From positions 688,001 through 752,000 of the forward strand of contig JAXDDX010000114.1 in assembly GCA_034670405.1 (NCBI GenBank): 64,000 bases of DNA, in the 5' to 3' direction. The notes under the pieces were generated by a model. The model saw nothing but the letters and a program-made list of their open reading frames with translations, searched no databases and had not been told where the DNA came from. This stretch comes from Hoplostethus atlanticus. Its lineage: Eukaryota > Chordata > Actinopteri > Trachichthyiformes > Trachichthyidae. Below are positions 1 to 64,000 of the stretch, one piece after another (the first letter of the stretch is position 1; each line of letters starts with the position of its first letter). A program made the translations under genes and the position numbers.

Positions 1-1839
1 AGTATTCAAGCATGCTGGAGAAGCATTCTTGGGCACAGGGACAATAGTGGATCTCTTGAAGCAGGCGGGGACCACAGACTCAGCCAGGGAGATGTTGAAT
101 ATAGTGGTGAACACTGGAGCTAGCTGATTAGCACAGGTCTTCAGTACTCGCCCAGATATGCCATCCGGACCAGCAGCTTTCCTGGTGTTCACCCTCGTCA
201 GAGCCCTCCTCACACTGTGCTCGGTCACAGAGAGTGTGTGTTCATCCCCAGCGGTAGAACTCACTCCGGCTGCGCTAACGGTGATGTTGTTAGCCGGCGA
301 GCTAGCGCTGTTGTTGCTAGCCTCAAACCGTGCATAGAATGAGTTCAGGTCCTCCGCTAGGGATGCGTCGGCACTCACAATTGCGGGGGGTCTGCCCTGG
401 TAGTCCGTTATAGTCCGTAGCCCCTGCCATAGGCGTCTGGTGTCGCGCTGCTCCATCTGCGACTCCACTCTGTCCCTATACCTCCTCTTGGCCTCCTTCA
501 CCGCCCTTCTCAGTCCATAGGACGCTGCCTTGTGCTCGTCCATGTTGCCGGATACAAGACCGGAGTTATAGGCAGCAGTGCGGGCGTTCAAAGCGTCGCG
601 GATGGATTTATCAACCCACGGTTTTTGGTTAGGAAAGGACCTAACTTTTACCGTCGGGACGATGGTGTCCACTAGCGTTGCTATGAAGCTCGTTACTACT
701 TCCGTAAACTCGCTGACGTCCCTGGAACTGGATTGGAACATGTCCCAGTCGACGTCACGCAGAGCGTCCTGTAGCTCAGCCTCTGATTGGTCAGACCACC
801 GCTTTACGTCCCTCGTCACTACCGCTTCCCGTACTATCCTTTGTTTATACTCCGGTAGCAGGAAAATGGCGGCATGGTCTGATTTGCCGAACGGAGGGAG
901 AGAGACAGCCTTGTAGCCTCTCTTGAACGGCGTATAGCAGTGGTCCAACGTTCTTTCCCCTCTGGTAGCACACGTAATGTGCTGGTGAAAGTTCGGCATG
1001 ACTTTTTTTAGGTTCGCCCTATTAAAGTCCCCAGCCACCACCATAGCCGCGTCGGGATGCTTGTTCTGATGCCGACATAACACATCATGTAGGTCCGATA
1101 GTGCTACGTCGGTGTCCGCTTGTGGTGGTATGTAGACGGCTGTGGTGATGACCGAGCTGAACTCCCGGGGAAGGTAGAATGGACGGCATGAGATAGTCAG
1201 ATGTTCCAGGTTCAACGAGCAGGAACGAGAAAGAGTCTTAATGTCCTTGGGGTTGCACCACTTGTTGTTGGTCATGAAGCAAACCCCTCCACCCTTAGAT
1301 TTGCCAGACTCTTCCGTTCTATCCGCACGGAAAACAGAGAAGGACTCGGTTGGGCACATGACTCGATCCGGCACCAGCGGGGTCAGCCATGTTTCCGTCA
1401 GACAAAAGACGTTACAATCCCTCATGTCCCGTTGGAATCTAATCCTCGCCCTAACATCATCCAACTTATTATCCAGAGACTGGACGTTAGCAAGAAGGAT
1501 GCTGGGCAGAGGTGGACGGTGGGCTTGAACTCTCAGTCTGTTCCGAATTCCGCTCCGTTTTCCCCGATGTTTCCTCCTTCGTCTCCCCGTAGGTGAGTCT
1601 CCACTGTTGTTGTTGTGGCTCGCTCGTACTATCTCTGCCAGCCACGCTGGGTCGATGGGAAAAGTGGACAAAAACCTTTGTTTTGCGCAAAAGTTTATGT
1701 CCAAAAGTGTGCTGCGTTCGTAGGATGTTAGTGCCGATGTGTTTGAGCAAAAAAATATATTAAAAACAAACACAAAAACTAAAAAAACGCACAATCTCCG
1801 CGGAGCTACCACGACGGCGTCTAGACACGGCCGCGCCAT
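1..1839 (-). mobile_element. L2/CR1-like (Jockey superfamily) LINE: open endonuclease plus N-terminal reverse transcriptase ORF, truncated by window edge
   Basis: Read on the minus strand from an ATG at 1839, the frame stays open for 613 codons and runs off the left edge. The N-terminus is a basic, poorly conserved leader. An apurinic endonuclease-type domain follows: a LLANVQSLDNKLD entry motif, CLTETWL, GGGVCFM, VVAGDFN and a GKSDHA-type catalytic Asp-His motif near codon 320. Next comes a linker with YRDRVESQ and the start of the reverse transcriptase (KAAGPDGISGRVLK, then PVFTTIFNISL). The reverse transcriptase catalytic YxDD region lies outside the window. I saw no stop or frameshift, so this copy looks young. 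Domain order and motifs fit the L2/CR1 group common in fish; the exact clade is inferred. Its 5' end abuts the broken gene at 1843-3443 in the same orientation. Confidence 0.9.
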
Positions 1840-1842
1840 CAT

Positions 1843-3443
1843 GTCCAGTCATGGGGAACTCCAGTGGATCCAGGTGCCAGTTGACCTTCTCCACCTTCTT
1901 GGACACCTTCACATTGTATTGAGAGAGCATGTTCTCCACCTCAGCAATAATGGGCCAGTTGTCTAGCTCAATAGGAGACTCAGTGTTTCCATCATGTATG
2001 TAGATAACTGTCAGACCAATTATCTTCCTGATGGTTTCAAGGTGCAGCACGAGTTCCTGGTGGTTTTTTGGTGGCACTGTGATATTCTGGGCTTTTGCCC
2101 TGCTCTCTGACAGCCAGCTCAAGATGGCTTGGGGCAGGATGTCTTGAGGGTTCCCAAACAGCTTCTGGACCTGGGCGGTCACTGCTTCAGTGATGCTCCT
2201 GATCAGGCTGGGGCTCCAGGAGTCTAGAGCGCTGTTAAGGCTCCTCAACGCTGCCAAGTTTAGCAATCCTGCGCCGGACAGAGCGGACCATGCGGATCCC
2301 GGTGGCTCTGGAGTAGTAGACTTGGGTGTCCGGGCTCTTCAGAGCAGAAGGCAGCCTTCTCAACACCTCCAGCACCATGGTGACAGCCAGGTCACTCAGG
2401 GCCATAAAGGCTCTGTCATGGGTGGGAGTTTGAGCCGCCTGCATCAGGCTCAGCAGCAGCCTTGGCACCAGGTCCACCAGCACATCAGTTGAACAGCACA
2501 ACTTAGAGCATGGATGGAAGGTCACCGTGCGGGAAATGGTCCTCATTCCTTGGGTGACCTCGGCTTTTACTTTGTCAGTACTGGAATTAGACACAAACAA
2601 ACCGCTATAGAGGGACAGTGGTATTTATGATATACATTATGTATAGTATGAGACTTACGGATAGGAGAGGTCTCCTGAAGCCATGTCCTGATTGGGACTG
2701 TGGTTCAACTCTCTAGCAGCCTGGAGCTCCATGGTTCGCATCACGAGGTTGGTGTTGACCCACAACACCTTCAAACAGTACACAGCAGGTCACACCGGAG
2801 TAGCATGTACTAGAACCTTTCCTCGCTCCCTTCCCTCATCTCCTATCTCTTACCAAGCGAGTGAAGTCGCTCCCTTCCTCGGACGTTGCAAACCAGAGCC
2901 TTCAAATCAAACAGAGATCCACTCAGCTTTCCTGTCTATGCACTACACTAGCACTAATCACACTAGCTTGAAGTGACAGCATTCAGTACATGACGCCTAC
3001 ATCATCCAATACATGAAACAGCATGTGAACTCACTTCTCAGGGGTAAGTTTCCTCTGGGATATGAGCCAGTCGCTCATGTCCTCCAGTACGAAGCGGCCG
3101 GGCAGAAGCTCCCGGGCATCACCGCTTCGGAGAACCAGAAACTGTTTCATCAGCATCTTCTGCAGAGGGAAGCAGTAAAACACAGATGGTCGCACCAAAG
3201 GCAGATTTTTAATGAAGGAAATAAGGTTTTGATGAAACATGGTGTCATTTTACCTGGTGATGGAAACAGTGCTCATCCCAGCAGAGCTCTACAGTGCTCA
3301 GGTTTTCAGGGCTCTGAATGTACACCTGAGAGAGGAAAGTGATGAAAATGCAACTTCAGGAGGTTTCAGACATAATTCAGAGAAAATTAACAGAATAATG
3401 TTATGAATCTCACCTGGGCAGATGTAGAAGCAAGTTCAGTCAT
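1843..3443 (-). pseudogene. Unidentified multi-exon gene, frame-broken and interrupted by a LINE
   Basis: I do not recognise this protein. A plausible minus-strand model starts at an ATG at 3443 (exon 3414-3443, MTELASTSAQ). It continues through 3254-3325 (VYIQSPENLS...) and 3035-3159 (KMLMKQFLVL..., ending phase 2), then a short exon about 2659-2712 and a long exon from 2580 downwards. Donors and acceptors are good and phases agree, except that the acceptor of the 2659-2712 exon is weak. The long exon is rich in Leu and Arg and looks alpha-helical (e.g. LVDLVPRLLLSLM, SVRRRIAKL). Near 2245 the reading frame breaks: after RRIAKLGS coding continues only in another frame (LRSLNSALDSW onward to about 1843). 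The LINE then begins immediately. It could be a pseudogene, or a real gene with an assembly indel plus a LINE in its 3' exon. Confidence 0.45.
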
Positions 3444-3477
3444 GTTGTAATACAATTGTATAACAACAAACAAACAA

Positions 3478-3690
3478 CAATATTGTATACAAGTATACAA
3501 TAGTCGCAGGTATAACAGTAGTCGCAAGTACAGTATAACAGCACTCGCAAGTACAGTATAACAGTAGTCACAGGTATAACAGTAGTCGCAAGTACAGTAT
3601 AACAGTAGTCGCAGGTATAACAGTAGTCGCAAGTACAGTATAACAACAGTCGCAAGTATAACAAAAGTCGCAGGTAAAACAGTAGTCACT
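3478..3690. repeat. Minisatellite, 18-23 bp CAGTAGTCGCA(A/G)GTA-type units
   Basis: Tandem array of two interleaved unit types, CAGTAGTCGCAGGTATAA and CAGTAGTCGCAAGTACAGTATAA, with small variations. The Leu/Tyr-rich open frames on the minus strand here are by-products of the repeat and not a protein. It lies just upstream of the proposed start exon of the unidentified gene. Confidence 0.85.
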
Positions 3691-3991
3691 CAGTAAGAAA
3701 ACGCAGGCACATAGGTGGCGATTTGGTACAGACTGATGTTTCCAGGAGGGTCCAGGCATTCCATAACCTGAACGTTCTATTGCTGTATTGTTGTGTCTTC
3801 ACCTGTTGTCTGGACATCTGGTCTTTTCATGGAAATGTTCAATACAATGATAATAAATGTAATTCTGCATTAGGTGTATCCTGACAAAACAATCACTTAT
3901 TCCATTTGTTTGATCCCTATGGCTGGAACCATTAGGTAGTTTGTTCAGTTTGTCTTGGTTGTAAAGCACTTGGTAACTTTCTAATGGTGGA

Positions 3992-4014
3992 CGTGTGTGT
4001 GTGTGTGTGTGTGT
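3992..4014. repeat. (GT)n microsatellite
   Basis: About 11 uninterrupted GT dinucleotides between unique flanks. Confidence 0.9.
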
Positions 4015-4284
4015 GGATGTGCTACAGACAAACGGGTATTAGAGGGTCCTAAAAAAAACTGAAAAATGCCAAAATGCATACCTTCTTGCTAAACAACTAG
4101 TGTCAGCAATACCTTAATAGAAAATCAAATAAAAACATTTATTAGATTTTATATTGCTTTGCATGATGGGACAAACTGGGAAGACCTCTTTAATGTCTTT
4201 CCCTAATTGGAAACATAGTTACTTTTTTTTAATCTGGATCAGAATTATACAGATTTTCTAATTAATCTCTTTGTGCAAGCAAAT

Positions 4285-4580
4285 CAAAATCAAATCACAT
4301 TTATTTGTATAGCCCTTAATCACGGTTACAGTCTCAAAGGGCTTCACAATGCCAATGTAATGCACAATGCAAAGTGTGAAAACAATAAATGGTTAGTACG
4401 CGACACCCCCCGACCTTTGACCCTTGCAGAGGACGAGGAAAAACACCCACAAAACCTTTCAGGAACAAAATGGAAGAAACCTTGTGAGGGGGCTACTCAG
4501 AGAGGGACCACCCCTACCAGGACAGTCAGGGGTGCAATACATGCCGAGTTAGATCAAGTAGAGTATACAGAATAGATGTA
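4285..4580. repeat. Fish interspersed repeat carrying an 'ATTTATTTGTATAGCCC' motif
   Basis: This contains the sequence ATTTATTTGTATAGCCC, a 'caaagggcttcacaatgcc' stretch and an 'aaaccttgtgagggggctactcagagagggacc'-like segment (described here only in part). This arrangement recurs widely in teleost intergenic DNA as the 3' portion of retroposons. A weaker copy of the first motif is near 8335. The family name is uncertain. Confidence 0.5.
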
Positions 4581-4662
4581 ATAGTTAGGGGCATTGTCAT
4601 CCTGGAAGAGACCACTCCCATCAGGATAGAAATGTTTCATCATAGGATAAAGGTGATCACTA

Positions 4663-4915
4663 CAGTTTCCCTACCAGGCTAACATTGGTGTAGAGGACGC
4701 CATCATCTACCTGCTTCATCGAGTCTACTCCTATCTGGACAGGGCGGGCAGCACTGTGAGAATCATGTTTTTTGATTTCACCAGTGCTTTTAACACCAGT
4801 CAGCCCACACTCCTGGTAGATAAGCTTTGGACAATGCAGGTGGACGGCCCCTTGGTGACCTGGATTATAGACTACCTGACTGGCAGACCACTCCAAGAAT
4901 ATCCTACCGCATGAA
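4663..4915 (+). mobile_element. Reverse-transcriptase fragment of an L2-like LINE
   Basis: Plus-strand translation from 4665 gives NIGVEDAIIYLLHRVYSYLD, then MFFDFTSAFNT, then LVTWIIDYLTGRP, and hits a stop shortly after. MFFDFTSAFNT matches reverse transcriptase motif A (catalytic Asp followed by SSAFNT in this group). Only about 80 residues remain, so it is a dead fragment. It probably belongs to the same broad group as the intact element at the left edge but lies in the opposite orientation. Confidence 0.75.
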
Positions 4916-6574
4916 CCTGGAAATTCAAAATCTTCAAATTAAACTCTTGTTCACCAGCTTCTCTCAGCTCTGTTTTTATTACTTTTCTTTCCCTTTTCAT
5001 ATTTCTTTCCACCTGGCACTGGTCACATAAATCTGTGGGGTGTTTCCCAATAAGTTTTAGTGTTTTATTGCTTCTTGTATCTTTTTCCCAGTATACTGAA
5101 TATTTCTTCCTCTTTTCCATAAAGCACCATCATCTGCAAAAAGAGATCTTCCTATATCTTACTGCACTCAGGAAAATACCTCATTAATCATAATGGAGAA
5201 CAATAAAGGACTGATCACGTGTGTTGTTCCCTCCTCTACTATGAGTTAATATTCAGTTAAATACTCCCATCATGTCGGATTTGATCAAGTCCTTCTTTCC
5301 ACATATCATAGGCTTTTTCTACATAAAAAAATACTATCAGTGATTAATTATTGACTTCCGCACTGCTGCTTTCACTATAATTTCTATTCTCTCAGTTTGG
5401 ATTCGACCTTGGCAGGTGCATTTATCGCCCCTGCAATGAAGATCACTAGCCTCTTTTTATCCACCCACATCATCTTTCTTCCTTGCCCAGGTCACTTCCA
5501 TCCCACTTCCTATTACTTCAATCAGTGATTAAAAAACATTATCACAAAATGCCAATTCCCATTATTCAATAACATTGCCACATTGAACTAGCTAGACAAC
5601 AACCAGGCAAATTAACAATTGGCCAGTTTTTGATGTGATGCTTATGGAAATTTGTACTCATTTGTTCTCTGTCATTTTTCCAATTTCCAGAACAGGAAAA
5701 GGGTCCAGCGGTGATGATGCCTCATGAAACGGAGATCATAAACTAGAAGACCATAAAATACTTTGGGCATTTGCTCAAAAAATACCACTGAAATATCATG
5801 GACAGAACAAGGCTGTGGACTTGGAAGCCTTTTATATATGATAAAAAGCCTATGATATTTATGTTTTTTTATTTCCTTGTTTTTTTCAAAAACTGCAGAA
5901 ACAATTGTGATATTTAAGGAACTGCCCCACAAACAGAAAAATGCCCCATGAAAATCAGTCTGAAGGAATGTAATCAGGACAACACAAAAAATGTATTTTG
6001 GATGGGGACAAGGCAGGAATCATCAGCAATGTATGGGAGCTGCAGATTTTAAAAAAAAACTCTGGAACAAAAAGAAATAATGAAAGAGGAAATCACATCC
6101 CTGAAGGAAAAATGAGAACTTTCCTGCCCTGATGGTGCGTGAAAACCCACTGAAACACTACAACCATGGCAAAGCTTCAGCAGCGCTCAAACACATAAAC
6201 TCACACACTAAAAAAACTCACACAAAGGAAATTAACATTTTGTGAATAAATCAGCTTTTCAAAACTGCATGAACTTGGATATATTTTCATCATGCTTTCA
6301 TCATATATTCTTTACCTTACAAACAAGGCAAGGAAGGAATCAGATTAATTGTTAACACTTAATGGTGGTAAAGCATTTTGTGCATGATTATACAAAATCT
6401 GTCTGTCTGTCTCAGGGTTGAACAATCTCTCATCTTCCAATGAGAGCTTTAAGACAACATTCAGAACATTTGTAATATTAATATTCCTTTGGCACCAACA
6501 GCCCTGACAGTGTGTTACAGCATGTGGTATCTGTCAGGGATATACAGCCCAAAGCATAAAGTATGACTGAGCTC
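4916..6574. other. Intergenic DNA, no gene seen
   Basis: AT-rich sequence with short A and T runs. No exon-like open frames with splice sites and no clear terminal repeats. The segment about 5120-5420 has the look of a decayed retroposon, but I cannot name it. Confidence 0.5.
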
Positions 6575-7170
6575 AAAGGAATACACCAAGTTTTGGGGGG
6601 ATTGGCTCGTTGGTCAATTTATTTGGCAAGTAATGAGAACAGCCACCAAAATCATCCATGTGTCCCCAGTAGATCATTGGCTCCAGTGCTGTATGCTATT
6701 GGGGTGGTCACACTGATCCATCAGAAAATTGACTGCATTTTTGACGGAAATATTTCCATCCATTGGGAAGTTTTGAAAAGTGAACGTGGTGTGTAACAGA
6801 AGTACAGTAAGAAGAAAACATGGATGCCAAGAGGGCCATGCTCGTAGCCGTGCTACTAGATTTGTTCTCATGAATAGGTTTATGGCATTAACTTGCTGAG
6901 ACCCCAGTACAGGAATTATCATTCCCTGGTCCATGGAGTGCATCTGGACAGTGGGAGGTTCAATACTTGCGCCTGACTTTGTTAAAAGTAATAAAATAAC
7001 AGTATAAAATCAACCTGGCAAACCTACAATCATTCCAACATTATGACAGTTTCTCAGTTTTTTCTCAATTTTATTATCCAAAAATCATCCATGAAACAAA
7101 CTATCTACCAAGGAGACATGGATGATTTTGGTGTCCATGTTCTTATCACTTAAACTTGATGTATTCCTTT
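6575..7170. mobile_element. MITE-like element with roughly 100-bp terminal inverted repeats
   Basis: AAAGGAATACACCAAGTTT at the left end is mirrored by the reverse complement AAAGGAATACATCAAGTTT at the right end (about 7152-7170). Further in, CACCAAAATCATCCATGTGT (left, about 6645) pairs with CACCAAAATCATCCATGTCT as read from the right arm (about 7115-7135). The roughly 400 bp between the arms has no transposase frame. The superfamily is unknown. Confidence 0.6.
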
Positions 7171-9033
7171 AAGGTCTTGCTGATGACTCATGTACATTGT
7201 AATGTGGATTTCACACCAAACATGATTAAATGGGCCTATATTTGCCTCCATGTCAAAATTTGACAATAACCAAACTTAACTTATATCTTAAGCTCACTGT
7301 CACAATACCTGTGGTGTTGATTGTACATACAGCCAAATGAAGACATAAACCATATGAGACACTAAGCCTGAAAGAAGATGGCTTTTATGGTCACTGAGTT
7401 GTCTTCAACTGGATGCTGTAGATCCAAAATATCCCTTCTCCACTTCCTCACTTTGCTTCAGATTAGGGAACAAGGGCATATGCAAGACAAAAAGACACAT
7501 GAGGGGGAATAAATGTCATAAAGAACAAACGATGGCACACACAAGGGGATAAAGACATAGGAGCCAATGAGGGAATAAATATCAACTGGAATAAGATTGG
7601 AGAGAATCAGGGCACAAGAAGAGACAGGGGATACAATAATAAAGAAAGGCATATAGGGAGTGGAGGTCCATGTCTCTCCTAGACTAGCAGTCCAATTTAC
7701 AATGGTAATGTTTTTCTACAAGTTCCAAAATCAACCTAGAGTTTGTTAATGAAGCTGAGCCTCATGGTGTTGAATTTAGAAGACCATTTTTTGCATTGCA
7801 ATATTCCAGACATGACTAACAAGCTAGTCTTCTGCTTTACCTACTGAAGAAATGAATGAAGGGAGGGCACTTTGGAGGGAATAAGGGCAAACATGAGGGA
7901 TCAAGGGAGCATTGTTCGGAAGGGATTAAGGCCACATAGGAGGGCTCAAGAATATATGAGGGAACAACAAAATATAGGATAACAAAAAATATATAGGCTA
8001 TAACAAAAGAGTCTCCATCATTCCAAACTGGATTACACCGGTATATTGGTTTGACAATATATTGAATCCGATTTTGGCTTTTTATCAAAAATCGGATGGT
8101 ATCCAGTCAGCTTCATCAACCTCCGATATGATGGATATGATGCAACTTGTTTGTTTTCACATTTATTATAATGAATCAATACTACGCTGGTTGTTTATGG
8201 GAAGCCCTTAACCTACTGTATATTGATTCTAATGTGACATTTTGATCAAATCATATTGATCACACAAGTATGCATGAATATGTCACCCTGCCAAAAATAA
8301 CATTGGGGAAACTAAAAAAAAACCCCACTGATAATAATAATAACTATATTTGTATAGCACTTTTGAATCAGTTACAGAGGATCCACCACCATAGGTAAAC
8401 AGCATCCTATTTTCACTCCCTGATGAACAAATCTGACAGTGTTGGATGGGTGTAAACTGGAAGTCTGGATACGTAAAGCAGCAGACACCTGACAGGGTAA
8501 GCGAGGACCATCACTGATTGAAAATAAACCCTACACACATTGGATCACATGGTTGATGGGCATAAACATCTCTGGTATGTATTACAGCATGTTTCTTAGC
8601 ACTGTCCATCAGAAGAGAAGATTGGTTAACAATGTACTCTTTTCACACCCCCTTTTACAGATTTGACAGCTGGATTGTAAACTCATTGTCTATCTTTGCG
8701 AGGAGGGGATGGCTACTGAGGTAACTGCTTACAACGATCCCACACTTTGAACCTCTGTGTAAAAAAATGTCCTCTCTTTTAGTCTCACTCTGTTCTGTCT
8801 TTGAAAGCCTGCTGTGGCCAGCGTCCTCGCATCCACTTGCCATTTAAAAGATCTGACGGCAGTGGATGGGAATAAACACCAATCCAATATGACTGGATGG
8901 GCGTAAATACAGCTTCATATCACTGTGAACTGAAAAGGTCGCTGTTGCAGAACAGATTGGTTAATAATGTGCTGTTTTTCCTTCGCTCTTTGACAGATCT
9001 GGTAGTGATGATTGTGCACAGCAAAGCTCCATG
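7171..9033. other. Intergenic DNA downstream of zmym4
   Basis: No coding exons recognised. About 8390-9000 contains diverged repeats of a unit including 'gattggttaacaatgt' and 'gatctgacagtgttggatgg'; copies begin near 8430, 8605 and 8850. This part may include the zmym4 3' untranslated region, whose end I could not place. Confidence 0.45.
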
Positions 9034-12005
9034 TCACTGTAAGCAGTCCTCATCTGTAGGAGCCGTGGATGTGGAGATCTGCTGCTGCTGGGCTGCTTTC
9101 AGTTCCGGGTGAATCTCTCTGACAGCCAGGATGCGTGTAAGCATGCTTTGTAAGGTGTTGCCTTCTAGTGGCTGGGAAGTAAACCAGCGGCGACTGTAGG
9201 GGTCAGAAAAGGACATTTTTTTAAAAAGTCTGACATTTTTTTCCATTTTTCAACATCCACTTCAAGTTGCACTAGGCAACTCCGCACATTGGCCTCAAAT
9301 AGCAGCAAAAGGTAACTGTTTTTTAATTTCAAAGAATACCAAGAGATCATAGAACGTGACGTCAATAAACTAAATGTTAGTCTTTGTCTGTTTAGCAGAC
9401 ACTTTTAAGCTTCAATTTGCCACCAGTGTCCATAACCAACACCAGAATTCAATGTTGGCAAATTGGGTGAATGAAGAAACCCACCAATTGACATAAATGT
9501 TATTCTAGTGGATGAACCACATGCTTACATACCTACATCAACATTAACCAAGTGACGCAGCTTTCTCAAATTAGATTTCTCAAATTATAGATAAAACAAT
9601 TACTGGGTAACGTGCGGCAATGCCAAACTATCTCAAGGGTTCCCGGTACCTTTGGCTTAAACGATTCTAAGGGAAACCCTGGCATTCATCCAGAAGTGAT
9701 ATTCTCAACAAAGACAAATCTGGATTTGGGATTTAACATTATTGAGTTCAAGGTTACAGATTCTGACCTGTTTGTGTGGACCGTCTGTTCAGGCTGCAGG
9801 TAAAACACATCGGGTCTCTTCTTCACCGTCTCTGGGCTAGAGGAGAAGGAAAGGAAAAGTGTTTCTTTACATCTTTATAGAATATTTTGGTTACATAAGG
9901 TAACTGGAATCTGTCTTTTTGCAAATCCCCTCACCATCTAGAGAGGTAGAACTCGTAGAGCCGGACAGGACAATGTAGAGGGTTGGTGATGTTTTCTGGC
10001 ATCTCCATGTCTCCCTCTTCCTCTTCCTGCTTCTTCTTGAGCCGCTCTAGAAACATCAGTAAGTACCCAGAGTCAATTCATCACCCGGATAGACCCGAAC
10101 ACATTTTGTTATTTAGGGACCTGCCTTGGCTGTTAGGGGAGATATCAAGTGGGAAGCTCCCATCAGAAACTACACTTTAAACTAGGGTTAAACCAATATG
10201 GGTTTTTGAAGGCTGATACTTGCATTTAAAGCTACCAATATATATATTCAATATCAATGAATTTGACCATTTTCATGCCCAAAAAGACGTGTATTCTCCA
10301 GCTGTGGTCATGGAGGACTTTGACTGTCTAATGTACAATTTTTCAGGTCAACTGATATATCGGTCTAATCCTACCACACCTACCTTTCTCTTCCCGTTCG
10401 GGCGGGTCAGTGCTGGTTCTCTGGTATCGGAGGTAGTGGGTCTTGCCAGTTCGGCTGCAGGGTTTGGAGCGCCGGGTGAAGTTGGCGAAGGAGAGGCGTT
10501 GTTGCTGAGCCAGCGTGGTGAAGCCAAAGGTCTTGGTGCAGAAAAAGAGCAGCGTGTTGAGCAGCACTATGGGGGAGTAGGCGCCTAGCTGCTTACACTC
10601 CCACAGGTAGGCCTCCTCAACACGGGAGGAAACAACGCCGCCTGGAGGAAGAACTATTTCAGGTGAGCAACCATGTATTCATCCGCTGCGCAGTGATTTT
10701 TAGCTGTAAACAGTCTGCTATTGCCAACCACATTCACTTCCTATGGAAACATGGAAAGTTGTCGCTGGTATTTCAGTATAATACAGCATCCATGGTAACT
10801 AACAAGCAAGTGCCAGGATGCAAAATAAAACACAACAGATAACTACAAGAAAAAAATCAGGGAAGAGAAATGATGAGATATATCTGATGAATAAAGTAGG
10901 GAGTCTGCAGGTATTGAAAAAATCTTAAAATGCCTTAAATCATACTAATCTAAACATGTAAACCGAAGGAATTAAAAGCTCTTGAATATAGTTAAAGATA
11001 ACATTTCAAGTCTTTGTTGGAGAAATTCGCATAGCTTGTCACTTGAAGAAACGTGAAGACACCCTGCTAAATGAATATCAGCGACCATACCGCTGGGTAG
11101 TAGTTTAGGCTTCCAATGTTGCAGCATCCCAGTGATCTCCGTGGCAAACGGACTGTACAGCTCATCGGTAAAGATGTTCTCTATGCGGCCCTTCTCAAAC
11201 AGGAACTGCCAAAGAGAGAGAGAGAGACAATAATAAAGGGGTGGGGGGAAAAATGCAAGACAAGAGGAGAGATAAGTCAAAACAAGAAAGATGGAAGTAG
11301 AAAATCGAAAACAGGAAGTAAAAGGTGATTCTGTGGTGCTATGTTCCAATTGTGTGTCCTTCTGTAGAAGATGGTAGAACATGCTGTCTAGTGTTTGTGT
11401 GTGTGTGTACCTGCTGTATCCCCAGACAGAGGTAGAAGATGCTGTCCGGTGTGTAAGCCTCTCTGTTTGGCCGTCGCACTTCTCTGATGAAGCGACACAG
11501 AGCAAAGCTCAGCTCTGCAGAGTCACACTGAAGGACATCCTCCTTAACAGCCACTGGATGGGAGGGAGGAAACCAGAGAATTACACTATTGAACAGAACA
11601 GAACAGAACAGAATAGAACCACTGGATAGGTTAGGAGGGGGAGACCAGGGAATACAACTAGAATAAAATAGAATAGAGCAGAGCCTCACAGTCCTGTGGT
11701 TGCTTGTTGCGTTGTTGGACCCAGCTCCTCCAGGCTTTCACCCCATACAGGTGGTTCAGTTTGGAGAGGGCCGGAGAAACCACCGCACTGCGGTCCAACA
11801 AGCCAGTACGTCTTCGACCCTAGATGGACATAGAACACACACACAAACACACACACACACTCACATTCATTATTCTAGCGGTGGTGATTTTACAGAAGAA
11901 GACTGCTGCTATCTCAGAGTGGTCATACCCGTTTCCGGCCAGGGAAACCTTCTCTGGGTCTCTTCACCCCTCGCTGTGGAACAGACGACTTCTGATCCAA
12001 CAGCT
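9034..12005 (-). other. zmym4: zmym4 exons 23-30: Crypton-derived DUF3504 domain and stop
   Basis: Exons: 11929-12005, 11690-11819, 11411-11553, 11091-11205, 10384-10641, 9935-10046, 9768-9836, 9034-9193. Signatures: LYGVKAWRSWVQQR, FIREVRRPNREAYTPDSIFY with LCLGIQQ, LLNTLLFFCTKTFGF, RLSFANFTRR, PDVFYLQPEQ and TLQSMLTRILAVREI. Published work (Kojima and Jurka) links this domain of ZMYM2/3/4 and QRICH1 to Crypton tyrosine recombinases. The last codons read APTDEDCLQ followed by TGA. Confidence 0.9.
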
Positions 12006-15000
12006 CTGTATCAACACACACAACACCTGTGAGTGAGTTAGACTGTTTGAATATGTGAGTGTTGTATTTAAAAAAAAAGCAACTTAGAAATTAAAGTGAA
12101 ACAAGGCAACAGTAAACATGTCATCCCCCACCAATGATGCAATCTGTCTTGTTTTGATCTGTAATTGTGATGCCCCCCTTGGGCTAATCAGTGTAATTTT
12201 TAAAATGTCACCAGGACCTCGCAGATTGGGACCGGCACCTATTTTGGTCAATCCAGAAACTCCTTCACACACAAAAAACATAAATCTAATAATAGTAATA
12301 ATAAATATTGTCTATTAACAACTCTTTTGTATAACCATGGCATCATATTGCATTACGCAATCAGAAAAAAATAAGTTGTAAGTTGCACTGTTTGAAAAAA
12401 TTGTTTTTAAACCAGTTGGCCAGTCAGAACCTAAGCAGGCCAGGGTGGTTTCGGAGAAACAGCCAACTGATGGCGGTGAAAACGTTAGCTATAAAAGCAC
12501 CCATCAAGTGCTGGAAGACAGAGAACATTTAAAGCTAAGAAACTATCACTACTAGTTGGCTTATTATGGACAAATCACATCGGGGCTGTGGCCCTGGTTC
12601 TTTAGGTCCAGAAAAAAAAGCCTGTTATTTTGGGCTGTTAAAGGTGCATTTAGATACATTTGTCCTGTATCTACATTATATAGGGTAAGTTTGGCTAACG
12701 TAAATGTGTGAGAGTTAAAATGTCAACAATGAGAAAATGTGGGTTAAGTTACCTGGGCGTGCTGCTACCAAAAATAAAGCTGCCCTCTACTGTCCCCATC
12801 ATGGTCTCATTTGTTTACGGTAATTAGACCAAGGTATCACAATTAATTTGAAAAAGATATATTGATGTTTAAAATGCTACAAATACCACATTTAACCACT
12901 TTATTTTCAAATAGACAACCATACATGCTTTAATTTATCAAAAATTTGGAGTTACTGGGTTTTTACAATGCCTAGTTTTTTTTGAAAGCTACTGTATCTC
13001 ACCAGACGGGAAGTCAGTCTCCAAGTCCATCATGGGAGAGGATGGGGGTTGATTCTCCGCACTGGTGCTAGGCGGGTCGCTTGTCCCCATGCTCCCCTCT
13101 GTCTGGGTGGTCATTACAGGTTCAGTTGACCCTGTGCTCCCCTCTGTCTGGGCGATAGTTTGGGGTTCAGTTGATTCCATGCTCTCCTCAGTCTGTGTGG
13201 TCAATAGGGGTTGATTTGACCCTGTGCTCCCCTGTGTCTGGGTGGTTATTAAGGGTTCAGTTGACCCCATGCTCCCCTCTGTCTTTGTGGCCGTTAGGGG
13301 TTCAGTTGACCCTGTGTTCCCCTGTGTCTTGGTAGCCATTAGAGGTTCAGTTAACCCCGTGCTCCACTCTGTCTTGGTGGCTGTTAGGGGTTCAGTTGCC
13401 CCCGTGCTCCCCTCTGTCTTGGTGGCCATTAGGGGTTCAGTTGACCCCGTACTCCCCTCTGTCTTGGTGGCCGTGAGGGGTTCCGTTGACACCGTGCACC
13501 ACTCTTTCTTGGTGTCGACTAGGGGTACCGTTGACCCCATGCTCCCCTCTGTCTTTGTGGCCGTTAGGGGTTCAGTTGCCCCTGGGCTCCCCTCTGTCTT
13601 GGTGACCATTAGGGGTGCAGTTGCCCCCATGCTCCCCTCTGTCTTGGTAGCCATGAGCGGTTCAGTTGACCCCGTGCTCCCCTCTGTCTTGGTAGCCATG
13701 AGCGGTTCAGTTGACCCCGTGCTCCCCTCTGTCTTGGTAGCCATGAGGGGTGCAGTTGACCCCGTGCTCCCCTCTGTTTTGGTGGCCATTAGGGGTGCAG
13801 TTGACTCCGTGCTCCCATCTGTCTTGGTAGCCATGAGGGGTGCAGTTGACCCCGTGCTCCCCTCTGTCTTGGTAGCCATGAGGGGTGCAGTTGACCCCAT
13901 GCTCCCCTCTGTCTTGGTAGCCATGAGGGGTGCAATTGACCCCATGCTCCCCTCTGTCTTGGTAGCCATGAGGGGTGCAGTTGACCCTATGCTCCCCTCT
14001 GTCTTGGTAGCCATGAGGGGTGCAATTGACCCCATGCTCCCCTCTGTCTTGGTAGCCATGAGGGGTGCAGTTGACCCCATGCTCCCCTCTGTCTTGGTAG
14101 CCATGAGGGGTGCAATTGACCCCATGCTCCCCTCTGTCTTGGTAGCCATGAGGGGTGCAGTTGACCCCATGCTCCCCTCTGTCTTGGTAGCCATGAGGGG
14201 TGCAGTTGACCCCATGCTCCCCTCTGTCTTGGTAGCCATGAGGGGTGCAATTGACCCCGTGCTCTCATCTTTACATACAGTAACTGGCAGGCCGGTTTGC
14301 ATTGCGCAGCCTTTTCTCCGAGTCTCCTCATCCTCCCAGCTTATAGGGGTCTCTGTCTCCATGTCGCCACTGTCCTGGTCTGTCACACACACACACACAC
14401 ACACAGATAAAATGAATGGGAACACTGTTTTGTGTTGCAACTGGTGCATCATGACCCCAAAGTTGCAAGATATCCAAAAAGGGACACAGACAAAGGAAAA
14501 CCTAGATAGAGGAAAAATACTTTCTCAAGTGAAATAGGTTGGAATATCTTGGATGGGGTGAAATTTGGGTGCTGATGCAGAACCAGAGGAGAACCAGCAG
14601 TCAAACCCTGAAATACGCACAAGGATAGGTAAAACATTCCAGGATTGTGTGTCGCTCTTGCAAATTTTCTTGATCTTGACCTAGGTCTAGGAGTCCCATC
14701 TTTTTCAAACCTCACCTGCATGGGAGATCAGCTTGTCCTTCCATATTACTTCTTCCCCCTCAGCGAAGTGCTCTGATTGGACAGCAGCATCTTTAACTTC
14801 CTTGTTCTGCGGCGGTATCACCATGGGTACTGGAACCTGGGAAAAATAGGATAGAAGAATAGAAGAATAGGTGGAATGTCATTTTAGCCTGGGAAATTCA
14901 TTTTCTTTGTCTGAGACTGTTCTACTGCACACTGTCGTAAATGCTGGAATTTATATATTTTCATACTTTTCATTCATATATTTCTACTTATTATGTTTTA

Positions 15001-18000
15001 GTGTTGTATTTGTTGGTTGTGCTGTTGTCGTGTTTGATACCACCCCATTTGCTTTATTCTTATCTATCTATTGTTGTATCCTCCTATCCTATTAAAATGT
15101 CATCAAATGTTATATAATGTAATATAATATAATTTAATGGGACGTACAGGCATGGGCATAGCCACCGGAACAGGCGTGTGCTGGGAGTACATGTTCATCG
15201 GCACTGGAATGAAGACTGGTACTGGGACTGGCACCATCACCATCTTCACCTTCTCCTCTCCTACCGAGGAGGTGAACGAGAGCAGAGACAGACCTGGAGG
15301 AGGGAGAGAGGGAGGGGAGAAGGATAGAAAGAACAAGGTAGAGCACAACAAGAGGATTAGGGTGGGAAGAGTGAATAAGTGAGGCAGGAGAAACAAGGGA
15401 GAAATGAGAGGGATGAGAAGAGAGAGGAAAAAATATTTTAAATTAACTCTGGATTTAAAAGATCATTAGTAGAAATACTCACCTTTCAGACAGAAATGCC
15501 ACAACAGTTGCCATACTACCCTTTCCCAAACTACCAAAACGCATGTTACCATTTTGTTATATCCACCTATCTTTATTATTGCCAAAACTATTGGCAAATT
15601 AGAAGGAAAGTATCCACTGGACCTAATACAGAGAATGACATCAAAGGGAAAATGGAGTATGGAAGTGATATGGAAGGTGTTTGTTCAAACTGAAAGAGAG
15701 CAGGAGGGAGTGAGACAATGTGTGTGTTGTGTTACGGAGGGAAAACGTCAAGCAGTTTGGTTCATTGGTCATAAGTGTTGATGCATATTTAAAAAGTTGT
15801 AAAAATACCCATTTGATATGCGTTTATGTTGAAGATGGACAATATATTCCTGATGAAAGAGTGAATGTTCACCTGGCTGCTGAACGTGGCTAGCCTAACA
15901 AATCTCAAATTGTGATTTTGTTAAATGATTTTGTTGAAATTAAATTAATTGTGATGCTTTGGTCTAATTACCATAAACAAATGAGACCATGGTGAAGACA
16001 ATTACCAGTGGTATTAAAAAATTAAGACCACATTTCCCATAAACCTGTTGCTTCAAGTTGTGAAGATGCTGTTGCCCTCCCACAGCGTAGCCTCGCCTTA
16101 TTTGCTTCTTTGTTCAAAGATTTTCTTTTTCACTTCACTGAAGAGGATAAACCTGTTGCAAGCGATTTTCCCCATCACCCTTTCATTCCCATCTTCCATT
16201 GCAAAAAAAAAGCTTTAACTCCATTGGCGCTAGAACAGTGCCCTATTCCTGTTTTGTGCCGTAAAGCAATCCAGCAGGTTTCACTTGTTTATGGTTGCAT
16301 ATACTTTTCCCAGTGAATTTTACCATTACCAAGACACATGATTTGATGTTACAATCCTTTGAGCCATAATGCAGAGTTAGCATTCACAACAAAAAAATGA
16401 TGCACTAACCCACAAATGGAGACTATAGAGGACATCAGGCTATGCCATCATAGATCTACGGGGCCATCACACAGGCAGCACCTTTCACTAGCCACCTAAT
16501 CTAAATGCTGTGGGAGTGAGTGTATGAGTGCAGGTATGTCACAGGAGTTATCAAGTGGTCACCTATCAGCACAGATGTTTTGTTGCTTTAGGACTACAAC
16601 ACCTCCAGAAGTATAGTGATCTGGTGAGTGATGCTGACCCTTCAGTAAACCATGTTTCCAAGACAGCCACAATGGGAGAATTCATGAGTGGGTATATGCT
16701 TCACCTACAAGGAAACTTGTGTATGTAAGCAGGTGTGTGTCCAGTCATCATGAACTTGAATGTTTCATTCACCTCTTTTTATGTGAACTGCAGGCTAGAG
16801 GTCAGGTCTTGCAGCTCTTGCCATGTTTATAATTACCTGTGCAAATTCTAGTAACTGTTCTGCTGTAGCTGATTTAACTCCTTATAGAACATTTTTGGCT
16901 AATCATGTAACTAATGTACCTACAGCAAGTTAACTTAACAATGATACACAATAAATAAGGATGGGATGTAAATCTGCACCTATTGAAAATTGCTTCAGTC
17001 ACTGGGAAGTTTTTCCACCCGTGGGCACCAGTGGTCCGAGCCAGTCTAGTGGTCAGCTTTGTGAGGACATATCCTTTGCTAGTCATATCCCATCTACAAT
17101 GTGTGGATAAACTCTTTTTATATTACCAAATAATGAGGATGAGACATCTAAACACCTTGTCCTGATTACTGTTGGATTGTACGATGCTACTCCAATGTTT
17201 GTTTACACAATTGAAGAAAAAGACAATTTACAAATTTAATTTATTTACATCTTTTTGCATTTGACAAATCAACATCAGCCTATCTTTTTCAGAAGGTGGT
17301 AACAGTATTCAGACCAGTAAAAAAAAAAAAAAGCATGAACAATTCCTCATACAGAAACCCAACATCAATTCATAACCCAACCCATATCAATTGTAATGGT
17401 TATATAACCTGGAATTAGAAAAAAAAAAGGAAAACTTTACAACCACTTCTGCAGATGAATAATAGAAAACCCTACATTTACAACATTGTGTTACAAATTG
17501 GGTCGTTAAAAAAAAACTTGTAATAAAAAAGTAAACTTGCATGACAACCTGTCATTTTTTCAGTAGTAAAATGTGAGCAGAAAATCCACTTGGGTAGTGA
17601 GGTACAGGTTATCGCCACGAGGAAAGAAATTCATTTTATTTTAAGTTTTTAACAAATTAAACTAACATTAAATTTATAATGTTATCTAAACATGAAACTT
17701 TATCAGTTTAACAGTTTAAGCAAATAAACTCAACATCAAAGTCTTCGATTAGTGCCTTGGTTGTATGGCTCAGACATTCAGAGGGAAGAGAAGTGATTGC
17801 AAACTATGGGCTCATTTAGACCTGGTAGATCCATCTCAAAGATCTGTCGGGGCTCTTTCTAGATAGGGCACCAAGCCAATAACGATTAGCTGGAAACTAA
17901 TCATTCTTAACAATTTATCAACAATTCCAGCTCAGTTTGCTAAGCCTCTGCATTGTAACTTCTTTCCTTGGATGCCTTCAACCAACCAAGCTCTCTTTGT

Positions 18001-21000
18001 CATCAGGTCGCAGCCACTTTTTCCACCATAAACCGCTCTCATTTCCTGCAAACACATCAAGCTTTCCCTTCCTGCTACTGTTGTTGGGATTCCAAATCCT
18101 TGTAATAACCTGGGGGAAATACTGACAGAGCTCAGGGTCTATTTGCTTAACCTCTACTTGGGCACTTTGGGCAAGAAAGGGCACTATGGCAAAGTTACCG
18201 TCGGGACGGTTAAACCTCAGCCCTTATCTTCTATACCTCACTGTTAGCTATTGCTAGCTATTGCCAAGATATCCGAATGTGCCTCAAGTGTCCGCTGCTG
18301 CCGCAAATAACCCCCCCCAGCACTATGGGCTCAATCTCTAATGCCACTTATAAGCCATCCTACGGGCCAAACGTCCATAACGGCAGCAGTGACTACACCA
18401 GGTCAGCAATCATTCGCCTCTTTCTCACAGCCAGGCTACCCATGGTGGCCAGAGTGCAACTTTTGGTTTCTCAAAGGGTTTTCCCAAATCTGTCTCAGGA
18501 TCAGCCCACTGACCCCGTCCTCCCAAACACCCACTGCTTAGAGGACATGCGCTTAGGGTCTTTGTTTTTGGCACAGTAGGACAAGATCACATCCTTCTAT
18601 GATGATCTTGCCTCCCAACCCAAGGACATCCACCTATTTATAGACATTTACAAAGCCCTCTATCAAGTTTGGATGCTTTTATTAGGGGATAGTGTTTCAC
18701 CTCAACGTGACGCATTTTATTAGTTTTTTTGGTTTGCTCCGTGCTCTGAGTTTATGACTCACCAGCCATCAGTTTTAATATTTTCAATTTACCATTGTAT
18801 ATAGGTTGTTTTTTTTCCCCATCCACTCCTTTCCTTGCAGACCTCAGTCAACATGCCTCTTCAATGGTTTCAGTCCCAGACTAATGGCATCCAGCACAAA
18901 TTGCAGGTCCAATCAAAGTGCTTGCCTCCAAATCAGAGGGACAAAGCAGACAAATGATGTGAATTTCAAAATGAAATACTTGGTTAACAAGCTAATACGA
19001 GTGAAAATAAAACAGAGTGATTCAGTAGGCTGCATTCAGGCAAGCAGCAAGGCACAAGTGACCTTGACACAAATCAACTTTTCAGCCTGGAACCTAAATT
19101 GAGGTCAATTTAATCACATCCTGAGCAACCCATTCCAGGTCCTGAAGCAAACTGTATAAATTCAATTAACCTCATTTGTCAATATACACACCATGCTCAA
19201 ATGCTGACAATGTTTGACTTAAAACCATTTAATGGAAAATTATAAAGTGATGAGTTCTAAAACATTTGGCAAGCTCTTGCTATGTTTGAAATCAGCTTCA
19301 GCCAAGTGTTTTCATGTATTTCAACACGTAGATCAATGAGGTCTGCTTACTTTTCATATTGTCTATTACAGTATAGTCTGTGCAGGTCAAAGGCAGCCTC
19401 TGCGGAAGCATCTCAACCATGACTATACCGTTTGTCTGTCCACCAGTCTGAAACGGTATAGTCATGGTTGAGATGCTTCCTCAGAGGCTGACTAGACCCT
19501 TCCATCTGTCAGAAACTGATCAGAAACACTGCATGTGTAGTTAAAAATGTGCACACATACTCCAGACAAATAAACAATCATATAGCGCTGAAAATTTCAT
19601 GTAACTGAGGAAATAACAGACAACCCATGCTAGACCATTCTGCAGTTCAAATTATTCCGTCCAAAACTTTAGTAACAGACCACAAAAGAAGGAGGTTGAG
19701 GTCAAAAGATGTGTGCGGTTGTGGACAGCAGCAACCCTGCTGTCTTTTTGCCTCCAGGCTGAGGGTAGACGTTAACGTCTCATGTCAGGAAATCAGGAGG
19801 CTGTGGAGAGAAAAACTCCTCTTCAAAAGTCAGTCACATTCAAATGAAAACGGCCTTAAATTTCCCTAAATTTTAAATGGAACATTGTTATGATTCTGAT
19901 TTCAATAACATTAAAATCATCGGTCAATCATGATCATGCACACACAAACACAAAACGGCAGTGCTGCAGATGTGCTACGAACAGTGCCTTTTTGATGTTG
20001 CTATTCTAAGTTCAGAGCAGCGCTGCACAATTAACTGTAGGTAATTGTATATCCTGATTTGACATTTCCACAATTAATAAATCATATAATTTGGCAATAT
20101 TTTCAATTCCCCTGAAAGTCCAGGTGCGGTATGTCAAGGGCATCCATTATTGTCTAATCAAAACATTGAACTTCAGCTCCGGTGGGAAAGAAACACACCA
20201 CCATACACCATATTTGGAAAATGTAGCAACAAGCTAAGTGGAAAAGAATGGATAAGCCCAACGTTAAATAGGAAAATCCATCCCAATTCTCCATAGTCTA
20301 AACGCAAAACAGTGTTTTAGCTCCTAAAAGTGGCCTTAGGGTTGCAGCTGCACCACGTTTTAACTACAGGCAAGAGACAAAATAATGGAAACACTTTATT
20401 GTACTACAAAGTTAGCTGTATGTGCATGTGGGGTGCCACATATATATGTCTTGCAACTCTGGGGACATGAGCTTCCTCTTGGGAGAGGCTTTTGTGACGC
20501 AGCCAGTCTGAGCACTACTCATCTATTATAAAACTGTCAGTGCACTGTGGCGGCGAGTGCACTGCTTTCGAAGGGAATGAGAGGACAATAATACAATACA
20601 ACAATATTTAGCAAAATAACCAGGATTATCATTTTTGCCATAATTGTGCAGCCCTAGTTCAGAGTATAAATGGAAAAATACTATTATTGTTATTATTTAT
20701 AAAGCTCACCTTGTGTTTCCAGTTCAGGAGCCGACCTGTAGATCAGTCTGGTGTGGTAAAGCTCAAAGCATGGGACAGGACAGAGGCTGGGCTCTCCTGG
20801 ACATGTCCTACAGTAATACAACGTCTGCCTCCTCTCTGTCCCATTCTCCTGCTCACAACCCTTCTGTGTTACACAGTTCTCCCCATCTGAGTTCATCCCC
20901 TTCATCTCCTCCTCTTCTTCCATTGTCTTCTCTTGCTCCTCCTCCACCTTTCCCCTCTTCCTCTCCCTCTCCTCCTCCTCCTCTACTCTCTTTCTCTTGT

Positions 21001-24000
21001 ATTTTGCGCAGACCTTGCAGTCAGAGTTGCCAGTCTCCCTCTTGCCAGGGAAATGGCGTCCGGTTAGGCGTGCCGGTATGTTGTCACATGGTTGGGTATC
21101 GCCCTGAGGTTTTGGTGATGGTGCTGGAGACGTGGATGCTTCAGAAGATCCTTCAGTAGACGGAGGGGCAGGCTGCGACGGGCTAGCTAGCTGAGCTGGG
21201 GCTATCGCTGAAACAGCTGGTCGTGAGCAATGAATGAATGAAAGGAAAGCTGTTGTGGAGGGTTGTGACAAAAATCTACAATAGATAGGCTGGACACTGC
21301 CTGGAGGAGCCTGGCTAGCTCCTGCAGTGCAACTAAACCTAGTAAGTATTTTGACAATATTGTTGTGGGAATGAGCATTGATTGATGCATGGACTAGGGC
21401 AGAGTTCCTCAAATCTGGGCCTCGGGGTCCAGAGCGCTGCTGGTTTTCTCTCCTACCAGGAAGTTAATTGCATTCACCTGGCATCCCAGGTCTTAACCAA
21501 TCCCTGATTAGACAGCTAGAATGGAAACTACCTGGCAGAATAGAAAACCAGCAGTACTCTGGGCACAGAGGTCCAGATTTGTGGACCACTGGACTAGGGT
21601 TACACAGATATGGAGTTTAGAACATCATATCGATATTCTTTGGACTGAAGTAGCTGATAATAATTCAGTACCTTTGATCTTTAAAAAAAAAAAATAATAA
21701 TTACAAGGATTCAATGTTTCCCCCAGAATTGTATCCTTGTCAGGATAGAAAAGCCTCTGAAACAGCATTAAGACCATCACGACACTAAAACTCCAAATAC
21801 AAATAAAATTGTTTGAGTTGGGTTAATATTTTCTAAAGGCAGGGTGAGGCACTTTTCTTTTCAGGTTTTAAAAACTGAAATCCCAAAGCTACTCAATACT
21901 GGTCGGGGGGAGAGCAAGGTGGAACATACATCATATCGGCAGTGGACGACATTGGCTGATATGTGATTTTTAATAAAAAGCCAATATATCAGTTTAACCC
22001 TATCAGAAAGTTGGTATGTTCAACACATCAAGCTCCTGATTCTCAGGCACTGAACCAATTCTTATTTCCATCACAGTCAAAGGTTTTGTGACAGCTGACA
22101 TGACTATCCCATTCAAATTCTGTGCTTTGCGATTGGGACCATTCATCAACCCCCTACATTTCACACAAACAAGGACTACTGTTCCACTGCTGCTCCTCCC
22201 CCGGGTGGAAATTTCTAAATTTTGTTCTCTTTACAGCTCACACGAATTACAAGTCAGGCTAACAGCAGTTTGGGAGGGACACATCTTGTCTTACAATATG
22301 CCTATTCAGTTCCACTGCTGAATGTGAGACAGAATAGACTGATGGAGATGGAGGACTTCTAACAAGTGCCCCAGCTTGTTCAAATGTTTTTGGTTGTTAC
22401 CTGCTGATTCAGAAGCCGGTGTGAGCAGCTGGCACAGGCTTTCCTGGTCCATAGTGAAGGGGCGACACAGAACTGACTTGTTCTTCATTTGACGTCGACG
22501 GGACACAGGCACACGCGTGGCATCGGTCTGGGTACTAGCCTGGAGATACATTCAAACATGATGTATAGTACTACAACAAAGAACAAATACACTCTTGAAT
22601 TTATATGATCTTAATCCAAAGCCTGGAGAAATACACATAACCATACGTATGTTGCAGTGGAGGGATTCTTATGACCCTAATCAGATAGTTAGTCTCATGC
22701 TTGGCTCACTAAAGCATGATGGTAAATTACTCCTTTGTCATGTGGGGTCCATAGTCTGTGAACAATGTTGGGTCCAGACTCACAGTTTAAGAAACCAGGC
22801 TGTAACTGCATCAGATTCAATTAAGCACACATCTTTGTTCATACACACACACCCACCCACCACTTACATTGCCTAGGTTCTTGCCATGGGTGTTGGAGGT
22901 TGGAAGTGCACCTACAAAAGAGGGACGGAATATTACAGCTAGCATTCAACCCCATTCAGAGAATTCCATATAATAATTTCTATATAGTCATTCATTTTAT
23001 TGATTTGTTTATTTATAGAATCTATACATTTTCTCTTTCTCTTTATTACAGCTATGGTTCGTATTTTTTAGTCTGGGCTAGTGTGTAGTCGCCCTGACCA
23101 ATGCATAGTAGATGAATATGAGCCTTTGTCGGCATATGGCATTTACATGGAATGATCAGTAACCAGTGTCATATACCTGTACACATGGAGATAGTCTAAC
23201 GCAGCTTTGAGGTTGTGGTCATTATGGTGTGTTATTTTGATGCTCCATGGATGACTCCAGGGAACCAGCATTTGCACTGGTTTGATCTTTAATCGTGGTG
23301 AATGCATATAAACAAACATGTAAAAAAACAGGCAAAAAAATCCAGTCATGCTGGAATGTTGCTTTAGCTTAACAAAACGTTGGTAACCAGACCCTTTGAC
23401 TGCTTTATTTGGGGTTTCCTCGTCCACATTACAACTGACAAATATGAATAAAGGTGTTATTGCTTTTGTTACTTTGTTAGCAAGACGGCTAATCTTGCTT
23501 AGATGGAAATCCTCTGTACCCCCTTCCCATGCTCTTTGGATTAAATCTATCCTAAATTGTATAAAGCTGGAAAAAATTAGACATACACTCAGAGGATCTT
23601 TAAACAAATTCTATACAATGTGGGCTCCCTTCTTCTCTTATGTCAAGAGGCTTCATTTCCCTGCAGTACCAGAGTGATGAATGTATATTTATCTTACATA
23701 TGTGTATTGTACATTATCTTTTTTATTTTTTATTGTTTTTGAGTATGACCTGTAGGATTGATATCAGAGCTGGTTGACCTATAAACCATTGTATTCATTT
23801 CTTTGCTTTGCGTTTGCTTTTCGTCTGTTTTGTTGCGTGTTATTTTTGGTATGTTGTTAGATGTTCTTATCGGATCATTTTCAAGTGCAATTCCTTTGTA
23901 AATGTTGACTATGCTGAAAATCCAATAAACAAAGTTTAAAAAAAACAAAAAACAAAAAAAAACGTTGGCTATTTAGCGCCGTTAGCAAGTAGTACCTGAA

Positions 24001-27000
24001 ATCATTTCCTTCATGCCATTGCAAATCATGAATTTGCACTGCTTTCCTTCCTGTACTTAGTGGTATTTTTCGTTAGCCTACACGCAAGCGGATACCAATT
24101 CAATTCAAATGCAACACAAGCTAATTTTTTGTTTCCCCTTGCAAACTAAAACAAATGGCAGAGAGAATACACACAGAGCGTGTGCGTTATTTATTCAGGT
24201 AACTCAGCTACTACCACATTGATTAAAACATTTCCTGTGGGGAATGCTGTATTATCCATATATACTAACATAAAACTTAGGCTCCTAGGCTCAGCATATG
24301 AACTAACCAGTCAGAGCAGTGTCTGCAGTCACATGGGGCTGAGTGGCAGAGCCGCTGGCCAGTGAGACAACATCAGCAATGACAGGGTTCATCTTTGAAG
24401 AGTGGTGGGGCTGAATTGGAGCTGGGGGGGGTGAGAAAGAAGGGATCAAAGACAACCCAATCCAGATTTTAAGTAGGGTGCCACCTGAGGCACAAAGATT
24501 ACCCCACGACTGGCTTCATTTAAATGGATTTAAAAACCGTTCACTCTCAAAGCGACTGAGCTCTTGACAATAAGAACATCAACAGAGGGATAGACGTCAA
24601 GGACGCTGCTCGGTGATTTGTTATAAAGCTCCACCGATTCAACCTCAGACGTGAAGAATGGAGGGGAGAGGAGCAGTAGGTCCGTGGCCAGGCTGGCAGG
24701 GATGATGTTTTTTCCAGTTGCGGAAATCAATGTATAAAAAAAAGTCAATGGAGAGCACTTTGGAGTCAGACACATCCAAGGCCTGACAGAAGACATCAGT
24801 TTACATCTTTAAATAGAGAATCATGACTAAACATCATAGTGATAATGGGACACTACTGTACTCTGCATTTACCATATGGTGTAAGCGGTGCCGAGCCTGT
24901 GCCGGCACCGTTGCTGCTGTTCCGTTGGTTGGTCTCAAAATGCAGGTGGCAGTATTGCAGCAGGCAGGGCAGGGTGCAGAAGTTACGGACTGAACCCAAA
25001 CACTGCAGCTTCTCAGTCATGTAGCCCTGCTTCTTGCAACTGTCACACCGAGCCATCTGGAGAGGATATGATAAGATCAAAAGAGAGGAGAGAACGGCAA
25101 GAGAGACACAATGGGAGAGGATAAACTAGAGATGCAGAACACAGTTTGTGTGTGTGCCAATGTAAGCGTTATGTATGGGTGTATGTGATGTGTGGCGTCC
25201 CACTCAAAGTGCATCTCAGTGGGACATACACACACTTTTATACTAGCTTTATTGTATAGGACTTTTTAAAAAACAAAAGTTTACAAAGTCCTTCACAATA
25301 ACGACAAATAAAAGAAGCAGAAACAAGATTACAAAAGCAAAGAAGAGGACAACAGCAAAATCAAAAAGATGTGTGAGGTGTGGGAGAGTGTACCTACTCC
25401 ATAGTACAACACAGTGCTTTGCAACATGCTTGCCTGTGTTTGTGTGTATTAATATAGTGTATCTCCCTACCCAATACAACCATGGTCAGAACTGTGCATT
25501 CACCACAGTACGTGTGCATCAGCAAATGTGTATCCTTGTTGACAGGGTTAACAGTATTGTGTAACGATACGTGGGTTGGGACCTGCGTTCCAACGCTATG
25601 GAATATTGGCACAAAATATCAGCTCTTGGCTATTTCTATCCAATCTCTAATCACACTCAGCTGCTGCATGGAAACACACCGCACGCACAAGCCTTTTTCC
25701 TACACCTGCTTGTGTGAGACAGACATGGGACATGCAACTACATACCCCATAGTAGAGTACAGTGTACTGGGACATGCAGTGGGGCCTGCAGAACTCCTCC
25801 ATCCTACCGCCATAGTGGCTGTGCAGCATCTTCTGCCCAATGCAGGCGCAGTAGCTGCAGGGACGCCATGGTTGATCCTTGTTACGAGACGTCAGGTCAT
25901 GTTTGAAGAGTAGCTTACAGCCTGGGGGAGAGACGAACAGGATGGTTGGGATTGGTATTTGTACTTTAAGATAGGATAAGCCTACCATTTCAGTCCACGT
26001 ACCCCATAAATTATTAAATTGGGGGGGTTTAAAATGTTATTATAGACTGTTCTCATGGATAATGTGTACAGTTGATACCACTGTACACATTAACTAGAAA
26101 ATTCAAAAATGTCTAGGTTTTATTGTTTGGATGCCTGAAATGCAATCCCGTTCAAATCAGACTTTTAACTTTCATTCGGATTTAGTAACAAGTAAAATCA
26201 AGGTAATGACCCATCGGGATACCTCAGGTCAGTGTGGCGATACTCACTCTCACTGCAGAACACCATGTCCTGTTGGTTGTAGGTGATGATGTCAAAGAGC
26301 ACTTTCTCCAGTTTACAGCACTCACACACAGCCAGGATATTCTTCTGGGTTTTATACTGCTCACAGCATGCCTTATTGCAGAACATGTATATACGACCCT
26401 GCAGGCAAAAATGATCATCGTCATAATCATTATCGTTGTTGTTATCATCAGGGTTGGCAATTAAGGTGAAGTGAGGATTGCAGTAAGGTTAGCTAGGTTT
26501 ACTCTGTGTGTGTTTGAGCTCTGCTTCTTACCTGGTAACTGAATAGCAGTGGCTTGGCACTGAACTGTTTGCTGCACTGATTGCAGGTCAGTTTGGAGGG
26601 ATCACTCGCCCCACCTTCCCCTGGCTTCGGGTGTTGCCCGGGAGGGACTCTAGCCTGGACTTGGCCTGGGACTGAGGGAGAGGACAGGTTGGGGTAGGGA
26701 GGCAGCAGGGAGGGCACTGAGGTATGGCTGGGATGGTGGCCAGGGGAGGGGACAGGAGTCGAGAACTCCTGAGAGATGGGAGGAACTGAGCTCGCACCGG
26801 CTGAGGGCACTGGTCTGGGGGTGTCACGGAGGGAGGGGTCCCTGAGAGAGGAGGTTCCATTGGTCAGTTCTGGTGGAGAGGTGTGTCCCATTTTCTGCAA
26901 GACACACAGGAAAAATAACAGCATGGTTTATCCAACAGAGGCCAAGGTTAAGTAAAACAGACAGATGCTCCATGCTCAGAGCTGAAAAGATCACGTGGTA

Positions 27001-30000
27001 CCACCGTGGCCCGGATTTAACTAAGTCAGAGTGCTTATAGGACCTGAAGATTGCATTCCTTCCTGGTTTGTTAATGTTGTTTTTCAGCACAAAAAAAAGT
27101 TCTAAAAAGGGCATACAGTCTGGTTTGTACTGCAGCTGGACTGCAGAGGCTGAAATACACCATCTAATAAGATGAATGTAAGAAACATAAATACATTCTG
27201 GTATATTCCTGTAAAGTGACCCATTTGTAAAACTTTTCCAAACTAGATTTTTCTGTTATAGGAATTTTGTACTTTCACATACATTTCCAACTCCATTTTG
27301 GTATACAAAGAGTGCTTTGCTTGTGCCATAAATGTATACCAAACTCATTTTGTAGCACGATAATATTTTTCATAGCCACTGTATATTTTTCAACTGGCTT
27401 TTTTGGTGAAAAAACCTGTTAGTGCTTTTACCCTATATACGGAGACACAGTCGTAGGAGCAGAAGTTACGAATTGTGCCGTCCACCATGGCCAGATGATA
27501 CTGAGGAACAGCATTAACTTTGCACAAGCAGCAGGGGAATGCAGTCCCTGCAGAGGAAGAACAGAAGGGTTAAATAAAATCTGTGTTTGTGTGTGGGCAT
27601 ATCTGTGTCGCATGCGCATGCATTACCCTGCCTACAAGTGTGTGAGCATGCATGCATGTGTATTAAATAGCTTTTTAAACCAGCTTTGGTTCTGGTGCAG
27701 GTTACAGTGCAAGTGATGTTATTTATACATACTATGGAAAAAGCACTAAGTCTCAATATTGGAGCTTGGAGGTGCTACGTGTAGCCTTTTAAATTATTAC
27801 CACATTCATTTTGAAACGTGTACAATTACTGTAAATGAAACCGTCACCAAGAATACTGGCAGCCTCTACACTATACTACACTTCACGTTGTTTGCTACTG
27901 GGTCGGATTTTGCAGGAAGTCTGGATTGCTTCACGGCACAACAGAGAAAGAGAGCACTTCCAGTTCTTCCACAGCTAACAAAGCTTTCAGGAGTTCTCAT
28001 AATTGAAGATGGTGGAACGAGTGAAAGGCCACTGCTAAAATCACTTCCAACATGTTGATTCTCTTCAGTAAAGCAAAAGAGAAACATCGTCGTTGTGACA
28101 GGATGTAACAGGGTTTATGGGAAATGTGGTCTTCATTTTGAGAAACACTAACCTAATACCACTAGCATGAGGTCGAGGCTACCCATCATCTTGACCATGG
28201 TTGCATTTCTTTATCGTAATTATTCCAAGGTATCAGAATTAATTTGACAACAATATATTGTTGTCAAATGAATATATATTGTTCTACACATAGCAACTTT
28301 AACGTGTTTTTGTTTTAGGTATACACTGGTATATGCTCATGTTATTAGGGTGTGTCCTACCAGTGAGCATGTGTCTGGGTGGTCGGCTCTGTTCCACGCA
28401 GACAGATGAACAGTAGAGCTGAACTTTGCCCTTCTGGTCCCGCTCCACGATAGTGGAGGAGACTGTAACCACCTTACGACAGTTGGCACACTCGGTCATC
28501 TTTGTGCAGGACTATAAGAGAAGCAGAGCAGTACAATAAATAATAAATAAGAATAGAGGATTATGCTTTGAAAATGTATGTGTTTATGTTTTGACCTGTC
28601 AGTAGGATTGCCACCTGATAGTAGCGACCAATTACTATGGCAAATACTGTATCTAACAACTACAATGCTCAGCCAAGTACTCTTTGGATGGACTGATAGG
28701 ACGTCACATTCTATAAAACCTCCATCTAATCCCAACATAAAAAGAAAAACATTTCAGGATGGCAAGCAGACTAGTCCTTTAATCTGTACTGTTCTCGTTC
28801 AACAGTTTTGTAGTCTGACCTAGATTTAAAATAATCTAACTGATGCATTTATACTGTATATGTGACCTATAGGTGGCACTACAGGCACTAACTACATCTA
28901 GGTTTAAATAAACAGTACAGTTTTCTTCAGCATATAAAAATGGTGAAGTATGCCAATAGTTAGGTCTCTGCTCCACAGTATCACATCTGTACATCTACTG
29001 AAGTCAAAGGCTGGAGGAAAATACAGAGGAATGAAAATCCATCTAAATCATCACTTTCTACAAAAGTATGACAGAAATATGAAGTTGAGGGTCACAAACA
29101 ACAAAATGATGTGAGGAATACATGAAAGATTTGGGGATGAAATGTTAATTTTTTTGTAACAAAAACTTCCTGCCCACGGGAAGGGACAATTGTAGAGGGG
29201 CGATCTAAATGACTGGCACAAACTTACAAAAACGCTGGTATACTGCTTTTAGATTGAAATGTAAAAGTGTCTCCTAAACCACACACCAACATGAGATCTT
29301 TTACCTCTCTTGTCACTTGGTGTCCTTTGGTATAAAGCAATTCCAGACCAGCTGGACTGGTAAACATGAGTGCACTGTGTGCATTACTGACAACACATTA
29401 CATGATTGCTGGGTATTGAAGTTGAAATTCAGAGCCACACATATGCAAAGTTGCCTAGTGCATGTTGGAAGTGGACCTCTGATCCAGAAACATTTTATCT
29501 GTCATAAAATCAATATTAAAACATCCCCCATTCCTTTTGAATGGACATTTTAACCCACAAGACAGTAAAAGACAAAACACACCTACACCCCTACCTGTTT
29601 GTAAGTACAGATGCAGGTAGGACTACAGAAGTTGAGCTGGGATCTGTCAATGGTGAGCGTCTGACAGGAGCCTGAGTTGCTATTACAGTAAAGACCACAG
29701 CCTTCACAGCAGTTCATGGCTAGCTGCCGCGTCTTACGCCACGTTAGGAAACAACCATCGCTGCAGAGCCTGTGCAGACGACCCTGATGGGTGACCTCAT
29801 GCTCAATCTGATGGGACAGACAGAAATATTTTAATTTTTTAATTTTAGCCATTCGGCAACACGTTTATTCAGACCAATTTACAATGAGTGCAACAGCAGA
29901 ATGAGCTTCCAGATCACCAAAAAATATAAGCAATCAAGGAGTGTAAATGTAAGAGCCACAGTGGAAATATTCCTGCAACCACACAGGAGTGAGTACGAGG

Positions 30001-33000
30001 AAAACAAAAAACAAAAATTGCTACGGAGAGAGAAGGAATTTTAGTTGTAGACAGAGTAGTAGTAGAGTAGTAGTGGGAAATCATGTATAATTGCAGGGTA
30101 TTGGCAAGAACCTCACAATACCAGTCGATTTCCATGGCTTAATGTCACCACTGTACATGTTGATATAGATCACATCATATGACTGAATGAGAATTGACAG
30201 AACATCACCACTGTATTCAGTTGTATTGATTTAACTCTACAGTCATTACTGTAATGGCTCCATTTCTGTCTCTTACCCTGTTGGTGACTCTGCAGACACC
30301 GCAGAAGGGTTTTTCGGGCTGTTTCTCAACCTGCTTCTCAGGCTGCTTCTCCGGCTTCTTCTCCAGCCGTTTCTCGGACCGTTTCTCCGGTCGCTTTTCG
30401 GGTTGCTTGTCGGCTTGTTTCTTCTTGTGTCTGAAGACAGACAGACAGAACTGGCCACAGAAGTGCATGTAGGTACTGGCGTCTAGAGGAATCATGATCA
30501 TATCCTTAGGCTGAGTGATCTCCCTGCACAGAGAATAACACAAAGAGCAAAAAAACACAGTCGCAAAAACCCAAAACAAAGAAAACAGGAATCTCTATTA
30601 CAAATACATGTGTTACAAGAAGCCGGTTCATTGTTATTATTACTTTCAAACGGTTTCGCAATTTCCTGTGACATGGTACATGATAGAGATATGCCATTTG
30701 ACAAAATAATAGATATAGGTGGTGGCTTGTTACTCAAGAAAGGTGAGCCTGGTAGGCCAGATGGTGGCACTGAAAGAACAATAATCACAGTCTGACAGAT
30801 TATAAGGTATGAAGTTACTTCTGAGTGACAGTTCAACCCTGGAATTGTCTTCACCTGACTAATTGAAGCCCAAACGAGCCAATCAACTTTTCTGGGCTTT
30901 CGTGCATGCGTAAATGTAAGGGCCCAGGAAAGGCGTTAAACTGCTAATATCTAAAACACAATCCAGATAAAGCAGCACGTTAATGCCAGGGGGAAAGGGG
31001 GCCACAGAGACGTACTTGTTGCATTGGAAGCAGAATCGCGCCTTGCAGGCTGGAGGCAGATGACCGGTCAGACAGACTGTCGAACAGAAGAGCTGTGTCG
31101 AACCTTTTCTCTGGAACGCCGTCTGGCCTTTCAGCAGAACCTAGATCCATTTACACGTTCACAGATTGCATGTTTAATTGATTGGTTGAATTCATATATC
31201 TTGAAACATGTATGTTAAAGAATCTAATATGTTAGTTATTGTGAGTTATGATGAAAGAACAACAAACAAAAAGTACAAATTGGAGACAAAAGTTCTGCAA
31301 GACAAAGCATTGAAAAAAGCAATGTTCAAATCAGAGCAAGGAATCACCCATCATGATCAGAGTGTCCGCAGCCGTCATAACGCTCATCTGGTGTTGGTTG
31401 TGAGGCTCTTGGGGTGTAGCATTTCTTCTCAGACATGGGTGGTGGTGAGCAGGATGAGGGTCGGCCAACTCTGGGTCGAGGCTTGTTGACTGTCAAACTG
31501 TGGGCAACTGCCCGGTAGAACCTTTTTAGAGGCTTTGGTTCCTCATTCAGTAGGCCACAGTCCCTCTTGTACACCAGCCAGGAGTTTGAGATGGACAGGT
31601 CAAGGATGTATCCAAAGAGGGGGGTAGTACCATCGCCATGACTTGGCTGGGGTCTTGTGCAAGTGTACCAGCATGTCAGAAAGATCAAAGGCAGGGATGA
31701 GTGAGGGGCATGGGATGTTTATCTTAGCGTGGTCCTCCTTGCTCCAACGTTTCAGTTGAAAGAGGCTCGACCCCACAGGCATTACTCAGGAGGTTCACAC
31801 ACTTGTTGTCAGACCATTTCACTGCGATCACCCCGTCAGCAGAACTGTAATCAAAAGCTCCACGTCCTTTCTTCATCAGCTGTTTATCTGTCATCAAAGG
31901 AGCTGCACCAGTGCGCTTTGGCCAGACAGTGCCAATGCACTTAATACCCAAGTTTGAGTGTAGGTTCTGTATCAAGTGGAAACTGGTGAAGTAGTTGTCA
32001 CAGAAGACAAGATTCCACTTATCAGGAGTGATTTTTTTATGATAACTTTCTGAAAGGATGCCACCTGAAAAGGACTGGTCATTAAAAACACAGTGCCACC
32101 TGGTGTTTCTTTTGTGCATTACATACTTCAACCGAGTGGTAGAAATGGCTCAATCAGGTTGAGTTAAGTACAACAAATTCTTCAACAAGATATTGTGAGT
32201 CAAAATGTGCTCTACCGACTTTCTACCTTTATACAACTGCTCTACTTTCCCAGTCAAATTTTTTTTTTTTTTAAATACTGAATACTAAAAAAGAGTCTCC
32301 TTAAAAAAAAAAAAAAAAAACAAGCACAGAACTACAACAGTACCTTGGAGCAGCCACTGCAGCGGACACTGCCAGGGACAGGGGGCTGAGGTGGGAGTGA
32401 GAGCCCTGGAGCCAGAGATTGAAGTGTGGCTGGAAATGAAGGTCTGAAAGGGAGGGGAGCCATAGCAGCCTGCAGGACAGCACCTCTACCTGGGATGAAG
32501 ATGGCCGCTGGCTGGGGAGCCGGGCCTGGAGCTGGCAATTGAGTGTGTACGATAAGAGCTAATGAAGGTGAGATAGTATGTTCATGGATCACTGTAATAC
32601 ATGACATTTATGGAAAGTGATTGGTAAACATCTGTGTGGTTTGAAGAATCTTCAGAAAGTAACTTTGTTTTGCATTCCTAGCAAGTTTGTCTTGCATTCC
32701 TAGCACATCCATTTCCTATCAAAATGGGAATCAGAATAGACACTTGATAAATAAGCAGTAGTTGATTCATATGGTTCTACTAGACATCCTCCATAACCAC
32801 ACTTCCGATGGTTGGGATAGATTACACATCCGGTAGACCCCAGATGGAGAATGGTTGCTTAAACGTTTGGCTGCTGATGCTGTCCGGTGGTTTTATTTCC
32901 CAAGTTGTGATACAGAGATTAACTCTATGGCTTGAGTGTGGTGACACCACACAGATGGCTTCGGCAGGCAGTAAAAGTAAGAAAAGGGGGAGTACTCTTA

Positions 33001-36000
33001 CAAAACGATGGTAACATCTTTAACTAGCCACGGTAGTAATGCAGCTAATGGTGGTCTTGGCTGGCTAGCGTGGACCTAAATACACATCACCCCGCTTGCA
33101 GAGCCAGCACAGAACGAACAGCACAGAAGATAGCATGGCAATGGATATTGCCAAGACATACAACCTTCTTCAAAAGATGTCTAATGAACATGACAACAAG
33201 CTTAACCAGATAGGAATGACTACTGCTTCCGTGGAAGGCAAAATCACCATGTTGGCCAGGCAATTGACTAATGTGGGAAGCTGTATTTGCTTCTTGGAAG
33301 ACACAGACAAGGCACTAAAAGTTGACCTTCCTGCAACCCAAGCTGAAGTTTATGTTCTACAACAGAGGGTCAACGACTTGGACAATTAAGGCAGCAGAAA
33401 TAATCGACACATAGTGGGTTTCTCTGAAGCACGTGAAGGCACAGATACATTGGCTTTTCCTAAGAAGGTGCTTCCCGAAATCCTGGGCATACAGTTCGAT
33501 GGGGGACTTGAGACTCAACAGGCACACAGATCTCTTGGCCAGCCAAGACCGGACTGTCAAAAACCTAGAAATATAATTGAGCATTTTTGCACTACAATGA
33601 TAAGGAACAGATCAGGTCACTTTCAATGGAAACCACATCGTGTTTTTACTGGATTATTCCAGGAGCGTGTAAAAAATATGCTGCACAATCGCCAAATGAA
33701 GTTCTCCTGAACGCCCGGGTTAATATTGTACGTGCGCTCAACTTCACTCAAAATATCAACTCAGGGATCCATATTAATAGAAATGACTAGCAGATACCAT
33801 TTCAGGGGATTAAAAGCATTTGGTTCTATTCTTGAATTCAAGTAACCGCTTCAGCATATGAGTTGAACTGCTAATCATAAATGTATCCATGAAATATAAC
33901 ACTGAAACATTTAATTTTAGTTTATGACATTGTCAAGTTATTACTTCATTCATGAATTTTTTTTTTTTTTTTAAGTTTAGTTTTTTATTTAGGAGTTTTT
34001 ATTATATTATGCAGTTAATACATTACGAGTTGCTACAGAGTACGTAGTTGGAGGGACAGAATACAGCCGCTGCAAAATGACATCTGTGATGTCAAGCGAT
34101 GACAGCAAAACATGTTATAATGAGTGACTACAAAAACGTAACAACTCACCGGTAGGGGAGCTGAAGGTGTTCCCTCCTACAGAGTAGACAGAGCTGATCC
34201 TCAGCTCCTCCTGGAACGAAGACATATAAACAATAAATAAAATGTACCCAAGTAGGTAGGAGGAGTTAACGGATTAAGAAGCTACAAAGCAAAAGTCTCC
34301 AACTAAGAAAAAACTGCCAGAAAATAATGATGGATTGTATGCCACTAGAATTCCTTCTCTGCATGTTACGCTCCACGTCAAATATGTTCTACAGGATCTG
34401 GGATCGATACTGGGATGATAAATTATGTTGACCCTAAATTAGCAGATGAGTGGTAATAAATGCTGTTGCCAACTTTGAAACATGGGACCACTGTTGTTTT
34501 CCTTTTTGAACCCTACAATTTCAGCCTAACCTTTATGTGTCTGACATGTCTGTTCATTACTGAATTGATTAGACTGCAAATGTGTATATCTAACAGGTAC
34601 CATGTTACTTTTTTACCTGTCTTCTTTGTCCCTCTCTCACCTGGTTATGTTCGTCATGACACAGAAGTGCAAGTTGTGACCATTTGATATGTCTGAGCTG
34701 TTTTGTGTTGTTTATATATATTGCCTTTTATGTAGGGGAAAAAAAAAATAAAAAAAAATGAAAATATATCATCTTTTTGACAATAACATGTATGAGCTTG
34801 CATGCTAAAGGCTGACATGGAAAGGAACCTGTCCCACCAGATTTCATCTAGATTTTTCCAAAATCCTGTGCCTCTCTCTTCGATTTTTTACAACTTTATA
34901 GCAATTTGTTTCAGGGGGACTGCTGAAACAATGCTGCTGTAACAGAGGCAGATTGTACATTTGAGTTTTTCATGAAAACTCTTTTAGTGTTGATGAAGAA
35001 GGTGACCATTCTAATTAAGTACGCATCTGAGAAAGATTCCCATCCTGCTGGAGCTACATGGTCAGATGTCCTTCTCTAGCATGTGTGTGAGGATATGTTT
35101 TGCTTACCTCCTGATGCTCCAGCTCCTCTTTGATCTGTCTGATGGAGCTCTGAGGCAGCAGAGCAGCATCGTACCCCTCATCAATGGGCTCATCTTTAAT
35201 GTTGATACTGGGACAGATGGGGGGATTACTGTCCTCCACTGGAGCTGTGACGTCTGACCTCTGAAATTACCGAAGTAATGAATGGGCATTGGGCGCAAAA
35301 ATAATTAAAAATGACTTTTACATGCAGTAGCACTTTTAATTAGAATTAATTTAACATCCTCTTGAAATGATCGTAAAACAGCAGTGTGTCCACAGACAGT
35401 GGGTGAATGAATCCAGATCCTCACCTCTCCCTGCTGGCTGTCTTCAGTCTCCCCTGTCTGGTTCAGGACGGCTCCATCTGTTAGAGAAAAGAAAAGGTGT
35501 TCAATTAAATCATTCAGCACTTCTACCAACACTTTGGAGGGAAATTATGCAGGGTGGGAAGAGTGTTGCCGACAATCTTAGGGTGCATTTTAAATGTGTT
35601 TTCAAGGCATTTCACACTGCTTTTCATTGTTTTCCCAAAGAGAAACCAAACCATTTTGTCATTGCATGTATGTTGTGATAGGGTTAGAAACCTGTGCAGC
35701 CTCCATTAGGGGTGCACCGACCAAACGGCCACCGATCATAATCAGCCAATTGACATTCTACCACACAACACACCACACAAAGTTTCACCACTGATATTTG
35801 GACCACACGCTTGAGTCCTATGTCCTTTCAGTGGATAGATCCAGACTTTCAGCTTCATAAGTCAGTTTGAGCACAGAATATGTGCACAGAATATTAGTAT
35901 GTTAAAAGTGGAAGTTTCCTCAGGAAAAGGTTCATGTTGAAGAAATAATGCGAGAAATACTGCAAGATTTAGAAAGAGTGCTGTCCCAGACAGTAAATGA

Positions 36001-39000
36001 TGTTGTGGCCACTGGAAGAGGCTTGTCAGCCACCTCAAGCATTCCCCCTTTTGCATACTCACGACTACAGGCTATACAGAATCTGCTGGGGCAGCCTGTT
36101 ATAAGGCTTAAACAAAACAAGCCAAGTGGGTTGAGCATGTATTTGATGCTGAAGAGTCTGTCAGAGCACAAACATGCATTGGGTGCCTATGCATTCCATA
36201 CTAGTAGAGTTCATTTGAAGAGAATACATGCAATGAAGAATACATTTTGCGTTTCCTCGCAATACATTTTGCATTCCCTCGCAAATTCTAATGGGCTAAC
36301 CAAAAGCCCACTGATTGACAGTACTTGCTTGTAAGTTACTGTAATTAAAAGTTTAGATGCAGCAATAACGAAATGGCAGATGTCGTCACAAGTGAACACA
36401 CAGGACTGAAACAGCAGTCTAAAACTGGAAGGGTTGGATAGATTACAAAACTTGGGAGTAGGCCGAGATAATTGGTTAGGGTTGTGGTACGGTTGGGGTC
36501 AGATTAAGCATCATAAAAGACAGCTGGTTGGGGATAGGAATGAGAATAATTCAGGTTCAGGTTCAGGGGAAACACATAGCCTGCCGACGGGGAACAGACT
36601 CGACCACCTACTCCAGGCCTGTTTAACCCATTGGCTATCACCGCTCATCGTAGGGGTGGGCGGTATGGCCTAAAATTTATATCACGGTATATTTAGAATT
36701 TTGGACGGTAACGGTATATATATCACGGTATATTTGTTTTTCTTATAATAATAATAATAAAAAATGCTTTAGGAGCAGTACAAGACTCTGGGATGGTAAC
36801 AGTTTATTCCCGGGGGGTTAACTATGAGGTTTCTACTGGGCTCTTCCATTAGTATCCTGTAATCTGTATATTATGACAAAATTGACATTGAACTTAAGTG
36901 TTTATGAATGTTTTATTGTGCAAAACTGCACTGTATTAAATATAAATAGCACCTTATATGCAAACTTTTTTCCAAAATAGGTTCTGAACAATACAAAGAA
37001 ATATTTTCAAAAAAAATAAACATACAAATGTAAATTTCAAGTATTCCAATACTTCAAATAACTTCTACTGTATATAACAAAAACTTCAAAGGTTAGGCAA
37101 CATGCCAAGAAAAGAATTATAAAGATAAATAGCACATTATATGCAAACTTTTTTCCAGTTTGGCTGAAGTATTTTGGACCTGGCATCACATACCTCGGAT
37201 CCAGTGTTTTGATCAATGCCTTAAACCTGTTTGTATAGGAACCATGTCCTTACATAGGTACTCCGCTATGGAATGTGGAATGTCCTTGCACTGCTTGCTT
37301 TTTTTTGTCATACGGATAGCCACTGGAAAATGACTTGGCTAGCGACGTCTGCGTTGTGGTTTTTCGTTTAGCACCACTTGCGGAAGGACTGCTTGTGTCT
37401 GCGCGCATCCTAGTACTCTCTTCATACTCGCGGACATGTTTTGTTTTGAGGTGATAAAACAGATTGCTCGTGTTACCACCGCCGGCAACAACTCTTGCTC
37501 GACATTGCTTGCAGATAATAGTTTTCTGCTCAAGGTCCGACTTTTTAAACCCAAACCACGTCCAGATGATGGACGAAGCACCTTTCTTTCTAACTAATTC
37601 TTCTTCTTTGTTTGCATCGGGAACGGGAGCTCCCGCATCATGCTCGCTGCCTTCCATTTCACCATGCATCTTCAGAAAGCATGCGTCTGTTTACGTCGAA
37701 GTTTACGTTGCACTACTCACTTTTTCACATCGTCTTTTTCCACAAACTAGTTTATTATCTTTAAATGGCAGCGCGCAGTTCGCTAGCTTTGTGTGTTACG
37801 TTTGTAAATGTGAAAAAGTATTTTTACATTCAAAGAGCCTAAAAGTAGCCTTCTACCGGTACATCCGGTAGAGTCAAATCTCTACCTTGGCACGGATTTC
37901 TACCGGTATACCGGTTCAACCGTTATACCGCCCACCCCTAGCTCATCGTTTTATGCAGTTAAACTATATGTCACTGTGAACATCCATGCATTAGCGTTAG
38001 TTACGTGCAACTGTCGTGAATGTCAAACTTTGCGAGGTAACACAAAATGTATTGCGTGAGAACGCAAAACATATTGCAAGGGAACACAAAAGTAGCTAAA
38101 GAAAAAAAAAAACCCACCATGACCCTTAAGGGGCTCCATAGAAAACAAATAGGCTATAGCCGGATTTTATTCAATCAGGCTGCAACACTTGATACTGTGA
38201 TACAATGCAAGGGACAGGCGGTTGCGATATACCATTGTGGGTGTCCCTGGCCTTGTTAAAAACATATTCTCATGTGTATGGAGCCTTACCTTGGCTGTTC
38301 TCGGGCGAGTGGTCCTGGGAGGAGTGGGAGGTGTTGGCAGACACGCTGCTCCCTTCTCCCTCTACCTCTACCTCCTCCTCTCTCTGCTCGCTAACAAACG
38401 GGTCGCCCTTAGTTTCTGCCTTCCCGTCTGGATGGCTGCTTCTCTTGTTGGTCTTGTCCATGTCAACGTCTTCCAGGGTTTCCATTGGCAGGGCGAAGTG
38501 CCAGTCTTCATCCTCTTCTTCTTCTGCCCCATATGAAGGAAGGCCGTCTAGAGCATCATCAGACGCTGCCCCTCCACTTCCTCCACTTCCACTTCCACTT
38601 CCTCCTCCTCCTCCTCCTCCTCCACTGGGTCCCATGGCAAAGGGAGAGTGTCGTTCAGAGGAAGGCGATGCAAGGTGGGGAGAGGATGACTGTCCCGGTC
38701 CCTCATCCATCTTTTCTTCTCGCCTGCTGCCATTGCTATCTTCTTCCCCTGCCTGTTGCTGTTCCCCCTGTCCTGAGTTTTCCTCTACTCCCTTTGTCTC
38801 CTCCTGACTGCTGCTCCTGGAGGAGGTGGCAGAGCCTCTGGAGGAGTCAGCGAAATCTCCCAGCCCCATCACCTTGTCAAACACCCTGGACAGGCGCTCC
38901 TCGTGCTGGAGGGGAGACAGAAAGCTGATTAAAAGAGGCAAATTCAGGTCAGCAATCCAGGGACACACTTCACTCCTCTATACCTGTACGCTATCAAACT

Positions 39001-41508
39001 TCAGCATGGTTTACAGCACTTGAGAAAATCATTTTCTACAAATCAGGTCTGTAGTTTACTGGGCAATATCTACTTAAAGGGATTAAAAGTTCTATTATTG
39101 TGAAAATGTAACCTTAACTATGAATCTACAAACCTGAGCTTCTATTTTTCAGACAAGTTAGTTATTTTCTTGTATTCAGAAAGAACTACACTCTTTGATT
39201 ACTTCTTTGTCAAAATGACTTTGAAAAATGTCGATCATACAGGGAGAAATCAACTGTAGAGAAGAAACACTCATTTCTCCATTTATTAGGTGCGAAGAAA
39301 ACGTTATCACGTTATCTAGGATGCGTTTAGTTAATAACTGTTATAACTAACCAATATTTCTTATAACAAATCTTATAACAAGTTATTTAGCATATAGAGC
39401 GGAAAATTAATTAGATGAGCATTGAAAAGTATTTTATAAAGGAAAAGGCCTCGAGGAGGAAGAAAGCCAAAGGGTGAAGGAACCTGAGCTAGATGTAAAA
39501 CATACAGATCACACTCAACAGAAAAAGCCCTGAACCCCACCAGTTGAAATTAATTTGTCTAAGGAGTAGCTACAACGGTATCCCTGTTATCATCACAATG
39601 GAAAGGGAAAGCATTTAATGAAAATGTTTAAGCCGTGACAGAATCAAGCTGTCGGTTTTGACCGGGATGCCCTGCCACCACAAATAAGCCTCTGAGGAGG
39701 GGACACTGGTATGACTGGGTATTGTTTGAAATTATTCAGTGCCTTGAATTTGATACAGGTGCCAAAATGGTATTTTGTTCAATACCTATGTTGAAGCTTA
39801 TTATGGAATGCAATAGCCTAAATTTTGATTTTGAAAACAGTAACGGTAACAAAGCAGCATAAAACTTAAGTTGCGAGAAAGGTTTGTGAACCCATAAGAA
39901 TTACCTGCATTCCTACATAAACGGCTCCTAAATTATGGTCTGACCGTCATGTAAGTCATACCAATAGATAAACACAATGTGATTTAACAAATGACACACA
40001 AACAATGTGCTCTTACATGTTTTTATTGAACATATTGTTCAAAGATTAACAGCCTAATCTGTATGTGAACCACTAGGATAATGACTTGTGAAATAATCAA
40101 AGTCAGGTGATCAATCAATGAGATGACATTTAGGTGTGGGTTAGAGGTGTCCTGTCATAAAAAAACAAAAACAGTCTGCTCTCCAAAAAAAGATTATCTG
40201 TTGAAGTGCAATATGCCCCGGTCAAAAGAAATTTCAGAGGACCTCCAGAGAAGAGTTGTTGAGGCTCATAAGGCTGGACAAGCTGATGGACAATCAGATT
40301 TATGTCAGAATTAGTTATCAATTATAAATCAAATTATTTTCAATCACTGTCACATCTGCAGTTCGCTGATGATGCATAAAATGTTATCAGTTGACCAAAG
40401 TATCGGTCGTGCAACAATACAGATGTGTCAATGGAGGGTTCCAGTTCTCTTGCCTGTCTAAAGGGGTAGCTATGTGTATTCTTACTAGCAAACTGACTTG
40501 GTAGCAAATAAAGTGTCTTTAGGCCACAGTAGTGCACAGGTTATCTGCCTTGCATGAAGGTCATATTAGAGAAAGAGCTGAAAGCATCAGGCAACAGACT
40601 ACAAAAGCTGTTATGTGGTCAGTTGACACAGAGAGCTCCTTGGAATTCAGCTTTCAGCTTGGCCAATCCAGTGGCTTTGTCTGGGCATCTAAAGCCAGTG
40701 ATGACGTTTAAGGTCTATGCTGGTCCTCCACTGGGTTTAGTTTAATAGATTTATCAGCCAATTCAACAATGACTTGCACTGGGAAAACAGTGTACTCATC
40801 TCAAGTTATCACCGTCCTGCAAGCATAAACCCCAATAGCAGCAGATCTGGATGCAGTTTTTTTTTCTGGAGTGGATAAAACGCCCTACCTAAAAAAATAA
40901 TGTGTCCTTGTTTATCGGTAACTTACATCATATACGATAACTTGACAAAACTTACCTTATTGTCAGGGTCTTCTGGTAAATACGGCATACGAGTGATTCA
41001 CCAAGCAGCACTTTACTTTAATAAAATCTTAGCTTTTAAAATTGGTTCGCACTGCTCGCAGCCCGCCCTGTGTGTTTTGGTGGAAAGGTATTGTGCAAAT
41101 AACAGCAGAACCAATTATAAAGTCGAGATTTAATTAAAATAGCCGTTCCTTCATGTTGTCTGGTGCATGTCAAATTGAAGAATGGCTCCTTATGATGTGT
41201 AAACCGTCGCAAGTCACAGTCTACTAGGTGTGTACGTTTGCCGATTAGCAAGAACACAATAAACAGCCAGATTTCCGAATGGTTTGGCGTAGAGAGCGGC
41301 GTGCATCTAGGCTAAATGGCAGCTAGCTATGTGGCTGTGTGCTAGCTCGAATGTGCACATCTCAGCCGGCAACCCACAACAAAAGACATTTAGATGATTA
41401 TAAGCCTATCACATTGTCCTTCTGTCTGGTTTCAAGCATAACATTTACCTACCAGTTGTAATTGTTTACCTTATTTCGTTTAAGTCGAAAGTCCTCCGAC
41501 TCCGCCAT
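9034..41508 (-). CDS. zmym4: Zinc finger MYM-type protein 4, 30 coding exons
   Basis: Complete gene: ATG at 41508, TGA ending at 9034. Thirty phase-consistent exons sum to 6,363 nt (2,120 residues). Order: acidic, low-complexity N-terminus; a KDEPIDEGYD stretch resembling the sumoylation-type KEEPLDD region of human ZMYM4; about ten MYM fingers; the ASTQTDA and PVPVPVFIPVPMNMYSQ signatures; then the Crypton-derived DUF3504 domain at the C-terminus. The finger with GLYCNSNSGSCQTL and the VIADVVSLASG segment match ZMYM4 better than ZMYM2 or ZMYM3, and linkage to adprs agrees with human 1p34.3. Family members are nuclear chromatin/transcription cofactors. It is much longer than human ZMYM4 (about 1,550 residues), mainly because of exon 22 (minisatellite) and exon 19 (piggyBac-like). 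The start is supported by ATGGCGGAG directly before a consensus donor. Paralogue choice is inferred. Confidence 0.93.
10190..10380. repeat. Short MITE-like repeat in a zmym4 intron
   Basis: Starts CTAGGGTTAAACCAATATGG and ends TGATATATCGGTCTAATCC, which are partly inverted copies of each other. A related but longer copy lies at about 21595-22010. No coding potential. It abuts the donor of exon 27. Confidence 0.4.
12780..12900 (+). repeat. Dispersed repeat copy A (CATGGTCTCATTTGTTTACG type)
   Basis: Shares 'catggtctcatttgtttacggtaatt' and 'ccaaggtatcacaattaatttga' (given only in part) with copies near 28190-28270 and 62815-62900 on the same strand and 15945-16050 on the opposite strand. No TIRs or tails were resolved, so the class is unknown. 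Confidence 0.5.
13003..14379 (-). other. zmym4: zmym4 exon 22: giant exon with a coding minisatellite
   Basis: 1,377 nt, entered and left in phase 1. It starts DQDSGDMETETPISWEDEE and ends SSPMMDLETDFPSG. Between these lie about 26 tandem 15-residue units with consensus APLMATKTEGSMGST. The acceptor used is the AG before ACCAGGAC, directly after a (GT)n tract on the coding strand. The unconserved Thr/Ser-rich repeat probably forms a disordered linker between the fingers and the DUF3504 domain. Confidence 0.85.
13075..14265. repeat. 45-bp coding minisatellite, about 26 units
   Basis: The unit on the plus strand contains CTTGGTAGCCATGAGGGGTG and CCCCTCTGT. Because 45 is a multiple of 3 the array is open on both strands, so the 437-codon plus-strand frame is a mirror of the zmym4 exon. 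Units between about 13650 and 14265 are nearly identical, while those at 13075-13600 are clearly diverged. Confidence 0.95.
14384..14405. repeat. (CA)n microsatellite
   Basis: Eleven CA units directly upstream (in gene sense) of the exon 22 acceptor; on the coding strand it forms a (GT)n tract next to the splice site. Confidence 0.9.
14716..15293 (-). other. zmym4: zmym4 exons 20-21: VPVPVPVF signature and linker
   Basis: Exons 15148-15293 and 14716-14836. Exon 20 carries KMVMVPVPVPVFIPVPMNMY followed by SQHTPVPVAMPMP, the hallmark Pro/Val/Met repeat after the fingers in ZMYM2/3/4. Exon 21 begins VPVPMVIPPQNKEVKDAAVQ and ends KDKLISHA in phase 1. Confidence 0.88.
15294..20709. other. zmym4 intron 19 (between exons 19 and 20), mostly unannotated
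   Basis: A 5.4-kb intron. It holds a reverse-oriented copy of the dispersed repeat near 15945-16050, A-rich tracts around 17220-17530, and the hairpin at 19394-19490. No further exons with coherent splice sites were recognised. Confidence 0.5.
19394..19490. repeat. 40-bp near-perfect inverted repeat (hairpin)
   Basis: Arms 19394-19433 and 19451-19490 match at 39 of 40 positions when folded; the loop is 17 nt. The core reads AACCATGACTATACCGTTT in the left arm. It is intronic. It could be a foldback mini-element or a hairpin RNA source, but I recognise no known microRNA. Confidence 0.8.
20710..21216 (-). other. zmym4: zmym4 exon 19: piggyBac-like C-terminal cysteine-rich finger within a symmetric exon
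   Basis: 507 nt, phase 1 at both ends, so it can be included or skipped without changing frame. It encodes ARLTGRHFPGK, then CKVC, a 50-residue Glu/Arg/Lys-rich insertion, then RRQTLYYCRTCPGEPSLCPV followed by PCFELYHTR. The RLTGRHFP...CxxC...YYCxxC...LCxxPCFxxYHT arrangement is the C-terminal zinc-binding finger of PGBD4-like piggyBac transposases. In human ZMYM4, as I recall it, the segment between the KNKALLCKP motif and the PVPVPVF motif has no such domain. The donor CAAG|GTGAGC is strong. Confidence 0.75.
21400..21591. mobile_element. Hairpin MITE (hAT-like) with 8-bp target site duplication
   Basis: A foldback element of 192 bp flanked by direct copies of GACTAGGG (21392-21399 and 21592-21599). 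Its ends are CAGAGTTCCTCAAATCTG and the partner GATTTGTGGACCACTG. It is related to the element at 62238-62420, and the 8-bp duplication fits hAT-type mobilisation. It lies just upstream, in gene sense, of the piggyBac-like exon 19. Confidence 0.8.
21595..22010. repeat. MITE-like repeat with 'gatat' rich ends
   Basis: It opens around AACATCATATCGATATTC and closes with CCAATATATCAGTTTAACCC. It resembles the shorter copy at 10190-10380. No coding potential was seen. Confidence 0.35.
23430..23960 (+). mobile_element. 5'-truncated L1 LINE, 3' end
   Basis: Plus-strand frame encodes LLARRLILLRWKSSVPPSHA, ALWIKSILNCIKLEKIRHTL and RGSLNKFYTMWAPFF, the conserved C-terminal tail of L1-clade ORF2 proteins. 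It is followed by an untranslated tail with a CCAATAAAC signal and an A-rich end at about 23938-23960. It is inserted antisense in a zmym4 intron. Confidence 0.8.
28095..28290 (+). repeat. Dispersed repeat copy C
   Basis: Contains ACAGGGTTTATGGGAAATGT, the 'ctaataccactagcatgagg' region and CCAAGGTATCAGAATTAATT. It matches the same order of motifs at 62745-62900 (CAGGGTTTATGGGAATGTGG, then the ACCACTGGTGTGAGGCTACC region). Confidence 0.55.
30306..30420 (-). repeat. zmym4: In-frame Lys-Pro-Glu-Lys repeat inside zmym4 exon 8
   Basis: Roughly eight degenerate 12-nt units encode KQPEKRPEKRSEKRLEKKPE and a continuing KQPEKQVEKQPEK stretch. It separates FCGQFCLSVFRHKKK from FCGVCRVTNR, so it lengthens the linker between two adjacent MYM fingers without breaking their cysteines. 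Confidence 0.85.
31340..32131 (-). mobile_element. Decayed piggyBac transposase remnant in zmym4 intron 6
   Basis: Overlapping minus-strand frames encode MKYVMHKRNTRWHCVFNDQS, WNLVFCDNYFTSFHLI (catalytic-Asp region), TVWPKRTGAAPL, KWSDNKCVNLLS, and IPAFDLSDMLVHLHKTPAKS followed by SNSWLVYKRDCGLL. At least two frame changes separate them, so it is dead. It has the same orientation as zmym4 and lies between exons 6 and 7. I did not find its terminal repeats. Confidence 0.85.
32285..32322. repeat. A-rich tract near exon 6 donor
   Basis: An 18-19 base poly(A) run downstream of 'agagtctcctta', ending about 20 bp from the zmym4 exon 6 boundary. It may be a retroposon tail. Confidence 0.5.
33060..33790 (+). 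mobile_element. L1 LINE ORF1 fragment
   Basis: Frames encode SICFLEDTDKALKVDL-like residues, AEVYVLQQRVNDLDN, a stop, then NRHIVGFSEAREGTDTLAF, LPEILGIQFDGGLE and RSLGQPRPD. Coiled coil followed by HIVGFPE and RSLGRPRP motifs is the pattern of fish L1 ORF1 proteins. Stops and frameshifts show decay. It lies antisense in zmym4 intron 5. Confidence 0.8.
36590..38140. mobile_element. Older repeat unit hosting the hAT insertion
   Basis: The flanks of the hAT element, GCCTGCCGACGGGGAACAGA up to 36650 and TTTTATGCAG onwards from 37949, match a second, uninterrupted copy at 55410-55585. Shared downstream motifs are AACACAAAAGTAGCTAA and ACCATGACCCTTAAGGGGCT. Class unknown; a short A-run lies inside. 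Confidence 0.7.
36651..37940 (-). mobile_element. hAT transposon, internally deleted, with only a BED finger left
   Basis: A 1,290-bp element with TIRs TAGGGGTGGGCGGTAT and ATACCGCCCACCCCTA and a perfect 8-bp target duplication GCTCATCG (36643-36650 and 37941-37948). A minus-strand frame of 139 codons starts MHGEMEGSEHDAGAP and carries a BED zinc finger: WTWFGFKK, CKQC about 15 residues on, then FYHLKTKH. The catalytic domain is missing. Two copies of a 'tagcac(c/a)ttatatgcaaacttttttcc' segment (near 36948 and 37130) mark an internal duplication. Confidence 0.92.
39860..40315 (+). mobile_element. Tc1-like transposon remnant, 5' portion
   Basis: It contains the 5' untranslated part typical of fish Tc1 elements, then ATGCCCCGGTCAAAAGAAAT, encoding MPRSKEISEDLQRRVVEAHK, the start of the Tc1 transposase helix-turn-helix domain. 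The frame stops after about 35 codons and no catalytic DDE segment follows. It sits in zmym4 intron 1. Confidence 0.8.
40956..40988 (-). other. Possible alternative first coding exon of zmym4
   Basis: ATG at 40988 opens MPYLPEDPDNK and meets a strong AAG|GTAAGT donor in phase 0, which would splice in frame to exon 2 (HEERLSRVFDK). An in-frame TGA lies shortly upstream with no acceptor between, so it would have to be a 5' exon. No transcript evidence is available here. Confidence 0.3.
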
Positions 41509-43056
41509 GTTTTAATTATGTTGCAAACGCCGCGCTTCAGAACACCCACCCACCGCTATGTGATGTGGACGCAAGCTAGCTAACGTCGACAAGCTAACCG
41601 TGCAAAAATAAAGAACTATAAGCCTACTTCTACGACTAATACCAGGACTAACTGTGAAATCCGTTTGAGTGGATGCGTGAAAGGGCTTGTTATGATTACG
41701 GAGCAATGCGCTTATACGTATAGATAAACGACGTGCATAGGGTTTTTTGGGTTGTTTTTATGGCTATACTGTGGTTTGGTCGGATGCATGCACCCCGAAC
41801 TCCCGTTTTTTCGACCAGAGTTAAGACAGCAGGATCAAAATTTAAACTTCCGATGAAAACATTCAAAGTAAAACCCATATTGATGAATACAGACGTATTC
41901 AACAAATAAATGTCATATAAAGCAATACAAATAGCATAAAATCAGCATCAAACTGATGTACATTATACCAGCAGAATTAAAATTGAAACTTCCAATGAAA
42001 ACATTCAAAATAAAACGTTTAAATTAAACCCTTTAAGTTAAAAACGCATAAATTAATGCTTTTTCAACAATGCCAAGAATTTGTTTATAGTGGTGAATCT
42101 TAATGCCTAATAATCATCACCAACTGATGGTAATAGTTTGTCAGCATTTTCATGTACTACTACACCGCTTCATATAACCCTATGCAAGAGGCCAAATATA
42201 CAGGGCAGCCAAAAACAAACAACAATAAAATCTATGGAATAAAAGTACCAGTTTGTAGGGTCAACTCAGTCAGAATAACCCACCACTGAAATGCCCTGTG
42301 CTTGCCTGAAGTGAGTGAATGAAGTTATTCTGCAGCTAACCAATATAGAACAACAACAATCTCTGACAGGACTCCCAAACACTAAGACCAGTTCTGGCCC
42401 CTTAACAATTAATCCAATTAACAATAATGATTCCAGAGAATGTTTGATACGATTTTTGCTGCGTTGCACACACAAATGCCTACTCATTCTTTTCTCCAAA
42501 GGTAACACATTTATGCTTTTATCTCGAAGGCCAAATATCCTTACTTCTGGTCATATTCTGGTTCCCTCTGGTTGGCTTGACGCAGCTCCCTCTCCGACAC
42601 GCATGGCTGTGCCGTAAAACTACGTGTATTAGCGCAAACTATAATCGTCCAGCGGACGCGCGATAGGTGTACTCTTTGTGATAAAAACGATAAATCTAGC
42701 ACACAGAGCAACCAACTACGTACAGTTTGACATAATGACAACGATCCTCTGACGAAAAAATGTTTCAAAAAGTTGCTCCACCACTATTTCATCCATTTTG
42801 GTATCCTTTGCATTTCCGCATATAGAAATAAACAGAATAGAACGTACGGTAAGCTGTCTCTTAATGAAACCCCGTTCTGTTTACAGCATTTCTAGCCGCA
42901 ACGACCCGAACCTTTCACCGGGTCAAACAACCATCAAAACGTTTACAGGAAGCAGGAATCGACATTGTTGTTTTGCTGTCATTTGCACTAGATCTCCTCC
43001 CTTGTCTGACAGTATTTATTTATGGTGTAAATCGCGATCTCTTCGTAAACGCATGA
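41509..43056. promoter_or_regulatory. Divergent intergenic region between zmym4 and adprs
   Basis: 1.55 kb separates two head-to-head start codons. The two ends are GC-richer and contain CG dinucleotides (41270-41600 and 42900-43060), while the middle is AT-rich. It holds two diverged copies of an 'aaacttcc(g/a)atgaaaacattcaaa' segment (about 41846 and 41985). It probably contains both promoters; no specific factor sites are claimed. Confidence 0.5.
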
Positions 43057-46000
43057 ATGGCAATGACGGCAGTGAGAGCGGCGGGCCCGGCGTCTTTGTC
43101 CCGGTTCAGGGGAGCGCTGGTCGCGGCTGTGCTGGGCGACTGTGTCGGCGGAGAGTTTGAGGGAGCGGAGGAGGTTCCCATGGAAAACGTGCTGCGGCAT
43201 CTCAGCAGCCTAGATGATGACACCAAAGGAGATGGTGAGGAATGGGGATGGATGAGATTTCATGCAGACACCGATAACAGTAGACCAGACTGCATGGCAA
43301 AAAAGACAACCTCTCCCCTCCATTCCTCGCCGAGTCTTGGCCTAACTTTCATGCAAAACCTAATTTGAGGCCATAAAACTCGTGCGTTTAAGCTCCACAG
43401 CTCACCATTACGGTTAAAGGCTTTCCTGTTTACTTGCTAAAGGCAGTATCAGCTATTTATAGTGTCAAAATATTGCTTGTTGCCAATGGGCCTTGCACTG
43501 TAGTATGTATATGAGAGCAATATCTATTCAATAATAGGTGTTCTCCCTCTTGTTAAACAATGGATAACCAAAGATTGTTAATGGTGTACTCTTGATAGGC
43601 AATGCACTAACAGTGTTGATACACTGGTATAGCTGGTATTTGCGACCTAGGTTTTTGTGTGTTTGTGTCTCAGGTATCCTCGAGTACAGCGATGACACGG
43701 CCATGGCGCGCTGTGTGGTCCAGTCTCTACTCACCCGGGCCGGCTTCGATGAGCAGGACATGGCTCGCAGGTTACACACACACACACACACACACACACT
43801 GCTGAACACTGGGTTTCAGTACAACATGTCATTTCATTGGCCCAGAAAACAAAATCGAGCGCTTGCATACACACATGAACCGAAGCCCTCATCTCTTGCC
43901 CCTCTAGGTTTGCCAAGGAGTACAGCGTGTCTCCGGGCCGTGGTTATGGTTCTGGGGTGATCCAGGTGTTGAAGAAGCTGTCCTCCCCCCAGCTCAGTGA
44001 TGTGTTCCAGCCGGCCAGGGACCAGTTTAATGGCCGGGGCTCCTTCGGGAACGGGGGAGCCATGAGAGCGGCCCCCTTCGCACTGGCCTTCCCCGACTTA
44101 GCTGATGTTAAGACGGTGAGCGAAGTTCACATTCCTGTTAGTGAGCACTTCTCCTTTGCTCCATCCACCTGACAGGTGTGGCATGTCAATATATTGATTA
44201 AACAGCATGATCATCACCCAATAAAAGACCACTCTAAAATCTGCACTTTTGTCACAGTGCCACATGTCTCAGGCTTTTTGAGGACTGCCAGAATGTCCTT
44301 TAGAGCTGTTGAGAACTGAATGTTTGTTTTTCTACCATAAGTCGCCTCTGACGTCGATTCATAGAATCTGGCAGTACATCACACCAGCCTCACGGTCACA
44401 GAAGTGGTGTAACCGTGCAGGCCCAGGACCTTCACATCCAGCTTCTACACCTGCGGATTCATCAAAGACCAGCCACCCGGACAAGCTGAGGAAACTGTTG
44501 GTTTGCACAACAGAAGAATTACGGCAAAAACTGCCACCTGCATGTCCGTCTTCCTCACCATGGTCTTGACCTGACTCCATATCTGACTTGAGTGGGAAAA
44601 CGTTCACCTCCGATGGCCACTGGCACGCTGGAGACAGGTCCTCTTCACCAGTGAAACCCCATCTCAACTGATGGCAGACAGCATGAGTTGTTGCGTGGGT
44701 GAGCAGATTGCCCCATGGTGGTGGTGGGGTCATGGTATAGGCAGGCATAAGCTACAATTTGAATGCAGAGATACGGTGATGAGATCCTACAGCCCATTGT
44801 CATGCCGCTAATCCACCGCCATCACCTCATGTTTCAGCATGATGATGCTTGGCCCCTTGTCCCAAGGATCTGTACACAGTTCCTGGAAGCTGAGACCGTT
44901 ACTCCATGGCCCGCATACTCACCAGACATGTCACCCGCTGAGCATGTTTGGGACGCTCTGGGTCGCCGTGTTCCAGTGGGACATCATTCCACGTTCAACA
45001 ACTTGATGTGTTGTGCTGCGTGAGGCAAATGGTGGTCACACCAGATCCTGACTGGTTTACTGATCCAAAGCTCTACCTTTTTTAATTTAAGGTATCTGTG
45101 ACCCAACAGATGCCTTTATATCCACGTGAAATACAAAGACTAGTGCCATATGAATTTATTTGACTGATTTCCTTGTATGATCTGTAGTTCAGTGAAATCT
45201 TTAAAGCAGTTACCAGTTGTATTTATGTTTTCGTTCAGTGTAATTTGTGTGATCGCTAAATTTATGGTTCACAAAAGCACACACACAGTGTGTTGTGAAA
45301 TATGTGTAATGGCACAACCATGAAATGCTGGAATAGAGACAAACTGAGTGGTTTCTCTCTCTCTCTCTCTCTCCTACCAGTTTGCCCGTCTGGGAGCCAT
45401 GCTGACCCACTCCTGTTCTCTGGGTTATAATGGGGCGGTGCTGCAGGCGTTGGCTGTGCACCTCTCCCTGCAGGGGGCGCTAGACCTGCCCCAGCAGTTC
45501 ATCAGCAGGCTGATCACAGAGATGGAGGAGGTGGAGGGCGACGAGGCGACTCGCAACGATGCCAGAGTGTGAGTTCTGCATGCATAAAGCATCTAAGGCT
45601 GCACTGGTGCAGATCTGATCTGGAGCGTCATTTTTGTGCCACTTGAAAATTAGCGTCAATCCCCTTTCACCAACATTAACATTTTGTGTGTGTGTATCTT
45701 TCCAGCCTGAAGGAGGCAGAGAAGCCTTTCTGTGAGCGCCTCCACAGAGTTAAAGACCTGATGGACAGGAGCAAGGTCAGCATAGAGGAGGTCATATCCG
45801 AACTGGGTCAGTATCTGTCTGTCTGTTTATTTATTTATGTCAATTCATCTTTCCACCTGTCATCCTTCCTTCCTTCAGGTGTTCTTTCCCTTCCTTTCAT
45901 TGGTTCCCTTCAAGACTGTAACTGATTAAGCGCTATACAAATACACTTGACTTTCAGCCTGTATATTTTTATTTATATTCTATATTTAATGCTGCCGCCA

Positions 46001-46756
46001 CGACCCAATTTCCCCACAGGGATCATTAAAACTGCACTAGGGTAACTTTGCACTTTGGCGGCCCCAAGTGGCAGTGGGAGATAACAGTTGTGGAAGTTTG
46101 AAGGACTTCATTGCCCAGAAATGGCAAGAAAATGTCAGTAATCTGCGCACTCCTCAGACTAGATTTCTTCTTCTTAGTGTCTGGTAGCAAATCTAAGGGG
46201 TCTCAGTTAGTGGGAATGGGATGCTCGTTTCTGTTGTGACTTTGTGATAAAATGGGTGGATAAAGATCTTGCCTAGTGCAGTTTCAACCAACCTGCCAGC
46301 TTCATGTCCATTGTTTTTTGTTTTGTCCCTCATCACTCAACATTTTCCTGTCTTTCCTTCCAGGTAACGGCATCGCAGGCCCTCCACTCAGTCCCCACTG
46401 CCATCTTCTGCGTTCTCCACTGCCTGCAGCCCCGGGAGAGCCTTCCGAAGAACTACGGTGGCCTGGAGAGGACAATGGCATACAGCCTGGCCCTGGGAGG
46501 GGACACGGACACCATAGCCTGCATGGCTGGGGCCATCGCTGGGGCCCACTATGGCATCGAGGCCATTCCCCAGACCTGGATGAAGTGCTGCGAGGGGGCG
46601 GAGGATGCCAATGTGAACGCAGGGCGGCTTCACACGCTGTACCACCAGTCACCACAGGGGGGCGGCAGTGGGGCCGGGAAGCAGAGCTGTGAGGCTGGAT
46701 CTGAAAACCAGTCAAACACTTCAAAGAGCACAGAGAAGAAGAGGGGAGTGGAGTGA
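43057..46756 (+). CDS. adprs: ADP-ribosylhydrolase ARH3, last exon frameshifted
   Basis: Removes ADP-ribose from serine of proteins and degrades poly(ADP-ribose); known in nucleus, cytoplasm and mitochondria. Exons: 43057-43234, 43674-43770, 43908-44115, 45381-45568, 45706-45806, 46364-46756, all splicing in phase. Signatures: SLSRFRGALVAAVLGDCVGG, YSDDTAMARCVVQSLL (first metal site; human ARH3 has Thr before the two Asp), FNGRGSFGNGGAMRAA, THSCSLGYNGAVLQALAVHL and LALGGDTDTIACMAGAIAGA (second metal site). In exon 6 the frame entered as GNGIA shifts at 46373-46381. The conserved continuation ALHSVPTAIFCVL is one base out, so the exon has one base too many; read literally, the protein loses the GGDTDT motif and stops near 46692. 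ATG at 43057 is chosen; a Met two codons later is possible. Confidence 0.93.
43772..43799. repeat. (CA)n microsatellite in adprs intron 2
   Basis: About 14 CA units immediately downstream of the exon 2 donor. Confidence 0.9.
44125..45243 (+). mobile_element. Degraded Tc1-like transposon in adprs intron 3
   Basis: The left part (GTGAGCACTTCTCCTTTGCT, ACAGGTGTGGCATGTCAATA) and the right end (TTATGTTTTCGTTCAGTGTA) match a well-known fish Tc1 family. A late frame encodes VMPLIHRHHLMFQHDDAWPL and AYSPDMSPAEHVWDALGRR, the DDE-domain end. It has several frame breaks, so it is inactive. It starts about 10 bp after the exon 3 donor. Confidence 0.85.
45352..45374. repeat. (TC)n microsatellite serving as polypyrimidine tract
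   Basis: TCTCTC run ending six bases before the adprs exon 4 acceptor CTCCTACCAG, so it doubles as splice-site pyrimidine tract. Confidence 0.85.
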
Positions 46757-46788
46757 TTCTTGAACTGGAGGGACAAAGTGACACACTT

Positions 46789-46824
<36 letters not shown>

Positions 46825-48856
46825 ATACACTTACCTTGACATTTTCAATTTCAGACTGTTTTTGTTGAGTGGATACTTGTGACATTGTGGGGAAAAATAT
46901 TTCTACATCGCATTTTTTTTGTACTTGAAATATGGCTGTATTGTACTGTTGCCATTCCTCAATGGATCCAATAGGGTACTGAGAAGCTCACCCATACAAA
47001 ACTGGTTTCAAAGAACGCTAGCAAGCTGAATAATAAAGATGAACAAAAAAGAGTTTAGTAAAAAAAAGAGACAGAACACTCTAAATGTCAAGTTCTCACA
47101 TTAAATTTAACATTTTATTTCACACATACATAAATACATACCTCTCTCTCCCATTCATGCTCTTCCCTGTTTTCTGTTGAACAATCTTTTGTCATGTGAA
47201 AGTTGCACTATTAATTGACCATGACTTGTTTTTATGCTTTTTTGGTGGAAAAACAATTATTTAATAAACCTTTTTTTTTTTTTTTTTAAATTCTACTTTT
47301 CTATGAGTGTTTTGATTTAAACGCGTTAGAATGGCTTAAGACAGGATGGGTCTTTTTTTTAACCGCATCAAGATGTCTTGTCAGTAAAGCTTGTAACCCA
47401 ATAGAGCTTTGTAATTGTAGTGCATTAAGCGACAAAGTATATGGTGAATAAATGCTACGCAGAATGTCAATAATGCAAAAAAGACAGAGCAATTCTTCCT
47501 CTGTGTTGCAATTATTTCTCTCAAGCTGTAACATTCAACAATATAAATAAGCCTGTTGGTACCACTGTTAACAGATTCATATTTTCTGGTTCATACTTCT
47601 TGGCACCATAAAGACGCAAAGCTCATTTGGATGTAAAACAGACTCCGGTCCAGGTTTTGTCTCTTGACAGATTGGAGTCTTTGTTCTCTTCTTTCTAGCT
47701 TTTTTTCATAAATATTGACTGAGCTATCGAAGAACGTAAATTCCATTTTGAATAGTTTTGCTTTAATGATTTTTTTTTTCCTTCAAAAATATTGACACTT
47801 CTACATTACATCCGATGAGACCGTTCCTCTCTTCAGTACGCCGCTTCTGAATATTTGATTCGTTAAAACACCATTTCATTATAATCAAAAGTCACAAATC
47901 ATATCTGTAAAACCATAACACATTGCATATTAAACAATAGGTATTTAAAAAAAAAAGGGGTTGGCTTAGTAAACATGTTAAAACACTTGTGGCATTTAGA
48001 GCCCTGTTTTGTGTATGAGTAGGGTTGGGAAACAATGGCCGGTGTTTGTTTCTCACCCTGGCACCAGTGTAAGTAAAGAATAATCCATGATATTGTTAAG
48101 AGGGAGTGCATTAAAAACTTTCTCAGCAGAGACCCTCGCCCTCTGCTCCACTGGACAGGCTATTTACTTGTTTCACACCATAGGTTCTATGGTCGTTTTG
48201 TGCCACATAATTAGTTCAAAATACATTTAAGGAACACGTTTCTATCAAAGTGGAATGGAAATTAAAGACTTTCATGTTTAAATCTAAAACTCAAATAACA
48301 GATGCATACAAAGATTGGAAAGTATTGTGCCCATTTAGTCACCTGAGAAATTGTGCCAAAAATATTATTCATATTTCATCTTTAGGTTATAGTTAGACAT
48401 TTTGAATATATTAATTTCAATCATTTCAAAATTGTTTTAATTTTATAATTCCGGCTAAGAAATAGTTTGTCTTATACCAGGTCCGTTTAATACATCTCTT
48501 TATACAAGTGGATTTTAGGTTATAGGTGTAATCTGCTTCAGATGGCTGCAGCACGTTGTGGATACCTGTGTAATTTACAGGTGGCATCTCATTCCAATTT
48601 GTGGTCTCCAATTTCACTAAGAAAGTCAACGAAGAAAACAATACTGATAAGTGCACCTATGTAAACAACGATTACATATTAGATTGCCAAAAGTTAAAAA
48701 ACAATTTGGCAGGATACCTGCAAAAACATGGAAGGAGACCTACTTATGGAAACAGGTGACCTTCAAACCAAAGTACAACCCCAACAATGGCTACAGATGT
48801 GATGATATTGTTTCATAACAGTCACAGATTGATTCACAGAAGATAATCTGCCCAAA
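46757..48856. other. Intergenic region between adprs and the SLC7 gene (convergent 3' ends)
   Basis: Starts with the adprs 3' untranslated region, including a (CA)n tract at 46791-46819. AATAAA signals lie at 47032-47037 and 47263-47268; the latter is followed by a T-rich run. The remainder to 48856 is AT-rich with no exon recognised and should contain the transporter 3' untranslated region on the minus strand. Confidence 0.6.
46791..46819. repeat. (CA)n microsatellite in the adprs 3' untranslated region
   Basis: About 14 CA units starting roughly 35 bp after the adprs stop codon. Confidence 0.9.
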
Positions 48857-51800
48857 TCATAGATTTTTGTCCGCTGGGGCGACCTCTAAGAAAAGCTGCA
48901 GGAACACTGTAAGCTTATTCAACAGGCTGGGGCAGAGCTTGTAATGGATGAAGGGCACATAGACAAAAATTCCACTGAAGATGAATAAAGCCACATAGAG
49001 GTATTCTATTTGGGGATCGTCTATGATGGGTGCCAGCACGAGGAACACTGCTGCAATGACCACCAGTATGGGGATTATAATGGGGACCTGTGAAGAGAAG
49101 AAGACAATTTTGAATTTCCGTCTTGAAACCTTTTGACAGCTACTGTGAGTAATCAGCAGTTCAGGACAGGGATTACGTTGATCAGCAGGGTTTCTTGGTG
49201 AACGCGTGAAACTGACCTTGTACGGCCTGGGCAGCTCTGGTTTCTTGATCTTGAGATAGATGAGTCCAGACAGCGTGATTCCATAGAAAAACCAGGCAGC
49301 GAAACTGACAATAGCAATTCAGATGAACGTCAGGCAAAGACAAACACATTGTATATTCTTTGTACAGGTAAGACAGAATGTAACGGGTCTGATATGACAT
49401 CTGTTAGAAATAGAGACTGAATATTAAAGTAAAGTAACAAGATAGGGTTATGAAATGAAAAAAATAATGGCATATCACTATAAGTGTAAGAAATGAAAAG
49501 CTGTTGAAGCATCAGAATGCATACATATTTTCTCTTTTTTCCCCACAAAAACAGGACATTATGAGGAATCTGAATGTATCTCACTTGAAATATCACTTAA
49601 AAAAATAAAAAAAAGAATTCCGGGATTTTTAAACCTGGCCTCTATATCCACAAAATCGGCCATTATACCGCAAAATAGGTCCAAAAAGTTTCGAAATTGC
49701 TCCGGTAGATCGGCTCAGTCGGCAGTCGCGAAACGGGCTTAATGGCTGCAACGTAATCTGTAGGGGCATAGGCACGCGGTCAAAGTACGTCCACTAAAAG
49801 TGCTTGATTTTGCCACTGACAGGCTCAGATTGTTATTCGTGTGTCTGGCAAGGGTCTGACAACATTACTGAAAGGATCACTACAGAAATAGACCTTTTAA
49901 CCAGACTAAAATCTAGCTCAAGGAGAAGTCCCGCTCTGAAATGGACGGTGGACAAAGGTAGTCTATAGCGAGAGGGTTCACTTGTTGCAGGAAGAGGACG
50001 GTAGAAACCTGACAATTCTATGAAAGCTGCGCGAAGTCTTGCTCAACATTTTGTTGGCACAGTTTGGAAATGCGCAAAAACAAACCATTGTTGTTGTTGT
50101 TTTTTTTATCTTTGGGGAAAAACAAATACTCTAAACTACGCTTTCTATATACTCTGTGGCACCCTGGGGGAAAAGCCGGGTGCCACAAGTCCAATCTGAG
50201 GGCACACTCATGGCACAGATCACTCCGGAGTCATGTTTCAAAGGAAAATGATAATTTACTGGGTAAATTATACAAAAGATAAATGAACTTAACACTTCAG
50301 CTGGTACGGGGGATCTCCAGCAGCCTCCCTGGCTGCTCACGAGGTTCAGTCTCCTGTCTCTTTCTCCTCTTCCCCTTTTTATGTCACAATCAGCTCCCGC
50401 CTGGCTGATTGTGATACTGTTCAGCTGGTGGTAAGATGGCTGCCTGGCTGAGGCATGCTGGGGGATGTAGTCCCTTCCCCACAGTCTTCACTGGCAGATG
50501 CCTTGGTCTGCCACAACTTCAACACACGTCTCCAAAGCTGACTCACGCTTCCACCATCCTCTTCCTGCAACAAGTCAACCCTCTTGCTTTCATAGACTAC
50601 CTTTGTCACGTTTCCACATCCTCTTCCTGCAACAACTCTCGCAAGATTTCAGAGTTGTTGCAGGAAGAGGATATGGAAACGTGACAAAGGTGGTCTATGA
50701 AAGCAAGAGGGTTGACTTGTTGCAGGAAGAGGATGGTGGAAACGTAAATCAGTGTTGGAGATGTGTGTTGGAGTACAGAAAGTGTAGTTTAGAGTATTTG
50801 TTTTTTCCCAAAGATAAAAAACAACAACAATGGTTTGTTTTTGCGCATTTACGAACTGTGCCAACAAAATGTTGAGGAAGACTTTGCGCAGCTTTCATAG
50901 AATACCTTTGTCAGGTTTCTATCGTCCTCTTCCTGCAACAACTCAACCTGTCAGACACACGAATAACAATCTGAGCCTGTCAGTGGCAAAATCAAGCACT
51001 TTTAGTGGACATACTTTGACCGCGCGCACTTGCCCCTACAGATTACGTTGCAGCCATTGAGCCCATTTCGCAACTGCCGACTGAGCCAATCTACCGGAGC
51101 AATTCCGAAACTTTTTGGACCTATTTTGCGGTATAATAGCCAATTTTGTGGATATAGAGGCCAGGTTTAAAAATCCCGGAATTCTCCTTTAAATTACGCC
51201 CCTTGTTGGTTAATTGTATAACCTATTCATAGATTATTTTAGATTAACAGTAAAAGGCCCAACAGACTGACTGAAGATATCCAAAACTAAAAATGTTGAT
51301 TCTTTAAAATGGAAAATTTGCATGATTTCACTGGAGTAAAATAACCTTTTGAGTGTTTTGATTTAAACTGGGATGAAATCGTAGCAAAAAGTTTGTTTTC
51401 CAACTGTAACATAAGGATACATACGTGTATACTGATTATTAAGAAATGCAAAAATGTCCAAGTTATTTTGAAATGTCTTAATAAGGAGGGCTATTATCAA
51501 GTGTTGATGTATCATTGAATCTTCCCTGAAAGAGTGGATATTATTTTTACCTGAAGAAGTTGACAATGGTCTGGAAATCTCCAGGGATCAGCACCACAAG
51601 GGAGATGGTGGTGGTGAAGATCAACGCTGGAGACGGTGTCAGCCTGTGAATATGAGCCATGGCCAGAATATCTGGCTAGAAAGACAAGGCAAAATGAAAC
51701 ACTATATTACTACTTTTACTACTACTACTGCTGCTACTACTACATCTCGGCCTAACTTGGGGGCATCTGCGCTGAGGAATGTAACCAATCAGGCTGAAAC

Positions 51801-53837
51801 CTATTAGTAATGCTCCTATGAAAACAAAAATGGTAAGAAGCAAAAGTAAAAAAAAAAAAAAGAGTGAAAAGAGCCACTGTCCTAGTTTTCCCTTAGGATA
51901 AGAGTTCGTCCTTGACACACATTTCCTTATTTTTGATATGGGCCTTTTATGACCTTTAATTACTTTGACATTTTTGTACAGGCATAACTAGGTCACAGAA
52001 GCTGCCAACACCTTGTAAACTCAAAGGAGGAGTAAATGACAACTTTGTTTTACACAATTTTGTAATTATATTGCAGTTATATTTGTTAATGTAATATCTA
52101 TTATATTAAGTCATATTTATATTTGTTTATCACAAACAAGCCCTCACTTTACAGTCCTAGCTAAGTCAGGCTGATAGACAAAACCGAAATACACCACACA
52201 GTTTATGCAGAATGTACATGTAATGACAGCTGAACAAAATGCTTAATGGTGAAATGTGAGGCTGACTTTTCAGCCCGGTAATGAGATTCTCACCATGTGT
52301 CCTTCCCTCGCTGCAACAAAGCACACTCGGCCACCGCTGAAGAATGATCCGTTAAGTGAACCAAAAGCAGATAATGCTGCAGCCACAGACATGATCCACC
52401 CCCAGCTCCCTAGCACTTTATTCCTGTTGAAAAACGGCAAGTTTTGAATTCACACATTGTTCCGGTACCCACAACATACTTTCCCCCCACATTTAGTCCA
52501 AATAGGCGTGAGAGGCAGATAGAGGTCAGTAAAGGTCATAGATTACTTAACGGCTCTTTAGTTTCAACCCGTTATTAACAACAGAAATAGCAAATCAAAC
52601 CATCTGAATCTGATTCTGTTCGTTTCTTAACGTCCCTGACAACTTCCCAGTGAAATCAGGCGCTGTCTTACCCCCAGGTTACAGCTACAGCGTTGGAGGA
52701 CATCAGCTCTCTAGGTGTCATTACTGTGAGGTAGCTCACGTTCACCAGGAGATACAATACAGTCACCATGGGAATGGCTATCAGAACAGCTCTGGGAAGG
52801 TTCACCTGAGACATGACAGAAAAACAACACCAATAGTTTGTTGTAGTGAATACGTACAACCTCAACTGCAATGATGAATGTGGTATCTGGGTGAATCTGA
52901 ATGACGGCTGTGATGGGAACTATTATGCTTGTAAGCTAAACAGCTACATTAAAGGTTGTTAATGTGTTAAAATGTTCTAGTATAAGATGCATTGCTTGAT
53001 GTTAAGTATAGCAGCCAGTGGAAAACTACTGAGCTAAAGAGGAGTAAGATAGGCACAAAGATAAGATGCAAAAAAATAACTAAGGGGGGGGGGGGGGGGG
53101 GCTGGTTCCTGGTTCATCTTGTGACTGAATGTGCAAGATGAAAGCAACTAGAGACAAGACTATGCCCTGAAAGACTCTTGTATAAAATGCTGTTATAAGC
53201 ATTGAACTGGAGCGCACTCTTGGTAAGAGAGTGGCTCATGTTTGCAAGCATTAAAAGAGACTCATATAGGACAGATATTGTGTAATGCTTTATTGGAAGA
53301 GGCACAGTTGGGGAATTTGAATGCCCTGGGTTTTATTAGCAATAAAAGACTTTGCCATGAAGTTAGAGGTCATCAGACACGTCCAAGGTACACTGATTTG
53401 AGAAAACAGACAATAAAAAACTGCCTCTCGTAAGTTTATTTTAACCTGTACTGACTGCTGACCACACATGCACACACACAAACAAAACAACAGTTGGACA
53501 CACACACAATTTGTAAACTCTTAACAACTCACCTCTGGTCTCTTTTTTTTTAACCTTACAGTATAACTGGACACCTCAGATGCTAAATTAATTCACTTGC
53601 AAGTTTTGAGTGGTTGATTTAAGAATCAGAATCAAGGCTCATTTTGAAAAATAACATCGTTCAGCCCTGATGCTACGACATCGACCTTGTTATCTTCCCG
53701 CATCAAGACTCTCACATCAAGACTCTCACATTTGCATGTGCAGCCTATCTTGCATATGGCTTGACCCGTCATGTGATAGGACGGCAATGATTGTTTGTTT
53801 TTGTAATCAATTGAAAAGTTATGCTGGTTACTCATTT

Positions 53838-53876
<39 letters not shown>

Positions 53877-54619
53877 CCATCTGTAACTTCTTAAGATCTC
53901 ACCTCAGGTCTTCTTAGCTCCTCAGTCACATAGTTCAAGTTGTACCAGCCAGCATAGGACCAGAGGCCTTGATAAAAAGCCATTCCTAGAGTGCTCACAG
54001 AGTACTGAGTACCTTTAAATGCATTTTCAGGTTTCAAATTTTCCACAGCTACATCGCTGTTCTGTATGACCGCCACAAGTCCTCCAATTACAATGACCAT
54101 CAACGTCAGCACCTTGGCCACCAGGAAGACGATTTGGATTCTGATGGCAAGGCGCACATTCAAGATATTGGCCGTGGCTACCACTAGTATAACTGCAGCA
54201 GCAGCACACTTCACCATCAATCGGGGAGGGGGGCAGCCCGAGTAGAAGGGTGCTATGGCATATTCTGCAAAGCTGAGAGCCGCTGCTGCAATGCCTGATG
54301 GCCTCATAACCAGCACAAAGTGGAATGCCGCAAAGAAAGCAGGACATGGGCCACAGATCCGCAGTAGGTAGATGAACTCTCCGCCAGATTCAGGAATGAT
54401 CGTCCCAAGCTCAACATACGACAGCGCTGCACATATAGATAAAAGACCTGCGGCAGCCCAGATCACCAAACTTGCTCCAGGGCTTCCAACATAGGCCAGT
54501 AAAAACTGCGGGTTCATGAATATACCAGTTCCGATCATGGTTCCTGCAACAAGTGATACTCCACCAATCAAACCCATTTCCCGCTTCATTTTCAAATTCC
54601 CAGGTTCTTTGCCAGCCAT
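48857..54619 (-). CDS. SLC7A9/SLC7A13-like amino-acid transporter, form using first exon A
   Basis: Exons: 53903-54619, 52672-52805, 52294-52423, 51551-51675, 49217-49304, 48857-49087; 474 residues, all phases consistent, length close to SLC7A13 (470). APC-superfamily light chains have 12 membrane segments and exchange amino acids, usually with an SLC3 heavy chain. The first exon carries [15 protein letters not shown] (unwound TM1 motif), [14 protein letters not shown] and [20 protein letters not shown]. Shared exons give [70 protein letters not shown] and [22 protein letters not shown] and the LPFIHYK-like tail resemble SLC7A13, while REGHM and [10 protein letters not shown] resemble SLC7A9, so the orthologue is left open. 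ATG at 54619 has a good Kozak context (GCCATGG). Confidence 0.9.
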
Positions 54620-56517
54620 GGCGGATAGCACTCTTTGTTTCAACAGCAGAGAATGATGGTAGACGGTCCACTCTTGCAGAAAACACAGAGCAAGTTGAAG
54701 ATGTAATCATCTGATCTATGGCCGATGGAAAAGACTGATATCTAAGTAAACACTACTGTCCACATAATAGGACTGGAATCATAAATGGTTAACTTCTTCC
54801 TGTGGACAGAGCTATGGCTACAGCAGGAGTTAGAATCACCCTTGGACACTCAATAACTCAAATTACAATGTCCAATCAAGTGTTGGTCCTTCCTTATAAT
54901 ATAATATGATTTGCGTGTGTCAATGGTTCGCACAGCTTTACAGCAGGCGTTATAAAAACTAACAGCCCCAACCCACATCAAATGAGTAACTATACTGCAA
55001 AACTATAATAGAACACCACCTGCAGTCATGTTTCAAGGTTTGTGAACCCGTTGTGAAATGATAGAAATATATAAATGTTTAACAATGCAATCCTTATTTA
55101 AGCCTTTTCTTAACTGAAATAAAGGCTCTTTATGTTAGAGCAGGGCTTCTTAACCTTTTTGCAAGTGCGACCCCCTTTTGAGGGTTAAAATATTTCCTTT
55201 CGTCAAATTTCCTACTTTTGGCTTTTTTCCTTTCCGATTCGATTTCGATATTTTTGTGTGCTATTACAATAGAGGTAGCTAGATAGATTATTTGTCCTCA
55301 GAGGAAATTTATTTCCAAAGGCTGTACACACACAGGGAAATAAATAATATACATAGGCCTATATCTTTTTTTTTTTAATAATTTTTTTTATATATATAAA
55401 AAATGCCTAAAATAGCCTGCCGACGGGGAACAGACTCGACCACCTACTCCAGGCCCGTTTAACCCATTGGCTATCACCGCTCATCGTTTCATGCAAAACT
55501 TATTGCGAGGGAACGCAAAAGTAACTAAGAAAAAAAAAAATCCCCACCATGACCCTTAAGGGGCTCCGTAGTTTGGGGATACCATGCAGGGGAAAGAAAA
55601 CCACCATGCTGTGACTTATATAACATCCATTTGTATGACTACTCTATAGTGAAACCTATCAATACTGGACAGAAATATGTTGCACGGGACTGTCTGCTGC
55701 ACTGCAGGCTCCACCCCCATCGGTGATGAAATAGCAAAGATTTTCCTTTTTGGTCGAAATCAGTAACTCCTCTTTCAGCACTTTGTTTCGAGGAAAGGCT
55801 TTTTCAAATGTATCGTACCTCTGGACGCTTCAACTCTTCTGTCACATAATTCAAATTGTTCCAGCCGTCATAGGACCACAGTCCCTGGTAGAAAGCAATA
55901 CCAATTGGACTGATGCCCAAGTTTGTATTTTCAAATGAGTCCTCAAAGACGTCAGTGTGCCCTTTGATAAGCATCACCACACCGCCTATAGCGATTACAA
56001 GCAGCGCCAGGACCTTGGCTACCATAAAAAACACTTGGACTGACATTGAATTACGGACGTTAAGGCAGTTCACTGTGGCTAGCACTATAATTGCAGCTGC
56101 AGCCACGCACTTCACCACCGGCACTGGAGGGGTACAGTCTGAATAGAAGGGAGCCACGGCATATTCGGCAAAACTTAGTGCAACGCCAGCAATACCCGCA
56201 GGTCTCACAAATAAAACAGAACTGAAGATTAACATGAAGGCAACGACTGGGCCTGAAGTCCTCAGGATGTAGATGTACTCTCCCCCCGATTCTTGTATGA
56301 CGGTGCCCAGTTCGGCGTAGCAGAGAGATCCCAGGACCGCCAGCAGACCACAGCATGCCCAGATCACCAAGCTGGCCCCGGGGCTGCCGATGTTGAAGAG
56401 CACAGACTGGGGGGACATGAAGATGCCAGATCCGATCATTGTCCCTGCGATGAGGGACACGGCTCCGACCAGCCCTATTTCCCGCTTCAGGTTGAGCTTC
56501 GATGTCTTGTCGTCCAT
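48857..56517 (-). CDS. SLC7A9/SLC7A13-like transporter, putative form using first exon B
   Basis: A second complete first exon at 55819-56517 (ATG at 56517, [20 protein letters not shown]) encodes the same half-protein: [50 protein letters not shown], ending [10 protein letters not shown] in phase 0 before GAG|GTACGA. No second set of 3' exons lies between it and exon A. The simplest model joins it to the shared exons at 52672 downward, giving 468 residues. It has no stop or frame break and keeps TM1 and TM6 motifs. An in-frame GTG at 56562 lies upstream, but ATG is preferred. Alternatively it is a partial tandem duplicate that is never spliced. Joint use with exon A is inferred. Confidence 0.7.
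49613..51187. mobile_element. Long palindromic foldback element with nested insertion
   Basis: Left arm from 49613 (AGAATTCCGGGATTTTTAAA) to about 50644 and right arm from 50645 to 51187 (TTTAAAAATCCCGGAATTCT) are reverse complements along about 540 bp, broken only by the 361-bp insertion at 50155-50515. Centre near 50644 (ACAACTCT...AGAGTTGT). Near the centre the GTTGCAGGAAGAGGAT unit occurs in both orientations. A TTAA occurs next to the right end and a degenerate one at the left. It lies in intron 4 of the transporter. No transposase frame was seen. Confidence 0.85.
50155..50515. mobile_element. Solo-LTR-like insertion in the foldback element
   Basis: 361 bp bounded by TGTGGCA and TGCCACA, i.e. 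TG...CA ends with short inverted termini. It contains a CCTTTTTATGTCAC box and interrupts the left arm exactly where the right arm is continuous. Flanks ACTC and ACTT are close to a 4-5 bp target duplication. No internal retrotransposon genes are present; the class is inferred. Confidence 0.6.
53084..53101. repeat. Poly(G) tract, 18 bases
   Basis: An uninterrupted run of 18 G in transporter intron 1, a likely site of length error in sequencing. Confidence 0.9.
53841..53873. repeat. (CA)n microsatellite
   Basis: About 16 CA units, 30 bp from the donor of transporter first exon A. Confidence 0.95.
54620..55818. other. Region between transporter first exons A and B
   Basis: 1.2 kb of AT-rich DNA with no coding exon recognised. 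It holds a partial MITE-like segment at about 55140-55200 and the uninterrupted repeat copy at 55410-55585. If exon A has its own promoter, it lies here. Confidence 0.5.
55410..55585. repeat. Uninterrupted copy of the repeat that hosts the hAT element
   Basis: It starts GCCTGCCGACGGGGAACAGA, reads straight through CACCGCTCATCGTTTCATGC where the other copy has the hAT insertion, and ends ACCATGACCCTTAAGGGGCT. It is shorter than the 37949-38140 side by an internal deletion. Confidence 0.8.
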
Positions 56518-57334
56518 AGTCACAGTGGTTACAGACGGTTTGTTGTCTGACACCTTTTCCACACACTCAACAGCAGAAATGCTTTAATGTGGAGTCCAAG
56601 GTCACTCTGACGCCGCAACTGAGGAAGTTAATAATTACACAAGGTGGGAATGGGTTTTAAATTTCATTTATTTGTTGTTTTTTTTTCCAACTCTTTTTCT
56701 TTGTTTAGGGATCAGGGCATACCAAGTGTGGGATTGCATGAGTAGTGCTAGCACTACTTAAAATTCTTCAGGCTTAAAATTCCTAAAATGCTTCACACTA
56801 GGAAAATACCCTTGATTAGTTTGAAACATTTTCATATTGTGTAGGCCACTTAGTTGTTGTTTTTTTACAAATATAAACTTGTATCAAATGATAGGACAGC
56901 ACATTTTGCATGAAATTCAATGAGAGAAAAACACGTGTAGAACTTCTCAAATGGAGATTTCTGTGTTGAACATGTAAACCCACATCCAAAGTTTTTACAG
57001 CATCTTATGTCACTGATAACACCTATTACCTAAGTTTACAACTCAGGATAGTATCTTTCCTTCCAGCTACAACACTTTTATACTTTAAACCTAGCAAATA
57101 TTAATATGCTTCTTCTCCTGGATGTACAAATGTACATTCTAAGCCTCCTGTATAGATACCACTTGGTAACATCTTTCCTTTAACACCCAAGCAATGTTTC
57201 TACACGGGCACTCACAGTCTTTTAACAGTATGAGGTAAAGATCACATACTGGTAAATGCTGATGTGGTTTTATGTCCAGTAGTTATCTACCATGGTTTCA
57301 GTACAGTGGTCCCTCTTTTATCCGTCCTTGACGG
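56518..57334. other. Intergenic DNA between the transporter and utp25
   Basis: AT-rich, no exon or repeat family recognised. It should contain the exon B promoter and 5' untranslated region and, toward 57334, the utp25 3' untranslated region. Confidence 0.5.
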
Positions 57335-60300
57335 TCAGGAGGTTTTATCGTCCCCTCCGGTAATGAAGAGGTGAACAGTCTTGTTGGAGTGCAACATCTG
57401 TCCGGCCCGTTGGGCCCCCGTGATGGCAGCCAGTTTCTGGGCGTCGTAGCGAGAGTAGAGGGCAGTGCAGGTCCAGCTGGCCTCCTCCCCTCGCCCCCCC
57501 CGCCGCCAGCATGTTACACACTTCACTGTAGAAGTGGGGGAAGGTGGGCAGCCCATAAAAGATCAGGTTCTGGATCCCTTTGATGGTGTATCTGAAAAAA
57601 AGGGAGCGAGAGATCAACATGACTGACAAAACATGGTGCAAATACGAGTCCAGGTGCCTCACTAGGTGTACGAGTTTGTAGAATAAATAAAGTTCTTTGT
57701 TTGGGATGCAGTTTTTGCAGTATCATTTTTGGGTTCATGCAGTTTTACAGCAATCCATGATTTTAACTGTCATGGCAGTGATTCCAGTAATCAATTACCC
57801 ACGCTACCAATGAGAATGGAGTTACACTCCAGTGATTTTACCCCAGTGGTTAGTGAGGTCATTCCGCACCCAGAGGGCCTGAGTTTGATCCCCTGTGCAG
57901 CTATACCTCCCAAAGTAACCTTGAGCAAGATACTCAACCCCTACCTGCTCCGGGGGCGCTACACCAGCTACCAGTGGGTGAAAAGACAATCATCTAACAA
58001 TCAAATTAGCCACGGGACACCATGCGGACATTTCCAACGCGCATTTAACAATTTCTCCCAACAGCATTGTCATTGTCACTTACTTGAGTGTCATCTTGAT
58101 GCTTTACGTTTGATCCAAGGCCGAGGGATTTGTAGAAGGGTGAATGGATGTGCATGCTGTGTGGTGCGATGTGCCAAACATAAATAATCTAATAAATAGG
58201 CTTTGTTGCATGCATCAAAATAAATGGAAGAACGTCAATATCAAAGTATCACAAGAATAGAATTAAACAAATCAAAGGCTAAGGCAGTGAGCCTCAAAGA
58301 TACATGCGGAAGATCCACGGCTCCATCCACTTGTTGCACCTGTTCTGATTAAATTGAGGCACTGTGACTGTGTTATTACACGACTGCCTTTTTGACACTA
58401 AGGTGCAGTATCAAATAATGAAAATAGCTCCTACACTGACTATTGAAATTGTCATGTAAATGCCTTTATCTGATTATTTGAATCAACGTAAGATCATAAT
58501 TGGAGTAAGCATGACACGGTTAACACACCTAGATTTCTGCTCAATCTTTCGATTTATTGGGGCATGTAAACACCGTCGTCAGATTTCTTTTTCAATGGAT
58601 TACCGGATGCGGTAACCCGGAAGTGAAGCCATGTAGAGAAATCGCATTTAAACCTTGTAATCGAGATATTGCCTTAAGCTCTATACTCCCATTAATCAGA
58701 GTATTGGGGTGCATATAAATGTACTCAATGTCCTCCTCAAATCAAACAAAGAACCCAACACATGATGGGCTACCTGGTGGACTGTTAAAGACAAGGTGTT
58801 TGAAGAACTGACCTCTTGTAGAAGTGGAAGCGTTCAGTGAAGAGCAGGAACTGTTTATCTCCCTCCTGGAAGAAGTGCCTGGCTCGGGACACCTCCGATT
58901 TGCTGGAGTATTCGCAGAGGCTGACAAAATTGATCTCCTCTTTCTTCATGTAGTTGCGCAGCCGGACGTAGTCAAAGTAGGAGGGGACGTAGATCATGGT
59001 GTGGGACATGACCGAGTCCCTGTACTGAGGCAGCACATTGTCCACAAAGAACTGAAACCTGCAGGGAGGGGGGAGAATCACAGAAATATAAATATAATAT
59101 AAAAAGTCATAAAAAAACATTTCATCTCTAAAGAAAAAAAAAAGATTAAACTGAATAAAGAGGAAAGAGGTGACAACAACAACAAAATACAAAATTTTTA
59201 ACACTTCTAAAACTGAATTTAGGATTTTATGTAGTGCTATATTTAACTGTATTTAAGGCCATTTCAGGCATTGAGTTTAGACATTTTAAGACTTTTCCAG
59301 GACCAGCAGGCACCCTGCTATAAATTCTACATATGCCATTATCAGGCTATGGTAAATGCATAATGGTTAAAATGCAGGAGGTCCTTACCGAGCATCCTGG
59401 TCCATGAAGCTGTCAGAGGAGAGCATCTGAAACACATGAGGCACCTGCACCAGAACCTGGCAGATCAAACCCGTTCTCGGCATGTTCTTAGTGGCAATCT
59501 GGGATAAAACGGGATGGAATATTTACTCCAAATGAACCTCCGTCAAACCCTAAATGTAGATCATATTCAGGAGAACCACAGGATGAGTAATGCCTAGATA
59601 GTTAGAGATTTAGGTGGAACTAAGCTAACTAGCTAACCTAGATAACTTAGTATGGTTAGACCGCATTTTTTCAGTTAGTACCAGAGCGCTAGGCTTCATA
59701 ATCTTAGCTACCTTCTCTCTTACCCCTTGCCTTTTTCACTGGGTTTCAGTCTGTTACTTAGCCCCCCCATTTGGCTGAGGTTTAACTCAATCAATGAGAT
59801 TATTTCTGCCTCTGAGAAATGGTCGTTTCACTAAAACTCCAATCTGAGTTGAATTTAAACATTCCTGGAACAAGTGTCATGTTAAGCGTAAGTAGAGTAC
59901 CTACCTGTCCGAGGTAGTTGGTGCAGTGCTTGGAGAGGATGTTGTTGATCTGAGGGTCCATGATGGAGCTGAACACCAGGGTTTGCCGGTAGTATCTGGC
60001 CCAGTTGTTCAGGTTCCACATCCTCACCCTGGAGAAGTCCACCCCATGGGAGTCCAGCGGCTGCAGGTTCACATGCTTCATCACATGCTGTTGAGGCGAC
60101 AATGTGACATTTCATAAAGGCATCAATCTATACAGACACGCTGCATCTACAGCCAAACGTGAGCAATACATAAAGAAGGATAAAATACTAAAAGGAAAAT
60201 GCATGTAAGTAATATTTTTCAATTACCTAAAAAAGAAGATCCTGAAGTCTCTATGCACATCAAGTTTTTAAAATTCTATCAAAATTTCGATTTGGTTTTT

Positions 60301-63300
60301 AGGGTGTCATTTTCATTTATAGTTTCGTAATGTGGGTGTTGTGAAGCACTTTGAGACTGTGATTTGGACATAGAACTTAGAGACGGATTAAGGGCTACAC
60401 AAATGTGTCTGTCTGGAAGCCGATGAATTGATTATGCAGCATTTTAATTGATTCCATTCAAGTATGTTATTATTATTATTGGTTTTAGTGGTCTAATGGT
60501 CTAAATGCTGCTTCAGGGGCTTTTCCACGTTGCCAAGAATAAATTCTGGGGGAAAACATTGAATTCTCTTGGAATGAAAATTGAAAAGATAGTTCACTAT
60601 CAGCTTTTGTGGATTCAATCCAAAAATATCAGTGTCAGCCTCAAAAAAAACCCTGTGGATCGAATCTGAATCTGGGATGCTCTGTCGAGGCTACTGCAGG
60701 GTTTCTCTAAAGGCTGAATTTTTTCTACTTGTCACTGATGGACAGCAGAGGGTGCTAGTTAAACACTGAGCTGCACTGAAGAGCTAAAGGCATGCAATAA
60801 CGAGCAATGTTTAGCAGGTTAGTGTCTTTACCAACACGTGTTCCCAGTTCTGCATGAGGAAGACGTCGGCCTGGTCCACCACCAGCACCTCGATGGAGGA
60901 GAGGAAGTCAAAGTCCCTCTTTTTTTCTCCCTCAGCCCCCAGCACTGTGCGAAGGCCCAGCGGAGACCCGATGATGATGTCCGAGGAGTAGAAGGGGGCG
61001 TAGAGACGTACGCTGCTCCTCACGATGGAGACGCCTGGTGGAGAGAGGTGATGGCAAGGGGGCTTCAGACAGAGAGAATGAGGGGGAACTGGAATACACC
61101 ATTTCACTCAGCTTTCTGAATGATCTTTGATGTTTTAAATCTCTCACCTCTGATCCTGTAAAAATTCTCATTCTCTTTGCTAAATTCTGCTATTCTCTAT
61201 GCTACTATGCTATCTATTGATTCATTAAGGTTCCTCTTTAAAAACAAAAAGAGACCAAAGGCTGCAGGTTTCAATAGATGTAGGGTTAACTATGAATGTG
61301 TCCTCTGAAAGCCATTTGTTTTCTTAACCCACGGCAAAATATTGTGGGCTCCAAGTTATTGTAAATGTGTCATTTCTACTGTACCATGTACTCATTTAAT
61401 AAAAAAGGCTTTACTTCAGTTTATAATACTGACCTTGCACTCTCCTACCTTCCTCTTCCCCTGACATCACAACTTCCTCTCTCATATCTTCCTGCTCTAC
61501 TAAAATGTCCTGTTTATTTATTAAAGGTTTTCTCTCTTTTCATTCAGACACTACATATTACAGTTTTGTATATAACTATGTAATTTGTATATTGTATATA
61601 GTTAGATTATTGTAATCTTGGCAATATAAGAATGTGAGTTTAGCACTCATTGTAAGTCACTCTGGATAAGAGTTCAGCTAGATAGATGTGAGGTAAATTG
61701 TAACGGAAAAGTGTTTTAGTTATGTGCACCTATCCTGAAATGATCGTCCACGTTGCCCGAGAAGACGGCACGGTAGTCGTCTGGCCTCTGCAGATTGGGA
61801 GGCTTGTCCCCCGGCTCCTCTCCAAACTCATCCTTGAACCTCTTCTTGCTGCTGACGACAATCTTCTTGCCCTTGGTCTCCAGCAGGCCAATGAGCGTCT
61901 GGATGACTCGCAGCGCTCCGTCTCGAAACGGCACAAGGATCAGGACCTGGCACAGTCAGAACAGTCATTGCAACAAAGTGGTTGGTCGGAAAAAAATAGA
62001 TATTGTGTTTTGGAACATTGTGGCTAAGTGGGAGCATTTAGCTAAGTGAGGATGGGCCACAGGATTGAAGTGTGATATCTATAACCATGGGGATGCCACA
62101 GTTTTAACACTATAATCAATAACTATGTCTTGATACATTTAAGACATGGGATCCCTGTGCAGTACCCTGCAGTTTGCAGCAGCACAAATGCATTATGGCG
62201 TAGGTGTGATCCTGGCCTGAGAATGATCTGTCTAGTGCAGTGGTCTTCAACCCTGGTCCTCAGGACCCACAGCCCTGCTGGTTTTCATTCCAGCCGTCTC
62301 ATCAGGGGCTGATTAACATGGCTGATTCACCTGGCACACCAGGTGAATCTAATTAACTACCTGGTAGGAAGGAAAACCAGCAGGGCTGTGGGTCCCGAGG
62401 ACCAGGGTTGAAGACCACTGGTCTAGTGTCTAGATCTGTCTGAAGTAGGTGGTGGTCTGAGGTACCTATCCAGTTCTTAAGGCAGCCTATTTAAAGTGGT
62501 GTGGTTTACTGCATAAATTCACTTAAATATAAAAAGATTAAAACTGAACAATCAGCAGAATTTGTGGTTAGAACAATGTTACTGAGCTGTCACAGTGTTG
62601 TGGTGGACTGAAATTTCTCAAAGATGTTGTTTTGGCTCACAGAACAAATGCAGTTGATTTGACGCCACTGTAAAACTAGCTCAAGACACTTTGTCAAAGA
62701 TGTGTAACATGTTGTTAGCAACATCTTCTTTGCAACAGAAAGCGACAGGGTTTATGGGAATGTGGTTAATGTTGAGAAACGCTAGCACTATAACAATACC
62801 ACTGGTGTGAGGCTACCAGTCGTCTTGGTCGTTTACAGTAATTATACCGAGGTATCACAATTACTTTGACAGTGATATATATGTTTAAAATGCTACATGT
62901 AGCACCTTTAACACACCCAAAATAATTCTGCCGGTGGTTTACCTTGGGCCGAGTCAGACCTTGGTCTCTGGGCTCATCCTGTGGCTCGGCTCCAGCTTTA
63001 ACCTCAGCTTTCCGGTCTCTAAGCTGGGCATTGTGAGCCAGGACACGGGAATTAGCCTTCAGTACGTGGTTGAGCACATGGAGGCAGTAGGTGCTGCGAA
63101 CCTGGGGGCCCTGGCTCAGAGGCGAGCTCTCTGGGTAGTAAAGATCCTTGTAGGAGCCCATGAGGGCCAGCAGCTCTAGTTGGAGGGGGCTGATCTCCTC
63201 TGCCACCCCCTGAGGGTTGGATGCCTGGTTCAGAGACCTCCACTGGGCCTCCAGGACTTTGTGGAAGGCAGGGAGGCTGGTGTTTTTCTCCTGGCCGATG

Positions 63301-64000
63301 GGGCCAAACTTCTCTAGAGGACTGGTGCATAGCAGAGTGCCTAGTTTTGGCCACTGAGTGCACGGTGAACAAAGATAGAGAAGAATAACTGGAAAACTGG
63401 AAAGAAATATGTAGCCTATGCTCAAAATGTGATCAACATTTTCAGGGGAATTTATAGTAATAGTAAAGCAGTTAATACCGTGATCTGAGTCTTGGCTTTG
63501 GTGCCAGATGTAATCTTCTGCACATCCTCTTCACTAAGTTCTGTGTCCAAATGCTGCAAGAAAGTGTCTGAATACACAGAAAAACATTTCCTTTGAGCTA
63601 AACATCTCAATCATATCATATTCACTATGCATGATAACTTGACGAGTTGCTCCAAATATCCTCCACATCTTTCAGAAATGGACATATAGCGTTTTGGAAT
63701 AGAGCTTTTCACTCCTTACTTACCTTTACTGTCCTCTTGCTTGGCAGTGCATTCAGCGTCCTCCTGTTCTCCCTCGTCCACGAAGTTGCTCTCCAGACAG
63801 AACTGAGATTCGTGCTCCTTGTCTGTGAACTCCTCATCTGCTGCTGCCTCATCATGCAGCCCTGCCTCCTTCTCTTCGTTCTCCTCCTCCCCCTCCTCCC
63901 CTTCTGGTGCTTCAGTCAGAGCTTCATCTGCATCCTCGAGTTCCTCCTCTCCCTCTTCATCTTCATCACCACCTCCATCACTGTCCCCTATGGTGGCAAG
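57335..64000 (-). CDS. utp25: U3 snoRNA-associated protein UTP25 (digestive organ expansion factor), 3' part
   Basis: A nucleolar factor of the small-subunit processome, needed for early pre-rRNA processing; zebrafish def mutants have small digestive organs. Exons in gene order: 63724 to beyond 64000, 63479-63567, 62943-63353, 61730-61946, 60832-61034, 59905-60087, 59389-59498, 58813-59058, 57335-57591. All phases agree. Signatures: an acidic N-terminus ([19 protein letters not shown]), [71 protein letters not shown] (degenerate DEAD-box position, as known for this family), [12 protein letters not shown] and [18 protein letters not shown]. In the last exon a run of eight G (coding strand, about 57493-57500) shifts the frame between VCNMLAAGG and RGEEASWTC; seven G would keep it. 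It ends [12 protein letters not shown]. The 5' end lies outside the window. Confidence 0.93.
60290..60430. repeat. Retroposon-like tail in a utp25 intron
   Basis: It contains GTGAAGCACTTTGAGACTGT and AAGGGCTACACAAATGTGT, a motif pair common at the 3' end of fish interspersed repeats. Family uncertain. Confidence 0.35.
62238..62420. mobile_element. Hairpin MITE (hAT-like) with perfect 8-bp target site duplication
   Basis: 183 bp, ends CAGTGGTCTTCAACCCTGGT and ACCAGGGTTGAAGACCACTG, an almost complete palindrome with arms of about 55 bp. It is flanked by GTCTAGTG at 62230-62237 and 62421-62428. It lies in a utp25 intron and is the same family as 21400-21591. Confidence 0.9.
62640..62915 (+). 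repeat. Dispersed repeat copy D
   Basis: Carries CAGGGTTTATGGGAATGTGG, the ACCACTGGTGTGAGGCTACC region, CGTTTACAGTAATTATACCG and TGTTTAAAATGCTACATG in the same order as the copies near 12780 and 28095. It ends about 28 bp before a utp25 donor. Confidence 0.55.

Follow-up and report, generated by a model that had tools for sequence, protein, structure and literature searches.

A candidate exon of zmym4 in Hoplostethus atlanticus appears to encode a piggyBac-type zinc finger with a charged loop insertion

The zmym4 locus and candidate exon 19

The analysed stretch of Hoplostethus atlanticus DNA (the window; 64,000 nucleotides) carries on its minus strand a gene of the ZMYM family, with both MYM fingers and a QRICH1/DUF3504 C-terminus present (Table 1). 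Among eight candidate MYM ORFs (30217-30594 included), five matched zf-FCS at E<=0.01, three of them above the cut-off, and the other three gave no match. The C-terminal ORFs matched PF12012 (E=3.2e-27) and PF25561 (E=1.8e-10 and 4.1e-22), and the Crypton-derived C-terminus that the initial annotation ascribed to this gene is present as a DUF3504 Pfam match. The TRASH_ZMYM4 match reached 26.8 bits, just below its cut-off of 27, and that the gene is zmym4 rather than zmym2 or zmym3 is taken in part from this match and is otherwise our assumption. It belongs to the ZMYM2/3/4 family, whose members carry a Crypton-derived DUF3504 (PMC3212892).

Table 1. Features of the zmym4 locus, in positions of the window
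Feature	Position	Strand	Remarks
QRICH1 and Crypton-derived DUF3504 ORFs, zmym4	10343..11737	minus	Pfam matches
zmym4 exon 20 (VPVPVPVFIPVPMNMYSQ...)	15148..15293	minus	downstream partner of exon 19
Candidate exon 19 of zmym4	20710..21216	minus	507 nt, phase 1/1; linker and piggyBac-type zinc finger
Zinc finger, GRHFP His to last His of YHT	20753..21055	minus	H-x11-C-x2-C-x65-C-x2-C-x6-C-x3-C-x4-H; translation
Charged 65-residue loop between the two CxxC pairs	20813..21007	minus	53 residues longer than that of piggyBat; pI 4.9
Pro/Ser/Thr-rich stretch ahead of the finger	21083..21214	minus	translation; resembles piggyBac transposase core-CRD linker (weak, low complexity)
zmym4 exon 18 (ASTQTDATRVPVSRRRQMKNKSVLCRPF...)	22401..22539	minus	upstream partner of exon 19
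MYM-finger exons (zf-FCS, TRASH_ZMYM4) upstream of exon 18	24856..31140	minus	Pfam scan
piggyBac relic, zmym4 intron	31344-32149		frameshifted, without finger

The coordinates, length, phase at both ends and four named motifs originally given for exon 19 were all borne out. Its minus-strand frame is stop-free for 256 codons (20693-21463), and one frame is kept from 22401 through exon 19 to 15293 and also when exon 19 is skipped, which makes it a symmetric cassette. In sequences simulated from a first-order Markov model, 168 codons stayed open by chance in 2 of 5000 with the composition of exon 19 and in 0 of 5000 with that of intron 18. Splice sites were scored with position frequency matrices. 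Judged by these scores, the donor (AAG/GTGAGC) is strong, at the 99.7th percentile among 3851 GT sites of the same strand, and the acceptor is only fair, at the 87th percentile among 4115 AG sites, a score equal to that of the exon 18 acceptor. A second in-frame acceptor at 21207, 9 nt further downstream, lies at the 84th percentile. The exon 20 acceptor stands at the 100.0th percentile (rounded) among the 4115 AG sites; the 3' end of this exon was set by eye at a GTACGT donor, which was unscored, and an alternative end at 15143 scored poorly. Linkers similar to the Pro/Ser/Thr-rich stretch were found in two piggyBac loci of this genome (L034 and L038).

A recent second copy of exon 19 lies 53 kb away within a partial tandem duplicate. 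The copies differ at none of the eight zinc ligands, their donor sequences are identical, and their loops are of unequal length. Codons with gaps were left out, and how the repetitive loop aligns at the DNA level is uncertain; pN was 0.038 and pS 0.060 over 155 gap-free codons, the copy being too recent to tell selection. Fifteen codons differ, nine of them in the loop; in the 74 codons of the finger that flank the loop there are one synonymous and three non-synonymous differences. No convincing relatives of exons 18-20 were found at the paralogous DUF3504 loci (one exon-18 match, E 0.2), loci of ~3 kb that probably stop short of this region of the gene.

A zinc finger of the piggyBac type

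Exon 19 contains, in order, the full set of eight zinc ligands of the Pgm-type fold (upstream His, CxxC, CxxC, C, C, H), at residues 10, 22, 25, 91, 94, 101, 105, and 110 of P0001, with the ligand order of the Pgm C-terminal cysteine-rich domain (CRD) as reference (PMC8086355). The H..CxxC..CxxC..C..C..H pattern occurs in only 2 of the 3539 ORFs of at least 30 codons in C114:598001-772000, namely exon 19 and its tandem copy. The finger is predicted to fold around two zincs, one held by His-Cys2-His and one by Cys4.

Pfam zf-Tnp_2 (PF13842) was the sole family above its cut-off for exon 19 (E=3.8e-6, 27.8 bits, cut-off 24), and the loop-less exon 19 query scored 30.7 bits, compared with 29.4 for a genuine piggyBac relic of the same genome. 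A profile of seven piggyBac fingers from this genome, one of which (L030) is without a clean first CxxC, ranked the two exon copies first and second among the 3539 ORFs, with weak E-values (0.023 and 0.028) above the HMMER inclusion threshold; the loop-less query reached 22.9 bits with this profile, whereas the highest score among 20,000 shuffles (19,980 reported) was 15.8. Loop-less exon 19 and the piggyBat finger are identical at 17 of 46 residues (37%). A further profile (A4), built from loop-less exon 19 and the seven fingers, had piggyBat (9c0f) as its top match in the PDB (E=5.4e-8); because it includes exon 19, this match shows the family and not exon 19 alone. Single-query PDB searches with exon 19 and its loop-less form returned no piggyBac chain (in one of the two, a UBR box was best, E 0.2), and AlphaFold2, run on a 124-residue piece and its copy (two sequences only), gave a pLDDT of 57 and no usable model. 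Judging from Pfam, the in-genome profile, and the piggyBat transposase, the similarity to a piggyBac C-terminal finger claimed at the outset stands.

The initial annotation is thus supported in part: the homology to the piggyBac CRD and the Crypton C-terminus hold, while RLTGRHFP alone is not diagnostic, because HFP is found at the same His in piggyBac loci L034 and L039 as well, which we take to be PGBD2/3-like. Exon 19 itself may be PGBD4-like, as first annotated. Its spacing is C-x2-C-x6-C, with x4 instead in all seven in-genome fingers, and only five of these seven show a clear upstream His.

The piggyBat CRD (PDB 9c0f) and exon 19 share CxxC, T-x-Y-x-C-x2-C, CFE-x-YH, and the upstream His; after the second CxxC pair comes LC in exon 19 and LH in piggyBat. 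Unlike piggyBat, exon 19 has no transposase core, its loop has 65 residues rather than 12, and its finger is acidic rather than basic. The CRDs of PGBD2/3/4 are said to have the piggyBat CRD fold (PMC11707139). The CRD of Paramecium PiggyMac (Pgm) matches exon 19 in the types and order of all eight ligands (His-Cys2-His, Cys4) and likewise has an acidic pI, but Pgm is a catalytic transposase with 7 residues between the CxxC pairs.

The charged loop insertion

The loop of 65 residues compares with 7-13 in the seven in-genome fingers, and the insertion of roughly 50 residues between the first two cysteine pairs was rightly recognised from the start. Exon 19 lies outside the short-loop range (7-13) of a piggyBac CRD, and we treat its long loop as a derived form because the rest of the finger matches. 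In a nine-row alignment, the short fingers were placed against the wrong part of this loop. The E/K-rich stretch was found in none of the seven in-genome fingers, and its having been part of the donor piggyBac is judged unlikely.

In piggyBat, R543 and E545 touch DNA from the loop in the major groove (PMC11707139). With a chain offset of 6, which fits all six residues named in that paper that were checked, both fall between its two CxxC pairs (534/537 and 550/553), at the site of the exon 19 insertion. New here is that the ~53-residue insertion appears to sit in the loop equivalent to the DNA-contacting loop of piggyBat. Also new is the contrast in charge: the exon 19 finger is acidic, with a pI of 5.2 and a net charge of -5, compared with 10.0 and +10 for the basic piggyBat finger. 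The Pgm CRD, with a pI of 5.48, shows weak H3 binding and no DNA binding.

Probable capture by zmym4 and possible function

We consider it probable that exon 19 is a piggyBac-superfamily linker and CRD of the Pgm/piggyBat cross-brace type that was captured by zmym4 and is putatively spliced, its finger having turned into a protein-interaction module. The linker and CRD would have entered as a symmetric phase 1-1 exon into a gene that already had its Crypton recombinase-derived C-terminus, and the exon would be spliced into zmym4 mRNA, perhaps optionally, since skipping keeps the frame. With the piggyBac CRD homology and the Crypton-derived C-terminus, two unrelated DNA transposons contribute to one gene model. 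Apart from the tandem copy, searches of the 633-Mb genome, whose first screen let only four candidates through, gave no close piggyBac relative of exon 19, a result that indirectly bears out the view that this is not a fresh insertion. The capture looks old, and the divergence of exon 19 from other piggyBacs may predate it. A search of viral contigs with the loop-less query gave 14 stretches that fit a pattern, but no relative was confirmed among them.

It is unlikely, but has to be weighed, that exon 19 is a real piggyBac remnant lying unspliced and inert in a zmym4 intron, its frame open through youth or luck. The relic at 31344-32149 in the same gene shows that piggyBacs did land here; the piggyBac DDE domain has at least 118 matches in the genome, some long and open; the acceptor of exon 19 is only fair; and there is no sign of purifying selection between its two recent copies. 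However, when 30 piggyBac loci were each represented by their longest frame in a tblastn search, the only match was the relic at 31.5-32.0 kb. No DDE core was found around exon 19, whereas in a functional transposase the finger is joined to one. The lack of a close family member is unlike a young insertion, and the open frame, phases, splice sites, and eight ligands are jointly unlikely in an inert relic. The 31.3-32.1 kb relic was rejected as the source of exon 19, as it stops before the finger; its best match was L039 (49% over 83 residues).

About equally improbable, and compatible with capture, is an alternative last-exon role for exon 19, in which ZMYM4 would terminate with the piggyBac finger and be without the Crypton domain. 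Unspliced at 20709, the frame stops after GELYK* (GELSK* in the tandem copy), and an AATAAA read by eye follows ~310 nt downstream of the donor, although this hexamer is frequent by chance in A+T-rich DNA. The tandem copy, for which no relatives of exon 20, QRICH1 or DUF3504 were detected in C114:598001-688000, would be fixed in this form. Against this reading, the donor ranks in the top 0.3% of GT sites and is retained identically in the copy.

Slightly less probable still is a finger that continues to bind DNA and gives ZMYM4 sequence-specific targeting. The piggyBat CRD binds the transposon end, and PGBD4 was suggested by the same authors to retain DNA binding (PMC11707139), but in exon 19 the loop equivalent to that of the DNA contacts carries the insertion, and the net charge of the finger is opposite in sign to that of piggyBat. 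Chance, or another treble-clef family (e.g., UBR box, C1, uS14-like), is highly improbable: two weak Pfam hits (zf-UBR, 0.021; C1_2, 0.43), a NAM-associated match (4e-4, below cut-off, over the low-complexity part), the UBR boxes of the single-query PDB search, and uS14 proteins from E 0.005 with profile A4 are outweighed by zf-Tnp_2 alone exceeding its cut-off, by the C-terminal LC-x3-CF-x3-H part and upstream His, which fit the piggyBac type, and by the E-value of piggyBat with profile A4, which is lower than that of the best uS14 by about five orders of magnitude.

In the captured finger, the insertion would occupy the loop with which piggyBat reaches into the DNA major groove, and would render the finger acidic, so that the old reading of target DNA is probably lost. 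By analogy with the acidic Pgm CRD, it may serve as a protein- or histone-binding module in a chromatin regulator, possibly touching histone H3 tails. Only tentatively do we propose the fuller scenario, in which a Crypton-based chromatin regulator domesticated the targeting finger of a second transposon, and this finger, which once read transposon ends, came through the charged loop insertion to read histones or proteins. Exon 19 thus offers a clear test of whether a finger that reads DNA can come to read protein through an insertion in its DNA-contacting loop.

Fusion genes of a host protein and a transposase part are already a known kind. CSB-PGBD3 reportedly fuses a whole transposase, unlike exon 19, which comprises linker and finger only. 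In both cases the host gene functions in chromatin and contains a piggyBac-derived part; that of CSB-PGBD3 is expressed from within its host gene (PMC2268245), as that of zmym4 would be. If the capture is real, a gene that itself derives from a transposon has taken up an isolated, coreless piggyBac CRD, and such repeated recruitment would be unusual. ZMYM2, a paralogue of ZMYM4, was reported to control human transposable elements (PMC10629813); a finger of transposon origin in a ZMYM gene may therefore be informative about the ways in which hosts enlist pieces of transposons to control chromatin. By title or abstract opening, none of the literature matches listed, which scarcely cover subscription journals, dealt with a piggyBac part in ZMYM4. 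For human and Xenopus Zmym4, passages and legends of one report name nine MYM fingers, a DNA-binding domain, and DUF3504, with no piggyBac-type finger among them; the same report refers to the fusion of an alternative ZMYM4 transcript with a rolling-circle transposon (PMC10579616).

An exon-like frame in a Crypton-derived ZMYM gene

The candidate zmym4 exon 19 (507 nt, with phase 1 at either end) lies in an open frame of 256 codons, and its translation carries RLTGRHFP, CKVC, YYCRTC, and LCPVPCFELYHT in that order, so the coordinates, length, phases, and four motifs of the initial annotation were borne out. Of the splice sites it had called good, the donor deserves the description (top 0.3% of GT sites), while the acceptor is only fair, scoring the same as that of exon 18 (both by a splice-site matrix). 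The zmym4 reading frame is kept with the exon included or skipped.

MYM-type finger exons lie 5′ of the exon on the same strand, with zf-FCS in five of the eight candidate ORFs scanned (three over cut-off) and a TRASH_ZMYM4 match that, at 26.8 bits, falls just short of the cut-off of 27. Partly on the basis of the initial annotation, we take the host gene to be zmym4 and no other ZMYM. QRICH1 and DUF3504 domains follow 3′ of the exon. DUF3504 is derived from Crypton, according to PMC3212892, which agrees with the Crypton-derived C-terminus noted earlier. Judging from the sequence, candidate exon 19 is a well-formed, symmetric exon-like frame with a piggyBac-derived zinc finger inside a Crypton-derived ZMYM gene.

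Features in the window (C114:688001-752000 of the 633-Mb Hoplostethus atlanticus genome, G000; bare positions) and elsewhere in the genome
Feature	Location	Strand
zmym4 exon 19	20710-21216	minus
Tandem copy of exon 19	C114:655473-655955	
Partial tandem duplicate	C114:654590-668912	
511-aa repeat frame	12989-14524	minus
440-aa open frame	13215-14537	opposite to the 511-aa frame
piggyBac DDE relic	31344-32149	minus
zf-BED frame	37250-37690	minus
L058	C170:378370-379455	
L040	C2:6866452-6867597	
DUF3504 genes	C6:10432429, C6:10455182	

The piggyBac finger and its charged loop

The similarity to the piggyBac C-terminal finger, as initially annotated, was recovered by several routes. Pfam zf-Tnp_2, the sole family over cut-off for the exon, matched at E = 3.8e-6 (27.8 bits, cut-off 24); the finger without the loop between its two CxxC pairs scored 30.7 bits, and L014, a true piggyBac relic of the same genome, 29.4. 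A seven-finger profile was made from L014 plus six fingers out of a set of 30 loci cut from the 118 listed DDE matches. The finger expression matched 21 of these 30 loci, fifteen of which were kept out: L033 and L048 (unlike fingers), L035, L036, L037, and L046 (near-copies of L034), and the T. ni-like L041-L044, L047, L049, L051, L052, and L057 (nine loci with another Cys/His arrangement). Against 3539 ORFs of C114:598001-772000 this profile ranked the tandem copy first and the exon second, with weak E-values (0.023 and 0.028), and the loop-less query scored 22.9 bits against 15.8 for the best of 20,000 shuffles. The piggyBat transposase (9c0f) was the top PDB match to a profile of the loop-less exon and the seven fingers (E = 5.4e-8; 37% identity over 46 residues between the loop-less exon and the piggyBat finger); no piggyBac chain was found in PDB with the exon or loop-less exon as a single query.

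The exon shares the ligand order of the Paramecium PiggyMac (Pgm) cysteine-rich domain (CRD), His, CxxC, CxxC, C, C, His, for which PMC8086355 gives two sets of zinc-binding residues, His701, Cys723, Cys726, and His749 in one and Cys712, Cys715, Cys737, and Cys745 in the other. All eight ligands are kept in the tandem copy, and we infer a Pgm-type fold for the finger.

The loop comprises 65 residues in the exon, compared with 7-13 in the seven in-genome fingers and 12 in piggyBat, consistent with the annotated insertion of roughly 50 residues. Two extra cysteines lie within it, at positions 70 and 76 of P0001, the exon's finger piece. In piggyBat, R543 and E545 make base contacts from a loop entering the DNA major groove, as PMC11707139 describes; they fall between the CxxC pairs 534/537 and 550/553, the position of the exon's insertion (chain and protein numbering are offset by six, and S494, G495, R497, T502, R543, and E545 fit, six of six letters checked). 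The exon's finger is acidic (pI 5.2, net charge -5), whereas that of piggyBat is basic (pI 10.0, net +10). The Pgm CRD is likewise acidic (pI 5.48); it does not bind DNA and shows weak binding to histone H3. Because the insertion sits at the DNA-contacting loop of piggyBat and the finger is acidic like this CRD, we favor contact with a protein or histone rather than DNA reading.

Relatives and the tandem copy

A whole-genome search with the full exon (E ≤ 0.001) returned two places, the exon itself and its tandem copy. Querying with the loop-less finger and admitting matches up to E 10 added only one on C108, which is the L014 relic (E 0.4), and one on C34 (E 1.8); distant relatives may escape this search because only four candidates passed the first filter. 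Since other piggyBacs are numerous (at least 118 DDE matches) and this search found no close match among them, the subfamily that donated the finger has apparently been lost from this genome or has diverged strongly. The Pfam finger search of the genome returned three places only and is no census, because it missed most fingers caught by the finger expression.

This copy sits in a partial tandem duplicate with repeated zmym4 exons, located some 33-19 kb to the left of the window. No Crypton C-terminus was found for the duplicate down to C114:598001. One of its MYM exons has a protein identity of only 53-56%. Around exons 18-19 the blocks that align, which extend into the introns, share 87-99% DNA identity, with intron parts unaligned; for this region the sequence points to recent duplication or gene conversion. 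Comparing exon with copy over 155 codons gives pN 0.038 and pS 0.060, values compatible with selection as well as with its absence. Of the 15 codons that differ, 9 fall in the loop; among the 74 finger codons outside it there are one synonymous and three non-synonymous differences.

Other elements

In the 511-aa frame of the zmym4 region, a 15-residue unit recurs in tandem as variants of PLMATKTEGSMGSTA, and the opposite strand is likewise open. Another intron of the gene holds a frameshifted piggyBac DDE relic (PF13843, E = 1.2e-10), presumably PGBD2/3-like, on the exon's strand, which stops before its finger. The zf-BED frame (E = 3.3e-7) is, we assume, probably the N-terminus of a hAT-like transposon. 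Two ZMYM-like DUF3504 genes lie 23 kb apart on C6; over 72-73 residues they share 63-64% identity with the DUF3504 domain in the window. The piggyBac loci L058 and L040 are long open frames with similar fingers; FMDSFFTSVPL of L040 reads YLASSLTSVPL in L058, and because a residue that we take to be catalytic is altered there, L058 is perhaps a domesticated gene.
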